Shown here in pieces: positions 1 through 57,836 of a DNA stretch of 57,836 nucleotides; positions within the stretch are counted from its first letter, which is position 1, and each line of letters opens with the position of its first letter. Source of the DNA: Myxococcota bacterium (GTDB lineage: Bacteria; Myxococcota_C; UBA6777); assembly GCA_023150835.1 (NCBI GenBank), contig JAKLKB010000027.1, forward strand, positions 1 to 57,836, read 5' to 3'. The position numbers and the translations under genes were made by a program. Under the pieces are notes generated by a model, which was given only the letters and a program-made list of their open reading frames with translations, made no database searches and was not told where the DNA came from.

Positions 1-140
1 CCCCCGAGAGTTTTCGTTGTTTTCTTCAACTGTCATGTCGCGAGACGTTCCTCTGAGACCTCTCATGTCAAGGGCAAACAAGCCATGAAGCCCGATGATA
101 CCACGTTTTTCGAAAAAGACCTCAAAACACAACATGAGCC

Positions 141-238
141 CCACAAAAAACAATCCACAAAAAACAATCCACAAAAAACAATCCACAAAAAACAATCCAC
201 AAAAAACAATCCACAAAAAACAATCCACAAAAAACAAT
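141..238. repeat. 14-bp tandem repeat, 7 copies
   Basis: Seven exact head-to-tail copies of the unit CCACAAAAAACAAT lie upstream of the SET-domain gene. The unit length is not a multiple of three, so the open frames running through it give a cycling Lys/Gln/Asn/Thr peptide, which argues that this stretch is not coding. The rest of positions 1-416 shows no gene I can support. Confidence 0.95.
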
Positions 239-416
239 CCATACGAACCTGCGCCTCCTTGCGTTCGACGCGCCATTTCAAGCATGTTGTAAAGGCGATC
301 CAAACCAAGCTGATCACTACACACCCACGCGGAGGCAGAAAAGCAAGCCGCCCCCGCCAAAAAGAGAGAAGACATCCGAACCAAGCCATCATTACACCCA
401 CGCGGAGAACTGGCCG

Positions 417-1436
417 ATGAGCCCAGAAAAAGCCCACACGCTCGAACCTTCGGCAGATGCGCCGACGCCAACAACCGAGACCTCCCACGCCCAAGAAAGA
501 ACAGAGATCGCCACATCCGACGCACCGCCCACCCAAGGCTCACAAGAACCCAAGCCACCGCCCTTTCCAGAACACCTCCGTCTTGAAGTCGAAGAATTTT
601 CCCGAAAAACAGATGCTTTTGTCAAGTCTCTTGAGCCACTTCTCGCACCGTATCGCGGCCTACTCGAAGCGATGAAAAAAGAAAGAAAACGATACAACGC
701 ATGGCTTGAAGCCCATCCTCAGCGCGTCGTCTATTACCAAGATATCGGAACCTACACCGCTTGCCAATACATGCCGAACGTGGAGATCCGCGACACCCCC
801 GAGATGGGACGCGGCGTCTTTACCACCGCACCGCTCAAACAAGGCGACCTGTTTCTTGCCGAAGAAGCCATTGTTTTCGCCCCCCAAGAAGATGACCCGC
901 TGATCGTCTCGCTGCTTGGGATGTTTGCTAACCCTTGGGCTCTCGCCAAAGAACTCATCCAAATAGACCCCGAACGCCAAGCCCTCGCCGCCCAATTGTA
1001 CAACGCACACACCGACAAGTCCGCGCACCTACTACAACAACTCGCACAGATCCAAGCGGCCTCGACACACACCTTTCCAAACGCTGCGCCCGAAACCTTG
1101 GTCCGCTGGATCGGAACCGCACAAAGCAACGCCTTTTGCTTTCAAGTACGCCAACGCAAACGTGTTGGGATGTACATCTTGGCATCCATGCTCAACCATA
1201 GCTGCTCACCCAACGCCAGTTTTTCGTTTGAAGGTACCACCATCGTCATCCACGCCCAAAAAGACGTCCCTACAGGCGAGCAACTCTTTTCTTCTTACCT
1301 CGGCGGGCGCAACCTCCCCGTCGAACGCCGCCAACAAATGCTCCAAGAACGCTTTCATTTCACCTGCCGCTGCCCGACTTGTACGACCGAAGCCGCCTCC
1401 ACCCCAGCCGAATCGCCCCCTCCCACTACCCCCTAA
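417..1436 (+). CDS. SMYD-like SET-domain protein (putative protein lysine methyltransferase)
   Basis: Protein of 339 aa. Residues 1-55 are Pro/Thr/Glu-rich and probably disordered. A SET domain then runs from about 118 to 300: a GRGVF element near 131-135, the signature NHSCSPN at 250-256 (S-adenosylmethionine site and pseudoknot) and GEQLFSSYL near 287-295. A cysteine cluster CRCPTC at 317-322 follows, matching the zinc-binding post-SET segment of SMYD-type enzymes. SET proteins of this type transfer methyl groups to lysines of proteins; the substrate here is unknown. The start ATG at 417 has GGAGAA about 7 nt upstream. The gene stands alone, followed by a family B and a family A repeat. A product with NHSC plus CxCxxC is more typical of eukaryotes than bacteria, so transfer is possible. 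Family call is firm; target is not. Confidence 0.8.
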   Translation: MSPEKAHTLEPSADAPTPTTETSHAQERTEIATSDAPPTQGSQEPKPPPFPEHLRLEVEEFSRKTDAFVKSLEPLLAPYRGLLEAMKKERKRYNAWLEAHPQRVVYYQDIGTYTACQYMPNVEIRDTPEMGRGVFTTAPLKQGDLFLAEEAIVFAPQEDDPLIVSLLGMFANPWALAKELIQIDPERQALAAQLYNAHTDKSAHLLQQLAQIQAASTHTFPNAAPETLVRWIGTAQSNAFCFQVRQRKRVGMYILASMLNHSCSPNASFSFEGTTIVIHAQKDVPTGEQLFSSYLGGRNLPVERRQQMLQERFHFTCRCPTCTTEAASTPAESPPPTTP

Positions 1437-1460
1437 CCGCTATCCTTTAAGAGAGACGTT

Positions 1461-1600
1461 GCTTGTTGGGTTTGTTTTTGTGGGGCGTTGCCCCACTCCC
1501 CACAAGGGACTATCGCCCCTTGGCCCCGTATCGGCGAAGAGAGCATCGTTTTTCAAACCAACCGATCGTCGCTTGAAGCACCACGAACACGGCTTTTTTG
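1461..1600 (+). repeat. Family B hairpin repeat, copy B1
   Basis: It begins with CTTGTTGGG, contains the hairpin GTGGGGCGTTGCCCCAC, then an AAGGG..CCCCTT arm pair and the conserved core CCCGTATCGGCG, and ends in an A/T-rich tail. It starts 24 nt after the SET gene stop. The same order of blocks recurs near 19.6, 30.6, 41.7, 54.5 and 57.4 kb. Confidence 0.85.
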
Positions 1601-1607
1601 AGAAACC

Positions 1608-1655
1608 GCGTCACTTCGGCGAGGCTTGGATGTGCAAGAGCGTCACTTCGGCGAG
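1608..1655. repeat. 16-bp direct repeat, 32-bp period
   Basis: GCGTCACTTCGGCGAG occurs at 1608-1623 and again at 1640-1655, each followed shortly by a GATGTGC motif. It lies in the gap between the SET and acyl-CoA-binding genes, between repeats B1 and A1. Confidence 0.8.
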
Positions 1656-1699
1656 TGATTAGATGTGCTTGCACCTTTTGCAAGATTGCACTACGCTGA

Positions 1700-1819
1700 T
1701 ACGAAATCCGCCCATGGTGTGCGCCAACATATAGGGGCTGCCCCCTGTGGCTGCCCAACAACAAGGCGTCTACAGCGGATCACACCTACCCTTCGTGTAC
1801 ACTTCTCTCGGATATCGGA
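1700..1819 (+). mobile_element. Family A MITE-like element, copy A1
   Basis: Left end TACGAAATCCGCCC, central hairpin built from GGGGCTGCCCC/GGCTGCCC, right end CGGATATCGGA. It is flanked on both sides by TGA (1697-1699 and 1820-1822), read as a 3-bp target duplication. It sits in the leader of the acyl-CoA-binding protein gene. Confidence 0.85.
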
Positions 1820-1876
1820 TGATGCCTTCTGTACAACGGCATACCCGCCGCCACAAACCACCAAGGAGAGCCGATC

Positions 1877-2149
1877 ATGAGCGATCTCAAAGCCCGCTTC
1901 GATGCCACAGTTCAATACGTCCGCACTGCTGAAGGCAGTTTCCAACCCTCCAACGACCTCAAACTCCAGATGTATGCGCTGTTTAAGCAAGCCACCGAAG
2001 GCGATGTCAGCGGAAAACGCCCCGGGATGCTCGATCTCGTCGGCAAAGCCAAATATGACGCATGGGCCAAGATCAAAGGCATCTCCAAAGAAAGCGCCAT
2101 GCAGCAATACATCGACACCGTCGAGTCCCTCAAATCTCGCCACCGTTAG
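1877..2149 (+). CDS. Acyl-CoA-binding protein (ACBP family)
   Basis: Complete 90-aa single-domain ACBP, the usual family length. The four-helix signature is present: KLQMYALFKQATEGDV, then GKRPGMLDLVGKAKYDAW and a terminal ESAMQQYI helix. Tyr and Lys residues in the YALFKQ and KAKYDAW segments correspond to those that contact the CoA phosphate and adenine. Family members bind long-chain acyl-CoA esters in the cytosol, buffering them and delivering them to lipid enzymes. Start ATG at 1877 follows AAGGAG by 7 nt. ACBPs are ubiquitous in eukaryotes and patchy in bacteria. Its leader carries a family A element, and a long pyrimidine repeat begins right after the stop. Confidence 0.95.
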   Translation: MSDLKARFDATVQYVRTAEGSFQPSNDLKLQMYALFKQATEGDVSGKRPGMLDLVGKAKYDAWAKIKGISKESAMQQYIDTVESLKSRHR

Positions 2150-2180
2150 AGCCATCGTGGCCTGTCCCCTCCATATCCCG

Positions 2181-2395
2181 CCTGTTCTTCCTGTTCTTCC
2201 TGTTCTTCCCGTTCTTCCTGTTCTTCCTGTTCTTCCTGTTCTTCCTGTTCTTCCTCTTCTTCCTCTTCTTCCTCTTCTTCTTCCTGTTCTTCCTGTTCTT
2301 CCTGTTCTTCCTGTTCTTCCTGTTCTTCCTCTTCTTCTTCCTCCTCTTCCTCCTCTTCTTCCTCCTCTTCCTCCTCTTCCGTGTTTTCCGTGTTT
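2181..2395. repeat. 9-bp pyrimidine tandem repeat
   Basis: About two dozen copies of CTTCCTGTT, drifting to CTTCCTCTT and CCTCCTCTT, fill the space between the convergent acyl-CoA-binding and DUF2064 genes. One strand is almost purely pyrimidine. The minus strand reads as a poly-Glu/Gln frame with no start signal and is not regarded as a gene. Confidence 0.95.
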
Positions 2396-2426
2396 TCCGT
2401 GGACTCTTCTTGGTTTTTCGTATTTT

Positions 2427-3083
2427 TTAATGCAAAAGATTGCGAAGTGTAGGAGGGAGGATGAGCGGGCAAGGGCCATCACTTTGGAGATAGCGGCGAA
2501 GGCTTGGGAGATCGTCGATATCATCAAGGGGCGAGATGGTGGCGTAGGGGATTTTCTGTAGAGCGAGGCATTTCTTGGTTTGTAGCCATGTTTGGGGCGA
2601 AGACCACGGGATCCCCGAAAAGATCGGATGCGCCTGCGACCGCTGCCCCACAAGATAATAACCCCCATCCCCAGAAGGCCCAAAGACGACATCGCAGCTT
2701 GCAAAGCGCCGCAACGCATCAAGAAGATGTTGCTGTGTGAGATACGGACAATCACTTCCAACCAGCAAGACTTTTTCGTCACCCAGCGCAAAGCGTTCAC
2801 GAAAGGCCCGATCCATGCGTTCTCCGAGATCATCGCCTTCTTGCAGTCCGATCAATAAGGACGGATCGATGTGCAGCAAAGCGGCCCCGAATTCTTGGTC
2901 TTCTTTGGGGAGGTACAAGACGCGCTGTGTGGCTTGGAGGGAAGCGGTGCGCAGAGTGTAGGCGAGCAATTGGGCGTAGACATCGGCAGCTTCAGCCATC
3001 CCGACCACCTGACCGAGACGTGTTTTGACATGCCCTGCTTTCGGTGCGCGGCCAAAGATCAGGATCGAGGTGGAGGATGACAT
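2427..3083 (-). CDS. DUF2064 / TIGR04282-type glycosyltransferase-like protein
   Basis: A 218-aa protein with a GT-A/nucleotidyltransferase-like fold. The N-terminal ILIFGRAPKAGHVKTRL is the family hallmark (nucleotide-binding loop). LLVGSDCPYL in the middle is the DxD-like metal site, followed by FGPSGDGGYYLVG. Members are annotated as radical-SAM-associated transferase 1 or CofC-like; no reaction is firmly known for this subgroup. ATG at 3083 is preceded by an in-frame GTG at 3086 and a GAGGGGG stretch. The neighbour on the same strand downstream in space is pntB, but a 33-nt gap and lack of functional link make a shared role uncertain. Confidence 0.85.
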   Translation of the reverse strand: MSSSTSILIFGRAPKAGHVKTRLGQVVGMAEAADVYAQLLAYTLRTASLQATQRVLYLPKEDQEFGAALLHIDPSLLIGLQEGDDLGERMDRAFRERFALGDEKVLLVGSDCPYLTQQHLLDALRRFASCDVVFGPSGDGGYYLVGQRSQAHPIFSGIPWSSPQTWLQTKKCLALQKIPYATISPLDDIDDLPSLRRYLQSDGPCPLILPPTLRNLLH

Positions 3084-3119
3084 CACGGCCCCCTCTAAAC
3101 AGGGTTGGAGCTTGGGCGT

Positions 3120-4565
3120 TTAAGCGTTGCTTTTGAGTTCGCGTACGGTGTCTTCGATGCCTTTGCGTGCGTCTGCAAAGAACATCAACGCATTGTCGGC
3201 TTCAAACAGCGGGTTGGGGATGCCCGCATATCCGGGCGAAAGGCTGCGTTTGACGATCACCACAACACGCGATTCGTGGGTACGCAAGATCGGCATACCG
3301 TAGATCGGGCTGTCTTTTTTGTCTAAGGCTTCGGGGTTTACGACATCATTGGCTCCGATCACGATCGAGATATCCGTGTTGGAGAATTCGTTGTTGATAT
3401 CGTCCATCTCGAAGAGTTCATCGTACGGCACATCGGCTTCTGCAAGCAAGACGTTCATGTGACCGGGCATCCGCCCTGCAACGGGATGGATAGCGTATTT
3501 GACCGAAGCTCCGCGCTTTTTGAGGATATCCGCGAGTTCCCGTACGGTGTGTTGGGCTTGAGCCACAGCCATCCCATAACCCGGCACGATCACCACGCGC
3601 TCGACAGCCTCCAACATCTGCGCGAGTTCTTCGGCATCCGTACTTTTGATCTTGGTGTAGGCTTGTTTTTTGGCTTCTCCGCCGCTCGCCTCTTCCATCC
3701 CGAAGCCGCCCACCAAGACGTTCAACAAAGACCGATTCATCGCCTTGCACATGATCATCGTCAAGATGATCCCCGACGCGCCCACCAACGAACCGCTGAT
3801 GATCAACAAGTTGTTGCCGATCACAAAGCCCGTCATCGACGCAGCAAGGCCCGAGTACGAGTTGAGCAGCGAGATCACGACGGGCATATCTGCCCCACCG
3901 ATCGGGATGACCAGCAACACGCCCAGCGCCAAGCACAACAACGAAACCAAGATCAGCAGCAGCAATAGCCCCCAGCGTGCGCTGATCTGGAAGCAAGCAA
4001 GATACGAAAACAACAGCGTCGCCGCGATCACACCACCCGAGATCAAGTGCCGATGAGGCAGCAAGATCGGCTTTTCAGGCATCCACTTTGCGCCTTGCAG
4101 CTTGCCAAATGCCACGAAAGACCCCGTGACGGTGACACCCCCGATCAAGATCGACAAGACCACCGAGACCGATCCATCCGAACCCAGCACGACCGCAACC
4201 GTCCCAGCTTTGCCCATCTCGATCATCTGCTCGTAAAAATACGAAAGCGCCACCAACAGCGACGATAAACCGCCCAAGCCATTCAACAACGCCACCATCT
4301 CTGGCATCGCCGTCGCTTGGACAGTCATTCCAAGCCAAGCTCCCACCGCCGCCCCAACGATCAAACCTGTCATAATCAGCCGTGGATCGAACGATTCGGG
4401 ATACAAGATCGCCAACTCTGCCAACGCAGCCACGATCGCGATCACCATCGCCACCATCGCCAAAAAGTTCCCTTGGCGCGCCGTTCGCACCGCCGCAAGT
4501 TGCTTAATCCCAAAAATAAACAGCACCGATGCCAACATATAGGCAAGGTGAACCCATGTCATCAT
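3120..4565 (-). CDS. pntB: NAD(P) transhydrogenase subunit beta
   Basis: A 481-aa membrane protein that couples hydride transfer between NADH and NADP+ to proton translocation in the inner membrane. The N-terminal two thirds form a series of hydrophobic helices (domain II). The C-terminal domain III binds NADP(H): GYGMAVAQAQ, GRMPGHMNVLLAEA and GANDVVNP are all intact. AGGAGG lies 3 nt before the ATG at 4565 and 6 nt before a second ATG at 4562, so either may be used. It is the last gene of a pntAA-pntAB-pntB cluster, 35 nt after pntAB. Nothing appears damaged. Confidence 0.97.
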   Translation of the reverse strand: MMTWVHLAYMLASVLFIFGIKQLAAVRTARQGNFLAMVAMVIAIVAALAELAILYPESFDPRLIMTGLIVGAAVGAWLGMTVQATAMPEMVALLNGLGGLSSLLVALSYFYEQMIEMGKAGTVAVVLGSDGSVSVVLSILIGGVTVTGSFVAFGKLQGAKWMPEKPILLPHRHLISGGVIAATLLFSYLACFQISARWGLLLLLILVSLLCLALGVLLVIPIGGADMPVVISLLNSYSGLAASMTGFVIGNNLLIISGSLVGASGIILTMIMCKAMNRSLLNVLVGGFGMEEASGGEAKKQAYTKIKSTDAEELAQMLEAVERVVIVPGYGMAVAQAQHTVRELADILKKRGASVKYAIHPVAGRMPGHMNVLLAEADVPYDELFEMDDINNEFSNTDISIVIGANDVVNPEALDKKDSPIYGMPILRTHESRVVVIVKRSLSPGYAGIPNPLFEADNALMFFADARKGIEDTVRELKSNA

Positions 4566-4600
4566 CAACCTCCTGCACAGATCGCCTGTAGCGTTGCACG

Positions 4601-5095
4601 TTATTTCTTAAATTTCTGCAACAGGCGGTCGGTCACCCAAAAACCACCCACCACGTTGATCATCGCACACAGCACAGCAATAAAACCAAGGATCTTTGCA
4701 ACAGAGGGAGCCGTAAAACGCGCACAATACAACGCTCCCACGATAGTAATCCCTGAGATCGCGTTGGAACCCGACATCAAAGGCGTGTGCAACGTGGGCG
4801 GAACCTTGGTGATCAACTCAAATCCCACAAAAATCGCCAGCAAAAAGATATACAACCCCACCAAAAACGGAGGCAAAGAAGCCGATTGGCTCGCTGTTTC
4901 AGAGGCTTTGCTTTGTTTCGTTGCCGACGCTGTTTGCGCAGCAGACGCTGTTTGCACGGTCGCTTGGCGCTTTGAGGGCGCAGCAGGCTCACCCGCCGAA
5001 GACACCCCATGCACAAACAATCCACCCATCAAAAAGCACATACCAAAAAACATCCATCGCAAGCGCGACAACGAAGAAAACGCTGACATCAACAT
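4601..5095 (-). CDS. pntAB: NAD(P) transhydrogenase subunit alpha part 2 (membrane)
   Basis: A 164-aa product carrying the alpha-chain membrane helices. The C-terminal half matches the family (FLLAIFVGFELITKVPPTLHTPLMSGSNAI). It is preceded by an unusual N-terminal hydrophobic segment ending near residue 35 and an Ala/Ser/Gln-rich linker, so the N-terminus may be a signal peptide or an extra helix; the family is normally about 100 aa. ATG at 5095 lies 2 nt after the pntAA stop, and its AAGGAG is contained in the last codons of pntAA, implying translational coupling. It works with PntAA (NAD site) and PntB. Confidence 0.93.
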   Translation of the reverse strand: MLMSAFSSLSRLRWMFFGMCFLMGGLFVHGVSSAGEPAAPSKRQATVQTASAAQTASATKQSKASETASQSASLPPFLVGLYIFLLAIFVGFELITKVPPTLHTPLMSGSNAISGITIVGALYCARFTAPSVAKILGFIAVLCAMINVVGGFWVTDRLLQKFKK

Positions 5096-5097
5096 CC

Positions 5098-6390
5098 TCA
5101 ACTCTCCTTTTTTTCCGAAACAGCCGTGTCTTTCACCAAAAAAACTTCGCTTGGCTTCGCTGCTTCCGCTGGCTTCGCTGCTTCTGCTGGTTTCGCTGCT
5201 TCCGTTGGCTTCGCTGTTTCTGTTGGCGCGGCGGATTTTTCAGTTTTTGGGGGAGCGAAGATCTCGTGAACAAGCTGACCTTGGTGGGTGATGATCGAAC
5301 CGCGTGTAATCTCTTCTTCAAAATCGAGCTTGAGATCGGTTCCTTTTTTGAAGAGGTGTTGCAAAACAAACAGGATATTGCGTGCGTAGAGTTGGCTCGA
5401 CTCGTAAGGAACGCGGCCCGGGACATTGCGATGTCCGATGATCTGGACGCCGTGTTTGACGACGACTTTTCCGGGTTCTGAAAGCTCGCAGTTTCCGCCT
5501 TGTTCGACAGCAAGATCCACGATCACACTTCCGGGCCTCATCTTTTGCACCATCTCAGCCGTCACAAGGATCGGTGCTTTTTTGCCCGGGACAAGGGCCG
5601 TTGTAATCACTGCATCCGCCGCGATCACGTGTCGGGCGATGGTTTCTTGTTGGCGCTTCAAAAAGTCAGCAGAGACTTCGCGTGCATAACCGCCCTTGCC
5701 TTCGCCACTTTCCGCCGATTCCACCTCAATAAACTTTCCACCCAGACTTTCGACCTGTTCTTTGACAGCGGGTCGGATATCGGAGACTTCGACAACCGCA
5801 CCAAGGCGCTTGGCGGTGGCGATGGCTTGGAGTCCTGCGACACCCGCTCCCATGATTACCACTTTGGCGGGTTTGACGGTTCCTGCTGCCGTCATCATCA
5901 GGGGAAACAGCTTCGGGAGATGGTCTGCTGCGATCAAAACAGCCTTATATCCGGCGATATTGCTTTGAGAACTCAGGGCGTCCATATTCTGGGCCCGAGA
6001 GATCCGTGGGATCATATCCATCGCAAATGCGCTGACTTTGCGCGCAGCAAGGCGCTCCATCAACGGGCGTTCTGTGCGAGGCCAAAGAAAACTCACCCAC
6101 AAGGCCCCATCCTTCGGAAGATCCGCTTCCTGACGTTCGAGCAGCTTGTTTTGGAGAGGCGGCTGGACTTTGAGGATCACATCGGCTTGGGCGTAGCCTT
6201 GGCGCACATCGTTTTGGATCTGTGCGCCAGCTTCAATGTAGGCTTCGTCAGAGAAAAAAGACGCCAAGCCTGCATCGCGCTCAACGACGACTTGAAATCC
6301 CATCTTGACGAGACGTTTGACCGTTTCAGGACTCGCGGCCACCCGTGTCTCTTCATGCAGGATCTCTTTGGGAACAAAGATCATCGGCAT
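5098..6390 (-). CDS. pntAA: NAD(P) transhydrogenase subunit alpha part 1 (NAD-binding)
   Basis: A 430-aa soluble domain I, homologous to alanine dehydrogenase. It begins MIFVPKEILHEETRVAASPE, has the Rossmann glycine motif GAGVAGLQAIATAKRLGA, and the closing RDGx loop region (NVPGRVPYESSQLYARN). The last 55 residues are an Ala/Lys/Glu/Pro-rich tail built from about four 6-residue units (KPAEAA type, 18-bp DNA repeat near 5157-5215) that the family normally lacks. It ends in KKES, whose codons form the ribosome binding site of pntAB. First gene of the three-part pnt cluster. Confidence 0.95.
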   Translation of the reverse strand: MPMIFVPKEILHEETRVAASPETVKRLVKMGFQVVVERDAGLASFFSDEAYIEAGAQIQNDVRQGYAQADVILKVQPPLQNKLLERQEADLPKDGALWVSFLWPRTERPLMERLAARKVSAFAMDMIPRISRAQNMDALSSQSNIAGYKAVLIAADHLPKLFPLMMTAAGTVKPAKVVIMGAGVAGLQAIATAKRLGAVVEVSDIRPAVKEQVESLGGKFIEVESAESGEGKGGYAREVSADFLKRQQETIARHVIAADAVITTALVPGKKAPILVTAEMVQKMRPGSVIVDLAVEQGGNCELSEPGKVVVKHGVQIIGHRNVPGRVPYESSQLYARNILFVLQHLFKKGTDLKLDFEEEITRGSIITHQGQLVHEIFAPPKTEKSAAPTETAKPTEAAKPAEAAKPAEAAKPSEVFLVKDTAVSEKKES

Positions 6391-6696
6391 CGTCTGACAT
6401 CCTTCTGGTTCACAAACGCTTGCGCGGCTCTTGCTCTGTCGGGTAGAAAGCGCAAGCTAAAAAAAAGGTACGTGGTGGGTATACGGGAATCGAGAAAAGA
6501 AGGGAAGAGGGAAAGCAGCGGGCAAAGAGACAAGAGCGAGTCGGTGTACCCGATGCGTTGGGGATTTGTGCAGGCAGGGCGTAAGTCGCCGAACAACAAG
6601 GCGTTCGCTTATTTTAGTTTCGATAGGCGAGAAGCGACGCGGTGAGCAAAACCCGTGTTCGCGACCGTTCAAAAGAAGAGAAGAGTTCGCTTCGTC
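6391..6696. other. Gap between pntAA and ferredoxin genes
   Basis: No supported gene. The segment around 6648-6675 resembles the tail of a family B repeat (CCCGTGTTCGC followed by a TTCAA motif), so a degraded copy may lie here. No convincing promoter for pntAA was identified. Confidence 0.4.
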
Positions 6697-6981
6697 TCAC
6701 TTAAAAAATTTGGCGTTTGTTTTGGTGTATGAAGCCCATTTGGCGGGGACTTCACTTTCTTCAAAGATCGCACTAACGGGACATTCGGGTTCACAAGCTC
6801 CGCAATCGATACACTCATCGGGGTTGATAAAGAGTTGCATTCCCCCTCGATCGGCCATTGTTTTGACTTCTGCGCCTCGGCCTGTCTTGCTGATCGGCCC
6901 GTGGATACAATCGACAGGGCAAACTTCGACGCAAGCGGTATCACAAACGCCAACGCAGGGTTCCGTGATGATATACGGCAT
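6697..6981 (-). CDS. Ferredoxin, two iron-sulfur clusters (FdxA-like)
   Basis: A 94-aa ferredoxin with two cysteine clusters: C9, C13, C17, C21 and C25 at the N-terminus (CVEVCPVDC) and C57, C60, C63 and C67 ([13 protein letters not shown]). Together they match the 7Fe or 2[4Fe-4S] ferredoxins that carry electrons in the cytosol. A Gly/Arg/Lys-rich insert of about 18 residues separates the clusters, longer than in typical FdxA proteins. ATG at 6981 has AGGAGA 7 nt upstream. The electron partner cannot be told from context. Confidence 0.92.
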
Positions 6982-7217
6982 TCTATTTCTCCTATCTCAC
7001 AAGCTATTTGAGCAGCACTCGGATGAACTTCGGACCATGATCGCTCGTGTTGTCCCTCTCTGCGATGCCGTGAGATGGATTGCCAAGAGGAAAAACACCC
7101 GTTACAAGATGCGTTGTGTGGGCAAAAATCCGCAAGCACAAACGCACACGCAACAAACTACGAAGCCCCAAGGAGCCGCACGATACGCTGACCTGCACTC
7201 TCTTGGAAAACGCAGAG

Positions 7218-7246
7218 GATGTATGATCAAAAAAGGTGCGCGTCAA
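7218..7246 (-). promoter_or_regulatory. Possible sigma-70 promoter for ferredoxin gene
   Basis: On the minus strand, -35 TTGACG (7241-7246) is followed by a 17-bp spacer and -10 TACATC (7218-7223). The predicted leader would be about 230 nt. The same -35 box and spacing occur at 10422 and 53054. The 6982-7347 gap otherwise holds no gene. Confidence 0.45.
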
Positions 7247-7347
7247 GTATCTTTCTCAAAAATCTTCTCCCTCCAATCCAGCAAAGACATCAAGCCCAAC
7301 CTTCCGCGAGGACCGAAACAGCCGCTTGATACGACCAAGAGGAAAGC

Positions 7348-8328
7348 ATGATCGAGCATCTTTCGCTAGAGATGTTTCAAGACGATATCGAGGACTTTGA
7401 ACGCAGCGTGATCGCAATGCCCGATATATCGACGGTTTGCACAGCGAGCGACTGGCAGATCGCAGCATACGAACGATTGAGCGATCACAGAGAATCGCGC
7501 ATCATCCGAAGAGATACCACGTGGATGCTATTTTGCATCGGCCCCGTTAACCGCTACCGTCGCGTACTTCAACCTTTTGAGATGAGTTGGGCTTTTGGCA
7601 CTCCTCTCGTGGGCGAAGATATCGAAGCCTGTGTCCAATTGAGCTTAGAAGTGTTGTTGCAAGATCGTCCATCATGGGAGATGGCGGTGTTTAGCGGACT
7701 TCCCGAAGACGGAGCATTGGCGATTGAACTGCTCCGAACGTTGGGGGCGCACTTTCACAGCGAAAGCATCGCAGGCAGTCACTGTGATCAAGCGTTTTTG
7801 CATGACGGCCTTGATGCGTGGCTCGAACGGCGCAGCCGAAACTTTCGCGTGAGCTTGCGCAAAAGTGAACGCGCCGCGCAAGAACAAGAGATCGCGTTTG
7901 AATGGATCGATGGAGTGTGCGATGGCGCGGCCTTGTTGGAGCGCATCTTTCAGATCGAACGCCGCTCATGGAAAGGCGAATCAGGCAAAAGCATTTACCG
8001 AAACCTCCCCTACAGACGATTTTACGAAACGCTTTGCACACGCATGGGAAAACGCGGCTTGTTGCGAGCGATCTTTGCGCAGCACGAAGGAAAAGATATC
8101 GCGTATGCCTTCGGCGGTATCGTAGGTTCGGTCTATCGGGGGTTTCAGATCAGCTACAACGATCAATTTGCTGCGCTCGGTTTGGGAAATCTCTTGCAAT
8201 GGTGGCAGATGCAAAAACTCGCCGAAGAAGGGATCACGCTCTACGATCTCGGGATGGAGATGGCCTACAAAAAACGCTGGGCTGATCGGCTCCAACGCTT
8301 TCAGACGCTGCTCTTTGTCAGAGGTTAA
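7348..8328 (+). CDS. GNAT-fold acyltransferase-like protein (BioF2/CelD-type)
   Basis: A 326-aa protein with the arrangement of the BioF2-like/CelD acetyltransferase group. A divergent N-terminal half is followed from about 160 by a GNAT-like domain with RRSRNFRVSLRKSERAA, ERRSWKGESGKSI, AYAFGGIVGSVYRGFQISYN and LYDLGMEMAYKKRWA. Such proteins transfer an acyl or aminoacyl group, often in envelope polysaccharide modification; the substrate here is unknown. ATG at 7348 follows GAGGAAAGC. The TAA stop (8326-8328) is also the left target duplication of repeat A2. Confidence 0.8.
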   Translation: MIEHLSLEMFQDDIEDFERSVIAMPDISTVCTASDWQIAAYERLSDHRESRIIRRDTTWMLFCIGPVNRYRRVLQPFEMSWAFGTPLVGEDIEACVQLSLEVLLQDRPSWEMAVFSGLPEDGALAIELLRTLGAHFHSESIAGSHCDQAFLHDGLDAWLERRSRNFRVSLRKSERAAQEQEIAFEWIDGVCDGAALLERIFQIERRSWKGESGKSIYRNLPYRRFYETLCTRMGKRGLLRAIFAQHEGKDIAYAFGGIVGSVYRGFQISYNDQFAALGLGNLLQWWQMQKLAEEGITLYDLGMEMAYKKRWADRLQRFQTLLFVRG

Positions 8329-8440
8329 TACGATATCCGCAAGATGCGTACACAAAGAACAGTACGTAGACGCCCTATGGTTGGGCAGCTACAGGGGGCT
8401 GCCCCTACGTTTTGCGATCACACAATGGACGAATCTCGCC
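8329..8440 (-). mobile_element. Family A MITE-like element, copy A2
   Basis: Starts TACGATATCCG, has the hairpin GGGCAGCTACAGGGGGCTGC, and ends AATCTCGCC. It is flanked by TAA at 8326-8328 and at 8441-8443. The left TAA is the stop codon of the GNAT gene. Confidence 0.88.
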
Positions 8441-8469
8441 TAACCACCGCGCCTATCCGATCAAGGCGA

Positions 8470-9144
8470 TCATGACGACTTGGGTGTGTCGGGCTGTATG
8501 TCGGGCGCAGCCGACCGAAACGCATCCAAAGCTCCTGCGGTCGAAGCCACCCGCGCAATCGTCGGATAATCCGCCATCTCGACCCTAAACCGATCAGCGT
8601 TATAGACTTGCGGAACGATCAACACATCCGCAAATGTCACCTGCTCCCCCACAGCAAACGCCCCTGCGGTCTGCACCAACAACCGCTCCAACCCCTCAAA
8701 CCCTCGTTCGATCCAGTACTTTGACCAAGCAAGCGTTTGTTCCCGCGTCACGCCAAACTGCGCTTGTAGCTGCTGCATCACTTTGAGGTTTTGAATCGGC
8801 TGGATCGAGCTATTGATGATCTGCATGATCTGACGAACACGCGCTCGATCTTCTGGGGCTTTCGGAAGCAACGCAGGATGCGGATAACACTCTTCGAGAT
8901 ACTCCAAGATCGCCGTCGATTGGGCCACTGCAAACCCCGGCGCTCCAACACGCTCCACCCACAACGTCGGTAGCTCCGCCATCGGGTTGTATTGCAAATA
9001 GCTTTCTTTGCGATGCTGGCCCCCATCCTCGATCAAATTCACCGCATGGTACGTGTATTCCAAGCCTTTCCACGCCAGTGCGATCCGCACACGATACGAA
9101 GCACTCGAACGAAAATAGCTAAACAGCGTAAGACGTGCATCCAT
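8470..9144 (-). CDS. maiA: Maleylacetoacetate isomerase
   Basis: A 224-aa zeta-class GST-like protein that isomerises maleylacetoacetate to fumarylacetoacetate in tyrosine/homogentisate breakdown, using glutathione. The signature SYFRSSASYRVRIALAWKG is at the N-terminus, followed by NPMAELPTL and QSTAILEYLEE in the thioredoxin domain, and a helical C-terminal domain with VTFADVLIVPQVYNADRF. ATG at 9144 has GAAGGAG 11 nt upstream; a longer in-frame reading exists but lacks a binding site. The gene lies directly downstream of fahA on the same strand and should be co-transcribed. A 38-bp segment spanning its start is a copy of one at the end of fahA. Confidence 0.95.
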   Translation of the reverse strand: MDARLTLFSYFRSSASYRVRIALAWKGLEYTYHAVNLIEDGGQHRKESYLQYNPMAELPTLWVERVGAPGFAVAQSTAILEYLEECYPHPALLPKAPEDRARVRQIMQIINSSIQPIQNLKVMQQLQAQFGVTREQTLAWSKYWIERGFEGLERLLVQTAGAFAVGEQVTFADVLIVPQVYNADRFRVEMADYPTIARVASTAGALDAFRSAAPDIQPDTPKSS

Positions 9145-9240
9145 CGGCTTTACGACTCCTTCTTCCAAGACCAACTTCTCGATTGTCGTTTTGGGTGTTC
9201 TTGACGTGCATCCATCGGCTCTACGACTCCTTTTTCCAAG
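9132..9240. repeat. 38-bp direct duplication, 71-bp period
   Basis: The segment 9132-9169 (ribosome binding site, ATG and first codons of maiA) is nearly identical to 9203-9240 (last codons and stop of fahA plus the following ATG). Only two positions differ. It appears to be a local tandem duplication of the fahA-maiA junction. Confidence 0.9.
9150..9215 (-). CDS. 21-codon mini-ORF from duplicated maiA start
   Basis: The duplicated copy of the maiA ribosome binding site and ATG opens a 21-residue frame (MDARQEHPKR...KKES) that ends 5 nt before the true maiA ATG. It begins 5 nt after the fahA stop and carries AAAAGGAG in front. Whether it is translated is unknown; it could couple fahA to maiA or simply be a relic of the duplication. 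Confidence 0.4.
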   Translation of the reverse strand: MDARQEHPKRQSRSWSWKKES

Positions 9241-10210
9241 GCTTCACGGTTTGAGCGATCGCGCCAAAGATCGACCGGCCACCTTTCTTCATCTCGATGC
9301 GCACCGTATCCCCAAAACGCATAAACGGTGTTTTGCTCTCCCCTTCCTCGATCTTCTCGATCATCCGACGCTCTGCCAAACAACAACTCCCCGTCGAGCG
9401 ATCTTTGTTTGAGATGGTCCCTGATCCAAGGATCGTCCCCGCCCCCAAGGGCCGCGTCTTGGTCACATACGCGATCAGCTCGGGAAACGAAAACTGCATC
9501 TCAGGCCCTGCGTTGGGATGCCCGAACCATGCCCCGTTGTATTCGACTTCCAAAGGAAGGTGGACTCGCCCGTCCTGCCACGACTCGCCTAACTCGTCGG
9601 GTGTCACCGCAAACGGCGAAAAAGCCGTTGGTGGCTTGGAAACCACAAAACCAAATCCCTTCGCCAACTCCGCAGGGATCAAGTTTCGCAACGATACATC
9701 GTTGGCCAACATCAAAAGCCGGATGTAGCCGAGCGCATCGCTCGCCTTCGTCCCATAAGGAACATCGCCCGTCACCACCGCAACTTCCGCTTCAAAATCA
9801 ATCCCCCATTCCTCCGAAGCATGGACGATATCTTCGGTCGGACCTAAAAATGTGTCCGAACCGCCTTGATACATCAATGGATCTTCATAAAACGAAGCGG
9901 GAACCTCGGCCCCTCGGGCTTTTCGCACAAGCTCAACGTGATTCAAAAAGGCCGACCCGTCCAACCACTGATACGCTCGTGGCAACGGCGCATGAAGACG
10001 ATCCACTTCGATCGCAAAAGCCCCCTCCACACGATCGGATTGGAGCGCCTCAAACAACCCCCGCAATGGGCCTTCAACCTCTTCCCAACACTCCAACGCC
10101 TCCTGCATCGTCCGTGCGATCCCTGCCGCCTTAACAGCCCGCTCACCCGCCCGATCCACCACCAACAGCACACCATCGCGGCTGCCATCTCGCAACGTCG
10201 CCAACTTCAT
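9221..10210 (-). CDS. fahA: Fumarylacetoacetate hydrolase family protein
   Basis: A 329-aa FAH-family hydrolase, cleaving fumarylacetoacetate to fumarate and acetoacetate in tyrosine catabolism. Recognisable parts: the YEDPLMYQGGSDTFLGP segment, the metal-binding acidic residues in IDFEAEVAVV, the NDVSLR motif and the GSGTISN loop. ATG at 10210 has AGGAGG 6 nt upstream; a TTG two codons earlier is less likely. It ends in KKES, whose AAGGAG serves the next start. It is paired with maiA. The homogentisate dioxygenase gene is not in this window. Confidence 0.92.
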   Translation of the reverse strand: MKLATLRDGSRDGVLLVVDRAGERAVKAAGIARTMQEALECWEEVEGPLRGLFEALQSDRVEGAFAIEVDRLHAPLPRAYQWLDGSAFLNHVELVRKARGAEVPASFYEDPLMYQGGSDTFLGPTEDIVHASEEWGIDFEAEVAVVTGDVPYGTKASDALGYIRLLMLANDVSLRNLIPAELAKGFGFVVSKPPTAFSPFAVTPDELGESWQDGRVHLPLEVEYNGAWFGHPNAGPEMQFSFPELIAYVTKTRPLGAGTILGSGTISNKDRSTGSCCLAERRMIEKIEEGESKTPFMRFGDTVRIEMKKGGRSIFGAIAQTVKPWKKES

Positions 10211-10421
10211 CCACAACCTCCTGATTTCGCTGATCTATCCGACAAAAACTCCGAAAGCATAGGCATTTCTGGCCGCCTGTCAAGCAACCCCCCCCTGCAA
10301 ACAACCCACGCTACGGCCTCCCCCAGCCATCCCCCACAGCACCGTCATTTCGACAATAACTCGAATAAGACAAAGATGGATTCTTACACAATACACTACC
10401 GAAAAGATTTTAATTTTTAGA

Positions 10422-10450
10422 TTGACGAGACCCGTGAAAAAGAACATACT
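10422..10450 (+). promoter_or_regulatory. Probable sigma-70 promoter
   Basis: TTGACG (10422-10427), 17-bp spacer, CATACT (10445-10450), preceded by an A/T-rich stretch. It faces the membrane protein gene starting at 10698 and implies a leader of roughly 240 nt, in which I see no conserved structure. Confidence 0.55.
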
Positions 10451-10697
10451 TCATTCATGTTCGCCTTTGAAAGAAAACGAATTCCTTTGTTTTTTCTCGA
10501 CCATCAAGAAGGCTTCTCGACAAAAACCAAACAACAGCCGATATCACAACCGCTTAGAACGAACCCAAAGAAACACCTGCTTCTTGAGATCAACGCGACA
10601 CAGGAGTCTTCGCGCACAAACAAAACGACACCACGCAGAAGCATTCACTCGGGTCCATCGCTTTCAGCGAAAACCGCAAAGACCAAAAGTAACGCCC

Positions 10698-11918
10698 ATG
10701 CAATACCCCATACCACCGCTCTTTTCGACCTCGCCGCTGAAACAAAAAAAGGCTCCGCCTCGCGTCCTCTGTCAGGGGGGAAGCCTTGTACTTCATGGTC
10801 TTTGTGGCGGATTGCTCTTGTGTACACAACACGAACCGCTGTGCTGGCTCTTTCTTCTTCTGTGCTGGCTGCTGGTTGCGGCCTCGCAAGGCTTTCTCTT
10901 ACGAACCACACGGAGCCGACTTCAGGATATCTTGGCCCCAACACTTGTCATCTCTTTGCTCATTTTCCTGACAGAACACCCCCAACAAGCACTGTTTTTT
11001 GGGGCGGGACTCCTGCTGATTGGAACCTTCTTCGCTGCGGGTTATGCGCGCATCTACCAAGATCGCCTGCTTCAAGAACGCTCCGCCTTGCGTACACAAG
11101 TCGCCCTTTACTCCGCATGGCAAACTCACAAACAAGCCCAGATCGAACAAGAACTCGCAGGGCGCTTGCTCTTGGAACAGCATCAGGCCAACAACTTACT
11201 TTGCGGCATCGTTTTACACGTCAACATCGCCTCCTCACTCCTCGACTCCGGCCTCTTTGAACCTCACCCCACCACCCCACACGCTCCAGATACCACCCAA
11301 GAACTCCAACAAAATATCCTCGATCTCACCGAGACTTCGCGCAAACTCCAACATCTTTTCGCCGAACAACTCGAACTCACCGCCCCCGAACAGCTTCGGC
11401 GGTCCAGCCAAGGCCGCCCCATCGACCTCTGTGATGCCTTTGCCCGCGCCCAACACCGCACACAAATCGCTCTACCCGACCTCTCCATCCTCGATCTCTC
11501 CGAATACAACGGCTCCTTATTCCTCCCAGAAGATCTCGATCTTCCCGCTTTTTTCTTTGATCTCTTTTGTATGCTCTCCCAAAGCCAACCCCATCCAACC
11601 CTCCATTTTACAACACAACACTTCCCCCACGCCCACCCTCCCGCCTTGCGCATCGAGCTCCAAGGCATCCCCGATCCCACTCTGCCCAAACGCCATCCCC
11701 ACCAAGCCTCCGCTTCCTCGATCGAACTCTTCCTGTCTTGGCTTCACCTCTTCCTTGACCTGCGCGGAGGACGCCTGATCTCCCCACCCAGCCCTACGCC
11801 CTCCAACTTCCCGCCTCCTCACGGATATCGAGAATTACCGAGCCTGATCTTCGATCTCCCCGTTCTTTCCGTCTCCCACCGCATACCCCCCCACAAAACA
11901 ACGGGGCCTGCTCGATAA
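10698..11918 (+). CDS. Membrane protein resembling a degenerate sensor kinase
   Basis: A 406-aa protein. The first 40 residues are polar, then three or four hydrophobic segments (about 40-120) contain Trp/Leu/Cys-rich helices. A helical linker follows with EQELAGRLLLEQHQANNLLCGIVLHVN, reminiscent of a histidine kinase dimerisation helix, although the H-E/N-x-R/L pattern is not intact. The C-terminal half resembles a much reduced ATPase region (DLRGGRL near the end) without clear N or G boxes. I therefore call it sensor-like only. ATG at 10698 lacks a strong binding site; the frame is open further upstream but without ATG. Its stop overlaps the first 28-bp repeat copy. Confidence 0.5.
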   Translation: MQYPIPPLFSTSPLKQKKAPPRVLCQGGSLVLHGLCGGLLLCTQHEPLCWLFLLLCWLLVAASQGFLLRTTRSRLQDILAPTLVISLLIFLTEHPQQALFFGAGLLLIGTFFAAGYARIYQDRLLQERSALRTQVALYSAWQTHKQAQIEQELAGRLLLEQHQANNLLCGIVLHVNIASSLLDSGLFEPHPTTPHAPDTTQELQQNILDLTETSRKLQHLFAEQLELTAPEQLRRSSQGRPIDLCDAFARAQHRTQIALPDLSILDLSEYNGSLFLPEDLDLPAFFFDLFCMLSQSQPHPTLHFTTQHFPHAHPPALRIELQGIPDPTLPKRHPHQASASSIELFLSWLHLFLDLRGGRLISPPSPTPSNFPPPHGYRELPSLIFDLPVLSVSHRIPPHKTTGPAR

Positions 11919-12000
11919 CTCTCGGGTGGCTTTTGTTTTGCGCAAACTCTCAGGCGACTTTTGTTTTGCGCAAGCTCTCAGGTGACTTTTGTTTTGCGCA
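11917..12000. repeat. 28-bp tandem repeat, 3 copies
   Basis: Three contiguous copies (11917-11944, 11945-11972, 11973-12000) centred on GGCTTTTGTTTTGCGCA. The array overlaps both the stop of the membrane protein gene and the last codons of the convergent SDR gene, whose C-terminus therefore lies inside the third copy. There is no spacer between copies. Confidence 0.95.
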
Positions 12001-12769
12001 ATATCCGAGAAAACAGCGCAGGAACGAAGCGTTTGAGGTAAACCCCCATCACTTCGCGCCCTCCGATGTAGACTTCTTCTTTTTTCTTCGCAAGCGCACG
12101 CAAGATCTTTTGCGCACACACCTCCGCAGGCATCCCGTTGGCTTGGGCCTGATCCATCGTCCCTTGCGACGATCCATCCCCAACAAGCGCGTTCACCGAA
12201 ACGGCGGTCTTGATATACCCCGGGCAGATCACTGTCACCGCGATCCCGTCTTGCCACGTCTCTGCGCGCAACGCATCACAAAAACCATGCAGCGCGTGTT
12301 TCGACGCTGCATACGAAGAGCGCAAAGGCGTACCAAACTTCCCAACGAGGCTTGTCACCATCGCGATATGCCCGCAACGACGGGCGATCATCGACGGCAA
12401 CAGCGCTTTGGTCAAAGCGATCGTCCCAAAATAGTTGATCTCCATAATCCGCCGATCCACCGCAAGGCTGGTGTCTTTGATCAATGCGCGTTGCGATATA
12501 CCGCCATTGTTGATCAACAGATCGACCTGCCCAAAGCGGCCCAGCGCCTGTTCCACCTTGCTTGGCATCTCTTCCGCCTTCTCCAGATCCAATGGCAAGA
12601 TCATCACGTCTTGTTCGCTTCGACCACAACGGCGCTTCACTTCCTCCAACACCTCTCCACGCCGTGCAGACAAGATCAAACGCGCACCCACCTCCGCATA
12701 CGCCAGCGCCAACGCTTCTCCTATCCCCGAAGATGCTCCTGTAATCCATACGACTTTTTCTCTTAACAT
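11978..12769 (-). CDS. Short-chain dehydrogenase/reductase
   Basis: A 263-aa classical SDR. Cofactor motif TGASSGIG at 10-17, the LLINNGG variant of NNAG, and the catalytic Ser-Tyr-Lys set with SSYAASKHALHGF. Length and the C-terminal extension resemble DHRS7B-like SDRs, which act on lipid or steroid-like carbonyls, but the substrate is not determinable. ATG at 12769 has GAGG 5 nt upstream. The last four codons run into the 28-bp tandem array. Confidence 0.92.
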   Translation of the reverse strand: MLREKVVWITGASSGIGEALALAYAEVGARLILSARRGEVLEEVKRRCGRSEQDVMILPLDLEKAEEMPSKVEQALGRFGQVDLLINNGGISQRALIKDTSLAVDRRIMEINYFGTIALTKALLPSMIARRCGHIAMVTSLVGKFGTPLRSSYAASKHALHGFCDALRAETWQDGIAVTVICPGYIKTAVSVNALVGDGSSQGTMDQAQANGMPAEVCAQKILRALAKKKEEVYIGGREVMGVYLKRFVPALFSRILRKTKVT

Positions 12770-12812
12770 CCCAGCCTCTTGTGTTTTTAACGCCTTCGCG
12801 TTTGTTTTCTGA

Positions 12813-12830
12813 ACGGAAAACGTATTCCGT
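12813..12830. promoter_or_regulatory. Inverted repeat, possible operator
   Basis: ACGGAA, 6-bp spacer AACGTA, TTCCGT. It lies in the divergent region between the SDR and the cysteine-repeat lipoprotein genes and could bind a dimeric regulator. No regulator is known. Confidence 0.3.
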
Positions 12831-12986
12831 CTGTGCTATCTTGTGGTACTCGATCTTCGACCCCAAAGCCACCGCAGAGGCGCTTTGAACCGACGCTTGA
12901 ATCGCAACACCCAAGGATATCTTTTCCCGCAACGCAAGCATCCAAAACCATTGAATCGCAACATCCCTTGCATCTGGAGTTTTTTT

Positions 12987-15470
12987 ATGATCCGAGCCTC
13001 CAAACGACCTCTCCCCACCCTGCGGCTTGTGCTGTTGGGGTTCGTGTTGTTTCTCGGCAACAACAGCCTCGGCTGCATCACGATCATCGCAGAGTGTCTC
13101 GAAGACACCAACTGCCCCGCAGCCCGCAAGTTCTGCATCGCAGGACGTTGCCGCGCCTGTCGCAACGACAAAGACTGTGAAGCCGGACAATACTGCGCTT
13201 TTTGGGCTTGCCAACCCGATCCACGCGGTAGCTTCGCTACTTGCGGAGACAGCGTTTGTGATCCCCGCGAAAACTGCCGAACATGCCCTGCGGATTGCGG
13301 TGCATGCACCAGTGCTTCGTGCGGAAACCAACGCTGTGATGTCGGAGAAGATTGCAAAACCTGCCCCTCTGACTGTGGCCCTTGCGCGCAAACCTGCAAC
13401 GACAAGATCTGCCAAAGCACTGAAACCTGCAAAACCTGCCCCGATGACTGCGGAAAATGCAAAGAACAGTGCGGAAATGCTGTGTGCGAACAAAACGAAG
13501 ATTGCACCATATGCGAAGCCGACTGCGGAAAGTGCGCCACTTCCTGCGGAAACGCCAAGTGCGAACTCTCCGAAAATTGCCAAACCTGCCCCCAAGACTG
13601 CGGAAAATGCTCAGACAACTGTGGCGACACGATCTGTCAAGATAACGAAGACTGTAAAAATTGCCCCCAAGACTGCGGAAAATGCGCCACTTCCTGCGGA
13701 AACGCCAAGTGCGAACCAAACGAAGATTGTAAGACTTGCGAAGCCGACTGCGGAACCTGTCAAGCCAAATGCGGTGACAAGATCTGCCAAAATACCGAAA
13801 CCTGCGCTTCTTGCCCCGAGGACTGCGGCCCCTGTCCCGCCACTTGCGGCGATGGAAAGTGTGAACAAAACGAAGATTGTAAGACTTGTGCCCAAGACTG
13901 CGGTCCCTGCCCTGCCACCTGCGGCGACAAGTCCTGTGGAATCGGCGAAGACTGCAACAACTGCCCCGATGATTGCGGAAAATGCGCCCCCAACTGTGGA
14001 AACAAGATCTGCAACGCAGACGAAAACTGCAAGACCTGCCCCCAAGACTGCGGAACCTGCGCCCCCAACTGCGGAAACGCCAAATGCGAACCCGGTGAAA
14101 CCTGCAACAACTGCGCTCCTGATTGCGGAAAATGCGAACCCAAATGCGGAAACAAGATCTGCGATACCAACGAAACGTGCAGCGATTGTCCCGATGATTG
14201 CGGCACTTGCCCGATCCAATGCGGCAACGGAAAATGCGAAACGGGCGAAACATGCACCTCTTGTCCAAAAGACTGCGGTGCTTGTCCTCCCCAATGCGGC
14301 GACGGAAAGTGCGAAACGGGCGAAACATGCACCTCTTGTCCAAAAGACTGCGGCCCCTGCCCCGATCAATGCGGCGATGGCGTCTGCGGTCCCACCGAAG
14401 GATGCAGCACCTGCCCCGCCGATTGCAAATCCTGCGCAGGTCAAAAGTGCCAAACGGACGCAGAGTGCGGAGCAGGCTTCTTGTGCCTCGAACCCGATTA
14501 CAACAACCCTGCCAAAGACAAGTTTTGCTTCCAAAGCTGTAGCAACGATCTTCTCCGCTGCTTGAGCAATACCGATGGCCGCACCCGTTGCGCCCCACTG
14601 ACCGCCTCTTTGCGCGTCTGCCTCAAAGACGCCAAAGCCTCCGAAGACTGCGGCCAAAAAGCCAAATTCCAATCCCGTTGTCTCGATAACCCTCCCCTCT
14701 ATTGCAGCGCCACCAGCAGCCTTTGCCAAACACCCACCATCCAAACACAGCCCGGCGCGGCTTGTGATATCCCACCCTACACCACAGAGCCTCCCAAACT
14801 CTGCGACCCCAACCAAAAACTCGTCTGCGATCCACAATCCAAAACCTGCACCGCTGCCCAACAAAGCGACGAAGGCAAAGAGTGCGATCCTTCGGGTCTG
14901 GTTCTCGGTCAAAAAGTCTTGTGTACGGGTTCTCAATTGTGCATCGACTTTGGCCCTTTTGGTCAGCGCTGCCACCGCCCATGCAGCGTCGGTGCGCCCG
15001 ATGCTTGCGCCCACAACACCGACCTGTCTTGCCAAACAATCTCTTTTGCGCCCGGATCTCCGAGTGTTTGCATGGATCTCAAATGCAACAGCGATGCAGA
15101 TTGCGCTTTTGTAGATTACGTCTGTAGCGGTACGCCCGGAACCCCCAAAGTTTGCCGCCCGCCCGGCCCTGTCGGCCCCCTCGACTTTGGCGCAGTGTGC
15201 AGCACAGATCCCACCCAAGCCAAAACCTCGGGATGCAAAAGCGGCCTGATCTGTATCCCACGCACCAACAGCCAATCCCTCGGCGTCTGCTCTCGTGATT
15301 GCACCGTCGATGCAACCGTTTGTCAGCCCTTCTCTGTAGGCGGCACCACCTACATCACCCAATGCGAGTCCTCCACCCTCGGCTTCAAAGCCTGCGGCGT
15401 TCTTTGCCAAGGCGGTTCGCTGCAATGCCCCCCCGCCACTTCCTGCAACAACGGGCGTTGCGCTCCCTAA
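12987..15470 (+). CDS. Lipoprotein with sixteen 25-residue cysteine repeats
   Basis: An 827-aa exported protein. A hydrophobic signal segment ends in NNSLGC, a plausible though non-ideal lipobox. After a short Cys-rich region come sixteen consecutive 25-residue units of the pattern C-G-x3-C-x5-C-x2-C-x3-D-C-G-x-C (about residues 80-480), each carrying six cysteines and conserved acidic residues, suggesting disulfide-bonded or calcium-stabilised modules forming a rod. The C-terminal ~340 residues are a second Cys-rich region with CNSDADCAFVDYVC-type units. ATG at 12987 has GGAG 7 nt upstream; a longer upstream reading is not signal-like. PNGase F-like lipoprotein follows after 43 nt. Function unknown; surface adhesion or structural role is an inference. 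Confidence 0.85.
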   Translation: MIRASKRPLPTLRLVLLGFVLFLGNNSLGCITIIAECLEDTNCPAARKFCIAGRCRACRNDKDCEAGQYCAFWACQPDPRGSFATCGDSVCDPRENCRTCPADCGACTSASCGNQRCDVGEDCKTCPSDCGPCAQTCNDKICQSTETCKTCPDDCGKCKEQCGNAVCEQNEDCTICEADCGKCATSCGNAKCELSENCQTCPQDCGKCSDNCGDTICQDNEDCKNCPQDCGKCATSCGNAKCEPNEDCKTCEADCGTCQAKCGDKICQNTETCASCPEDCGPCPATCGDGKCEQNEDCKTCAQDCGPCPATCGDKSCGIGEDCNNCPDDCGKCAPNCGNKICNADENCKTCPQDCGTCAPNCGNAKCEPGETCNNCAPDCGKCEPKCGNKICDTNETCSDCPDDCGTCPIQCGNGKCETGETCTSCPKDCGACPPQCGDGKCETGETCTSCPKDCGPCPDQCGDGVCGPTEGCSTCPADCKSCAGQKCQTDAECGAGFLCLEPDYNNPAKDKFCFQSCSNDLLRCLSNTDGRTRCAPLTASLRVCLKDAKASEDCGQKAKFQSRCLDNPPLYCSATSSLCQTPTIQTQPGAACDIPPYTTEPPKLCDPNQKLVCDPQSKTCTAAQQSDEGKECDPSGLVLGQKVLCTGSQLCIDFGPFGQRCHRPCSVGAPDACAHNTDLSCQTISFAPGSPSVCMDLKCNSDADCAFVDYVCSGTPGTPKVCRPPGPVGPLDFGAVCSTDPTQAKTSGCKSGLICIPRTNSQSLGVCSRDCTVDATVCQPFSVGGTTYITQCESSTLGFKACGVLCQGGSLQCPPATSCNNGRCAP

Positions 15471-15513
15471 TTCGGCTCGCCCCCCAGCGGACCGCAGAAC
15501 CAAAGGAATCCCC

Positions 15514-16851
15514 ATGCACCACCACCCCTCCGATCTTTGCGTGCAAACTGCACACAAGCACGCGACCGTTCCAAACAACCCAAAACAAAAGCACGCCTCT
15601 TTTTTTCGGATGCCTTGTTTCGTTTTCTTCGTAGCTGCCTTGTGCGGTGCGCTTGTGCATCTCGCTTGCGATCCCAAACCAAGCACCGAAAACGCCGTCG
15701 AATCCGCCCAAGAACTCACCCCCGAATCCGCCCAAGAATCCACCCAAGACACCACCCCCGACGCAAGCCCCGAAGCCACCGCCGAACCTGCACCCGAACC
15801 TGCACCCGAACCCCTCGCAGAACCCACGCCCGAACCCGCAGCAGAATCTGCCCCCGAGATACCCAACGGCCCTCATACCCTCGCTGTATTCGATAAAATC
15901 ACCATCCACAGCAACGGCGATGTCAACGTCCGCCAAGCCCTCTCCCCCTTTCGCTTTTTCCACTCTTCCTTTCAACGTGTCGTCCTGCGTGTACAACTAG
16001 AGACGACTTGTTTTCCCTTTGAGAAGTGGCAACAAGATCCGCCTCCGCCCGGGCACAACTGGCCCCCCAAGTGCGATGCCTTTGACCGCAACTTCGACTT
16101 TCACCTCGACCCCGCGCCCGATGCCCCCAAAGGCACCCCCGCCATCGAACTGGTGCGTGCGATCACTCCTTTTGGTGGCCCCATGCAGTTCCAAGCCGAT
16201 ATCACCGATATCGCCAACGGACTCAAAGGCGGCGCACACACCATGCGCGTCAATATCCAAACCTATTCCGACGGCCAAGGAAAAGTCTCTGGCTCCAATG
16301 GACAATGGACCGTCTCTGCATTTCTTGATGTCGTGCCTTCTGACACACCCAGTCGTATTCTTTCTGTTCAACCGCTGTTTAACCACAACCACACCGACAA
16401 GATGACCCGCCAATCCGCCACCTTCACGATCCCCCAAGGCGCAAAAACAGCTTATCTCCTGTACCGTGTGACGGGACACGGCGGTGGCACCGCAGATGCG
16501 GCCTGCATCGGCCACGCCGACGAATTCTGCCAACGCACCCACAAACTTTATTTCAACGATCAACTCGCCCACGAATGGATCCCTTGGCGAAAAGATTGCG
16601 CCAAACTCTGCACCCTCCAAAAACGCGGAACGATGGAGTATTGCGCCGAAAATCCATGCGGCTCCATCCAAAGCGTTCGCGCCCCCCGCGCCAACTGGTG
16701 TCCCGGTAGTGTCACCCCTCCCTACGTCCACTTGCTCCCTGCGGATATCGTTCAAAAAGCAGGCTCGCATCAGTTCGATTACGAGATCCTTGGCATCGCT
16801 CAAGGCGGCTCGTGGAAAGTCTCCGCAACCCTCGTTGTGATCGGACCTTAA
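15514..16851 (+). CDS. PNGase F-like lipoprotein
   Basis: A 445-aa protein. A long polar N-region precedes a hydrophobic stretch ending HLAC, a candidate lipidation site near residue 52. A Glu/Pro/Ala-rich linker (about 56-115) leads to two beta-sandwich domains resembling peptide-N-glycosidase F. The C-terminal one has YRVTGHGGGTADAACIGHADEFC-like spacing, then EWIPWRKDC and RANWCPGS, all typical of that family. Family members cleave N-glycans from asparagine or have lost activity; catalytic residues cannot be assigned with certainty here. ATG at 15514 follows AAAGGA; an internal ATG at 15610 gives a shorter leader but lacks a binding site. Probably co-transcribed with the preceding lipoprotein gene. 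Confidence 0.75.
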   Translation: MHHHPSDLCVQTAHKHATVPNNPKQKHASFFRMPCFVFFVAALCGALVHLACDPKPSTENAVESAQELTPESAQESTQDTTPDASPEATAEPAPEPAPEPLAEPTPEPAAESAPEIPNGPHTLAVFDKITIHSNGDVNVRQALSPFRFFHSSFQRVVLRVQLETTCFPFEKWQQDPPPPGHNWPPKCDAFDRNFDFHLDPAPDAPKGTPAIELVRAITPFGGPMQFQADITDIANGLKGGAHTMRVNIQTYSDGQGKVSGSNGQWTVSAFLDVVPSDTPSRILSVQPLFNHNHTDKMTRQSATFTIPQGAKTAYLLYRVTGHGGGTADAACIGHADEFCQRTHKLYFNDQLAHEWIPWRKDCAKLCTLQKRGTMEYCAENPCGSIQSVRAPRANWCPGSVTPPYVHLLPADIVQKAGSHQFDYEILGIAQGGSWKVSATLVVIGP

Positions 16852-16871
16852 ACTCCGTTCTGATTTGATCA

Positions 16872-16984
16872 TACGATATCCGAGTGATGTGTGATCGTAA
16901 GATAGTACGTAGACGCCCTATTCTTGGGCAGCCACAGGGGGCTGCCCCTACATTTTTACGATCACACAACGGGCGGATCTCGTG
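16872..16984 (-). mobile_element. Family A MITE-like element, copy A3
   Basis: TACGATATCCG left end, hairpin GGGCAGCC/GGCTGCCC, GGGCGGATCTCGTG right end, flanked by TCA at 16869-16871 and 16985-16987. This TCA pair shows that the duplicated trinucleotide is TNA rather than always TAA. Confidence 0.9.
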
Positions 16985-17000
16985 TCAGTCCTATCTACAC

Positions 17001-17114
17001 AGGACTTGCGCAGTTGAAAAGGGAAACCCTGAGATATCAGAACGTTGTAGGGGCGGTTCGCGAACCGCCCACGCCCGAACATCTGCCTTTTTCGTATCGA
17101 ACTGCGTAAGTCCT
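17001..17114. mobile_element. Family C MITE-like element
   Basis: 15-bp inverted ends AGGACTTGCGCAGTT (17001-17015) and AACTGCGTAAGTCCT (17100-17114), one mismatch. The centre holds a perfect 20-bp palindrome GGGCGGTTCGCGAACCGCCC (17051-17070). ATCTACA flanks both sides (16993-16999 and 17115-17121); with TCCT the match extends to 11 bp. It sits 16 bp from element A3, upstream of the HEAT gene. No transposase is encoded. Confidence 0.85.
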
Positions 17115-17270
17115 ATCTACAATTCACACCTAATTTTTTTGAACATCGCGCAGACAGCCCCCGTCTATCCCGCCGACCTATCAAACGCTGTGGTCGTCGA
17201 CTTTTGCCCAAAACAACGGCAAATCGGCGACCATCGCGTATCAAATCCCCCCATTCGATCGGTCGCGGCG

Positions 17271-18758
17271 ATGAAACACAAACGCAACGCACGGAACACC
17301 CGCTCCCCCCATCAGCCCCACCAAGATATCAACTTTGAACTCGGTGCCTCCGGCCTTTGTCACGAAGGCCAGATCTACAAAGAGCAACACAACCACTGGG
17401 AGATGTACTACTACAGCGCCTGCGGCTGCGGGTGTTGCGCTAACCGATACGATTACGTCCCCCCCCCTCCTGCCTACGCCATCGAGGCCATCCCTTCGGC
17501 TCTTTTGCCCTTCCTTCAACTTCCCCCAGAACGGATCTCTGAGTCTCTTGATCTTCCGTCGTTTGATGTCTGGGATCTTGTGCCTTTCTTCCACGAATTC
17601 ACCCGACGTTTTCCTCACTCGATCTTCTCTCTACGCCTACTCGAATCCATCCTCTCTCGTACTCCTGAAGAACAACGCGAGCAAGTAGCCCGGGCTTGCC
17701 GAGCGGCCATCCGACGCCTTCGACTCCGATCTGCCGACGCCATCCCCCACCTCACAACCATCCTTGATCTGTTGCTCCCCACCTTCGAGCAACGCTCCCT
17801 GTTGTTTGCGATCGCAACGATGGGAACGCTCGCTGCGCCGCTCTTGCCTCGCCTCTATCAGTTCGCAAGCGCCTACGATATCGAACTCTGCGCCCAAGCC
17901 GCCCACACCCTCAGTCTGCTTGGACCTCGCGATCCCCTCGTCCTCCAATGCCTACAACGTATCCTCCAACGCCCTTTGAACCCGTACTCCAACAGCGGCC
18001 AACCACATCCCCAACTTGGTGCCTTGCTTGCCCTCGATCGCATGGGAGAAATGGCCCGTCAAATCCTTCACGATGTCCAAGCCCTGTCTCTCAACGATCA
18101 TCCTGCCCTAATCAAAGCATGGACCCGCATCATCGGGAAGTTTCAGCACAATCCCAACACCAACATCCCTAGGCTGGAACGATGGCTCCATCACGACGAT
18201 CCCAGTGTCCAAGAAACGGTTGTCATGGCTCTGGGCAAATTCGGACACCACGCCGCCACCCCCAACGTTTTTCAACACCTCCTTCTCTTCATCACCCAAC
18301 CCAAGCAGCAACGACGACACGAAGCCTCTTTGCGCACGCTTGCCAAGATCTGCCGCCCTCCACAGATCCCCGCCCTGTGTACAGCACTCCAACAACACTT
18401 ACAAAGCGCCCCCACCGACCTTTTCGATCTCCCGCTCCTCCAACATCCCCCACATCATCGAGAGCAGATCGCTTTTTTCTTCCATACTCTCGCTGCAATT
18501 CTTCGTATCCTTTCTGATCTATCTCGCCGCAACAAAGGTTGTTCGTTTCCTTATTCACCAACGGCCCTTTCGCTGCTCTGCTCTTTTGCTCAACGTCTCC
18601 AAGGCCCGCACGTCTTGCTATGGAAAAGCCTCTTTTCGACACAACCCACGGCCTCTTACGAGATGATCCTCCGCTCGCTCCTCGACTTCCTTGATGCCGT
18701 CCCAACTTCACCCGATCCGCGCCTTCACAAAGAATTTGAAGAAGCACTTTTCTCCTAA
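17271..18758 (+). CDS. HEAT-like repeat protein
   Basis: A 495-aa protein, not assigned to a known family. Residues 1-75 are polar with a striking CGCGCC cluster (about 48-53) that might bind metal. The remainder is alpha-helical, with repeated helix pairs of HEAT/Armadillo type, for example LLPRLYQFASAYDIELCAQ and DDPSVQETVVMALGKFG, suggesting a protein-binding solenoid. ATG at 17271 is the first in frame after elements A3 and C, without a strong binding site, so the start is uncertain. Its stop is 4 nt from the stop of the convergent MazG-like gene. Confidence 0.7.
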   Translation: MKHKRNARNTRSPHQPHQDINFELGASGLCHEGQIYKEQHNHWEMYYYSACGCGCCANRYDYVPPPPAYAIEAIPSALLPFLQLPPERISESLDLPSFDVWDLVPFFHEFTRRFPHSIFSLRLLESILSRTPEEQREQVARACRAAIRRLRLRSADAIPHLTTILDLLLPTFEQRSLLFAIATMGTLAAPLLPRLYQFASAYDIELCAQAAHTLSLLGPRDPLVLQCLQRILQRPLNPYSNSGQPHPQLGALLALDRMGEMARQILHDVQALSLNDHPALIKAWTRIIGKFQHNPNTNIPRLERWLHHDDPSVQETVVMALGKFGHHAATPNVFQHLLLFITQPKQQRRHEASLRTLAKICRPPQIPALCTALQQHLQSAPTDLFDLPLLQHPPHHREQIAFFFHTLAAILRILSDLSRRNKGCSFPYSPTALSLLCSFAQRLQGPHVLLWKSLFSTQPTASYEMILRSLLDFLDAVPTSPDPRLHKEFEEALFS

Positions 18759-18762
18759 AAAT

Positions 18763-19092
18763 CTATAGCTTATCGTACTTTGAACTCGATCCTTTGGACT
18801 TTTCTATGGGGTATTTTTTTTTATTCTTTTCCAGCTTCGCAAGCACGATATCCGCCACATCCAGCCGATAATGCGCCGCCAACAACAACGCCCCATAAAA
18901 CACATCGGCCAACTCATCTTTCAACCCCTCCATCTCCACATCGTCCCCTTTTTTCCACAAAAACAACTCCAATAACTCCCCTGCTTCGACGTTCAAGCTG
19001 ATCGCCAGATCTTTGCCTGTGTGATACTGCGCCCAGTCCCGCTCGTCGCGAAAAGCCAAGATCGCCTCTGTTAATCGTTTGAGATCGCTCAT
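18763..19092 (-). CDS. MazG-like nucleotide pyrophosphohydrolase
   Basis: A 109-aa single-domain all-alpha NTP pyrophosphohydrolase of the MazG/RS21-C6 group. The metal-binding helices are present as EAGELLELFLW and KDELADVFYGALLLA, giving the EExxE plus ExxD-like acidic set. These enzymes hydrolyse (deoxy)nucleoside triphosphates such as dCTP to monophosphates. ATG at 19092 has AAGGA about 6 nt upstream. Gene stands alone. Confidence 0.9.
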   Translation of the reverse strand: MSDLKRLTEAILAFRDERDWAQYHTGKDLAISLNVEAGELLELFLWKKGDDVEMEGLKDELADVFYGALLLAAHYRLDVADIVLAKLEKNKKKYPIEKSKGSSSKYDKL

Positions 19093-19559
19093 CTTTTTCC
19101 TTCAGTTCAGTGCCCATCGCATACTCTAGCCGCAAGATGACACCAACGACACGCGGCTGGATCGACCCATCGTGTTTCCTTGAGCGGGCGTCCTCTCCGC
19201 TTCGGGCCTTGCATAAGATCGCGTGATTTGTCAACCCAGCCCGCCCTTTCTACTCGAACAACCACCCCGACAAACACCGCGTCTTCTCTATCTCCAACAC
19301 AAGATATCGGATTTTTTGACGCCTTCACATTCCCCCGCTAGGCTTCTGCAAAGGCGCGTGGCGCTCTGTAATACGATATCCGAGAGATGTGTACACAAAG
19401 GAGAGTTCGTAGATGCCCTATGATCGGGCAGCCACAGGGGGCTGCCCCTACATCTTTACGCACACAACGGGCGGATCTCGTATAAAGCATCCTTGTATCG
19501 CGGTGCCCTCTTTTCGTCGCTGTATTTTTTATTTTTTGTCTGATGATTAGGAGAAGAAT
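19093..19559. other. Intergenic region holding element A4
   Basis: Apart from repeat A4 at 19372-19482 and a T-rich stretch just before 19560, no gene or clear promoter is visible in this gap. Confidence 0.5.
19372..19482 (-). mobile_element. Family A MITE-like element, copy A4
   Basis: TACGATATCCG left end, hairpin GGGCAGCCACAGGGGGCTGC, CGGATCTCGTA right end. TAA flanks both sides (19369-19371 and 19483-19485). Both ends are close to consensus, so this copy is a good reference. Confidence 0.92.
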
Positions 19560-20315
19560 ATGTCTCTTATGCAAAACTGGAACAACAGCGTTTTCCAAAA
19601 AAGACGTGTTTGCGGCCCTTTGAGCGGCTGCGTGGTGGGTTTGGAAACCTCTGTTCGCTCCGCCAACACGGGGTCAAGGGGGCGACGCTCCCTTGTGGGG
19701 TCTGGGGCAAAGCCCCACCATGCCTACAAACAGCATACGTCGCATCCAAACAACGCATCTTCTCCGTACCACCGTCTTTTTCGTGCGTGTTGGTGGGTGT
19801 GTGGCCTTTGGTTTTTTCTTTGGATGACTCCCCAACAGGCTGTTGCAAACCCTTTTGCAAGCAACCTTCCCTCCAAAGTGGGCGTGGGGGTGGGCTATGA
19901 TGTCGATCTCAATGGCTTTACGATCCGTTTTGGCGACTTAAAAGGTGTGCGTTTTGACATCAATCTGGGCTTTGGTTTGAACCTTCAAACAGGCAATAAT
20001 TCCTCAACCACCGTCGATATCACCCCCGGATTTCGAGTCTTGTTTCCGATCGGCTCTGTTCGCGTTGTCCAACTGCATGCTGTGGTGGGAACCTACCTGC
20101 TGATGAAGCCCACCGATGCAGCCTTTCGGATGGATCTATCGCTCTTTGGTGGCTTGATGCCTGAGATCTTTTTGTTCGAGCAGTTGAGTATCGAGATCAT
20201 GGTTGGATTTGCCTTCAACATCAACAATATCGGCGGGGATGTCACGCTCAACCTCGGAACCATCGGCAAAGGGATCTCTTTCCTGAGCGGCGCGGCTTTT
20301 CACTGGTACTTCTAA
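19560..20315 (+). CDS. Outer-membrane-like beta-rich protein with repeat in its 5' coding end
   Basis: A 251-aa frame. ATG at 19560 has a strong AGGAGA site. Codons 6 to about 59 are the family B repeat B2 read in frame, giving a basic, low-information peptide. A normal signal sequence then appears (WWVCGLWFFLWM, cleavage near AVANPF). The mature part (about residues 99-251) has alternating hydrophobic strands (GVGVGYDVDLNGFTIRF, RFDINLGFGLNLQTG, LSIEIMVGFAFNINNIGG) and ends in Phe, consistent with a beta-barrel. The native start might instead lie just before the signal sequence, but no ATG is there. Function unknown. Confidence 0.65.
   Translation: MSLMQNWNNSVFQKRRVCGPLSGCVVGLETSVRSANTGSRGRRSLVGSGAKPHHAYKQHTSHPNNASSPYHRLFRACWWVCGLWFFLWMTPQQAVANPFASNLPSKVGVGVGYDVDLNGFTIRFGDLKGVRFDINLGFGLNLQTGNNSSTTVDITPGFRVLFPIGSVRVVQLHAVVGTYLLMKPTDAAFRMDLSLFGGLMPEIFLFEQLSIEIMVGFAFNINNIGGDVTLNLGTIGKGISFLSGAAFHWYF
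19576..19735 (-). repeat. Family B hairpin repeat, copy B2
   Basis: Reverse orientation, with the core AACACGGGGTCAAGGGGGCG and hairpin GGGGTCTGGGGCAAAGCCCC. It lies inside the 5' coding end of the envelope protein gene and keeps that frame open. Confidence 0.85.
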
Positions 20316-20356
20316 AGGTTATGCTCACAGCACAACGCTCACAAAGGAGTCCAATC

Positions 20357-20863
20357 ATGTCCGCCTGTTTGTTGCCTTCCGCGATCCCCATCACATCGCG
20401 AATTTCACGGGTGTTCTCTGCACTGGCTTGTCTGCTTCCGCTGCTTTTGCTTGCCTGTGGAAAAGGCTCGTCCGTCTGGCCAAGTACCAACCCGTTCAAC
20501 CACAACGGCAGCGCCAACACCCTCAACCATCGCGGCCAAGAGTCCCCCACCAACCACAGCGGCAGCAACAACAATCTCAACCACAGCGGAGAAGCCAACA
20601 ATCCGATGTCTTACGGGACGTACGGAAAAAAAGGCGCGACAGAAGCAGGCCCGCTGCGTTGGCATCTTTGTAACTGCCTTGTCGTCCCGTCCGAGGGCCT
20701 GATCATACCGCGTAGAACTTACAGCGTTTGTGCAACAAATCCCATTAACGCAGAGACTTATTCATCAAGCAAATGTCGTCCATTATTACCTTCTTGGCAG
20801 CGATGCAGTGCCTGTGTTTGTACGCCTGTGTTTGCCTGTTCGACGCTCGGGGCCTCGCTTTAG
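20357..20863 (+). CDS. Small lipoprotein with NHSG-type repeats
   Basis: A 168-aa protein. A hydrophobic signal segment ends in the good lipobox LLAC (LLLLACGKG). The following region contains Asn/His/Ser/Gly-rich repeats (NHNGSANTLNHRG, NHSGSNNNLNHSG), then a Cys-containing C-terminus with seven Cys in about 65 residues. ATG at 20357 has AAAGGAGT 7 nt upstream. It lies 41 nt after the envelope protein gene, probably in the same transcript. Not recognised. Confidence 0.65.
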   Translation: MSACLLPSAIPITSRISRVFSALACLLPLLLLACGKGSSVWPSTNPFNHNGSANTLNHRGQESPTNHSGSNNNLNHSGEANNPMSYGTYGKKGATEAGPLRWHLCNCLVVPSEGLIIPRRTYSVCATNPINAETYSSSKCRPLLPSWQRCSACVCTPVFACSTLGASL

Positions 20864-20870
20864 CGCATTA

Positions 20871-20984
20871 GACGAAATCCGCCCGTTGCGTGATCGTAAT
20901 GAGGTAGGGGCAGCCCCCTGTGGCTGCCCAATAATCGGACATCTGCGTACTCTCGTTTGCTGTGTACATCACTCGGATATCGTA
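20871..20984 (+). mobile_element. Family A MITE-like element, copy A5
   Basis: Left end GACGAAATCCGCCCG (one base off consensus), hairpin GGGGCAGCCCCCTGTGGCTG, right end CGGATATCGTA. It is followed after 3 nt (TGA) by copy A6, so the two are head-to-tail; flanking trinucleotides are TTA and TGA and do not match. Confidence 0.8.
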
Positions 20985-20987
20985 TGA

Positions 20988-21073
20988 GACGATATCCGCC
21001 CATAACGTGAAACAGGTCGGGGCCGCCACAGAGGGCGGCCCAAGCACAGGGCGTTTACAACGGCTCGCATCGG
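20988..21073 (+). mobile_element. Family A variant, copy A6 (no right end)
   Basis: Left end GACGATATCCGCCC, then a diverged centre with GGGCCGCC/GGGCGGCCC and AGGGCGTTTACAAC. The right end is not recognisable before the convergent regulator gene stops at 21082. The same variant centre recurs in copy A10. Confidence 0.65.
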
Positions 21074-21081
21074 CACCGCGA

Positions 21082-22635
21082 TTACACGACGGAGAGCGGG
21101 GGAGGTGTGGAGTCTTCGGATTCTTCGTCTTCTGTCGAAGCATCATCGCGGCGAATACCGTATTTTTTCATTCGGTTGTAAAGCCAAGAACGGTTGAGAT
21201 CGAGGACCCGCGCCGCTTCCGAAACATTCCAATGGCACTCTTCGACCGTTTGTCGGATCAGACGAGCCTCGGTTTGTTCCATGGCTTCTTTGAGCGTAAG
21301 TCGCCGCCCGTGTTCATCGAAAGGAAAGGCAGGGGCAGCGGCCTCTTTGGTGGCCGAAGCAGGAGGTGGTGGATTCGTGGAGGGCGGAGCGATCGGCGCA
21401 GCAGCGGGGGCAGGTTCCGCCAAGACAGCGATCGGCTCAGAAGAGGCGCGTGGATCGAGCTCGGCGTGAGGAAGCTCGATATCTGGCGCATCAAGGATGG
21501 CGCGCTCGTTAAAGATACAAGCGCGCTCTAGCACGTTGCGCAACTGCCGGATATTTCCGGGCCAATAATAGCTCGCGAGTTTTTCGTAGGCGGCCTCTGT
21601 CAAGGAGGCACGTTGGGCGATCTGCATACGGCTCAACAAGAGTTCGACCAAGAGCGGAAGATCTTCGGTTCGCTCGCGCAAGGGGGGAACCTCGATCTCG
21701 ACCACGGCAAGGCGATAAAACAGATCTTCGCGAAACTTCTTTTCGCTCACCAGTTTGCGCAAGTTGTGGTTGGTTGCAGCGATCAGACGAAAGTCCACTT
21801 GGATCTCTTGGATGCCTCCAAGACGGCGGATACAGCGGCGCTCGATCGCATCGAGCAGCTTCACTTGCAGTTCAAACGGCAGATCGCCGATCTCATCGAG
21901 AAAAAGCGTCCCGCCGTGAGATTGTTCAAAGTACCCCTTGTGTTGTTTGCGCGTGGCCCCCGTAAATGCGCCTTGTTCGTAACCAAAAAACTCCGATTCG
22001 ACCAAGCTCGCAGGGATCGCCGCGCAATTGACCGTAATCAACGGGCTTTGCTTGCGAACGCTTTGTTCGTGTAGCGCTTGCGCGATGCTACTTTTTCCTG
22101 TACCCGTTTCTCCCGTCAACAAGACGGGCATCTCTCGCTGTCCAAGCCGCGCCAAAAGTGAAAAGATACGCCGCATCTTTTCGCTTTTTCCAACAAGTTG
22201 TGCGCTGTTATCGAAGAAATTGACTTGGATCTTGGTGGGATTTTCGTACGCTTTCAACACCAAGACGGATCGGCCCAGTTGAAGGCGGGTATTGGGCCGC
22301 CAATAGGCATCAAGGACGCGATGCCCTTCCAAAAACACCCCATTGCGGCTATCCAGATCGCGCACGCGCACGCCGTGTTCGTCCAACAAGATCTCGCAAT
22401 GAAGGCTGCTGATGCGCTTGTCTTCGGTGAGCGGGAGATGGCGGATCTCCGAGCGTCCCACTTCCGAGATCTCTTGGTTGAGCGGCAAGGTAAAGCCTTC
22501 GTGGGGGCCTTCCACCACCTCCACCGTATAACCGCGAACCACCATGCTCGAAGAGCGCAACGGACTCCAATCTTCCATGCGTAGCGTGGTGAGTGCTTCT
22601 TTGGGTTCTTTTGGGCGCGGGATCGGCTTGTCCAT
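21082..22635 (-). CDS. Sigma-54-dependent activator with FHA domain
   Basis: A 517-aa regulator. Residues about 45-125 form an FHA domain (VGRSEIRHLPLTEDKRISSLHC, then DLDSRNGVFLEG), which reads phosphothreonine. Residues about 147-375 are the AAA+ domain: Walker A TGETGTGKS, the sigma-54 contact loop GAFTGA, Walker B GTLFLDEIGDL and the R-finger region. A Pro/Ala linker leads to a Fis-type HTH (WNVSEAARVLDLNRSWLYNRMKKYGI). The combination links Ser/Thr kinase signalling to sigma-54 promoters and is typical of Myxococcota-like genomes. A kinase partner is plausible (giant kinase at 25.8 kb) but unproven. ATG start at 22635. Confidence 0.95.
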   Translation of the reverse strand: MDKPIPRPKEPKEALTTLRMEDWSPLRSSSMVVRGYTVEVVEGPHEGFTLPLNQEISEVGRSEIRHLPLTEDKRISSLHCEILLDEHGVRVRDLDSRNGVFLEGHRVLDAYWRPNTRLQLGRSVLVLKAYENPTKIQVNFFDNSAQLVGKSEKMRRIFSLLARLGQREMPVLLTGETGTGKSSIAQALHEQSVRKQSPLITVNCAAIPASLVESEFFGYEQGAFTGATRKQHKGYFEQSHGGTLFLDEIGDLPFELQVKLLDAIERRCIRRLGGIQEIQVDFRLIAATNHNLRKLVSEKKFREDLFYRLAVVEIEVPPLRERTEDLPLLVELLLSRMQIAQRASLTEAAYEKLASYYWPGNIRQLRNVLERACIFNERAILDAPDIELPHAELDPRASSEPIAVLAEPAPAAAPIAPPSTNPPPPASATKEAAAPAFPFDEHGRRLTLKEAMEQTEARLIRQTVEECHWNVSEAARVLDLNRSWLYNRMKKYGIRRDDASTEDEESEDSTPPPLSVV

Positions 22636-22822
22636 GCTGGTGTCCTGAATCGTGATCCTTGTCTAAGAACGCAGTCTAGGCCAAAGTGAACGCGCTACGC
22701 TAACACAAGGACGCAACCACCGCAACGCACAAAACCGAATCCCGAACGTGCTGCGTACCCCACGATACGCCACGTTGCCACCCCCAACCACACGCGCTGC
22801 ACCATCAAGAAACGAGGCCCCC

Positions 22823-24127
22823 ATGATCCCGACGCGGACGTACCTTCTCTACGCAACAGGCGGCTTTTCGATGCACGCCTCCAACTTCTTGCTCTCGACA
22901 TGGCTGATCAAGTTTTATACACCCGGCCCCGACAAACACCTGATCGATCCGATCTTTTTTGGCTACATTATGCTCTTTGGCCGAATCATCGACGCGATCA
23001 CCGATCCCTTGGTCGGCGCGTGGTCTGATCATCACAAAGGCCCGCGTGGTCGGCGTGTTCCGTTTCTGTTGTGGGGCGCTCCGATCCTTGCGTTGAGCCT
23101 ATGGTGGAGCTTTACCCCCCCTGTGGCCGGACAATCCGTCTGGAACGGGGTTTATCTTGCCGCGATGATGGCGATCTTTTTCACGTTTTACACGATCGTT
23201 GTCACACCCTACCTTGCGATCTTGCCCGAACTATCGAATGATGCGAAAGTTCGCGTCAATCTGACGACTTACCAAGCAGGCTTTGTCTTGCTCGCCACCA
23301 TCTACGTCGCCGCCCTCTCTGGCCCGATGATCCAAAGACTCGGTTATGGAACGACTATGGCGATATCGGGTGTGCTGATCTGGCTGACTTCGTGGCTACC
23401 GATCCTTGTGGCTCCCCAAAAAGACACCGTGGAGGCGGCACACACCGAAAAAGCGTCGCTGCCCGTGATCTGGACGCGTTCGTGGGGAACGCTGCGCAGC
23501 AAGGCATTTCGCCACATTCTGCTGTCCACCTCGGCCTTTTGGTTTGCGCTCAACCTCTTGATGGCCTCGATCGCGTTGTGGGTCGTCAACGTCTTGAAGG
23601 GCAAAGAGGCCGATGTTGCGATGATTATGATGCCCTTTATCGTGGCCAACCTGCTTGGCTTTGTGGTCTTCAATCGCATGGCCCATCGCTTCGGAAAATA
23701 CAAGGTCTTCGTGATCATGTTTGTGATGATGGCCACCATCGCGCCCTTTTGGTATCTCGTGCAACGACAGCAAGGCGATTGGCCGTACCTGCATGCCATG
23801 CTGCTGTGCTTTGGCTTGGGCTTTCCGCTCGCCGCCTTCCAAGTCCTGCCCTTTGCCCTTCTTGCTGACGTGATCGATCAAGACGAACGCGAATATGGCG
23901 TACGCCGCGAAGCGATCTTTTTTGGGATGCAGGCCATCTTCCAAAAAACCAGCATCGGCCTGTCCATCGTGGTGATGCAGTATATGCGCACAAGCCTTGG
24001 CGAAGTGACGGCCTTGCGTTTGCTTGGGCCGCTCGCGGGCTTGTTTTGCTTGATCGGTTTGATTACATGGATCGGCTACCCATTGCGCGAAGAACCCCCA
24101 CAAAAAATCTCCGCCCCTGCGCATTAA
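22823..24127 (+). CDS. GPH-type MFS symporter
   Basis: A 434-aa protein with about twelve hydrophobic helices. The glycoside-pentoside-hexuronide (MFS_2) hallmark is present: AITDPLVGAWSDHHKGPRGRRVPF between helices 2 and 3. Family members import sugars or related solutes with a cation. ATG at 22823 has GAGG 6 nt upstream; an upstream in-frame reading of 25 residues is not membrane-like. The TAA stop (24125-24127) is also the left target duplication of A7. The next gene encodes an oxidoreductase of sugar-dehydrogenase type, so the two might share a substrate. Confidence 0.9.
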   Translation: MIPTRTYLLYATGGFSMHASNFLLSTWLIKFYTPGPDKHLIDPIFFGYIMLFGRIIDAITDPLVGAWSDHHKGPRGRRVPFLLWGAPILALSLWWSFTPPVAGQSVWNGVYLAAMMAIFFTFYTIVVTPYLAILPELSNDAKVRVNLTTYQAGFVLLATIYVAALSGPMIQRLGYGTTMAISGVLIWLTSWLPILVAPQKDTVEAAHTEKASLPVIWTRSWGTLRSKAFRHILLSTSAFWFALNLLMASIALWVVNVLKGKEADVAMIMMPFIVANLLGFVVFNRMAHRFGKYKVFVIMFVMMATIAPFWYLVQRQQGDWPYLHAMLLCFGLGFPLAAFQVLPFALLADVIDQDEREYGVRREAIFFGMQAIFQKTSIGLSIVVMQYMRTSLGEVTALRLLGPLAGLFCLIGLITWIGYPLREEPPQKISAPAH

Positions 24128-24240
24128 TACGAGAGCCGCTCGTTGTGTGATCGTAAAGACGTAGGGACAGCCCCCCGTGGCTGCCCAATAATCGGGCGTC
24201 TGGGCACTATCCTTTGTGTACACATCACTCGGAGATCGTA
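24128..24240 (+). mobile_element. Family A MITE-like element, copy A7
   Basis: TACGAGAGCCGCTCG left end, hairpin GGGACAGCCCCCCGTGGCTG, GGAGATCGTA right end. TAA flanks both sides (24125-24127, 24241-24243). The left one is the stop codon of the symporter gene. Confidence 0.92.
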
Positions 24241-24287
24241 TAATCCCTTTTCTCAATAGCTTTCCTCTCTGATTGCAAGGAGACACT

Positions 24288-25772
24288 ATGCCCCAAACTC
24301 CCGTTCGCATCGGTCTTGTCGGATGTGGGCGCATCACCGACCTTCACGTCCGCGCCTACACCCAAGAACCACGCGCCCTTCTCACCGCGATATGCGACAC
24401 CGATCCCGATCTTCTCGCCAAACGCGCCCTTGAATGGGGTGTCTCCAAGACCTACACCGATTATCAAGCCATGCTCGATGATCCAGCCATCGATGCCATC
24501 GAGATCTGCACACCCACGCGCTTGCACTTCAAGATGGTTCAACAAGCTGCCGCCGCAAAAAAACACATCAGCGTCCAAAAGCCCGTCACTCTCGCCCTCC
24601 ACGAAGCCACACAACTGCGCGACCTCTGCAAACAACACGGTGTGCTGTTCAAGATCTGCGAAAACTACGTCTTCCATCCCACCATCCTCCGCGCCAAACA
24701 GATGATCGATCAAGGAGAGATCGGTACACCACTCAACCTTAGCTGCCGCGTCGTCAGCGGAAGCGGTGGATGGCCGATCACTTCGGAAGCTTGGCGTTGG
24801 CGCTTTGAAGACGCCAAAGTCGCGGGCGGAACCCAGACCTTTGATCATGGACACCATCTCTTTTCGACTGCGTGGTATCTGCTCGGTCCCATCGACAAGA
24901 TCCACGGTTGGATCCATTCGGTCGACGGCGTGATCGATGCCCCCTCTTCCTTTCATTGGACCTACAACAACGGGCTGACCCAAGGATCGGCGATCTTCAC
25001 CGTCTCCACCGATATGCCGATCGACTCTCTCTATTACGGAAACGACGAGTGGTTCGAGATCACAGGAACACGCGGCATCCTCTGGATCAACCGATGCACC
25101 TCACATATCCGCAGCGATCTCCCTCCAATGACGCTTTACAGAGACGGAAAAGTCCAACCCATCGACGGGATGATCACAGACTGGCAAGAAGGTTTTACAG
25201 GCGCCTTACACAACTTTGTCGACGCCATCCTCGGCCTCGCTCCTCCCCAACTCAGCGGCGAAGAAGGCATCGAGATCCTCAGTTATGCGCTCGCGGCACA
25301 ACGCTCTGCACACCTCGAACGGCCCGTCTACATCGACGAGATCCGACAACAAAAAGGGGAGACCCATTATCACACACAGCGCCTGCGCACCCTTGCTTCA
25401 CGGCTCCAACCTCCCGCTTGGCTCAAACGCCTGTTTTCTCCGCCTGTTGATTCATCGACTTGTCGGACACTCACGCGCTCCCTCCCCCAACGCTTCCAAC
25501 CCGAGGCCGTCCGAGGATGGAACGCCACTATATTACTCGATATCCAAGGCCCCAACGGCGGCCAATGGACCGCCATACTCCAAGATCAAGTTCTGGAATT
25601 CCAAGAAGGAAAACACGGAGAACCCGGCCTGATCCTCCGCTGCAAAGACACCGCATGGACCGCGATCCTTTCAGGCAAAAAAAGCGTAGAATCCGCCTTT
25701 TTTCAAGGACAACTCAAACTCGAAGGCAAAGTTGAGTGGGCCCTGTCCCTCAAAAAAGCCTTTCGCCTCTGA
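24288..25772 (+). CDS. Gfo/Idh/MocA oxidoreductase fused to SCP2-like domain
   Basis: A 494-aa protein. Residues 1-120 are a Rossmann NAD(P) domain (GLVGCGRITDLHVRAY; KPVTLALHEA contains the family Lys-Pro). The Gfo/Idh C-terminal domain extends to about 355 (TFDHGHHLFSTAWYLLG). After a linker, about residues 390-494 resemble a sterol carrier protein 2 domain (NATILLDIQGPNGGQWTAILQDQ ... LILRCKDTAWTAILSGKKSVESAFFQGQLKLEG). SCP2 domains bind lipids or hydrophobic ligands, so the substrate may be lipid-linked. ATG at 24288 has AAGGAG 4 nt upstream. The giant kinase gene begins 8 nt after the stop, implying co-transcription. Confidence 0.85.
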   Translation: MPQTPVRIGLVGCGRITDLHVRAYTQEPRALLTAICDTDPDLLAKRALEWGVSKTYTDYQAMLDDPAIDAIEICTPTRLHFKMVQQAAAAKKHISVQKPVTLALHEATQLRDLCKQHGVLFKICENYVFHPTILRAKQMIDQGEIGTPLNLSCRVVSGSGGWPITSEAWRWRFEDAKVAGGTQTFDHGHHLFSTAWYLLGPIDKIHGWIHSVDGVIDAPSSFHWTYNNGLTQGSAIFTVSTDMPIDSLYYGNDEWFEITGTRGILWINRCTSHIRSDLPPMTLYRDGKVQPIDGMITDWQEGFTGALHNFVDAILGLAPPQLSGEEGIEILSYALAAQRSAHLERPVYIDEIRQQKGETHYHTQRLRTLASRLQPPAWLKRLFSPPVDSSTCRTLTRSLPQRFQPEAVRGWNATILLDIQGPNGGQWTAILQDQVLEFQEGKHGEPGLILRCKDTAWTAILSGKKSVESAFFQGQLKLEGKVEWALSLKKAFRL

Positions 25773-25780
25773 GGCCCGCC

Positions 25781-28700
25781 ATGACGGTCAATCCTCTCTC
25801 CCCCGCACAAGATCCCCGCTGGCTCGACAATGGTCGCTACGAGATCCTCCGCCGCCTCGGTGAAGGCGGATTCGGCGTCGTCTACCACGCCTTCGATCAC
25901 AAGATGGGCCTCGAAGTCGCCCTCAAAAAACTCAAATCCGCCGACGCAGAAACCCATTACCGCTTCAAAAAAGAATTCCGCGCTCTCGCCGATCTCTCCC
26001 ACCCAAACCTCATCCATCTCTACGATCTCGTCGCCGATGACACCCAATGCTTCTTCACCATGGAACTGATCCGTGGCGTCGAATTCCTCGAATATGTCCA
26101 ACAATCCCAACACCTCGACCTCACCGACCTCCCCCCGCCTGCCCCTCCCTCCTCCTCGCTCCGAAATGCCTCTCCCGCCCCTTCTCTCCCTCCACCGACT
26201 CCGCATCCCTCCTCCATCCCGACCTCCCCTCCAAGCCCTTCGCATCCGCCCGCATCTCCCGCACACCTCGACAACAGACCTCCTGCACACCTCGACAACA
26301 GACCTCCTGCACACCTCGACAACAGACCTCCCGCACACCTCGACAACAGACCTCCTGCACACCTCGACAACAGACCTCCCGCACACCTCGACAACAGACC
26401 TCCCGCACACCTCGACAACAGACCTCCCGCACACCTCGACAACAGACCTCCCGCACACCTCGACAACAGACCTCCCGCATATACCGAATCCGACTCCGCG
26501 TTCGATCTTCCGCCTCACATCCCGCCTCCGTTCACCCAGTCCTTTGAGCCTCCCGCCTTCCCTCTCGCTTTCTCCAACCCTCCCACCCCTGCGAAATCTC
26601 CGACAGCCTTTCCCCAAAACCCCATCAATCCGAAAGATCCATCCGCTCTCGCCAAGTCCCTCAAACCCACCAACGTCCATTTTCGCCGCCTTCTTCACGC
26701 GCTGTCCCACCTCGCCCAAGGCGTCGCAGCCCTCCATCGTTTCGGACTTTTGCACCGCGATCTCAAACCCTCCAACGTCCTCGTCACCCCCGAAGGCCGC
26801 GTTGTGATCCTCGACTTTGGCCTCGTCGCCGAACTGCGCAAAGATGCCGCCGAACAAAGTATGCAGATCGCGGGAACACCCGCCTATATGTCCCCCGAAC
26901 AAGCTCTCCACCAACCTCTCACCGAAGCCTGCGACTGGTACAGCGTCGGCGTCATCCTTTACCAATCCCTCACAAGCCGCCTACCCTTTGAAGGCTCCGC
27001 CATCGAGATCCTCGGACAAAAACACTCTTCAAAGCCTATTGACCCACAGCACCTTGTCTCAGGCGTTCCCGTATGGCTCAGCCAACTCTGCCTCGAACTT
27101 CTTGACCGCGACCCCAACCAACGACCCCAAGGGGCCGAACTCCTCGAACTCCTTGGCGCACAAGCCCTATCCATCCAAGCCGCCCAACGCTCCGCCCAGT
27201 CTACCTCTCTTCCACTGATCGGTCGCCACAAAGAACTCCAGCGCTTACGCCGCCTCTTCCATCAAACCCTCCCCACCCAAGCCACCGCCGTCCTTCTCGA
27301 AGGAAACAGCGGCATCGGAAAAAGTCACCTCGCACGTCTCGCCCTTTCTGTCCTCCAAAACGAAGCTCCTTCCATGCTCTTTCATGCCCGATGCTACAAA
27401 CAAGAATCCATCCCCTACAAAGCCGTCGACGCCATCATCGGCCAGATCAGCCACTATCTCCGTATGCTCCCCCCCAGCGAACTCCGTCCCCTCATCCCCG
27501 AAGGTATGGAATCTCTCGCCCATATCTTCCCTGTATTCCGACGCATCCGTACCCTTCAACTCGATCTCCGACCCAAACTTCCCCTCGAACCGAGCGAACA
27601 GCGCCGCCAAGCCTTTGCGAGCCTTCGCGAACTCTTGCGCAGGCTCTCCCTGCGGCGAAAACTGATCTTTTGGATCGACGACCTCCAATGGGGTGACGTC
27701 GACAGCGCCGCACTCTTGATCGAACTGTTGCGCCCACCCGAAGCACCCGCTCTGATGTTCCTTGGGTGTTTTCGCAGCGAGGATTCCGATAGTAGCCCTT
27801 TCCTACAAAAATTCTCCTCACTTCACAGCTTTTTTCAATCGGCCTTTCCACTCGAACGTATGGCCCTTGAAGGACTTCCTCTCTCCGATGCCGCCGAACT
27901 TGCCGCCCTGCTGTTTGGGCCTCCTGCACAACCCCGCAATCCCTTGCTTTTGTCTCTCGCCAAGCAAAGCGGTGGCAACCCCTCCTTGCTTGAAGAACTC
28001 GTTCGCTACGTCCAACAGCACACTTCTCTCGAACAACGCGAAGCTCTCTTACTTTCTGGCCCGACCTCGCCCTTGCCGTCCCAAACACCCATCCCTTCGG
28101 CCAACTGGGAACAACATCTCGAACCCCTCCTCGCCGGCTTCACCCTCTCCGAAGTCTTCAAAGAACGCTACGCCCGCCTTTCCACCGCCCAACAAGCCCT
28201 ACTCGAAGTCCTCGCCGTCGCCGGCCAACCCACCACACGCAACTTGCTCTTGCGCACACTCGATATCTCCCTTCCTGCCGCCGATCTCAGCCAACTCCGC
28301 CTCCAACATCTGATCCGACTCCGCGATGCCCAAGAAGACGAGGAGATCGACCTTTATCACGAACGCCTCCGCGAGATCCTTCTCGCCCTCCTTGAACAAC
28401 ACCATCCCTCCCGTCTCAACGACATCCACAGCAAACTCGCCCACGAACTCTCCACCGAAGACACACCCGACGTCAAACGCCTCGCCATCCATCTCTCCCA
28501 TGCTGGCGATCATACCAGCGCCCTTGGCTACACCCTCCAAGCCGCCCAAGACGCCGAATCCGCCCTTGCCTTCGGCCAAGCTGCGCGTTGGTACAGACAC
28601 GCTCTCTCTCTCTCTCCCCTCGATCCACTCCAAGAACGCGATATCCTCCGCGCTCTCGCCGATGCTCTCGCCCACCAAGGACTCGGTGAGTCCTCTGCCG

Positions 28701-30427
28701 ATGCCTATCTCCAAGCCGCTGCACGCACTCAACAACTTCAATCCAACCTATCTTCCACATCTTCCACATCTTCCGCATCTTCCACATCTTCCACATCTTC
28801 TACATCTTCCACATCTTCCACATCTTCTGCATCTTCCACATCTTCTGCATCTTCCACATCTTCCACATCTTCCACATCTTCCACATCTTCCACATCTTCC
28901 GCATCTTCCGCATCTATGGGCGATGCAAAGCGCCTGCAACAAGAACTTCGCTTGCAAGCCGCCACCCAGCTAATCCGCTGTGGACAACTTGAGCGCGGAC
29001 TCGACACCCTTTCTCAATTGTTGCGCGAACTCAGGCTGCGTTGGAGTCCATCAAAACGGGCTGCGCTCTGGACTTGGCTTCAATGTCGCATCCGCCTGTT
29101 TTTTCATAAGCTTCCCGATGCCTCAGTCGTCAAACTTTTATACCGCACGCACTCCAAGATATCGCTCAAGGTTCAAGACAATGTCCCTTCTCTTCTTCAA
29201 GATATCATGGGTTCTTCTCATACAGACGCCACGCCCACCTACCACTCCCTAGACCCCGAACAGGCCTTGCGCCTGCGTGCGTGTCGCCTTGTCTCGATGG
29301 AAGTCGGCCTCGCCGATCCCCTCCAAGGTATGGCCTTTCAAGCCCAATACTTGCTCGAAGCCGTCCACGCGAAGGACCCCTACCACTTGGCCCTTGCCTA
29401 CGCCCTCGAAGCCGCCTATAGCTCCTTTCAAGGCCCAAGCAAGCAACAGCGCACCGAACATCTCACCGATCAAGCCTTGACGCTTGGCAAACAGCTACAT
29501 CACCCCCATATCATCGGCACTTGCTACCTGACCGCAGGATTTGCGGCCTTTACACAAGGCGGGTGGAGGCGCGCTTATGACCGCTGCGTACTTGCAGAAC
29601 GCATCCTCCGACAAAGTAGCGCTGGGATTACTTGGGAACTCTCCAACTGCCACATCTATCAGATGAATGCGCTGCTGTTTATGGGGTCATTTCGCGAGCT
29701 TGAACGCACCCTTCCTGTGGTCCTGCGCGAAGCCGAAGAACGCGGCGATCTCTACACACAAACCCACCTGAATCTCGGCGTTGCACCGCGCCTGCTGCTT
29801 GCCAAAGACCAGCCCGAACAAGCCACGCTGACCATCCAGCGCACACTTCCGCCTCGCAGCCAGCGCGCTTTTCACCTCCAACACTACATCGAGTTGATCA
29901 ATCGTGGCGAGATCGCCTTGTACCTCGAAACGCCCTTCCCCTTTTGGCGATATCTCCTCGAACAGTGGGCCGAACTGCGCCGATCGCTGTTTCTTCGCAT
30001 CCAATTCAACCGTATCGAACTTCACCATCTGCGAGGCCGTTGCGCGCTCGCTTGCGCCATCCAACAGCCCCTCCGACAACGCGAGACTTTTCTCAAAGAA
30101 GCCCGTCGTTGCGCCAAGATCATCCTTAAAGAAGGCACGCGGTGGGGTTCTCCTTGGGCGCTTCATCTGCTTGCAGGGGCAGACTTCCTCGCACAGCGCT
30201 ATGACCAAGGACTCCAACACCTCACCGCCGCCGAAGTCCTCCTCGAAGACACCGACGCCCATCTCTATACGCACGCCACCATGTTGGCCCGCTCCCTCTG
30301 GCTCCCCCATGCACAAGCCCAAGACCTCGCTCACACCGCCCTCCAATGGGTGCAGTCTCAGCCCATCCAAGCCCCGCTCCGCCTTCTTCAAGCCCTCCTC
30401 CCGGGATGCCTCCCCCTCCCTGCTTAG
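25781..30427 (+). CDS. Giant Ser/Thr kinase-ATPase-TPR protein with repeat insertion in kinase domain
   Basis: A 1548-aa protein. Kinase N-lobe at about 20-107 (GEGGFGVVY loop, VALKKL lysine). An inserted Pro-rich stretch of about 190 residues contains nine PAHLDNRP units. The C-lobe follows (HRDLKPSN at 325, ILDFGL, PAYMSPEQ), all catalytic residues intact. From about 480 comes an AAA ATPase of PknK/STAND-like type: Walker A GNSGIGKS (508-515) and Walker B FWIDDLQWGD. The rest is TPR-like helices interrupted by a Ser/Thr/Ala tract at about 991-1044. Likely a cytosolic signalling kinase with a sensory helical tail. ATG at 25781 after GAGG; starts 8 nt after the Gfo/Idh stop. Confidence 0.92.
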   Translation: MTVNPLSPAQDPRWLDNGRYEILRRLGEGGFGVVYHAFDHKMGLEVALKKLKSADAETHYRFKKEFRALADLSHPNLIHLYDLVADDTQCFFTMELIRGVEFLEYVQQSQHLDLTDLPPPAPPSSSLRNASPAPSLPPPTPHPSSIPTSPPSPSHPPASPAHLDNRPPAHLDNRPPAHLDNRPPAHLDNRPPAHLDNRPPAHLDNRPPAHLDNRPPAHLDNRPPAHLDNRPPAYTESDSAFDLPPHIPPPFTQSFEPPAFPLAFSNPPTPAKSPTAFPQNPINPKDPSALAKSLKPTNVHFRRLLHALSHLAQGVAALHRFGLLHRDLKPSNVLVTPEGRVVILDFGLVAELRKDAAEQSMQIAGTPAYMSPEQALHQPLTEACDWYSVGVILYQSLTSRLPFEGSAIEILGQKHSSKPIDPQHLVSGVPVWLSQLCLELLDRDPNQRPQGAELLELLGAQALSIQAAQRSAQSTSLPLIGRHKELQRLRRLFHQTLPTQATAVLLEGNSGIGKSHLARLALSVLQNEAPSMLFHARCYKQESIPYKAVDAIIGQISHYLRMLPPSELRPLIPEGMESLAHIFPVFRRIRTLQLDLRPKLPLEPSEQRRQAFASLRELLRRLSLRRKLIFWIDDLQWGDVDSAALLIELLRPPEAPALMFLGCFRSEDSDSSPFLQKFSSLHSFFQSAFPLERMALEGLPLSDAAELAALLFGPPAQPRNPLLLSLAKQSGGNPSLLEELVRYVQQHTSLEQREALLLSGPTSPLPSQTPIPSANWEQHLEPLLAGFTLSEVFKERYARLSTAQQALLEVLAVAGQPTTRNLLLRTLDISLPAADLSQLRLQHLIRLRDAQEDEEIDLYHERLREILLALLEQHHPSRLNDIHSKLAHELSTEDTPDVKRLAIHLSHAGDHTSALGYTLQAAQDAESALAFGQAARWYRHALSLSPLDPLQERDILRALADALAHQGLGESSADAYLQAAARTQQLQSNLSSTSSTSSASSTSSTSSTSSTSSTSSASSTSSASSTSSTSSTSSTSSTSSASSASMGDAKRLQQELRLQAATQLIRCGQLERGLDTLSQLLRELRLRWSPSKRAALWTWLQCRIRLFFHKLPDASVVKLLYRTHSKISLKVQDNVPSLLQDIMGSSHTDATPTYHSLDPEQALRLRACRLVSMEVGLADPLQGMAFQAQYLLEAVHAKDPYHLALAYALEAAYSSFQGPSKQQRTEHLTDQALTLGKQLHHPHIIGTCYLTAGFAAFTQGGWRRAYDRCVLAERILRQSSAGITWELSNCHIYQMNALLFMGSFRELERTLPVVLREAEERGDLYTQTHLNLGVAPRLLLAKDQPEQATLTIQRTLPPRSQRAFHLQHYIELINRGEIALYLETPFPFWRYLLEQWAELRRSLFLRIQFNRIELHHLRGRCALACAIQQPLRQRETFLKEARRCAKIILKEGTRWGSPWALHLLAGADFLAQRYDQGLQHLTAAEVLLEDTDAHLYTHATMLARSLWLPHAQAQDLAHTALQWVQSQPIQAPLRLLQALLPGCLPLPA
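26255..26470. repeat. 24-bp coding tandem repeat, 9 copies
   Basis: Nine 24-bp units, varying only by C/T at one position, encode PAHLDNRP repeats in the insertion between the kinase lobes. The near-identity points to recent expansion. The array preserves frame at any copy number. Confidence 0.97.
28751..28913. repeat. 9-bp coding tandem repeat, ~18 copies
   Basis: About eighteen copies of TCTTCCACA (sometimes TCTTCCGCA or TCTTCTGCA) encode Ser-Ser-Thr/Ala runs in the TPR region of the giant kinase. The length is a multiple of three, so copy change would not break the frame. Confidence 0.95.
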
Positions 30428-30533
30428 CCCCCTCGATCCACTTTTCTCGCGAACCACCTTCCGATCTATCGCGTCATGGGGCCGCGCCACCCAGAACAGC
30501 GAATCCTTTTCTTGTCGCGATTGCGCAGTTGAC

Positions 30534-30674
30534 AAAAAAACCCGTACTCGCTGCATTTCAAGCGAAAGAGTCGTCTGGTTGAAAAACCATGATCTCTTCG
30601 CCGATACGGGGTCAAGGGGCGACAGTCTATGGCGGGTTTTGGGGTTCCAACCCCACAAAAACCAACCCAACAAG
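30534..30674 (-). repeat. Family B hairpin repeat, copy B3
   Basis: Reverse orientation between the kinase stop and the RNA ligase start. It has the TTCGCCGATACGGGGTCAAG core, GGGGTTCCAACCCC hairpin and ends CCAACAAG 31 nt before the ligase ATG. Confidence 0.88.
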
Positions 30675-30705
30675 TACTTCACTCTCACACCAAGGAGATC
30701 CAAAG

Positions 30706-32088
30706 ATGATCCTCGCCATGCAAGTCAAAGAAGTCCACAACCACGCCAACGCCGACACCTTGCGCGTCTATGTCTTTGGCGCGCCCAACCACGCGGATAC
30801 ACAGATCGTCGCAAACAACGAGAATCTGTACAACGTGGGCGATGTAGTCGCGGTGGCGTTGGTCGGAGCGGTGCTTGCGGACGGAACCAAGCTCCGCAAA
30901 GCCCGCTTACGCGGCGTGGACTCTTTTGGCATGGCGATGGGGCCGACCGATCAACCTGTCGGGGCGGATCTTTCCGCACAATACAGAGCGAACACTGCTC
31001 CGCCCCCCACAGCACCGAGTGAAGCTGCCGCTGCGTTGCCCACCGATATCGATCTAATCAAGTGGCCGAGTATCGAGCATCTTCATCACCTGATCGCCTC
31101 GTTTCAAAAAGAAAGCGAAGTCTTTGGGGACGCTTATGTGATGCCCAAGATCCCTTACCGCGCCAAAGTCAAACTGGACGGAACCAACGCCGCTGTACAG
31201 ATGCGCGCAGATGGCCGATGTATCGCCCAATCCCGCTCTCGCCTGATCCACCCCCAAGAAGATAACCTCGGATTTGCCGCATGGCTCGAACTACACAAAG
31301 ACTACTTCCACGATCTCAACCAACGGATGCACCAACAAGCCCCTGTGTCGGGCCCGATCTTGTTATTTGGTGAATGGTGCGGCCAAGGCATCCAAAAACG
31401 TACCGCGATCTCCAAGATCCCCAAACGTGTCTTTGCGATCTTTGCGATCCTATGGGGCGATCCAAGCACAGGGATGGCTCACATCGAGATCGAACCCGAA
31501 CGCTTACGGGCTTTGATCCCCGCCCACGAAGATATCCATATCTTGCCGTGGCATCACGAGACCATCGAGATCGATTTCGCCTCCCAAGCCTCGCTCGAAC
31601 AAGCAGCAGAAACTCTCAACGCCCTCGTCGCATCGGTCGAAGCGTGCGATCCTTGGGTCGCGGAAGTCTTTGGCACCGAAGGACTCGGTGAAGGCGTTGT
31701 GATGTACCCGCTCCTCGCAGAAGCAGATCCGATGTGGCGTACCCGCTGGTCAAGTCTGTTGTTCAAAGCCAAAGGTGAAAAACACCAATCCATCCGTCAA
31801 AAAAGCTCTGTACAGCTTACTCCTGAGCACGTCTCCTCCGTTCAAGCCTTTGTCGATCTCGTCTTGACGCCCGCTCGCCTCGAACAAGCACTCCAAGAAG
31901 CTTGTGCTGGCCTCGCCGTTCCCGAAAAGATCGGCGATTTTTTGCGATGGATCGGTCAAGACGTCAAAAAAGAAAACACCCTCGAAGCCGAAGCCAACGG
32001 GCTCGATTGGAAAGATATCGCCAAACCGCTCTCTCAAACGGCCTTGCGCTGGTTCCAAACACAGCGACCCACATCTCCTCTGCCCTGA
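30706..32088 (+). CDS. RNA ligase, DRB0094/Rnl5-like, with N-terminal OB module
   Basis: A 460-aa ligase. Residues 1-110 form an OB-type module whose start (HNHANADTLRVYVFG ... VGDVVAVALVGAVL) resembles tRNA-binding EMAP-II/YtpR domains, as in Deinococcus DraRnl. The nucleotidyltransferase domain holds motif I KLDG with Lys156 as the likely AMP-accepting residue, LLFGEWCG (motif III), LGEGVVMYP (motif IV) and LFKAKG (motif V). A helical C-terminal domain follows. The family seals nicks with a 3'-OH RNA end using ATP. ATG at 30706 has AAGGAG upstream. No Pnkp, Hen1 or RtcB partner is adjacent. Its last codons are duplicated 72 bp downstream. Confidence 0.88.
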   Translation: MILAMQVKEVHNHANADTLRVYVFGAPNHADTQIVANNENLYNVGDVVAVALVGAVLADGTKLRKARLRGVDSFGMAMGPTDQPVGADLSAQYRANTAPPPTAPSEAAAALPTDIDLIKWPSIEHLHHLIASFQKESEVFGDAYVMPKIPYRAKVKLDGTNAAVQMRADGRCIAQSRSRLIHPQEDNLGFAAWLELHKDYFHDLNQRMHQQAPVSGPILLFGEWCGQGIQKRTAISKIPKRVFAIFAILWGDPSTGMAHIEIEPERLRALIPAHEDIHILPWHHETIEIDFASQASLEQAAETLNALVASVEACDPWVAEVFGTEGLGEGVVMYPLLAEADPMWRTRWSSLLFKAKGEKHQSIRQKSSVQLTPEHVSSVQAFVDLVLTPARLEQALQEACAGLAVPEKIGDFLRWIGQDVKKENTLEAEANGLDWKDIAKPLSQTALRWFQTQRPTSPLP

Positions 32089-32161
32089 TGTTCGCTGCTT
32101 TTGTTGGGGGCAGGAGCTTTAGCGTTCCAAACACAGCGACCCACATCTCCTATGCCCTGAT
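32052..32161. repeat. 38-bp direct duplication, 72-bp period
   Basis: The last twelve codons and stop of the RNA ligase gene (32052-32089) recur at 32124-32161 with one mismatch. The second copy lies in the short gap before the convergent HAD gene and encodes nothing by itself. Confidence 0.93.
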
Positions 32162-32200
32162 CCCCCCAAAGATCCACTCTTTCTCGAACCTGCATCGCTC

Positions 32201-32797
32201 TCAAGAAGAGGCATACGGTGAAAGAGGCCCCGCGATCTGTTGTGCAAACGTCCGATAATCCGCGATCACATGATCGGCCCCAAAGTCGTCGTATTCTTGA
32301 GCGCCATCCGCGTAAAAAGCCGTTTCAACGCCCGCACGACGGCCACATTCGATATCAAATCGAAAGTCCCCCACAAACAACATCTCCTTGGGTTCGAGTT
32401 TCCAAGCCTCCAAAAACCGCAGTAATCCGTCAGGATCGGGTTTGGGCAACGCATCTTCTCTCGTCAAGACCATCTCGACAGGCAGATCGAAGGCATCCAA
32501 CACCCGCTGCGTTGCGGCTTTACAGTTGCGCGTGAAGATCCCCACGCGCACTCCCACCGTTCGAAAAGCCTGCAACATCTCCTGCACCCCTTCGATCAGC
32601 TTCGCTCCTCCCGCATAACCCACTTCCATCTCTTCCAACAAGCGCTCTTTGAAGGCGCGTTCTTCGGGGTCAAGCGCAGCAAGATGCTCCAAGATCGGCG
32701 CACCGTCGGGGATATCCAAACGCTCTCGTAGTGTCCGAAAGCACAGCGGAGAATCGATCAAGGTGCCATCCATATCAAAGACGATCGCTTTCCACAT
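32201..32797 (-). CDS. HAD-family phosphatase (phosphoglycolate phosphatase-like)
   Basis: A 198-aa HAD hydrolase. Motif I DMDGTLID near residues 8-15 supplies the nucleophile Asp, motif II is IFTRN, motif III Lys lies in LPKPDP, and motif IV is GDFRFDIECGRRAG. A small helical cap between motifs I and II places it with the phosphoglycolate phosphatase/beta-phosphoglucomutase group; the substrate is not determinable. ATG at 32797 has GGAGG 6 nt upstream; a TTG two codons earlier is less likely. The gene for a GT-C-like membrane protein lies 47 nt upstream on the same strand. Confidence 0.9.
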   Translation of the reverse strand: MWKAIVFDMDGTLIDSPLCFRTLRERLDIPDGAPILEHLAALDPEERAFKERLLEEMEVGYAGGAKLIEGVQEMLQAFRTVGVRVGIFTRNCKAATQRVLDAFDLPVEMVLTREDALPKPDPDGLLRFLEAWKLEPKEMLFVGDFRFDIECGRRAGVETAFYADGAQEYDDFGADHVIADYRTFAQQIAGPLSPYASS

Positions 32798-32844
32798 CCA
32801 CAACCTCCATCCATCGGGTCTCTACGGACCTCCAACCTCAAACA

Positions 32845-34557
32845 TCACTCTCGGCACTTGGCGATCTCTTGCGCAGACGACCACTGCACTTCAACCCCAT
32901 CGGGCAAACGCGCCGAAAACGCCTTCAGCGCCATGCGCAACGGCTCGACTTCTTTGCGTCTCGCCACCGAAAACACCACACGCTCCGACGCACAACACAA
33001 TTTGGGAACCTGCCGCCATGCAGCCACCGCACACCAACCCGCAAGCGGGCCACGATCATACAACACAGCCATTTCGCTTCGCCTCTTTTCGACAACCGCT
33101 ACCAATGCTTTTTCATTCAGTCCGCTACGACGCCGCATTTGTGCGATCTCCTGATCCCCCAAGCCCATCAGATCCGTGATCTGTGCCTCCGTCTTGTACG
33201 CAACCAACCCGATATCTTGCAAAACCACACGTACATCGCGCTTGTAAGAACGTAAAAAATCCGCCACTTGGTAAGGTTGGCGATAAATTCCCCGCATATT
33301 CGGAGAGATCGCCGACTGAGCCTCGGTCGCCCTCGCCCCAAACAAGACCACACCAAGGCACAGCAAACCCAGCACACACATCTGCTTTCGAGCCGACGCT
33401 ATCCTCGCACGCACCACCCAAAAGACCCAACCACGCGCCAGATACCCCCATCCCACACACAAAAGATAAAACTCATACCGATAAAACCATCCCGTCCGCG
33501 CCAACAACAGATGCAACCCTGCGATCCCCATCCACAACATCAATCCCCAACGCAACACCCGCAACTCTCGCAACGCCCCTGTTCGATCTTCCCCCAACAC
33601 CTGCAACTCTCGCAACGCCTCTGTTTGATCTTCCCCCAACACCCGTAATCTTGCTTCTTCGCTACGCAACAACAACAGCAACAGACCCCCCAAAACCACC
33701 AACGACAAGACCTCCGGCGCTTGACCGAGATTGTCTCCCAAACGATCCATTAAAACAGAAAAACCTCTTTGCGAAAACACCGCAGATGTCGCGCCTTTGA
33801 GCAAAATCGGATTCGGCAACCCAAAGCCACCTTGCCACACCGACCACGCACCAAAAGCCAACACCGGCACACCCACACTCACCCCCAAAGCCAACGCACG
33901 CCCCAACCGCCGCTGCTTCAAATAGGCTACCCCTGCGATCCCCACCAAAAACAAACTCTCATAGCGCACCAAGCCCACACACCCCAACACCCACCACCCG
34001 CCCCAAAAAGAATCTTTCTCTACAAACACCCATGCCTTCGAAGACATCGCTTCGTTCGAGAGATCACTCGCCAGCTTTTCCACAGCCCACAACATCAGTA
34101 ACGCATGAAGCAGATGCTCCAATCCGCACAAGATGACCGCAGGAAAAGCCAGACCCACCACCCAAAGCCCCCCATACACCTCGCTCCAAACGCCACGCCA
34201 CGCGAGTCCTTCCCCCGAAACAACGAAGCCCTGCTTTGCCCAAGCCAAGATCGCCAACGCACACAATACATTCAGCACAAAAGGCCACGCAGCGCCACCA
34301 CCCAAAAGCACCAACAACAACGTCCACAACGGAGAAGATGACGCCGAGGAAAAATGACCTGCGGAGATGCCCCATACACCTGTGAGATGGACATTCTTTG
34401 CGATCGCAAGATGGATGTACGGATCATCCAACAAATAAACGAACTGGCCCGCGTTGGCGTCAAGAGCCCGAGCCATCGGATAGACCAGAACGATCAACAG
34501 CACACACATCGCAAACAACGGAAAGCTCGACACCAACGAACGTAATCTTTCGGCCAA
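32845..34557 (-). CDS. Polytopic membrane protein, GT-C glycosyltransferase-like
   Basis: A 570-aa inner-membrane protein with about ten hydrophobic helices and a soluble C-terminal part of about 150 residues. The first loop holds LLDDPYIHLAIAKNVHLTGVWG, the acidic motif of polyprenol-phosphate-dependent GT-C transferases (PMT/ArnT-like), which glycosylate lipids or proteins on the outer face. Residues near 305-340 contain two copies of a 17-residue unit with VLGEDxTxALREL. The start is TTG at 34557, with AGAGG 6 nt upstream; no in-frame ATG lies nearby. Substrate unknown. Confidence 0.8.
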   Translation of the reverse strand: MAERLRSLVSSFPLFAMCVLLIVLVYPMARALDANAGQFVYLLDDPYIHLAIAKNVHLTGVWGISAGHFSSASSSPLWTLLLVLLGGGAAWPFVLNVLCALAILAWAKQGFVVSGEGLAWRGVWSEVYGGLWVVGLAFPAVILCGLEHLLHALLMLWAVEKLASDLSNEAMSSKAWVFVEKDSFWGGWWVLGCVGLVRYESLFLVGIAGVAYLKQRRLGRALALGVSVGVPVLAFGAWSVWQGGFGLPNPILLKGATSAVFSQRGFSVLMDRLGDNLGQAPEVLSLVVLGGLLLLLLRSEEARLRVLGEDQTEALRELQVLGEDRTGALRELRVLRWGLMLWMGIAGLHLLLARTGWFYRYEFYLLCVGWGYLARGWVFWVVRARIASARKQMCVLGLLCLGVVLFGARATEAQSAISPNMRGIYRQPYQVADFLRSYKRDVRVVLQDIGLVAYKTEAQITDLMGLGDQEIAQMRRRSGLNEKALVAVVEKRRSEMAVLYDRGPLAGWCAVAAWRQVPKLCCASERVVFSVARRKEVEPLRMALKAFSARLPDGVEVQWSSAQEIAKCRE

Positions 34558-34589
34558 CGCATACCTCTTCGCGGTGATGTGTGATCATC

Positions 34590-35954
34590 TTAGCTGGTTT
34601 TGATCACCAAACGATCGACTTCTTTTCGACCTTCGACTTCGTGATGCGTCAACGTCAGCACCCCTTGCGCATCAAAGTCCAGCAAAGAGCACCCAAACCC
34701 CCGCTCTACGGCCTTACGCAAAGGGATCTCTTCGGGTGCTTTGGTCTTGAATTCCTCAAGGTGTTCATCTGGGTTGTAACTCACGGCCCCACCGCACCCA
34801 TCGACCACATACACCACGCCCTCGACCTCGAAGCGCTCGTAGCTATGGTTGTGACCGCACATCACCAACGGAACTTTGTACTGCTTTAACAAGGGATGCA
34901 CCAACGCCCTCGTCTCCATCGGAGGTTTCGACCGACCAAACGTATAATAGGGCCGATGAAAGCCGACCACCGCATAACGCAGATCAGCGGATTGTTCGAC
35001 CCGCATCAATTCCTCTTTCAACCACTTCACTTGCACAGTGCCGTCTTTGTCGAGTCCGTCCTCGCTATTCAGCGACAAAAAGCGGATCCCTCCGTAAGAA
35101 AAAGCGTGGTAGTCTGGAGCGCTGCCCACATCGCCATGCCCACCGAGCAAGCGTTTGTAAAATACTTCGAACTCATTCATCTCCTCGTATTCGTGGTTTC
35201 CAACACAAAAGTGCATCGGGGCACGCCGCATCAACGGCCCGAACACTTGGAACACGCCTGCCCATGTATCCAAAAAGTTGGTTTGGTATTGGATATCTCC
35301 CCCATGCCAGACCAGATCGGGTTCTTTTGCTAGAAGCAATTCAGCGGTGTTTTGATGGTGCGGATACATCGTGTCTGCGATCCATCCGATCCGAAACGGC
35401 TGCCCTTTTGCAACGGGAGCCCGAAAAGCCCCCTCTTCGACGGCCCCACCACGACGATTCACGCGCCACCGATAACGCTCCCCTGCCTTCAAACCCTCCA
35501 GTCGCACCTCGTGCACAGCGTAATCCCCGGGTGCATCGCGACGTTCCAACGAAGGATCATTGGCTGGAAACGCTGCTTCGATCTTCTCGATCTTGCCTTT
35601 GGATATCTGTGTCGACACCTGCTTTTCCCCCGACCACAACGAGACCTCCAATCCTTCTTCGCTTTGCGTCTCAAAACGCAGGCGTACCGCTTCCAAACCC
35701 ATCAGTTGCACATACGGTCCCTTTGTCAACGCGATCGACGGTCGCACATCCACCGTCTCCTGCTCTCCTGCATCCCCAAGCTTTTCTCCACCGCTCGGCG
35801 GCAGGCAACCGCCCACGCCCCATAACCCCAATCCCGCCACACCCAACGCACTGTGCGCCAGAAAAGCGCGGCGACTCCAACGACCTTCTTTGACCTGCCC
35901 AGATCGCCCATCTATCGGCCCTGCTCGCAAGATGCTTTTCTTTTTGCTTGCCAT
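34590..35954 (-). CDS. Tat-exported metallophosphoesterase (purple acid phosphatase-like)
   Basis: A 454-aa protein. The N-terminus carries a twin-arginine signal (RWSRRAFLAHSALG) followed by a hydrophobic segment and GGC, so it may be a Tat-exported lipoprotein. A fibronectin-like N-terminal domain (about 65-165) is followed by a calcineurin-type phosphoesterase: ADT in motif I, HGGD, GNHEYEE, GFHRPYY and CGHNHSYER provide the metal ligands. The layout matches purple acid phosphatases, acting on phosphomonoesters outside the cytoplasm. ATG at 35954 was chosen because it begins a normal signal; the frame is open further upstream. It ends 32 nt before the GT-C gene start on the same strand. 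Confidence 0.9.
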   Translation of the reverse strand: MASKKKSILRAGPIDGRSGQVKEGRWSRRAFLAHSALGVAGLGLWGVGGCLPPSGGEKLGDAGEQETVDVRPSIALTKGPYVQLMGLEAVRLRFETQSEEGLEVSLWSGEKQVSTQISKGKIEKIEAAFPANDPSLERRDAPGDYAVHEVRLEGLKAGERYRWRVNRRGGAVEEGAFRAPVAKGQPFRIGWIADTMYPHHQNTAELLLAKEPDLVWHGGDIQYQTNFLDTWAGVFQVFGPLMRRAPMHFCVGNHEYEEMNEFEVFYKRLLGGHGDVGSAPDYHAFSYGGIRFLSLNSEDGLDKDGTVQVKWLKEELMRVEQSADLRYAVVGFHRPYYTFGRSKPPMETRALVHPLLKQYKVPLVMCGHNHSYERFEVEGVVYVVDGCGGAVSYNPDEHLEEFKTKAPEEIPLRKAVERGFGCSLLDFDAQGVLTLTHHEVEGRKEVDRLVIKTS

Positions 35955-36129
35955 CACAAACCCCGTCGCTACACTCTGCCTGTAATCCGAAGACGAAAAC
36001 ACTTCGTCTAGCAGATCGCAAGAGAGGCCAAAACGCAAGCCTCTCCACCGATGCGCGGCGCTGCTTTGTCCACGATAGCCCCCGTGTATCCGTGTGTTTC
36101 GTTATCCTCCCCCAACAAAGGAGTCTCCG

Positions 36130-36828
36130 ATGAAATGGCGCGTTCTCTTCCTTGGTCTCGCACTCTTCGCTTTCCACTCCGCAACCTCCCTCAACGCACA
36201 AGCCCAAAACGTCGTCATCGACGAAAACGCCCCCGCTGATAACGTCGAACCCGACTCCGTGATCCACCCCTTCCTTACCGTCGAAGGCGTCCAAGTCTTT
36301 TACTTCTACGACGCCAACGGAGCCGCACGCTACTACTACCTTTCCCCAAACGGAGAGCGCATCTTTTACCCGTTCGGCTGGCGCCCTTACCGCATCACTG
36401 CGGGAACTCGCTTCTTTTTTGATCCCGTCCCTTACATCTGGGTTGGGGGCCGTCCCGTCTTCTACTACCAACAAGGCGATCTGTTCCGATACTACGTCCT
36501 TGATGGCTCCACCATCCGCTATTATCCCCACGCATGGCGCCCGTTTTATCTCGTCGGTGGCGTTCGCACCTACGTCCGTCCTCGCTACATCTACCGCTAC
36601 AACACTTGGCGCACCTACAACGTCTACAACCGACCCTACTATCGGCCCAATTACGTCCGCACCCGCTACCGCTATAACCCTGTTCGTCGCTACCGCACCG
36701 TTTATCGACCCACACGCATCCATCGCCAGCCCGTTCGCGTTTATCGCCAGCCCGTTCGCGTTCATCGCCAGCCCGTCCGCGTTCATCGCCAGCCCGTTCG
36801 CACCCATCACGGACGACGACGCAAATAA
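36130..36828 (+). CDS. Secreted Tyr/Arg-rich protein
   Basis: A 232-aa protein with a signal peptide (cleavage near NAQAQN at about 25). The mature part is very rich in Tyr, Arg, Pro and Trp, with repeated YY, FY and RYR motifs (about 60-190), and ends in five copies of a heptad of the form HRQPVRV (21-bp DNA repeat at about 36720-36810) plus a GRRRK tail. No family recognised; an aromatic-cationic secreted protein could bind polyanions or self-assemble, which is inference. ATG at 36130 has AAAGGAG 7 nt upstream. Confidence 0.75.
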   Translation: MKWRVLFLGLALFAFHSATSLNAQAQNVVIDENAPADNVEPDSVIHPFLTVEGVQVFYFYDANGAARYYYLSPNGERIFYPFGWRPYRITAGTRFFFDPVPYIWVGGRPVFYYQQGDLFRYYVLDGSTIRYYPHAWRPFYLVGGVRTYVRPRYIYRYNTWRTYNVYNRPYYRPNYVRTRYRYNPVRRYRTVYRPTRIHRQPVRVYRQPVRVHRQPVRVHRQPVRTHHGRRRK

Positions 36829-36830
36829 CC

Positions 36831-36910
36831 CTATCCTCCGCACTTTCCCCTATCCTCCGAACCTTCCCCCCATCCTCCGAACCTTCCCCCCATCCTCCGA
36901 ACCTTCCTGC
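36831..36910. repeat. 20-bp tandem repeat, 4 copies
   Basis: Four contiguous units of TATCCTCCGAACCTTCCCCC type (the first and last imperfect) fill the gap between two convergent genes, from 2 nt after one stop to 3 nt before the other. Confidence 0.93.
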
Positions 36911-36913
36911 TTT

Positions 36914-37801
36914 TCACATACCCAATCGACCGATCTTTTCGAGATAATCGCGTGCGAGCTGATAGTTGTCTTCGTTGTCGGGATGAAAATCGAAGCGCAG
37001 ATAATCCAGCCCATCCAACACGATGCGAGGGGCTTCGCGAAAAAAGAAGTTCAGATAATCCGCATGGGAAGCGTTTCGGATCTCAGGGCTTTCTTGCTTG
37101 AGCAGGTGGCGTGTTCCGGCCATCCAAAAGAAAAACAGCGTCAGCGTGGCGATCGCAAAACCCGCCAAACGCACACGATAGCGCGGATCCACCGATTGCA
37201 GCACATCGAATGTCACGGACTTGTGCTCGATCTCTTCGGCTGCGTGCCAAAACAGCAGATCCCGCATGATCGGATGGGCGTCTTGCAAAAAGTCCGAACG
37301 CAACACAAAGTCCCCAAAGATCGCCGTAAAATGCTCCAGCGCCGCCGTGATCGACAAGCGCATCAACGGAGACATCCGCACCTCCAGCTTCTTGTAGGCA
37401 AGGTCTTTGTACCACGCCAGAAAAGATTGGATCTCAAAACCCTGTTGTTCCAAGATCTCGAAGGCATGGAGATGTTCGACTTGGTGTTGTGACTCTTGGC
37501 CGAAAAATAACCGCACCCGCTGACGAAGCCCCTCATCCTTGATCTGTTCCTCAAAGACCCGCACGCTGCGAATAAAAAACCGTTCGCCCTCTGGAAACAC
37601 AAAGTTCAAACCGTTGATCAGATGCGTCAAAAACACGTTCTCTCCAAACCACCAACGCGGCAGACCTTTTTGAAATGGAAACCCCATCCGACGCACCACG
37701 ATCGGTCGTTCGCCTGTGTGGGCCTCCGCAGTCGACTCGTTCGTTCGTTTCTTTGCACGACCACGCCACACGGACCGCACTTGTGCTGCCAACCCCACCA
37801 T
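36914..37801 (-). CDS. Predicted metal-dependent hydrolase (PF10118-like)
   Basis: A 295-aa protein. The family signature is present: FPEGERFFIRSVR, FFGQESQHQVEHLHAF, then ALEHFTAIFGDF and FWHAAEEIEHKSVTFD, which together supply four Glu/His pairs of a ferritin-like di-metal site. The biochemical reaction is not established for the family. The first 38 residues are basic. ATG at 37801 has GAGGG about 7 nt upstream. Confidence 0.85.
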   Translation of the reverse strand: MVGLAAQVRSVWRGRAKKRTNESTAEAHTGERPIVVRRMGFPFQKGLPRWWFGENVFLTHLINGLNFVFPEGERFFIRSVRVFEEQIKDEGLRQRVRLFFGQESQHQVEHLHAFEILEQQGFEIQSFLAWYKDLAYKKLEVRMSPLMRLSITAALEHFTAIFGDFVLRSDFLQDAHPIMRDLLFWHAAEEIEHKSVTFDVLQSVDPRYRVRLAGFAIATLTLFFFWMAGTRHLLKQESPEIRNASHADYLNFFFREAPRIVLDGLDYLRFDFHPDNEDNYQLARDYLEKIGRLGM

Positions 37802-38068
37802 CTTGCCCTCCTATCCGCGCTTTCGCGCTGCCTTCTCCTCCAAACCACCCGCGCCACCTCGCTGCTGCGCCAACTTCCCGAATATGGTTCAAGATCCGCC
37901 AACATACAACACCCCACCCTAGACACCCACACCCAAACGCATCATCTTCCCCCCGCGATGAGAGCCGATCTCCAACCACCGCCGACGGCCTGCCTCGGGG
38001 TATCGAATATCTCCAATTTCCCCGTGACATCGACGATTCGGCACCCAACTCAAAAGAGGTTTTTTCTG

Positions 38069-38782
38069 ATGCGTATCCCCACTCGATCGATCCCAACCCT
38101 GCTTTTTTTCTGCGCCTCCGCCCTTGCTTTCGGCGTTTTCGTCACACCCACCGCCCACTCCTTTTTGCCGGGCCGTACCCCTCTCGCAAGCAAGGTCCCC
38201 GCCAATCTTCCCGGTCGTCAACGTGTCACCCGCAGCTTTCCGATCGAAAAAGACGCCTACGCAACCATCACCATCTCCGAAACAGGCGGACACAAGATCG
38301 CTTTGCGCGCCACCAACAACAAAATCCAAGTCTTTCGCGACGAAGCCAAAGGCACTCTACGCGCCCGCTTTGCCGTCAAAAAAGGCGAACTCACCCTCCA
38401 CATCATCAACCGCCACCTCGTCCGCCCCAAAAGCATCGTCTACAGCGTCACCCTTTGGCCTTCCATCGACTTCCTCAACAAATACCGCGCTGGCGCACAA
38501 CTCGCTCAAAACGAAACGCTGATCCTTCCCAAGCGCGGGCGGATGGCCAAAACCTACAATCTCACACGCTCAGGCTCCGTCACGGTCGAAGCCTCCGAAA
38601 GCAGCGGCTCCAAGATCGGCTTTGAGATCGTCAGCAATGGCCGTCTCGTCTTTGCTTCGGGCGCACGTGCTGGCCGTGTGACGGGGCGCGCCAAAGCCAA
38701 ACGCGGCGTCCTCACCGTCCATTTCATTAACAAGCACCTGTGGAAAGAAAAACGCATCACCTTCTCCATTCGGCTCGACTGA
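38069..38782 (+). CDS. Secreted protein with two copies of one beta-domain
   Basis: A 237-aa protein. A signal segment ends near TPTAHSF (about residue 36). Two domains of about 85 residues follow with matching blocks: ITISETGGHKIALRATNNKIQVF...LTLHIINRHL and VTVEASESSGSKIGFEIVSNGRLVF...LTVHFINKHL. The strand pattern resembles small pre-peptidase C-type beta sandwiches. No family assigned. ATG at 38069 follows AGAGG by about 9 nt; a much longer upstream reading lacks any signal. Confidence 0.75.
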   Translation: MRIPTRSIPTLLFFCASALAFGVFVTPTAHSFLPGRTPLASKVPANLPGRQRVTRSFPIEKDAYATITISETGGHKIALRATNNKIQVFRDEAKGTLRARFAVKKGELTLHIINRHLVRPKSIVYSVTLWPSIDFLNKYRAGAQLAQNETLILPKRGRMAKTYNLTRSGSVTVEASESSGSKIGFEIVSNGRLVFASGARAGRVTGRAKAKRGVLTVHFINKHLWKEKRITFSIRLD

Positions 38783-38887
38783 TCGCACAACATACTCCCT
38801 GCTCGCATCCGAAATGCACCGTTGGCTTGGAGCGACTCGATCTCCAAGCCCCGACCTTTGCCTGCCGACTCCACAACCTCCCCGCCC

Positions 38888-38916
38888 TTGACACTCCCCT
38901 GCAAAAAAGTCATACA
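38888..38916 (+). promoter_or_regulatory. Possible sigma-70 promoter
   Basis: TTGACA (38888-38893), 17-bp spacer, CATACA (38911-38916), about 55 nt before the Sel1 gene ATG. It is the only perfect consensus -35 box noted in an intergenic position with suitable spacing. Confidence 0.5.
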
Positions 38917-38971
38917 CTCTCCGCCCAACACCCCCTCTTCGCTTTGAATCACAGAAAGAAAGGTGAAACGT

Positions 38972-41611
38972 ATGTACAAACATTCTCATGCCACCCATGC
39001 ACCACAACGATGGCGGCTGTTTTGCCTACGCATCGCCCTTTGTTGCTTGTTCTTTGCTGCTTGGAGTCCAGACACACAAGCACAACTTCCCTGTCCTGCC
39101 CGTGATACCGAGGCTTGTAACCTCTGGCAAAAATGCCAACAAAATGACGGCCCTTCCTGCTACAGCGTCGGAATGTTGCGATTGTATGGCGAACGCACCA
39201 TGCCTCGCGATCCTCACGATGCGATCGCCCTGTTAAGCCGCGCTTGCCAACACAACAGCGGCCCTGCCTGCTTTGGTCTGGGCGTCTTTTCTTCGACGGG
39301 ACAACACCTCCCCAAAGATCAAAAACGCGCACAAGCCCTCTGGCAACAAGCCTGCCAACTCGATCACGGCGCAGCTTGCCAACGCTCAGGACTCGGACAC
39401 GAGATCCTCGGACAACTCGACAAAGCCGAACAAGACTACAAAAAATCCTGCGCTCTCAACTTTCCCGCTGGCTGCACCAACCTCGGCTTGTTGCACCTCA
39501 AACCCTCCCACAAACTCTCCCTCGCACAAACCTCTCTCGAAAAAGCCTGCGCCCTTCAAGAAAAATCGGGATGCACCGCACTTGGGCGGCTCCACGAACA
39601 AGGCAAAGGCTATCCCCCCGTCCACCGCGTTGCTTTGCTGTTTTATACCCAAGCCTGCCGCCTTGGTGACGCCCAAGGTTGCGCCTCTGCTGCACGCCTC
39701 CACCTCAAAAGCCCTCAAATCCCCCAAGATCCGCAGATTGCAGCCAACCTGTTTGCTCGCGCCTGTCTGCTTGGACACCCCACCGCTTGTCGTGAAACAG
39801 CGCAACGCACCCCACACAACGCACAAACCACCGCCACCACCCTCACTCTCTACCAAAAAGCCTGCGACCAAGGCGACGGCGCAAGCTGCTTTTTTGCGGG
39901 ATCTCTTCTCCTACAAAACAAGCCGCTCCCTTCTCACCAACCTTCCACCGCCACACCACCCTCACTCCCACCCTATATCGCACAAGCTTGTCAGCGTTTT
40001 GAACAAGCCTGTAGCCTCAAAAACCCCGATGGATGCTACAACCACATCCTTTGCCGCTCGCGTGGATGGACACAACCACCCGTCACATCCGAACAGATCC
40101 ACTCTCTCTATCGTGAAGCTTGCAAAATCGGTAGCAGCCAAGCCTGCAACGAACTCGGCCTGCTCTTCCGAAACGAACGCAACAACCCAAACGCACAAAA
40201 ACAAGCGCGCCGCCTCTTTCAACGCGCTTGTCGTCAAAAACTCCCCAATGCTTGTTGGAATCTCGGACAACTCCTCCAAGAAAAACAGCGCAACCTCCGC
40301 GCTTTCGAAGCCTACCAACAAGCCTGCGATCTCCGAGACAAAGACGCTTGTGAATCCGCTGCGTTGCTCCTCCTCCAAGCCAAAGGCGTCGAACGCAAAG
40401 ACGACCAAGCGCGCTTGCTCTTTGCCCGCGCTTGCGCCCAAACCCACCCCCAAAGCTGCTATCATCTCGGATGGATGTGGCATCACCAAGTCGGCGGTCC
40501 CAAAGACGAAAACAAAGCTCGCAACCTCTACGCCGCCGCCTGCGAACACAACGAAAAACGTGCTTGCTACAACCTCGGCCTTTTACAGCCCGATCCCACC
40601 GCTGCTTACGCCGCCTTCCAAAAGTCCTGCAAACTCGGTTATGCCGACGCTTGCTATCACACCACACAACTCGATATCCAGCGCGACAAACTCACCCCTG
40701 CACAACGCCTCCAAACATACCAAAAAACCTGCAACGACGGTGCAATGCCCAGTTGTGCCACCCTCGCCACACACTACGAAAAAACCAACCGCCCCCAAGA
40801 CCTCGCCTCCGCACGCGCCCTCTTCACAAAAGCCTGTGACGGCGGCCTTGCATACGCCTGTAACAGCCTCGGCCTTCTGCTCGAACAAGGTCGCGGTGGA
40901 GACAAAGATATCGCACAAGCCCGTACTCGCTACGAAAAAGCCTGTGCCTCCTCCTTGAGTGCTGGATGCCACAACTTTGCACGCTTCCTCAGCCAAGGTC
41001 TCGGCGGCCCCGCCGACTCCAAACAAGCCCTTCGTCACTACGAACAAAGCTGCCAACAACGTCACGCGCCTTCTTGCTTGATGGCGGGCCTTCTTCTCCA
41101 AAAAAACTCGCTCGCCGAGTACGATCCCGCCCGATCCATGGTCTTGCTCGCTCGCGCTTGCCTACTCAAAGAACCCACCGCCTGCAACGAACGCGGATTG
41201 CTCAACGAAAAAAGCCTGCCTGCCGACGCTCGCATCGATTTCCAAAACGCCTGTGACCTCGGATACGCCGCTGGATGCAACAACCTCGCGATGATGCTCC
41301 AACAAGCACGCGGTGGCAACGTTGATCTCTCCCAAGCCCGCACACTCTACAAAAAAGCCTGCACCATGAAAGACTGGATCGCTTGCACCAACCTCGCCGC
41401 CCTTCACCAACGCGGCCTCGGCACACCCAAAGACCTCCGTAAAGCCCGCCGCCTCTACCGCCGCGCTTGCGATCACAACCTCGCCCCCGCTTGCTTTCGC
41501 CTCGGACACCTCCTCTTCCACCAAAACAAACGTCGTCACGAACGCAACGCCAAACGGCTCTACCAAAAAGCCTGTAAAGCCGGATACTCCCGCGCTTGCA
41601 ACTTCCCTTGA
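38972..41611 (+). CDS. Large secreted Sel1-like protein with paired cysteines
   Basis: An 879-aa protein. A signal peptide ends near DTQAQ (about residue 38). The rest is some twenty or more Sel1-like repeats of about 36 residues of the form A-x2-L-Y-x2-A-C-x8-C-x2-L-G. Most contain two cysteines eight residues apart, as in Helicobacter cysteine-rich (Hcp) proteins, where each pair forms a helix-linking disulfide. Such solenoids bind peptides or proteins in the periplasm or outside. ATG at 38972; a GTG three codons earlier is possible. Followed by a 22-bp tandem array and repeat B4. Confidence 0.88.
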   Translation: MYKHSHATHAPQRWRLFCLRIALCCLFFAAWSPDTQAQLPCPARDTEACNLWQKCQQNDGPSCYSVGMLRLYGERTMPRDPHDAIALLSRACQHNSGPACFGLGVFSSTGQHLPKDQKRAQALWQQACQLDHGAACQRSGLGHEILGQLDKAEQDYKKSCALNFPAGCTNLGLLHLKPSHKLSLAQTSLEKACALQEKSGCTALGRLHEQGKGYPPVHRVALLFYTQACRLGDAQGCASAARLHLKSPQIPQDPQIAANLFARACLLGHPTACRETAQRTPHNAQTTATTLTLYQKACDQGDGASCFFAGSLLLQNKPLPSHQPSTATPPSLPPYIAQACQRFEQACSLKNPDGCYNHILCRSRGWTQPPVTSEQIHSLYREACKIGSSQACNELGLLFRNERNNPNAQKQARRLFQRACRQKLPNACWNLGQLLQEKQRNLRAFEAYQQACDLRDKDACESAALLLLQAKGVERKDDQARLLFARACAQTHPQSCYHLGWMWHHQVGGPKDENKARNLYAAACEHNEKRACYNLGLLQPDPTAAYAAFQKSCKLGYADACYHTTQLDIQRDKLTPAQRLQTYQKTCNDGAMPSCATLATHYEKTNRPQDLASARALFTKACDGGLAYACNSLGLLLEQGRGGDKDIAQARTRYEKACASSLSAGCHNFARFLSQGLGGPADSKQALRHYEQSCQQRHAPSCLMAGLLLQKNSLAEYDPARSMVLLARACLLKEPTACNERGLLNEKSLPADARIDFQNACDLGYAAGCNNLAMMLQQARGGNVDLSQARTLYKKACTMKDWIACTNLAALHQRGLGTPKDLRKARRLYRRACDHNLAPACFRLGHLLFHQNKRRHERNAKRLYQKACKAGYSRACNFP

Positions 41612-41619
41612 TCTTTTTT

Positions 41620-41685
41620 GATCCTCTTTACTCTCTTTTTTGATCCTCTTTACTCTCTTTTTTGATCCTCTTTACTCTCTTTTTT
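41620..41685. repeat. 22-bp tandem repeat, 3 copies
   Basis: Three contiguous 22-bp units GATCCTCTTTACTCTC plus T-run begin 9 nt after the Sel1 gene stop and end in T-rich sequence that merges with repeat B4. Confidence 0.95.
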
Positions 41686-41806
41686 TGTAGGGCGTTGCCC
41701 CACGCCCAACAAGGGACTGTCGCCCCTTGACCCCGTATCGGCGGGATGTGCAGACGTTTTCCACACCAACGCCTGCTCCGCTTGAAACATCGCGAACACG
41801 GGGTTC
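41681..41806 (+). repeat. Family B hairpin repeat, copy B4
   Basis: Contains GGGCGTTGCCC, CCCCTTGACCCCGTATCGGC core and GCGAACACGGGG tail. It lies 45 nt before the ATG of the next gene, after the 22-bp array. Confidence 0.88.
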
Positions 41807-41851
41807 TCCGATCGTGGACTCGCCCTGCACTGCTTTTTTTTGGAGGCTCTC

Positions 41852-42592
41852 ATGTCAGACGCTCTTCTCGTGCTCGCTTTTCTTGGAACGGTGGGCTTTC
41901 TTCTGTACCTTCTGATCCAGATGCGCCTTTATCACCGCAAAAGCTTAGAGGCTCATCCGCCTGTGATCTATCCATCCCCTCCTGAACACCCAAACGAGCC
42001 TTGGCGTTGGGCCGATCCGCGAAAAGCCCCCTTTCGCAACACGCTCTACCACCTATCGAGCGAACAAACCCCAACCTCCAGCCGCCTGCATCTGCCCTAT
42101 CGAAAAAAAACGGAACGAGCGCTCCTCGCTGCTTTCGGATACCTCGGTCTTGCGGCTTCTTTCGGCTACGCCGCCTATCTTTTTGCAACGCTCCCCCAAA
42201 CCGTTTGGACTCGGCTCTCCGTCGCCCTCTTTCTCTTTGTCTTGTTCGGCTTCATTCCCTATCTCTTCCTCAAAAGCACCGCACAACTAACGATGATCGA
42301 AACCACCCCAACCACCGCAACGCTACAGATATCTTGGGGCATCTTCTTCACCAAAAAGATCGTCCTCCCAAAACATCCTTCGCTCACGCTCACCCTACAG
42401 CCGGATTCTTTTTGGAAATGGGAAGGCACCAACGACGAATTCCTTAGTGGGCGGATGGGCCAAGTCGGTTGCGCTTTCTTGATCAAACGCCCCTACCACC
42501 GCACCAAACGCATCCATCTTCACATCGATCCAACCGCCGTTTCTTGGATCGTCGGCGGCCTCGCCTCATGGAACCAAACCGCTTCGCCTTAA
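41852..42592 (+). CDS. Membrane protein of unknown function
   Basis: A 246-aa protein with an N-terminal membrane helix (ALLVLAFLGTVGFLLYLLI), a polar stretch, then two close helices near 90-140 and a C-terminal beta-rich soluble region (ATLQISWGIFFTKKIVL). Not recognised. ATG at 41852 has TGGAGG 5 nt upstream. Confidence 0.7.
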   Translation: MSDALLVLAFLGTVGFLLYLLIQMRLYHRKSLEAHPPVIYPSPPEHPNEPWRWADPRKAPFRNTLYHLSSEQTPTSSRLHLPYRKKTERALLAAFGYLGLAASFGYAAYLFATLPQTVWTRLSVALFLFVLFGFIPYLFLKSTAQLTMIETTPTTATLQISWGIFFTKKIVLPKHPSLTLTLQPDSFWKWEGTNDEFLSGRMGQVGCAFLIKRPYHRTKRIHLHIDPTAVSWIVGGLASWNQTASP

Positions 42593-42690
42593 ATCGCTCT
42601 TTCCTCCTTCTATTTCCCCATTCTCTTTGCTCTTTCGGTGCCTTACGAAGCGTGCAACTCCCGTTGGTCGTTGTCCGTGCTTTCCGTGGA

Positions 42691-44040
42691 CTAGCTTTCG
42701 GAACCAGCAATCGACAACTCCTCGACCCAAACATCCGCCGCAGCGCCCGAAGGAAGGGCTTTTTCTTGATGGGAGATGTGGACGATCTGTTTAAGCATCG
42801 GCAAGATATCACCCGCAACGGTTGCGGCTTCGATGCTTCGGCGTTCTCCGCGTTGATAGCGCCAACCATCGAAGGGCAGAGAGAAGGAGCCTTGGAGGGC
42901 CTGTGTACCGGCATGAAGCGCGGTCAACTTGTCGACATACACCAGATCATCTGTCGATTCGAGTGAAAGTTCGGATGCTGCGGATTGTGCGCGCTGCAAG
43001 TGGAGATAGTGCGCGTCCACACTGACACGCGCCCCCACCACCGCATGCCCTGTTAATGGCTGCCCCATCACCGTAGCCGTGTTGGCGCAATGCAAAAACG
43101 AGACAAGCTGTCCATCCGAAATGATCGGTGTTTTGCGCGTGGGCGTTCCTTCGCCATCAAACAAAGGCATACGTATATTGTACGGATGCAGCGGATAATC
43201 GGACAAAGACAAACATGGAGACGCGATCTGTTTTCCGATATCTTCGGGACGAGACAAGCTCTTTTGATCGAGGATATGCCGAGCATTCCAAAGATTAGAA
43301 AACGCCCCAAGCAAGGCCAAGATCGCCGAAGGTGAAAACACCACCCCATAACGCCCTGATGGGATCTTTTCGTAATCCAGATGAGACAACACCTTTTGTA
43401 CCGATTCTTCGACACATCCATCGATATCCAGCCCAAGAAACGATGCAGCTTGGCGAACGGCATTTCCCATCCGTCCGCGTCTTCCGACTTCTTCAGCTTT
43501 TGGATACAGGTACAACGAACAGCGCGCCGCTTTTTGTCGCCGCGTCGCTCCTTCCGAATGCAGATAAAAGGAGGTGGTGGTTTGTTGTGAAAGCCCGTTG
43601 TACGGGATAGATTGCATCGCAGGATGCGCAGACAACACCCGTTGTTCGACGCTCAATAATGTCTCGGCCAAAAGCCCCGCTGTCACGGGTTCTGACGCTT
43701 GTGGCCTCTCGACATCCGCCAATGCTGCCGTTGCCTCGGGACTAAAGATCGGTGCATCTTCACGCGGTGCTTGTGTGCTGACTTCGCGGGCCATCGCAAG
43801 GGCTGTTTCCAACCCACCCTCCGAGATATCGGAGGTCGAGGCCACGCCGACGGCTCCTGATGGATGCCACACCCGCACCAACACAACGATGCTGTCGCTT
43901 GCACTCATCTGATCCACACGGCCACCTTGTACCGACACCGAGATATCCTCCGATACTCGGCCTGAAAGATCATACTTCTTGATATCCAACGAACCAGCGA
44001 GTCGATGGACGCTCGCCAACAAAGCCTCAATCCGATCCAT
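42691..44040 (-). CDS. tldE: TldE/PmbA-family metalloprotease subunit
   Basis: A 449-aa protein of the TldD/PmbA family. N-terminal beta domain (VQGGRVDQMSASDSIVVLVRVW), then the conserved C-terminal half (KIPSGRYGVVFSPSAILALLGAF, ... TRKTPIISDGQLVSFLHC and a final VWVEELSIAG). TldE lacks the HExxxH motif and pairs with TldD as a heterodimer that degrades unfolded peptides or matures RiPPs such as microcin B17. The start lies 27 nt after the tldD stop, one operon. Confidence 0.93.
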   Translation of the reverse strand: MDRIEALLASVHRLAGSLDIKKYDLSGRVSEDISVSVQGGRVDQMSASDSIVVLVRVWHPSGAVGVASTSDISEGGLETALAMAREVSTQAPREDAPIFSPEATAALADVERPQASEPVTAGLLAETLLSVEQRVLSAHPAMQSIPYNGLSQQTTTSFYLHSEGATRRQKAARCSLYLYPKAEEVGRRGRMGNAVRQAASFLGLDIDGCVEESVQKVLSHLDYEKIPSGRYGVVFSPSAILALLGAFSNLWNARHILDQKSLSRPEDIGKQIASPCLSLSDYPLHPYNIRMPLFDGEGTPTRKTPIISDGQLVSFLHCANTATVMGQPLTGHAVVGARVSVDAHYLHLQRAQSAASELSLESTDDLVYVDKLTALHAGTQALQGSFSLPFDGWRYQRGERRSIEAATVAGDILPMLKQIVHISHQEKALPSGAAADVWVEELSIAGSES

Positions 44041-44067
44041 CTGCTTTCTTGCTCCTTGTTGCCGCGA

Positions 44068-45543
44068 TCAACGACCACCGACTGTAATCTGTTCCACCCG
44101 TAGATGCGGCTGTCCCACCGTGACATATACCCGACCGCTCACCGAACCACAAAAACCGGGGGCGGTTCCGATATCGTCTGCGCACATCGAGATCTTGGGC
44201 ATGATCCCCGCAGCCGTCCCGATCAACGTGGCTCCCTTGACGGGCCGCGTGATCTTTCCGCCCTCGATCAACCAAGCCTCGGCCACACCAAAGTTAAAAT
44301 CACCCGTAGCACCGACCGATCCGCCGCCGAGCTTTTTACAATACAGCCCATGATCGACGGAAGCGATGACCTCTTCGGGTGTATGCGAACCCGGCCCGAT
44401 GTAGGTGTTGCGCATCCGACTTGCAGCGGCAAAACTGTGATCTTGACGACGCCCGCTCCCTGTGCGCGGATGGCCGGTCTTTTGCGAACCCAGACGATCC
44501 GCCAAAAAGTTCCGCAAGACGCCATCTTCGATCAGCAACGTCCGTTGTCCGGGCATCCCTTCATCGTCCATATCGAGCGAACCGAACAACCCTTCTGAGA
44601 GACCTTCATCCCACGCGGTCAATGCTTCATTTGCGATCGCCTGCCCTTTTTTGTCCCAAAACGGAGTCGTTTTTTTCTCGACTTGTGTCGTCTCCAACAA
44701 GTGACCGCACGCCTCGTGAAAGATCACACCGCCGAAGGCATTGGCCATCACGACGGGATATTCGCCTGCTTGCACAAAGTCCGCATACAACAGATGTCCC
44801 GCACGTTCGGCCAACGCCGTCGCGATCACTTCGCGATCCAGATCCAGCAAAAAGCGCGGATGACCGAAGTTTCCCTCGCGTTCGGCGACTTGTGCGCGGT
44901 GCGCTCCGTCCACACAAAGCGCGTTGGCTGCGGCGGTTTGATGCAGTCGGATATCCCGAGCAAAGATCCCATCGCTCGAAGCCACCAAGACTTCTTGCCA
45001 GTCTTGCAAAGCGTTGATCCCCGAAAACTGCCGATACTTGACCTCTTTGGTGATCGCAGCTTCGACCGACAGGAGATGCTTGCAGATCTCCCCGATACTC
45101 GGCATCTGTGCGCGCCATCCTTCTTTTTCCCGCAACACCGCATAATCGCGCAAAGGTTCCAACGCCACATCCGGCACCCATCGCCCTCCTCGCGGCAACA
45201 CCAAGCCCAACATCGACAAGGCTTGCTCCAACGACCGCCGTAATCCATCCCACGAGACATCGTTGCTGCTCACAAAGCCGTCTTGGTGGCCTCGAAACAC
45301 CCGCACGCCAACGCCTACAGAAAGGCTCGGAGAAATGCTGCGCACTTGGCCATTTTCCACAGCCATATTCAATTCCGCCCGACGCTCCAAGAAAAACTCC
45401 ACAAAGTCCGCTCCTGCGGCACGTCCCCACCCCAACAACCGCGTCAACGGTACACGCAACGACTCGCCAAACGCCTCATAGATCTGGCTCGCTTGGTGTG
45501 CGGCCAACTTTTCGGCCCGTTGTATCTCGACTTGCAACGCCAT
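44068..45543 (-). CDS. tldD: TldD metalloprotease subunit
   Basis: A 491-aa protein with the catalytic zinc motif HEACGHLLE and conserved flanks (NAFGGVIFHEACGH, then SLDMDDEGMPGQRTLLIEDG). It holds the active site of the TldDE protease. The chosen start, ATG at 45543 (MALQVE), lies 9 nt after AGAGG; another ATG sits three codons upstream. First gene of the tldDE pair, transcribed away from the MscS-type gene. No RiPP precursor or cyclodehydratase gene is adjacent. Confidence 0.93.
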   Translation of the reverse strand: MALQVEIQRAEKLAAHQASQIYEAFGESLRVPLTRLLGWGRAAGADFVEFFLERRAELNMAVENGQVRSISPSLSVGVGVRVFRGHQDGFVSSNDVSWDGLRRSLEQALSMLGLVLPRGGRWVPDVALEPLRDYAVLREKEGWRAQMPSIGEICKHLLSVEAAITKEVKYRQFSGINALQDWQEVLVASSDGIFARDIRLHQTAAANALCVDGAHRAQVAEREGNFGHPRFLLDLDREVIATALAERAGHLLYADFVQAGEYPVVMANAFGGVIFHEACGHLLETTQVEKKTTPFWDKKGQAIANEALTAWDEGLSEGLFGSLDMDDEGMPGQRTLLIEDGVLRNFLADRLGSQKTGHPRTGSGRRQDHSFAAASRMRNTYIGPGSHTPEEVIASVDHGLYCKKLGGGSVGATGDFNFGVAEAWLIEGGKITRPVKGATLIGTAAGIMPKISMCADDIGTAPGFCGSVSGRVYVTVGQPHLRVEQITVGGR

Positions 45544-45658
45544 CCCATCCATCCTCTCTTGCGATTCTTTTCCAGTCAAACACGCGATGGCTCCCTATCA
45601 TCGGTATGTATCGCGTGATCTCCAAACAAACACACGGCACAATCCTTGCTGAGTTCCC

Positions 45659-45752
45659 CCACTCCATCTACGATGGTGCGCCGTTTCTCGTGATCACGAG
45701 ATCATCGGCAGGATCGGCTTCGTCCACTCCATTTACGATGGTGCGCCGTTTC
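45659..45752. repeat. 29-bp direct duplication, 65-bp period
   Basis: CCACTCCATCTACGATGG plus eleven more bases at 45659-45687 recur at 45724-45752 with one mismatch, in the 336-nt gap between divergent tldD and the channel gene. Nothing else is recognisable there. Confidence 0.9.
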
Positions 45753-45879
45753 CCGCGCAATGTACGCCAAAAGAACCTAAAACGGCAACGTACCCCTTGC
45801 TTTTTCTTATCGAGGCTTGCTTCGGCGTGTGCGATCTGCACCCAGAGTCGGCCTTTATCACACGCTTTGGAGAAGACTC

Positions 45880-48800
45880 ATGACCCTGCCCGATGGTCAT
45901 CTTACCCACCCAACCCGAAACTCTCTTCTGTCTCATGTTGCGATCCGCCTTGTGCTTGGTGGATTTCTCTTGTTCTCACTTTGGACAAGCCTGACCACAG
46001 CCCAAGCCCAAAACCCCTTGGATCGGATGCTTGGGCGTTCTGGCAGCCAAGACAGCAACGAAGTCTCCGAATACCAAGAAACCATCCAACTCAAACAACG
46101 CCTCGAAGAACTCGAAAAAGACATCAAAGAAATCAAACAAAACAACCCTCTCCAACGCGAACGCTTCGAAAAAGAAGCCACCCAATACCAAGCCATCCAA
46201 AGCCGTTTCCGCGAACTCCCCAAACAACAACGCTGGCGACGTGAAGACAAGCTCCTCAAACTGCGCGCAAAGATCGCCGAAATGGGCGAAAAAAACGAAA
46301 CCATCCTTGTCAAACTCCAATCTCTTCTGCTCTCCCGCGAACAAAGCGCCACCAACCTCAAAGAACTCCTCGAACGCTATCTCAAATTCCGCGAAGACGC
46401 CGCCAAATGGCTCCAAGAGCGCTACCCCAAAAAAACCAGACGGCGTACCCTCCACCGCGATCTCAAACGCCTACAACGCCTCGTCAAAGAAGAAAAAAAA
46501 CGCCTCGAACAAGCCCAAACACGCCTCAATCAAAGCAACCAAGACATCGAAAATACCCAACAAGCCTTCGATCTCGCCCGAAAAAAGGCCGAAGACGATG
46601 CGCGGCTTGCTCTTGATTACGAAAAAACACAAGCCGATATCGCCGCCAAATCTGAACGCGAGGCCGCTGAACGTGAAGCCGCCGAAGCCAAGAAAAAAGC
46701 TGAAGAAGAAAACAACCCACGCCGCCTCACCCGCGCCGAGCGCCTACGCGCTTCCCGCGAAGCCTCCGAACGCGCCCGACGCGAAGTCACCGAACGCAAA
46801 GAACAAGAAAAACTCCGCATCCAACAAGAAGATCAACGGATGCTCTTTCAACTCGCCAGTCAACTCAACCGCATCACCCTCGAATTCCACCGCCGAAACC
46901 TCCAATACCTCCAACTCCGACGCCACGAACACACCCTCAACCACGAATTCCACCAAACCCAACATCGCTTCTACCTCTACACCGTCGAACAAATGCAGTC
47001 CCTCAAACGCAGCCTCGCCGCCAAAGAAAAAGGCGGCCTGCTCTACCACCTCCCCCTCGACTTCCAAGCCAAACTCCTCAAAGAAGTCTCCGAACGCACC
47101 CTCGCCCTCGTCGACCTCAACAAAAACCCCCTCCTGTCGCAGTTTCAAACACTCTCCAACGATGCCCAAAAAACATGGGACAAACAAGACCTCACTCGGC
47201 GTATTTTTCTCGCTCTCTACACACTCGCCTTCCTCCTCCTCTTCTTCCTCCTCCGCTACCCCCTCAAACGCGCCACCCGCGCACTCTCCACACCTCAAAC
47301 CGCAACAACCGCCACAAGCTCATCCTCCAAAACAGCCACAACACCCGCCTCCCTCGACAAGCTCGCCGCTCCGCCCTCATCGCCCGACACTTCTTCGACC
47401 TCTGACTCCGCCGATATCTTTGAAGCCCCCCAAGCCAAAGATCCAACAGATGTCGTTCAGCCCGAATCATCCGAGACCATCGCATCCAACCTTCAAGCCC
47501 CCCAAGCCAAAGATCCAACAGATGTCGTCCAGCCCGAATCATCCGAGACCATCGCATCCAACCTTCAAGCCCCCCAAGCCAAAGATCCAACAGATGTCGT
47601 CCAGCCCGAATCATCCGAGACCCTCGCGCCGATTCTACCTCCGCCCTCCAGCATCGGACTCACAGAAGCCAAGCTCACCGAAGAAGCCGCCAAAGGGCTG
47701 CGCACTGGCTTTGCCTTGATCCTGCGTGCAACACACCGCGTCTTGGCTTTTGGGCTGTTGTTTGCGGCGCTATTGACGGTGGGATGGGTGTTTTCGTTTC
47801 CGCAAAATATGCAATGGGTGTCGGGAGTGGTGGGGACGATGCTTTTTGGGCTGCGGCTGTTGTGGGTCAGCGCAGATCTACTCTTTGCAAAAGCACCGAC
47901 AGATCGGCTTCTTGCGAACCTCAACGATCAAGACGCTCGCGCCTTTCGACGTCTATTCAAAGGGATGGCGCTATTTGCCTTCCTCAACTACCCGATCTTG
48001 CTGCTTGCGCCGCTGGCTCAATACCCGATCACCTTTGTGCATATCCTTGAAAGCCTCTTTGTTGCGGGGATCTTGTTTGGAGTGCTTTATCTCTTCTTGA
48101 AAAAAGAACCGATCCTTGCGCTGATTCCAACCGATACGGCATTTGGTGCGCGTACCGCCTTGATTGTTCGCCGTGTCTATCCCGTCTTTTATGTCCTTGC
48201 CATCGGCATCTTTGGGATCTTTGTTGCGGGTTATCGCAGCCTCGCGATCTTTTTGACCATCCGAACGCTCCTTAGTGTCGTGTTGTTGCTGAGTGCCTAC
48301 AGCATCCAGCTTTTGATCTGGACGTTGGCGATGGCGATCGTCTCGCGCTTCCAAGGCAACAAAGGCGAAACCAAACGCACCCAAAACAATCTCTTGCGCT
48401 TGTTGCGCTTGGCCGTCACCCTCTTGACTGCGCTGATCACGCTGTCGTTGTTGCTCGAAACGTGGGACATCGCGGGTGGCTACAAAGCCGTCCTCAACCT
48501 GCTCGATACACCTTTCTTCCAAATCGAAAAAACCCAGATATCCGTTGTTTCCATCTTCAAATTGTTGATATCTGTCTTTGGCTCTTTTTGGCTGTCTGCG
48601 TGGTTGAAACAGCGCCTTCATCACCTGATCTATCCGCTGCTTCGGTTCTCTTTGCCCAACCGCCACGCTGCCGATACAGTCGTCCACTACAGCACGATTA
48701 TCCTCGGTGTTCTTGTCGGCCTCCAATGGATGGGCGTTGGGATCGGCGTCCTTGCTGTATTTGCCGGTGTCATCGGCATCGGCATCGGCTTTGGTACGCA

Positions 48801-49299
48801 AGATATCGCCAACAACTTTATCTCTGGTCTGATCCTCACCTTCGGCCAATCCGTCAAAGTCGGCGATGTCATCGAAGTCAACGGAATCCTCGGAACTGTG
48901 CGTGAGATATCCGCACGTTCCACCACCGTCGAATCTCCCGACGGGCGCATCGTCTTGTTGCCCAACGCCACCCTCCTCACATCAAGCGTCATCAACTGGA
49001 GCATGGGCCCTTCCCACATCATCGCCACTCTCCAGATCAGCGTCGCCACCGAAAATACACCCCGCACCATCCAAGACATTCTCTTGCGCATCGCGCAACA
49101 ACACCCTCAAATCCTCCAAAACCCCGCACCCTACGTCCAACTCGAAGACTTTAACGAAGAAAACATCGACTTCACCCTCCAAGTCGCCGTCCAAGATCCC
49201 CTCCAGCGCTTCGTTTTGCTTAGCGACCTACGCTTCGCCATCAACGAAACCTTCGCAAAGCTCGGCATCAAGCTCGCCCGCTCCTCCGAAAGCGAATAA
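45880..49299 (+). CDS. Large MscS-type mechanosensitive channel (MscK-like)
   Basis: A 1139-aa inner-membrane protein. Signal peptide to about residue 43 (TTAQAQNP), then a periplasmic alpha-helical coiled-coil region (about 55-330) rich in Glu, Arg and Lys. A helix near 445, a Pro/Ala/Thr linker with three 24-residue repeats (APQAKDPTDVVQPESSETIA), about ten helices, then the MscS core: AVFAGVIGIGIGFGTQDIANNFISGLIL pore helix, DVIEVNGILGTVREISARST and VLLPNATLL. It should gate on membrane tension and protect against osmotic shock. ATG at 45880 has GGAG 7 nt upstream. Its TAA stop (49297-49299) is the left target duplication of A8. Confidence 0.92.
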   Translation: MTLPDGHLTHPTRNSLLSHVAIRLVLGGFLLFSLWTSLTTAQAQNPLDRMLGRSGSQDSNEVSEYQETIQLKQRLEELEKDIKEIKQNNPLQRERFEKEATQYQAIQSRFRELPKQQRWRREDKLLKLRAKIAEMGEKNETILVKLQSLLLSREQSATNLKELLERYLKFREDAAKWLQERYPKKTRRRTLHRDLKRLQRLVKEEKKRLEQAQTRLNQSNQDIENTQQAFDLARKKAEDDARLALDYEKTQADIAAKSEREAAEREAAEAKKKAEEENNPRRLTRAERLRASREASERARREVTERKEQEKLRIQQEDQRMLFQLASQLNRITLEFHRRNLQYLQLRRHEHTLNHEFHQTQHRFYLYTVEQMQSLKRSLAAKEKGGLLYHLPLDFQAKLLKEVSERTLALVDLNKNPLLSQFQTLSNDAQKTWDKQDLTRRIFLALYTLAFLLLFFLLRYPLKRATRALSTPQTATTATSSSSKTATTPASLDKLAAPPSSPDTSSTSDSADIFEAPQAKDPTDVVQPESSETIASNLQAPQAKDPTDVVQPESSETIASNLQAPQAKDPTDVVQPESSETLAPILPPPSSIGLTEAKLTEEAAKGLRTGFALILRATHRVLAFGLLFAALLTVGWVFSFPQNMQWVSGVVGTMLFGLRLLWVSADLLFAKAPTDRLLANLNDQDARAFRRLFKGMALFAFLNYPILLLAPLAQYPITFVHILESLFVAGILFGVLYLFLKKEPILALIPTDTAFGARTALIVRRVYPVFYVLAIGIFGIFVAGYRSLAIFLTIRTLLSVVLLLSAYSIQLLIWTLAMAIVSRFQGNKGETKRTQNNLLRLLRLAVTLLTALITLSLLLETWDIAGGYKAVLNLLDTPFFQIEKTQISVVSIFKLLISVFGSFWLSAWLKQRLHHLIYPLLRFSLPNRHAADTVVHYSTIILGVLVGLQWMGVGIGVLAVFAGVIGIGIGFGTQDIANNFISGLILTFGQSVKVGDVIEVNGILGTVREISARSTTVESPDGRIVLLPNATLLTSSVINWSMGPSHIIATLQISVATENTPRTIQDILLRIAQQHPQILQNPAPYVQLEDFNEENIDFTLQVAVQDPLQRFVLLSDLRFAINETFAKLGIKLARSSESE
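47425..47630. repeat. 72-bp coding tandem repeat, ~3 copies
   Basis: Copies begin at 47425, 47497 and 47569, nearly identical, encoding a 24-residue acidic/Pro-rich unit in the linker of the MscS-type channel. The third copy fades at its end. Confidence 0.95.
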
Positions 49300-49409
49300 T
49301 ACGAAATCCGCCCGTTGTGTGATCGTAAAGAGGTAGGGGCAAACAGGTGTGGCCCAATAATAGGGCGTCTACGCACTGTCCTTTGTGTACGCATCACTCG
49401 GATATCGAA
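49300..49409 (+). mobile_element. Family A MITE-like element, copy A8
   Basis: TACGAAATCCGCCCGTTGTG left end, a centre with a partly lost hairpin (AGGGGCAAACAGGTGTGGCCC), GGATATCGAA right end. TAA flanks both sides (49297-49299, 49410-49412); the left is the channel gene's stop codon. Confidence 0.9.
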
Positions 49410-49412
49410 TAA

Positions 49413-49618
49413 CTCCCCCCATCCTTTCGACACTTGATCGTCGATGTTCGCCCACACACAAAATTCCCCGTCTCTTCGGCACTTGATCATTGCTTCTTGC
49501 CCCGCCACACAGCCGCGCAATGGTGACAAAACGATCCGCTTGGATGTTTTGATGTGTTTGTGCTACGTTGACCACGGCTTCCACTCTTTCCTCCTCCCCA
49601 AACACAGGAGCCTGACCG
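49413..49618. other. Remaining gap after element A8
   Basis: It contains two related segments with CACTTGATC (near 49430 and 49487) but no gene. The ribosome binding site CAGGAG of the next gene lies at its end. Confidence 0.4.
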
Positions 49619-50383
49619 ATGTTTGCCAACCTCCAAGGATTGATCGTTCTTGCTGCTTCTGGCCTACTTGCCGGCCTCATTCATTTGTTTTCCCCCTTTC
49701 TTCATCTTCCGCACCGCTTGTTTGGGATCGGCATCGCCCTCGTCCTCGTGGGCGTCTTGGCGGATACGATCCGCTTTCATGCTCGGCTCGTCTTTTTGCC
49801 CGTCTGGGTGTTTGGGTGGTTGGTGATGGGCGTCGGAGCGTGGCAGCGTTGGGGCTGGCTCGCGGGACTCGGGGCGTGGGGATCTCTTTTGCTGTTGACT
49901 TTCTTGCTTGCAAGCCTTGTCTATGCCGCCGAAAAAAAACATTGGCGACAAGCTCCCGCCTCCCTTCAATCCGCACGATCCGCCCTTGAGGCTGGACAGC
50001 GCGATGCTGCATGGCAACACCTCCAACGCGCTCTTTGCTTACCAAGCATTCTCCCGATGGATAGCTCCATGTACGAACATAACCGACAAATCGTCCGCCT
50101 CCTTCTCTCTCTGCTTGGCGATGTCCCTCCTGCGCTTCAACTCCACCTCAACCACCTCGAACAACTCCTCGCCAACGCACAAGCTGGCACCCCCGCCCAA
50201 AACAAACAAGAAGCCCAACAACTCCTTCAACTCCTCCAACATCTCCTCCTCACCAAAGGCGATCTCCAAAGCCTCGGCATCGTCACCACACAAACTGCAC
50301 CCGACCAACAAGCCCTCCTCCAACAACTTCTCGCAAACAAAAAAAGCGCCCTTCCGCCCCCTCCACCCGATCAATTGCGCTAA
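49619..50383 (+). CDS. Membrane protein with Gln/Leu-rich C-terminus
   Basis: A 254-aa protein. Four hydrophobic helices occupy residues 1-105. The rest is soluble and helical with Ala/Gln/Leu-rich TPR-like stretches (SARSALEAGQRDAAWQHLQRAL) and a terminal Pro run. No family recognised. ATG at 49619 has CAGGAG 8 nt upstream. Confidence 0.7.
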   Translation: MFANLQGLIVLAASGLLAGLIHLFSPFLHLPHRLFGIGIALVLVGVLADTIRFHARLVFLPVWVFGWLVMGVGAWQRWGWLAGLGAWGSLLLLTFLLASLVYAAEKKHWRQAPASLQSARSALEAGQRDAAWQHLQRALCLPSILPMDSSMYEHNRQIVRLLLSLLGDVPPALQLHLNHLEQLLANAQAGTPAQNKQEAQQLLQLLQHLLLTKGDLQSLGIVTTQTAPDQQALLQQLLANKKSALPPPPPDQLR

Positions 50384-50593
50384 TCCCGCCCTCCTTTCCA
50401 AACACCACAACACACTCCCCCCCCTTGGCTCGTTCGATTTTTATGAGATACAAAGCGGCTTTGGCGAGTCTACTTGCTCACCAAAACCGATCCGCGATAG
50501 CGGTGATTGCTTCTTCAAGACTACCCCTTTGGAAGCCTCCTCCTTATTCCTTCCGTGGCTTCCCTTTTTCCCTGAACTCAAGGAGAATCAGAG

Positions 50594-52888
50594 ATGCGTC
50601 TTCGAAAATCATGGCCTTTCTTGGTGTACTTCTCCTTCTTTGTGCTGCTTGTTGCCGCCTCGATCGCTTGTGGCCCACCTGTCGGCACGGGGACCGGCAA
50701 TGATGGAAATTCCCAATCGGAGGGCGGTTCCAACACAGAAGGCATCGCCTCCGAAACCAACCCCGATGCCTCCTCCGAACCCACCAATCCCGACGGCACC
50801 GCAGAATCCACCAATCCCGACGGCATCGCAGAATCCACCAATCCCGACGGCACCGCAGAGTCCACCAATCCCGACGGCACCGCAGAGTCCACCAATCCCG
50901 ACGGCACCGCAGAATCCACCAATCCCGACGGCACCGCAGAATCCACCAATCCCGACGGCACCGCAGAATCCACCCCAGAATCTACAGGCGATGCGATCCC
51001 CGAAGGCAAAACCCGCTGCGAACAACAAAACGGATATTGCGAACTCTTCCCCAATGATTGTAAGCCCAATTACCAAAACGACGGCGACCCGCTCGATTGT
51101 CCCGGTGGCCGTAGCGCGATCTGTTGCCAACCCACCCCCACCCCTCCCCAATGCACCACCGACAAAGACTGCCCCACCACCTGCAAAGGAAGCGGCGTCT
51201 GCGAACAATACGAATACAAGTGCATCACCGGCCTGTGCGTCTCTGGCCCTCCCCTCACACAACCCAACGCTTCCTGCGATGCCACCACCGGCCAATGTAT
51301 GCCTCTCACCGCTGGCTGCAAAACCAATTGTGATTGCGCCCAAGGACTCCTCTGTACCAACCGCCAATGCCTCGCTGGCACCAAAGCCGCCTATTGTTGC
51401 TCCAAACCGGGCTGCCCCGCCAACGAATCCTGCCAAAATCCCGATGGAACCAGCGGAACTTGCCCCGCTCCTCAAACAGATTGTGAGAAAAAAGGCGGCC
51501 AATGCGTACGACAAGGTATGATCTGCCCCCCCAACTACACCATGGACGGCAGCGTCTCCTGCGGAGGTTCGCTCTCGCTCAATTGCTGCCTCCCGACCAC
51601 CAATCCTTGCGCAACCATCAAGTGCCAAGGCCCCTCTTGTGCCACCGATAGCAGCGGAGCATGCAGCACCACCCTTTACACCTGCGATCCCACCCTCGGA
51701 CAATGCGTCCCCACCACCAAAACCACCAAACCCTACTGCTCCCTCAGCGGAACGATCTGCACACAATTCACCCCCGCTTGTAGCAACAACCAATGCGCTC
51801 TCAAAACCTCCACCGTCACCCTTTCCTGCTCGCAAAGCGGCACAAGCTGCCTCCAGATCACCCCCTCCTGCGCCAGTGACCAATGCGCCAAAACGTCCCA
51901 AACCATCGCCAACAGCACCTGCGATGCCGCAACAGGAAAATGCAGCCCCACGCAAGTTGCCTGCAAAACCCACTGCGACTGCACACAAGGGATGATGTGC
52001 TCAAACGGCCAATGCTTCTCAGGGACCGCCATCACCTACTGTTGCACCAAACCGGGATGCCTCGCTGGCGCGACTTGCACAAATCCCGATGGCACCAAAG
52101 GCACCTGCCCCACCACCAAGACCGATTGCGAGATCAAAGGCGGACAATGCGTCGTCCAAGGCACCGCCTGTCCCTCGGGAACGTACCTCAACACCACCGT
52201 CTCTTGCGGTAGTATCCGTTCCCTCAACTGTTGCCTCCCCAACCCCTGCGCAACCATCCGATGCCAAGGCCCCACTTGCGCAACCACCAGCACCGGCACA
52301 TGCAACGAAACCACTTACACCTGCGATCCCGCTCTCGGCCAATGCGTCCCCACCACCAAAACGGTCGCAACGGCCTGCTCCATGAGCGGAACTTCCTGCA
52401 CTCAATTCACTCCCGTGTGCAGCAACAACCAATGCACCGCCAAAACATCCACCGTCTCTCCCACCTGCCGACAAAGCGGTACGAGCTGCATCCAATCCGC
52501 CCCCACTTGCAGCAACAATCTATGTTCCGCAGCTTCCCGAACCATCGCCAACAGCACCTGCAACACCACCACAGGACAATGCAGCGCCATCTCTCCTACC
52601 TGCAAAACGCACTGCGACTGCACACAAGGAATGATGTGTTCAAACGGACAATGCTTGATCGGTACCGTCTCCACCTACTGCTGCAACAAACCCGGATGCC
52701 CCGCTGGCTCTTCTTGTACAAACCCCGACGGCACAAAAGGCACTTGCCCCTCAAGCCAAACCGATTGCGTCCAAAAGGGCGGACAATGCGTCAGCCAAGG
52801 CTCCATTTGTCCAAGAGGCTACCAACAAAACAGCGCCCTCTCCTGTGGCGGTTCTCTCTCCCTCTACTGCTGCGTCCCCATCATCTAA
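50594..52888 (+). CDS. Cysteine-rich lipoprotein with TNPDG linker
   Basis: A 764-aa lipoprotein. Signal segment ends at the lipobox SIAC (VAASIACGPP). Then comes a linker with seven TNPDGTAES units (27-bp DNA repeats), followed by at least two long, mutually similar cysteine-rich modules of about 230 residues (blocks such as CKTHCDCTQGMMCSNGQC and CNKPGCPAGSSCTNPDGTKGTC occur three times in all). Disulfide-rich surface or envelope anchored protein; function unknown. ATG at 50594 has AAGGAG about 8 nt upstream. It resembles in style the lipoprotein at 12987 but the repeat patterns differ. Confidence 0.85.
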   Translation: MRLRKSWPFLVYFSFFVLLVAASIACGPPVGTGTGNDGNSQSEGGSNTEGIASETNPDASSEPTNPDGTAESTNPDGIAESTNPDGTAESTNPDGTAESTNPDGTAESTNPDGTAESTNPDGTAESTPESTGDAIPEGKTRCEQQNGYCELFPNDCKPNYQNDGDPLDCPGGRSAICCQPTPTPPQCTTDKDCPTTCKGSGVCEQYEYKCITGLCVSGPPLTQPNASCDATTGQCMPLTAGCKTNCDCAQGLLCTNRQCLAGTKAAYCCSKPGCPANESCQNPDGTSGTCPAPQTDCEKKGGQCVRQGMICPPNYTMDGSVSCGGSLSLNCCLPTTNPCATIKCQGPSCATDSSGACSTTLYTCDPTLGQCVPTTKTTKPYCSLSGTICTQFTPACSNNQCALKTSTVTLSCSQSGTSCLQITPSCASDQCAKTSQTIANSTCDAATGKCSPTQVACKTHCDCTQGMMCSNGQCFSGTAITYCCTKPGCLAGATCTNPDGTKGTCPTTKTDCEIKGGQCVVQGTACPSGTYLNTTVSCGSIRSLNCCLPNPCATIRCQGPTCATTSTGTCNETTYTCDPALGQCVPTTKTVATACSMSGTSCTQFTPVCSNNQCTAKTSTVSPTCRQSGTSCIQSAPTCSNNLCSAASRTIANSTCNTTTGQCSAISPTCKTHCDCTQGMMCSNGQCLIGTVSTYCCNKPGCPAGSSCTNPDGTKGTCPSSQTDCVQKGGQCVSQGSICPRGYQQNSALSCGGSLSLYCCVPII
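50788..50975. repeat. 27-bp coding tandem repeat, 7 copies
   Basis: Seven near-identical units encode TNPDGTAES (one with Ile for Thr) in the linker just after the lipid anchor of the cysteine-rich lipoprotein. Confidence 0.95.
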
Positions 52889-52893
52889 TACCG

Positions 52894-52929
52894 CCCACAC
52901 CACCCGCCTCACCCACACCACCCGCCTCA
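52894..52929. repeat. 18-bp direct repeat, 2 copies
   Basis: Two contiguous copies of CCCACACCACCCGCCTCA directly after the lipoprotein gene stop, in the 303-nt gap before mcl1. The rest of the gap carries the promoter described at 53054. Confidence 0.9.
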
Positions 52930-53053
52930 CACACCGATCACGCACACCAATCACCCGCCCTTTCTCGGCCTTCACCCATCCAACCCTTCACGTCGGCGAA
53001 AACTTTCGCTCCGCGTCTCCCCCACAAAGCAAACCCAACCGACCACACCATCC

Positions 53054-53082
53054 TTGACGCCACGCTCTGGCAAAGTTATATC
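53054..53082 (+). promoter_or_regulatory. Probable sigma-70 promoter for the mcl1-mcd-mch cluster
   Basis: TTGACG (53054-53059), 17-bp spacer, TATATC (53077-53082), about 110 nt before the mcl1 ATG. It matches the TTGACG/17-bp pattern seen at 10422 and on the minus strand at 7246. Confidence 0.6.
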
Positions 53083-53191
53083 TTCTTGCCTGAATGATGA
53101 TTCATCCACGATGCTCTTTTGCCCTCTGATAGCATCGAAAGCGTCGATGCGGTCGAGAGAGTGGACGTTTACCCGCGAAGGAGAAAGAACG

Positions 53192-54448
53192 ATGAGCCGA
53201 TTTGATGTACTGCGCAAAGAGATCGCGAACATTCAAAGCAAACACCGCGCACGTCCTGAGATGATGCGCGGACTCAAAGTGCCGTATTATCGGCGAGGTG
53301 AGATGGCGATCCCGGGCTTTCGGATGGCAAAAGGCGGCGATATCGAAACCGATGGGCGCATCCAAAGCCTTCGTGTCATGAACAAAGCTGCCGAACTTCC
53401 TATCGACTTTTTCTTTTATGATCTAGAAGATGCCGCTCCTGATAATCCAGACTTTAAGGTCTATGCTCGCCGCTTTATTGTGGAAGCCCTCACCACCAAC
53501 GACTACGGCAAGCGCGTGGTGGGCTTTCGCCCCAACAACATCCGCACCTCTTACTTTGAGCAAGACTTGATTGAAGTCCTCAGCGGCGCGGGCCATCGCC
53601 TTGACGCATTGGTAATCCCCAAAACCGAGTACGCCGAAGAAGTCCAAGATATCGTCCAGATCGTTCGCGATATCCAGCGCATCGCGGGCCATCCCAACGT
53701 CCCCGCTCTGGAGATATTGATCGAATCTCCCCGCGCCCTGCTCGAAGCCGAAAAGATCGCTGCCATCGACGGTGTCGCCTCTTTGATCTTTGGATCGTGG
53801 GACTTTGCCCGAACCATCAGCGGCAAAGTCACCCCCGAAGGATGGCTCGAAGAACAAGCCTTTGCTCGTCAAATGTTGCCCATCGTTGCCGCAGCTTACG
53901 GCAAAGACGCTGTAGATGCCGTCACCGCAACGCTTCCTCTTCGCCCCAAAAAACCCGCAGCGATGGACGAAGCCACCTACAACATCGCGCTTTCTCTGCC
54001 CGCCTCATCTCTTGATCCCGCCAAATACAGCGAAGAATTCATCGCAGCCATGCGAAAAAAAGAACGCGCACTCGAACTTGTTCGACGCGATGCCGAAAAC
54101 GCCCGCGCCATCGGCTATGCTGCCAAATGGATCCTGCACCCTGATCAGATCGAACCTGTCCACAGCGCTTGGTCGCCTGATCACAAGACGGCCAAAACAG
54201 CACTTGATCTTGTAGCGCATTATACCCGCGCTGCTCGCAGCGGTTCGGGGGCCGAAGTCGACGAAGATCGCCTCGCGGACAAGGCCGTGATCGGAACCGA
54301 GTGGTGGCAAGTCCTCGGCGGACTTCGTGCGGGCACACTGACCGACGCCGATGTCCAAGCCACCGGCTTCGATCTCGAAACACTCCAACGCACCGTCGTC
54401 ACCCACGATCAACACCAAACTCTCCAAAAAGAAGGCTTCAGTAGCTGA
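53192..54448 (+). CDS. mcl1: CitE-like lyase, probable malyl-CoA/beta-methylmalyl-CoA lyase
   Basis: A 418-aa HpcH/HpaI-family protein. Key blocks: PIDFFFYDLEDAAPDNPDF, VVGFRPNNIRT (substrate Arg), ALEILIESPRALLEAEKI (metal Glu) and SLIFGSWDFART (metal Asp region). It is longer than the usual 310-340 aa, with an extended C-terminus. From context with the next two genes it would split beta-methylmalyl-CoA into glyoxylate and propionyl-CoA in the ethylmalonyl-CoA pathway; a plain malyl- or citramalyl-CoA lyase is the alternative. ATG at 53192 has AAGGAG; the frame extends upstream without a binding site. Repeat B5 begins 1 nt after its stop. Confidence 0.75.
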   Translation: MSRFDVLRKEIANIQSKHRARPEMMRGLKVPYYRRGEMAIPGFRMAKGGDIETDGRIQSLRVMNKAAELPIDFFFYDLEDAAPDNPDFKVYARRFIVEALTTNDYGKRVVGFRPNNIRTSYFEQDLIEVLSGAGHRLDALVIPKTEYAEEVQDIVQIVRDIQRIAGHPNVPALEILIESPRALLEAEKIAAIDGVASLIFGSWDFARTISGKVTPEGWLEEQAFARQMLPIVAAAYGKDAVDAVTATLPLRPKKPAAMDEATYNIALSLPASSLDPAKYSEEFIAAMRKKERALELVRRDAENARAIGYAAKWILHPDQIEPVHSAWSPDHKTAKTALDLVAHYTRAARSGSGAEVDEDRLADKAVIGTEWWQVLGGLRAGTLTDADVQATGFDLETLQRTVVTHDQHQTLQKEGFSS

Positions 54449-54449
54449 G

Positions 54450-54582
54450 TTCGTTTGGGTTTGTGGGGCTTTGCCCTACCCCGCCATAGAGCTTTGCCCC
54501 CTTGACCCCGTATTGGCGAAACGATCACTGTTTTTCAAAGAGACGACTCTGTCGCTTGAACCTCTACAAACACGGGAGGTTC
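54450..54582 (+). repeat. Family B hairpin repeat, copy B5
   Basis: Directly after the mcl1 stop and 21 nt before the mcd start. Contains TGTGGGGCTTTGCCCTA and the CCCCTTGACCCCGTATTGGC core. As it lies within the apparent operon, it could act as an attenuator or RNA stabiliser. Confidence 0.85.
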
Positions 54583-54603
54583 TGAACCACCAAGGAGTTC
54601 ATC

Positions 54604-56232
54604 GTGAGCCTTCACCTCGCCGCCCTTGCTCTCGACAACGCCGCACAGATCCTCGATCACCTTGGCCGCTGTTTTGCCCATCGTGTCGCCCATGAGGGCC
54701 GATTCTCTCGCCCTTTGCTTGATGCCCAACAACCCACCGCGTTCCTTTATGCCCATCTGCTCGCCGATCTCGAAGCTGCACAGGCTGGACTACGATACGC
54801 CACACAACAAGGCCCCTACGAACAAGAACTCGCACAAACGTATGCTGCCCTGATGTTGCGCCGTTTTCTCCAACGCCTCGTCCTGCGCGAACACGAATTT
54901 GGCTGGCAAGGCGATATCTACGCCTCCCTCCAAACCCACCGACATTGGATCGAGGCCACACTCGCAACGCCTCGTCTTGTCGCCCTCGGGCAAACCTTGC
55001 TCGATCGCGATGCCGAATGGAGCGGGGCTTATGGCGTCAGCGAAGACCACGAAGATGTACGCCGTGTCTTTGCTCGATTTGCAGACGAAAAAGTCGCTCC
55101 GCTTGCCGAGTCGATCCACCGACACGATGGCATCCTCCCCGAGCCTCTCCTCCAAGAATACGCAGCAATGGGCGTCTTTGGCATCTCGATCCCCGACCGC
55201 TACAACGGCAGCTTTGTGGATCACCTCACCATGTGCCTTGCGACCGAAGAACTCAGCCGCGCAAGCCTTGGGGCGGGCGGCAGCGTCATCACGCGACCTG
55301 AGATCTGCGCCAAAGCGCTCCTCAAAGGCGGAAGCGACGAACAAAAACGGCGCTGGCTCCCCGCCATCGCACGCGGCGAAGTCTTGGTCAGCGTCGCAGT
55401 CACCGAACCCAACGCAGGCTCTGACGTCGCCAACGTCCGTGTCTCCGCACGTCCGACCGATGGCGGATATCTGATCAACGGCGAGAAAACGTGGTGTACT
55501 TTTGCAGGCCGCGCCAACGTCTTTATCTTGCTCGCTCGCACGGGCGAAGCCGACGCAGGACACAAAGGTCTCACCCTGTTTTTGGTCGAAAAACCCGCCA
55601 AGATATCCGAGACCGATCACCACCACTTCTCTTCTACACAACGCGACGGAGGCCGATGCGAAGGCCGTGCGATCCCGACCCTCGGCTATCGTGGAATGCA
55701 CTCTTTTAGCGTCTGTTTTGAAGATTATTTTGTCCCCACAACCCATCGCATCGGAGAAGAAGGACAAGGCTTTGCGCTTCAAATGGAAGGCTTTTCGGGA
55801 GGTCGCATCCAGACCGCTGCTCGCGCTGTCGGTGTAATGGAAGCAGCCTTGCGCGAAGCCATCCGCTACGCCCAAGATCGCCAAGTCTTCGGAAAACCCA
55901 TGTCGGACTACGCCTTGACTCGTGTCAAACTCGTCGAGATGGCCGCAACCTTGATGGTGAGCCGACAACTCAGCTACCATGTCGCCTCTCTCATGGACGA
56001 TGGCATGGGCGGTATGGAAGCCTCGCTCGTCAAACTCCTTGCCTGCCGCGAAGCCGAATCCCTCACCCGCGAAGCCATGCAGATCCACGGTGGTATGGGC
56101 TATTCCGAAGAGTATCCTGTCAGTCGCTATTGGCTCGACGCCCGCGTCCTCAGCATCTTCGAAGGTGCCGAAGAAGTCCTCGCCCTGTACGTCGTCGCTC
56201 GACAAGCTCTCTCACGCTACCTTTCCCCATAA
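54604..56232 (+). CDS. mcd: Acyl-CoA dehydrogenase, probable methylsuccinyl-CoA dehydrogenase
   Basis: A 542-aa flavoprotein. Residues 1-135 are a helical N-terminal extension, as found in methylsuccinyl-CoA dehydrogenases of about 550 aa. The acyl-CoA dehydrogenase core follows: SVAVTEPNAGSDVANVRV, GEKTWCTFAGRANVF, QTAARAVGVMEAALREA and MQIHGGMGYSEEYPVSRYWLDARV, with Glu in SIFEGAEEV near the usual base position. It would oxidise (2S)-methylsuccinyl-CoA to mesaconyl-C1-CoA. Start is GTG at 54604 with AAGGAG upstream. Sits between the citE-like and MaoC genes. Confidence 0.8.
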   Translation: MSLHLAALALDNAAQILDHLGRCFAHRVAHEGRFSRPLLDAQQPTAFLYAHLLADLEAAQAGLRYATQQGPYEQELAQTYAALMLRRFLQRLVLREHEFGWQGDIYASLQTHRHWIEATLATPRLVALGQTLLDRDAEWSGAYGVSEDHEDVRRVFARFADEKVAPLAESIHRHDGILPEPLLQEYAAMGVFGISIPDRYNGSFVDHLTMCLATEELSRASLGAGGSVITRPEICAKALLKGGSDEQKRRWLPAIARGEVLVSVAVTEPNAGSDVANVRVSARPTDGGYLINGEKTWCTFAGRANVFILLARTGEADAGHKGLTLFLVEKPAKISETDHHHFSSTQRDGGRCEGRAIPTLGYRGMHSFSVCFEDYFVPTTHRIGEEGQGFALQMEGFSGGRIQTAARAVGVMEAALREAIRYAQDRQVFGKPMSDYALTRVKLVEMAATLMVSRQLSYHVASLMDDGMGGMEASLVKLLACREAESLTREAMQIHGGMGYSEEYPVSRYWLDARVLSIFEGAEEVLALYVVARQALSRYLSP

Positions 56233-56295
56233 TCGGCGGCTTTCAGAAGCCTCGCCCACAAACGTATGATCCAAGAATCCACAAAGGAGCACGCG

Positions 56296-57360
56296 ATGCA
56301 ACAAAAAGGCTGGACGGGTTATTTTTTTGAAGACTTTACGCTGGGGATGAAGCTCAAAGGCCCCACGCCGCGTACCATGACAGACGGCGAGATCGCCCTC
56401 TACATCGCCCTCACGGGAGATCGCACCCCTCATTTTTGTGGACCCCGCCGTCTCATCCACCCGCTGATCATCTTTCATACTGTTTTCGGACAAACGGTGC
56501 GCCAGATCTCTCTCAATGCACGCGCCAATCTTGGCTATGCTGATATGCGCTGGATCGCCCCTGTCTTTGTCGGTGATACGCTCTCTATCTATATGGAAAT
56601 TATCGGACTCAAAGAAAACTCTTCCCGCGATAGCGGCGTTGTCTACGTCAAAAACACCGCCTACAAACAAGACGGAACCGAAGTCATGCGCTTTACGCGC
56701 TGGGTGATGCTCCGCAAACGCACAAGCCACCCCACGCCTTTCCTCGATCAACCGCACCTCCCCTCTCTCCCCAAGATCGTCCCCCCCGAAGAACTCGCTC
56801 TCTTTGAAGAAACTTTACCAACCTTTGAGCAGTGCGGAGGCCGATGGGCTTTTGAGGATTATCAGATCGGTGAGCGGATCTTTCATTATGACGGCATGAC
56901 CATGAACGACTCCGATCAGATGACCTTTACCCGCCTTTTTCAAAACAGCGCCAAAGTTCATTTTGATCGACACAAGATGAACGGAACGCCCCTACTCTAC
57001 GGCGGTTTGGCGATCAGTCACGGATACGCCCAAGCCTTCAACGGTCTTGAGATGCGCCTCGGTCTGCGCGCCCTCAACAGCGGCCATCACACTCACCCCA
57101 CCCACAGCGGCGACACGCTCTACACCTTCACCGATGTCCTCGACAAAGCCTCTCTGCCCGATCCTTCGGTCGGTGCGCTGCGATTGCGGATGATCGTTGT
57201 CAAAAATCTCGACCCCTCTGAGTTCTCCGAATCAGGACAAACCTTTCCGATCACCCAAGAAGATCCCCACAAACCCGGAAAAACACAGTACCCTTCCCAT
57301 ATCGTCCTTGATCTCGATTATTGGGAGATCTTACCCCGTCAAGCTGCTCTCATCGCTTGA
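56296..57360 (+). CDS. mch: Double-MaoC hydratase, probable mesaconyl-C1-CoA hydratase
   Basis: A 354-aa protein with two hot-dog (MaoC-like) halves (about 5-150 and 180-340). The first has GYFFEDFTLGMKL and RWIAPVFVGDTLSIYMEI; the second has WAFEDYQIGERIFHYDGMT, HFD and the GLAISHGYAQAF segment. Length and double domain match mesaconyl-CoA hydratase, which makes beta-methylmalyl-CoA. ATG at 56296 has AAAGGAG 7 nt upstream; starts 63 nt after mcd. Repeat B6 follows the stop. Confidence 0.82.
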   Translation: MQQKGWTGYFFEDFTLGMKLKGPTPRTMTDGEIALYIALTGDRTPHFCGPRRLIHPLIIFHTVFGQTVRQISLNARANLGYADMRWIAPVFVGDTLSIYMEIIGLKENSSRDSGVVYVKNTAYKQDGTEVMRFTRWVMLRKRTSHPTPFLDQPHLPSLPKIVPPEELALFEETLPTFEQCGGRWAFEDYQIGERIFHYDGMTMNDSDQMTFTRLFQNSAKVHFDRHKMNGTPLLYGGLAISHGYAQAFNGLEMRLGLRALNSGHHTHPTHSGDTLYTFTDVLDKASLPDPSVGALRLRMIVVKNLDPSEFSESGQTFPITQEDPHKPGKTQYPSHIVLDLDYWEILPRQAALIA

Positions 57361-57372
57361 TCTTACCGAGGT

Positions 57373-57527
57373 GGCTTGTTGCCAAAAAAACCCCGTGTTC
57401 GCACCATTTCAACCGACAACGTCGTCTGAAAGAAAAACCTGTGTTCTCTTCGCCCAACATGGGGTCAAGGGGGCAAAGCTCCCTTGTGGGGCGTGGGGTG
57501 AAACCCCACAAAACCCTCCAACAAGTG
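57373..57527 (-). repeat. Family B hairpin repeat, copy B6
   Basis: Most complete copy, with inverted ends CTTGTTG (57375-57381) and CAACAAG (57519-57525) and hairpin GTGGGGTGAAACCCCAC. It starts 12 nt after the mch stop. Confidence 0.9.
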
Positions 57528-57533
57528 ACTTTA

Positions 57534-57585
57534 TACGAGATCCGCTCGTTGCGTGATCGTAAAGAGGTAGGGGCAGACAGGTATG
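57534..57585 (+). mobile_element. Family A element fragment, copy A9
   Basis: Left half only: TACGAGATCCGCTCGTTGCG, then the conserved GTAGGGGCAGACAGG, after which similarity stops. It begins 6 nt after repeat B6. Confidence 0.75.
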
Positions 57586-57706
57586 CACTTGGACCAACTC
57601 AATCGATTCGTTTCGCTGACAACACGACTCTTTTTTCCCTGCGTAACGAGGTTTCTGCTCCGGACTGTTCGCTTTGACGGCTGCTTTTTTCAAAGCAAAC
57701 AGTTTC

Positions 57707-57827
57707 TACGAGTTCCGTCCATGAAGTACGTGAAAAAGTAGGGGCAGACAGGTGTGGCTGCCCAATCACAGGGCGTTTACAACAAATCGCATCGACACTT
57801 TTGGATACGCTTTTGACGGATATGATA
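57707..57827 (+). mobile_element. Family A variant, copy A10
   Basis: TACGAGTTCCGTCC left end, GTAGGGGCAGACAGGTGTGG centre, AGGGCGTTTACAAC and a right end CGGATATGATA. Shares the AGGGCGTTTACAAC block with copy A6. No gene is seen from 57361 to the window end. Confidence 0.7.
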
Positions 57828-57836
57828 GGAACGATG

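Follow-up and report, generated by a model that had tools for sequence, protein, structure and literature searches.

Introduction

Insertion sequences of the IS1031 group take TNA as their target, and the PIF/Harbinger MITEs of eukaryotes (Tourist) are bordered by a 3-bp TWA-like duplication. Three target bases have been described as a common feature of the IS1031 group (PMC2516522). BrickBuilt, MITE464, and MITE239 of Porphyromonas gingivalis are IS5-type MITEs with about 19 copies (PMC4596501). RUP, Correia elements, and ERIC, of the IS630 type with a TA target, are 100–150 bp long, form hairpins, lie mostly between genes, and reach high copy numbers (PMC2229807).

Here, we analyze a MITE family of a Myxococcota genome with copies placed exactly on stop codons. 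In the literature searched, mostly excluding subscription papers, no such pattern was reported for MITEs or insertion sequences.

Results

A Large MITE Family with Copies on Stop Codons

The window, i.e., the whole stretch of 57,836 nucleotides analyzed, is contig 170 of a draft genome of 7.56 Mb in 239 contigs. All six copies named in an earlier sequence-only reading were present with the flanks given there, and the left TAA of three of them is indeed the stop of a gene, ending at 8328 (GNAT), 24127 (MFS_2 transporter), and 49299 (MscS-type channel). The copies and their host sites are as follows:

1700..1819, + strand: MITE copy, intergenic, TGA on both sides
7348..8328, + strand: GNAT gene (Acetyltransf_6), the stop of which is the target
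8326..8328, + strand: left TAA of the target duplication, the GNAT gene stop
8329..8440, - strand (relative to the family profile): MITE copy of 112 bp, TAA on both sides, right end decayed (..TCTCGCC)
8441..8443, no strand: right TAA of the target duplication
16872..16984, - strand: MITE copy, intergenic, nearest to the profile, TCA on both sides
19372..19482, - strand: MITE copy at no called stop, TAA on both sides
20871..20984, + strand: seventh full-length MITE copy, TTA on the left and TGA on the right, adjoining a truncated copy head-to-tail
20989..21061, + strand: truncated MITE copy, left part
24128..24240, + strand: MITE copy, TAA on both sides, the left one being the stop of the MFS_2 transporter gene (22823-24127)
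49300..49409, + strand: MITE copy, TAA on both sides, the left one being the stop of the MscS-type channel gene (45880-49299)
57534..57585, + strand: truncated (damaged) MITE copy, left end with a TTA flank
57707..57823, + strand: diverged (damaged) MITE copy

The element belongs to a large family of this genome, and the MITE family proposed by that reading was confirmed. It is short and non-coding, with a 113-bp consensus that folds as a long hairpin (profile built from 105 copies of the Myxococcota genome), and its ends, TACGANATCCG, are imperfectly inverted over 11 bp. The genome-wide search for paired ends that had been proposed as a check found the strict pattern TNATACGANATCCG...CGGATNTCGTATNA at 125 perfect, TNA-flanked places and the reversed control pattern at none. 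The main set comprised 1.56 Mb, read mostly as 20-kb stretches (21% of the genome, contigs with copies being chosen), and the profile recovered 116 full-length and 114 partial copies from it. Extrapolation to the genome gives about 470 copies of full length among some 930 matches, on the basis that the stretches read hold 31 of the 125 perfect copies, with 26 expected from stretch length.

A genome of the same genus, G001, also carries the family, with 24 perfect copies; under the strict pattern, none were found in three other genomes of the same family and the other genomes searched. Rfam gave no match within 8200-25000 of the window, and the family had no match in plasmids and viral contigs.

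Insertion Duplicates a TNA Target

In the full-length copies of the 1.56 Mb set, the bases beyond the MITE ends were T (82–91%), any base, and A (84–85%). Left and right trinucleotides agreed far above chance: of the 68 copies bordered by TNA left and right, 47 had identical triplets, compared with a mean of 17.5 and a maximum of 34 in 10,000 shuffles. For each gene whose stop carries a copy, the ortholog was then sought in G001, the one close relative compared, via the last 60 residues. Seven orthologs lacked the element, ended in TAA, and matched at 25–30 of the next 30 positions, and the alignment was gapless after removal of the element and one triplet. At these seven sites, the TAA stop was thus there before the insertion, which duplicated exactly 3 bp. 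Matching flanks and empty sites together establish that MITE insertion duplicates a 3-bp TNA target, and the stop codons hit were left intact behind C-termini that look natural. Both the duplication and the regeneration of the stop foreseen in the sequence-only reading were upheld. An IS630/Tc1-type TA duplication was discarded, given that the centre base of TNA is free and the empty sites show 3 bp.

The stops might also be a by-product, if a flanking TNA later became TAA or a gene was shortened to the insertion point. Some copies do carry TAA at the stop but TCA or TTA at their opposite edge, and the G001 ortholog of the window's MFS_2 transporter, which lacks the element, ends in TGA. However, the G001 stop was already TAA at the seven clean empty sites, which rules out conversion to TAA after insertion there, and the majority of G001 orthologs have their last residue at the same place, followed by TAA. 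The Pfam domains of the GNAT, MFS_2, and MscS-type genes of the window are near complete and reach close to the C-termini; hence, the gene ends look natural. Taken together, a by-product is most improbable.

At the other two window genes, G001 differs from an empty site. The GNAT gene has a MITE copy at the same place there (L144), so this insertion probably predates the split from G001. At the MscS-type channel gene, the same TAA is followed immediately in G001 by a different sequence, beginning GAGGGTGTCTAG.

The target is wider than TNA: it reads GNNTNANNC, is palindromic, and favours an A/T centre. With the T of TNA as position 0, G is preferred at -3, C at +5, a purine at -1, and a pyrimidine at +3. 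In a site model of 8900 possible sites and 92 insertions, the odds were 2.55 each for G-3 and C+5, 2.6 for an A/T centre, 3.0 for a convergent gap, 4.0 for 0-60 bp past a stop, 8.5 for a TAA stop, and 0.7 for a TGA stop. Among non-stop sites, the more G/C matches a site had, the more it was used, over a range of 0.62 to 5.14% at A/T-centred and 0.23 to 1.97% at G/C-centred ones. The outer end of the MITE itself (..TCGTA) has G at the position favoured by the target, which may promote insertion beside an existing copy.

The middle base differs in about 30% (16/55) of the TNA/TNA pairs of single copies. The mismatch shows no rise in more diverged copies, a pattern that simple decay does not require and that counts against our main reading. 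A special mechanism (circles, coupling sequences) was considered because head-to-tail arrays are common and an array of the form TAA-copy-TCA-copy-TAA occurs, but the mismatch rate of single copies is not clearly above that expected from decay of the flanks.

Gene 3′ Ends and Convergent Gaps Are Preferred

Genes were called with a purpose-written codon-model caller, and the counts per codon were reproduced with another calling scheme. The excess of copies at stops announced by the sequence-only reading is real: of the 105 TNA-flanked full-length copies in the 1.56 Mb, 29 coincide exactly with a stop, compared with 7.3% of the TNA sites available. In the stretches examined, 28 of 370 TAA-ended genes (about 1 in 13) carry the MITE exactly on the stop.

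This spike is largely the peak of a broader preference for gene 3′ ends, combined with convergent gaps and the wider target, because the raised insertion odds (8900 sites) extend past the stops, being about 4-fold within 150 bp of them and 3-fold in convergent gaps. Convergent gaps hold 51 of 113 copies, and divergent gaps only 9. Overall, stops themselves were used about 2-fold more than the TNA sites lying 0-60 bp beyond them (26/705 vs. 24/1251). Relative to downstream sites (0-60 bp) with the same kind of centre, TAA stops were used 2.4 times as often (A/T-centred, p 0.023) and TGA stops 0.18 times as often (G/C-centred, p 0.08).

At two loci (C18:6724-6828 and L184:4858-4970), the TAA stops of two convergent genes lie exactly at both element edges, which one 3-bp duplication alone cannot produce.

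The distribution along the genes raised the possibility of pure harmlessness, in which any TNA is taken and copies at stops survive since the stop is restored, TAA and TGA being alike beyond the centre preference. The strong bias to 3′ ends and convergent gaps, with divergent gaps avoided, agrees with it, as does the 2.6-fold preference for A/T centres everywhere. It is nevertheless challenged by the two stop codons themselves, and we regard it as possible but rather unlikely.

TAA Stops Are Used and TGA Stops Nearly Spared

Since TAA and TGA both fit TNA, the sequence-only reading implied that both stops would be used. This was contradicted: in the pooled data, 46 of 514 TAA stops carry the MITE and only 4 of 567 TGA stops (p 1.4e-11), although TGA is the commoner stop codon and TGA/TCA duplications are common away from stops. 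The contrast was first noticed in the first set (TAA 28, TGA 1, TAG 1) and then tested in two others, with the same outcome in a second set from the same genome (TAA 12, TGA 2) and in the G001 set (TAA 6, TGA 1). The second and third sets were sampled around known perfect copies, so the rates per stop are inflated in them, for both codons alike. In the three sets, copies on a TAA stop with a differing far-side TNA had TCA (7) or TTA (6) there, never TGA, the cases being few.

The contrast held in convergent gaps (12/101 TAA vs. 0/124 TGA stops with a copy), in other gaps (11/236 vs. 1/242), and in every stratum defined by the flanking bases. Independently of gene calls, 31 of 48 TAA flanks terminate a raw open frame of at least 100 codons, as do 6 of 36 TGA flanks; in the control, the sense triplets TCA and TTA, the count is 10 of 89.

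This bias is not what selection for harmless sites would give by itself, because a TGA stop is restored equally well. The contrast exceeds what the centre preference predicts (about 2.6-fold), and ordinary downstream G/C-centred sites are used as much as TGA stops, or more; the scarcity of copies on TGA is thus explained only in part. As a conjecture, readthrough may play a part: in the reading frame of the stop, 63 of the 116 copies are open in one orientation and 71 in the other, so a leaky TGA ahead of the MITE would give long extensions and such sites would be selected against. A target feature not recognised in this analysis may also contribute. A transposition system intrinsically preferring TAA stops as a safe haven where the duplication restores the codon, with TGA excluded, seems to us unlikely; the preference would stem from context outside the TNA or from transcription or translation where genes end.

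Folding, Arrays, and Co-Resident Repeats

Location directly past genes and a strong hairpin (z -6.8 in the best window copy) suggested that the MITE might be kept after stops for a function, e.g., as a transcription terminator. One terminator-like site, at 8383-8404, was found in copy 8329-8440, near the shuffled number of 0.4, and the three window copies on stops fold less well. The T run occurs in only one MITE orientation, yet the orientation of the copies on stops relative to the gene was not significantly biased (31 vs. 20, p 0.16). The TAA-over-TGA bias is likewise left unaccounted for, making such a function very doubtful.

Neighbouring copies shared the same orientation in 52 of 54 pairs, suggesting that they arose by local tandem duplication and not by independent insertions. 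Head-to-tail arrays with short spacers, often TNA, were seen in the window (20871-21061) and at C97:20102-20330, C160:60244-60606, and C201:75244-75722.

Other repeats accompany the family. A second family with ends GAGGGTGTTTGCGAAA and TNA-type flanks lies at L049 (contig 238), about 1463-2000, with an IS5 transposase remnant; further copies were found at C167:2655-3050, C97:17666-17901, C201:76126-76696, and C70:28037-28272, and it often adjoins the 113-bp MITE at a shared TNA. A third repeat, about 240 bp long (ATAGGCGTTAGGTGAAGCG..), is nested at about one point inside the MITE hairpin in several copies (C120:3767-4076, C201:76195-76563, C70:110701-111132) and also occurs elsewhere in the genome. 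The dispersed repeat CCCCACAAGGGACTATCGCCCCTTGGCCCCGTATCGGCG and its variants, mostly intergenic, were noted in the window at 1475-1536, 41682-41743, and 54457-54518, with related repeats at 19663-19732 and 57454-57523.

Search for the Transposase

An insertion sequence with the same ends had been suggested as a further check, and none was found, either among long-range end pairs in the 1.56 Mb or beside the transposases found across the draft genome with the families PF13359, PF01609, and PF13586, where no gene with TACGANATCC ends was present. PF13359 (DDE_Tnp_4) had no genome match at E 0.001, and the PIF/Harbinger relation offered by the sequence-only reading was therefore not supported. 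PF01609 had five matches, none framed by MITE ends as one element. The long-range end pairs were rejected as an autonomous parent, as they enclosed only host genes, partial copies, the third nested repeat, and one IS630-like fragment, which sits between damaged MITE ends.

The single PF13586 match is the IS5 remnant on contig 238, a transposase fragment above the cut-off of this family and below that of NF033580. It lies between GAGGGTGTTTGCGAAA ends, which differ from those of the MITE, and is flanked by TTA, showing that an IS5-type element with TNA-type duplication once lived in this genome. Regarding the likeness to IS1031/IS5 seen by the sequence-only reading, the TNA duplication stood and the transposase with TACGANATCC ends did not turn up. 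The IS1031/IS5 link, drawn from the TNA duplication, is a putative one: the MITE likely works like an IS1031-type MITE but is at most a candidate member of that group.

Discussion

We consider it probable that the family is a non-autonomous, hairpin-forming MITE mobilized via its TACGANATCC ends with TNA duplication, that its distribution at gene 3′ ends reflects mainly purifying selection, and that the TAA stop is both a good and a harmless target. A transposase acting on these ends, presumably of the IS5/IS1031 kind, would once have moved the element, duplicating the 3-bp TNA. Copies inside genes or promoters would have been lost by purifying selection, and those at 3′ ends would have stayed. 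The TAA stop, always a TNA with an A/T centre, would be favoured as a target and also harmless because the duplication restores the stop.

The family is an unusually clear natural record of a small transposon reaching high copy number in a gene-dense genome with the genes unbroken. The contrast between TAA and TGA turns into a testable question, namely whether the target itself or selection on stop leakiness decides which stops are usable.

Among known systems, the PIF/Harbinger MITEs (Tourist) differ in that all four centre bases occur here and PF13359 is without a match. The IS1031 group of the IS5 family resembles this MITE in the 3-bp TNA duplication, which was found here. The ends are different: those of the co-resident IS5 remnant and of ISPg1/ISNme1 begin GAG.., those of this MITE are TACGANATCCG, and they also depart from the IS5 ends listed (PMC4596501). 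RUP, Correia elements, and ERIC have inverted ends, size, hairpin, copy number, and intergenic position in common with it, but their target is TA, whereas this MITE combines a 3-bp TNA with a free centre, a marked TAA-stop pattern, and the roughly 470 full-length copies. BrickBuilt, MITE464, and MITE239 have a parent insertion sequence with the same ends present and duplications of varying length, unlike the family described here, with which they share the non-autonomous nature, intergenic position, nesting beside other MITEs, and internal tandem expansion in some copies.

Follow-up and report, generated by a model that had tools for sequence, protein, structure and literature searches.

The ethylmalonyl-CoA pathway of Rhodobacter, Paracoccus, and Methylobacterium relies on crotonyl-CoA carboxylase/reductase (Ccr), ethylmalonyl-CoA mutase (Ecm), methylsuccinyl-CoA dehydrogenase (Mcd), mesaconyl-CoA hydratase (Mch), and a CitE-like lyase. 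The pathway is already known from a Myxococcota lineage as well; a near-complete version with ccr was reported for the uncultured Candidatus Houyibacterium, and the available text of that report records that the pathway is present, without describing an operon, the form of the lyase, or a replacement of Ccr (PMC10576062). A methylsuccinyl-CoA dehydrogenase, a hydratase, and a CitE-like lyase also occur together in the itaconate/methylsuccinate cluster of pseudomonads, which differs in that it acts on C4-CoA esters, has a CoA transferase, and has no Ecm or Ccr (PMC12290011). Here, we analyzed a stretch of 57,836 nucleotides from a Myxococcota bacterium (the window) whose lyase, mcd, and mch genes (Table 1) very probably encode the end of the ethylmalonyl-CoA pathway. 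The enzymes are the same as in Rhodobacter, Paracoccus, and Methylobacterium, but in this lineage lyase, mcd, mch, and ecm form one gene run, the lyase is a divergent long form, Ccr is fused to CBS domains, and relatives have a divergent gene of the MDR family in place of ccr. The window cluster is new in its lineage, in its gene order, and in its divergent lyase, which curated models do not accept.

Table 1. Features of the window and of related loci (window positions unless a locus name or accession is given)
Feature	Position	Strand	Basis or remark
TTGACG-17 nt-TATATC promoter-like hexamers	53054..53082	+	read directly
Long-form CitE-like C-C lyase, probable beta-methylmalyl-CoA lyase	53192..54448	+	PF03328, 4l9y, catalytic residues
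155-bp intergenic gap	54449..54603	+	one copy of dispersed ~125-bp repeat
Predicted methylsuccinyl-CoA dehydrogenase Mcd, 542 aa, GTG start	54604..56232	+	8ciw match, key residues
Predicted mesaconyl-CoA hydratase (beta-methylmalyl-CoA dehydratase) Mch, ~354 aa	56296..57360	+	PF19315, 8hgn
Dispersed repeats and contig end	57373..57836	+	site where ecm is expected
Repeat family A	1466-1599, 19595-19718, 30524-30670, 41670-41805, 54453-54584, 57373-57529		
Repeat family B	1695-1820, 8325-8445, 16868-17118, 20868-20985, 24124-24251, 49294-49415, 57732-57801		
PntB and PntA transhydrogenase genes	3120-6390	-	
Protein with peptide-N-glycosidase F C-terminal domain	15514-16851		
RNA ligase-domain protein	30589-32088		weak tRNA-binding domain match
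764-aa cysteine-rich probable lipoprotein	50594-52888		near-perfect STNPDGTAE repeats, internal duplications; no Pfam match
Ccr with C-terminal CBS domain pair, window genome (C151)	L024:9231-11015		
Ccr with C-terminal CBS domain pair, G008	L080:9067-10839		
Ccr with C-terminal CBS domain pair, G075	L151		
DUF6986 protein, G008	L080:10989-12446		591 bits
Single MaoC and CitE-like pair, window genome (C82)	L001:935-2361		resembles RipB/RipC, below their cut-offs
MDR gene	L012:6829-7977		counterparts in L013-L017, L019, L155-L163
Leptospira interrogans plasmid mutase	NZ_CP020413.2 6895-8907		

The open reading frames and family tests confirmed the three genes, on the + strand and in the order given by the initial annotation. 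The start of the cluster had been placed at 53054, which is in fact the first base of the promoter-like hexamers; we assigned the lyase start to the ATG at 53192 given that AAGGAG lies upstream and homologues start at the same place. The mch reading frame opens at 56266, but translation probably begins at 56296, given the AAGGAG directly upstream. The proposal that a single promoter serves all three genes found no support, since a consensus promoter scan gave promoter-like sites no commoner than in shuffled sequence and a dispersed repeat lies in the gap between lyase and mcd. The lyase-mcd-mch order recurs in other genomes at a protein identity of 53-71% and is thus beyond chance.

The 418-aa lyase matches PF03328 (77 bits; cut-off, 25), and its best solved relative is the malyl-CoA lyase 4l9y (profile E 4e-34). 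It shares little identity with characterized malyl-CoA lyases, to which it aligns in pieces only, and is nearer to the Rhodobacter sphaeroides enzyme than to that of Chloroflexus. A fold search with its AlphaFold model (weak, pLDDT 65) returned 5ugr and 4l9y as top matches, which lends weak backing to a kinship with malyl-CoA lyases. Catalysis in R. sphaeroides Mcl depends on Glu44, Asp45, Arg76, Glu141, Asp168, and Asp299 (PMC3832036); the equivalents here are E79, D80, R113, E178, D204, and D363, all invariant in an alignment of 13 homologues. In its lid, the protein has the Asp of lyases rather than the Glu of the malyl-CoA thioesterase group. No curated equivalog model accepted the protein, the best being TIGR01588 (67 bits versus a cut-off of 443), and the haloarchaeal malyl-CoA lyase model NF041626 gave 44 bits against 500; because these models failed, we did not file the lyase as Mcl1, although by its residues it should work like Mcl1. 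Thus, it shares with Mcl1 (4l9y, 5ugr, 4l7z) the CitE-like superfamily and all six catalytic residues tested and differs by its low identity and its extra length, which comes from an extended N terminus, a larger insert, and a tail at the C terminus. The initial annotation put this excess at about 100 residues, which is roughly right against the 348 aa of the Chloroflexus lyase and the 339-aa tagged chain of the R. sphaeroides lyase. This divergent long form is kept in 12 other genomes.

The second gene encodes a complete acyl-CoA dehydrogenase core preceded by the long N-terminal extension that the initial annotation had recognized, here about 145 residues. Methylsuccinyl-CoA dehydrogenases were defined by an extension of ~150-170 aa together with a full-length match, and the window protein shows both, aligning with the solved (2S)-methylsuccinyl-CoA dehydrogenase 8ciw over residues 23-538 (E 6e-132) and less closely with the Paracoccus denitrificans enzyme 6es9 (E 1e-87). 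In the latter, Glu535 is catalytic and Arg252, Arg376, and Arg421 bind the carboxylate (PMC5798300). All four have equivalents in the window protein, with E520 in place of Glu535 in the alignment to 6es9; the positions of Ala285, Phe287, and Glu380 differ, as they do in 8ciw. We infer that the protein is a methylsuccinyl-CoA dehydrogenase, with the substrate predicted from this conservation. The product of the third gene, a double-MaoC protein, matches the mesaconyl-CoA hydratase family PF19315 (39.2 bits; cut-off, 26.5) as well as MaoC and aligns over its full length with the solved beta-methylmalyl-CoA dehydratase 8hgn (E 3e-74).

The initial annotation had pointed to ccr, ecm, and a missing aceA as genomic marks of the pathway, and we searched for these families one by one in the window genome (7.56 Mb in 239 contigs, 93% complete). 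One canonical Ccr is present, on contig C151 (592 bits; TIGR01751 cut-off, 378.6), apart from the lyase-mcd-mch cluster and 57% identical to Ruegeria ccrA, a gene near meaA. At the CO2-binding positions N81, F170, E171, and H365 of the Kitasatospora setae enzyme (PMC10966969), it has N65, Y148, E149, and H350. The C-terminal CBS domain pair of this Ccr, found also in G008 and G075, could possibly place the CO2-fixing step under adenylate-sensing control; our literature search found no paper joining crotonyl-CoA carboxylase with a CBS domain, which is no proof of novelty. Isocitrate lyase was found neither in the window genome nor in any of 13 relatives, and 8 of 14 control genomes gave a match. 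A malate synthase-like gene is present and scores far below its equivalog cut-off. The transhydrogenase genes near the other end of the window are a possible source of NADPH for Ccr.

The expectation for ecm was borne out in relatives. The family search did not find the gene in the window assembly; a fused mutase on C132 was rejected as Ecm and is IcmF (1707 bits), and a pair on C235 is methylmalonyl-CoA mutase. In KLAP109 (G001), which is 93% identical in DNA to the window region over 7.7 kb, a mutase gene (L079) lies directly behind mch; its product is 58% identical to the product of Ruegeria meaA, a neighbor of ccrA, and 36% identical to the methylmalonyl-CoA mutase of the window genome. 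Contigs C170 and C9 of the window genome end in repeats that exactly flank the ecm position. Collinearity between C9 and the KLAP109 contig extends to the end of the mutase, where C9 stops in a repeat, and the window contig ends just behind mch in repeats of the same kind. Given this arrangement, ecm most likely sits in the assembly gap behind mch; with repeats on either side of the contig break, we considered a true absence less likely. The window contains two dispersed repeat families of ~115-130 bp, mostly intergenic, which coincide with contig breaks; family A has ~40 genome copies among the matches listed, at 72-89% identity.

Lyase relatives were found in 12 other species genomes, all Myxococcota or Deltaproteobacteria MAGs except one Ignavibacteria MAG and one labelled Klebsiella, probably in error, which fits the "delta-type lineage" suggested earlier. 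Within the window genome's own phylum, four of the five species sampled carry the lyase. As far as contigs extend, G002-G007 and G009 have the lyase linked to mcd, mch, and ecm, and all four genes are joined in G002, G005, G006, G007, and G009. A DUF6986 protein with weak similarity to malyl-CoA lyase replaces the lyase between ccr and mcd in G008, which suggests another beta-methylmalyl-CoA lyase. On a Leptospira interrogans plasmid, a mutase annotated only as methylmalonyl-CoA mutase family is 62% identical to the G001 Ecm and may be an ethylmalonyl-CoA mutase.

Together, the presence of ccr, the lack of isocitrate lyase, and the position of ecm behind mch in G001 support the reading that these are the last steps of the ethylmalonyl-CoA pathway. 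The window genome would then convert acetyl-CoA to cell carbon without isocitrate lyase. The CBS-fused Ccr from C151 and an Ecm encoded directly behind mch, in the gene lost at the assembly gap, would catalyze earlier steps; flux would then pass through Mcd, Mch, and the lyase, which would convert methylsuccinyl-CoA to glyoxylate and propionyl-CoA, as first proposed, and the malate synthase-like gene product would handle the glyoxylate.

We considered whether the cluster might instead degrade exogenous C5 dicarboxylates (methylsuccinate, mesaconate, or itaconate) after CoA activation. Methylsuccinyl-CoA dehydrogenase does occur in the pseudomonad itaconate/methylsuccinate cluster (PMC12290011), and the nearest plasmid-borne Mcd relative, from Variovorax, adjoins a CoA transferase. 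However, neither a CoA transferase nor MmgE/PrpD turned up in a Pfam scan of the ten preceding genes, relatives have ecm behind mch, and the window genome has Ccr. In favor of such a role, the genome also encodes a MaoC and CitE pair resembling RipB/RipC, but this pair lies elsewhere and scores below the equivalog cut-offs, and we regard C5 degradation as improbable.

Even less probable is a route of the 3-hydroxypropionate bi-cycle type, in which the lyase and Mch would run from glyoxylate and propionyl-CoA to mesaconyl-CoA. Among solved structures, Mch does come closest to beta-methylmalyl-CoA dehydratases of the bi-cycle type, but the lyase is closer to that of R. sphaeroides than to that of Chloroflexus, and the bi-cycle is not known to involve Mcd, Ecm, or Ccr, all of them linked in the present case. 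We give equally little credence to a Ccr that makes ethylmalonyl-CoA only for polyketides, with the window genes as an unconnected remnant. The distance between Ccr and the cluster in the window genome would agree with such a split; the cluster genes are nevertheless intact and conserved, and in G008 and G075 a CBS-fused Ccr of the same type is found alongside ecm. The end of the ethylmalonyl-CoA pathway thus stands as our preferred reading of the cluster.

In G002-G007 and G009, the first gene of the operon is not ccr; it belongs to the MDR family and encodes ~385 aa (MDR below), and the TIGR01751 search found no canonical Ccr in these genomes. The same search showed this gene in neither the window genome nor G001, the window genome having canonical Ccr instead. 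Among 377 sampled Myxococcota genomes, MDR occurs in 20, canonical Ccr in 54, and both in none (P = 0.04, kinship ignored). MDR adjoins mcd in eight further genomes, in five of them together with ecm; apart from a single distant form, the long lyase is missing there. MDR scores far below the TIGR01751 equivalog cut-off of 378.6 (79 bits for the L012 protein), and profile comparison aligned MDR with Ccr over 348 columns at 22% identity (E 2e-16). At the CO2-binding positions of Ccr, all 21 full-length MDR sequences have N, F/Y, D (for E), and H, although an alignment at ~20% identity could misplace residues; a quinone reductase control had none of the four. The AlphaFold model of MDR was weak (pLDDT 58; rmsd 16 to its matches) and gives no residue check. 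Ccr homologues are also known from a second setting, next to polyketide synthases, and where MDR lies away from ethylmalonyl-CoA genes, five of eight copies adjoin an ORF with a ketosynthase motif and the size of a polyketide synthase. Given these neighbors and the four positions kept, it is plausible that MDR carboxylates enoyl-CoA. On balance, we lean toward MDR being a second, unrecognized family of carboxylating enoyl-CoA reductases that does the job of Ccr, with a side branch giving alkylmalonyl units to polyketide synthases.

In summary, our analysis places a compact ethylmalonyl-CoA pathway in little-studied uncultured lineages without isocitrate lyase and presents a divergent version of the pathway's lyase. 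If MDR is a carboxylase, it would represent a new CO2-fixing reductase family only ~20% identical to Ccr, of use both in studying how carboxylation works and in synthetic CO2 fixation.
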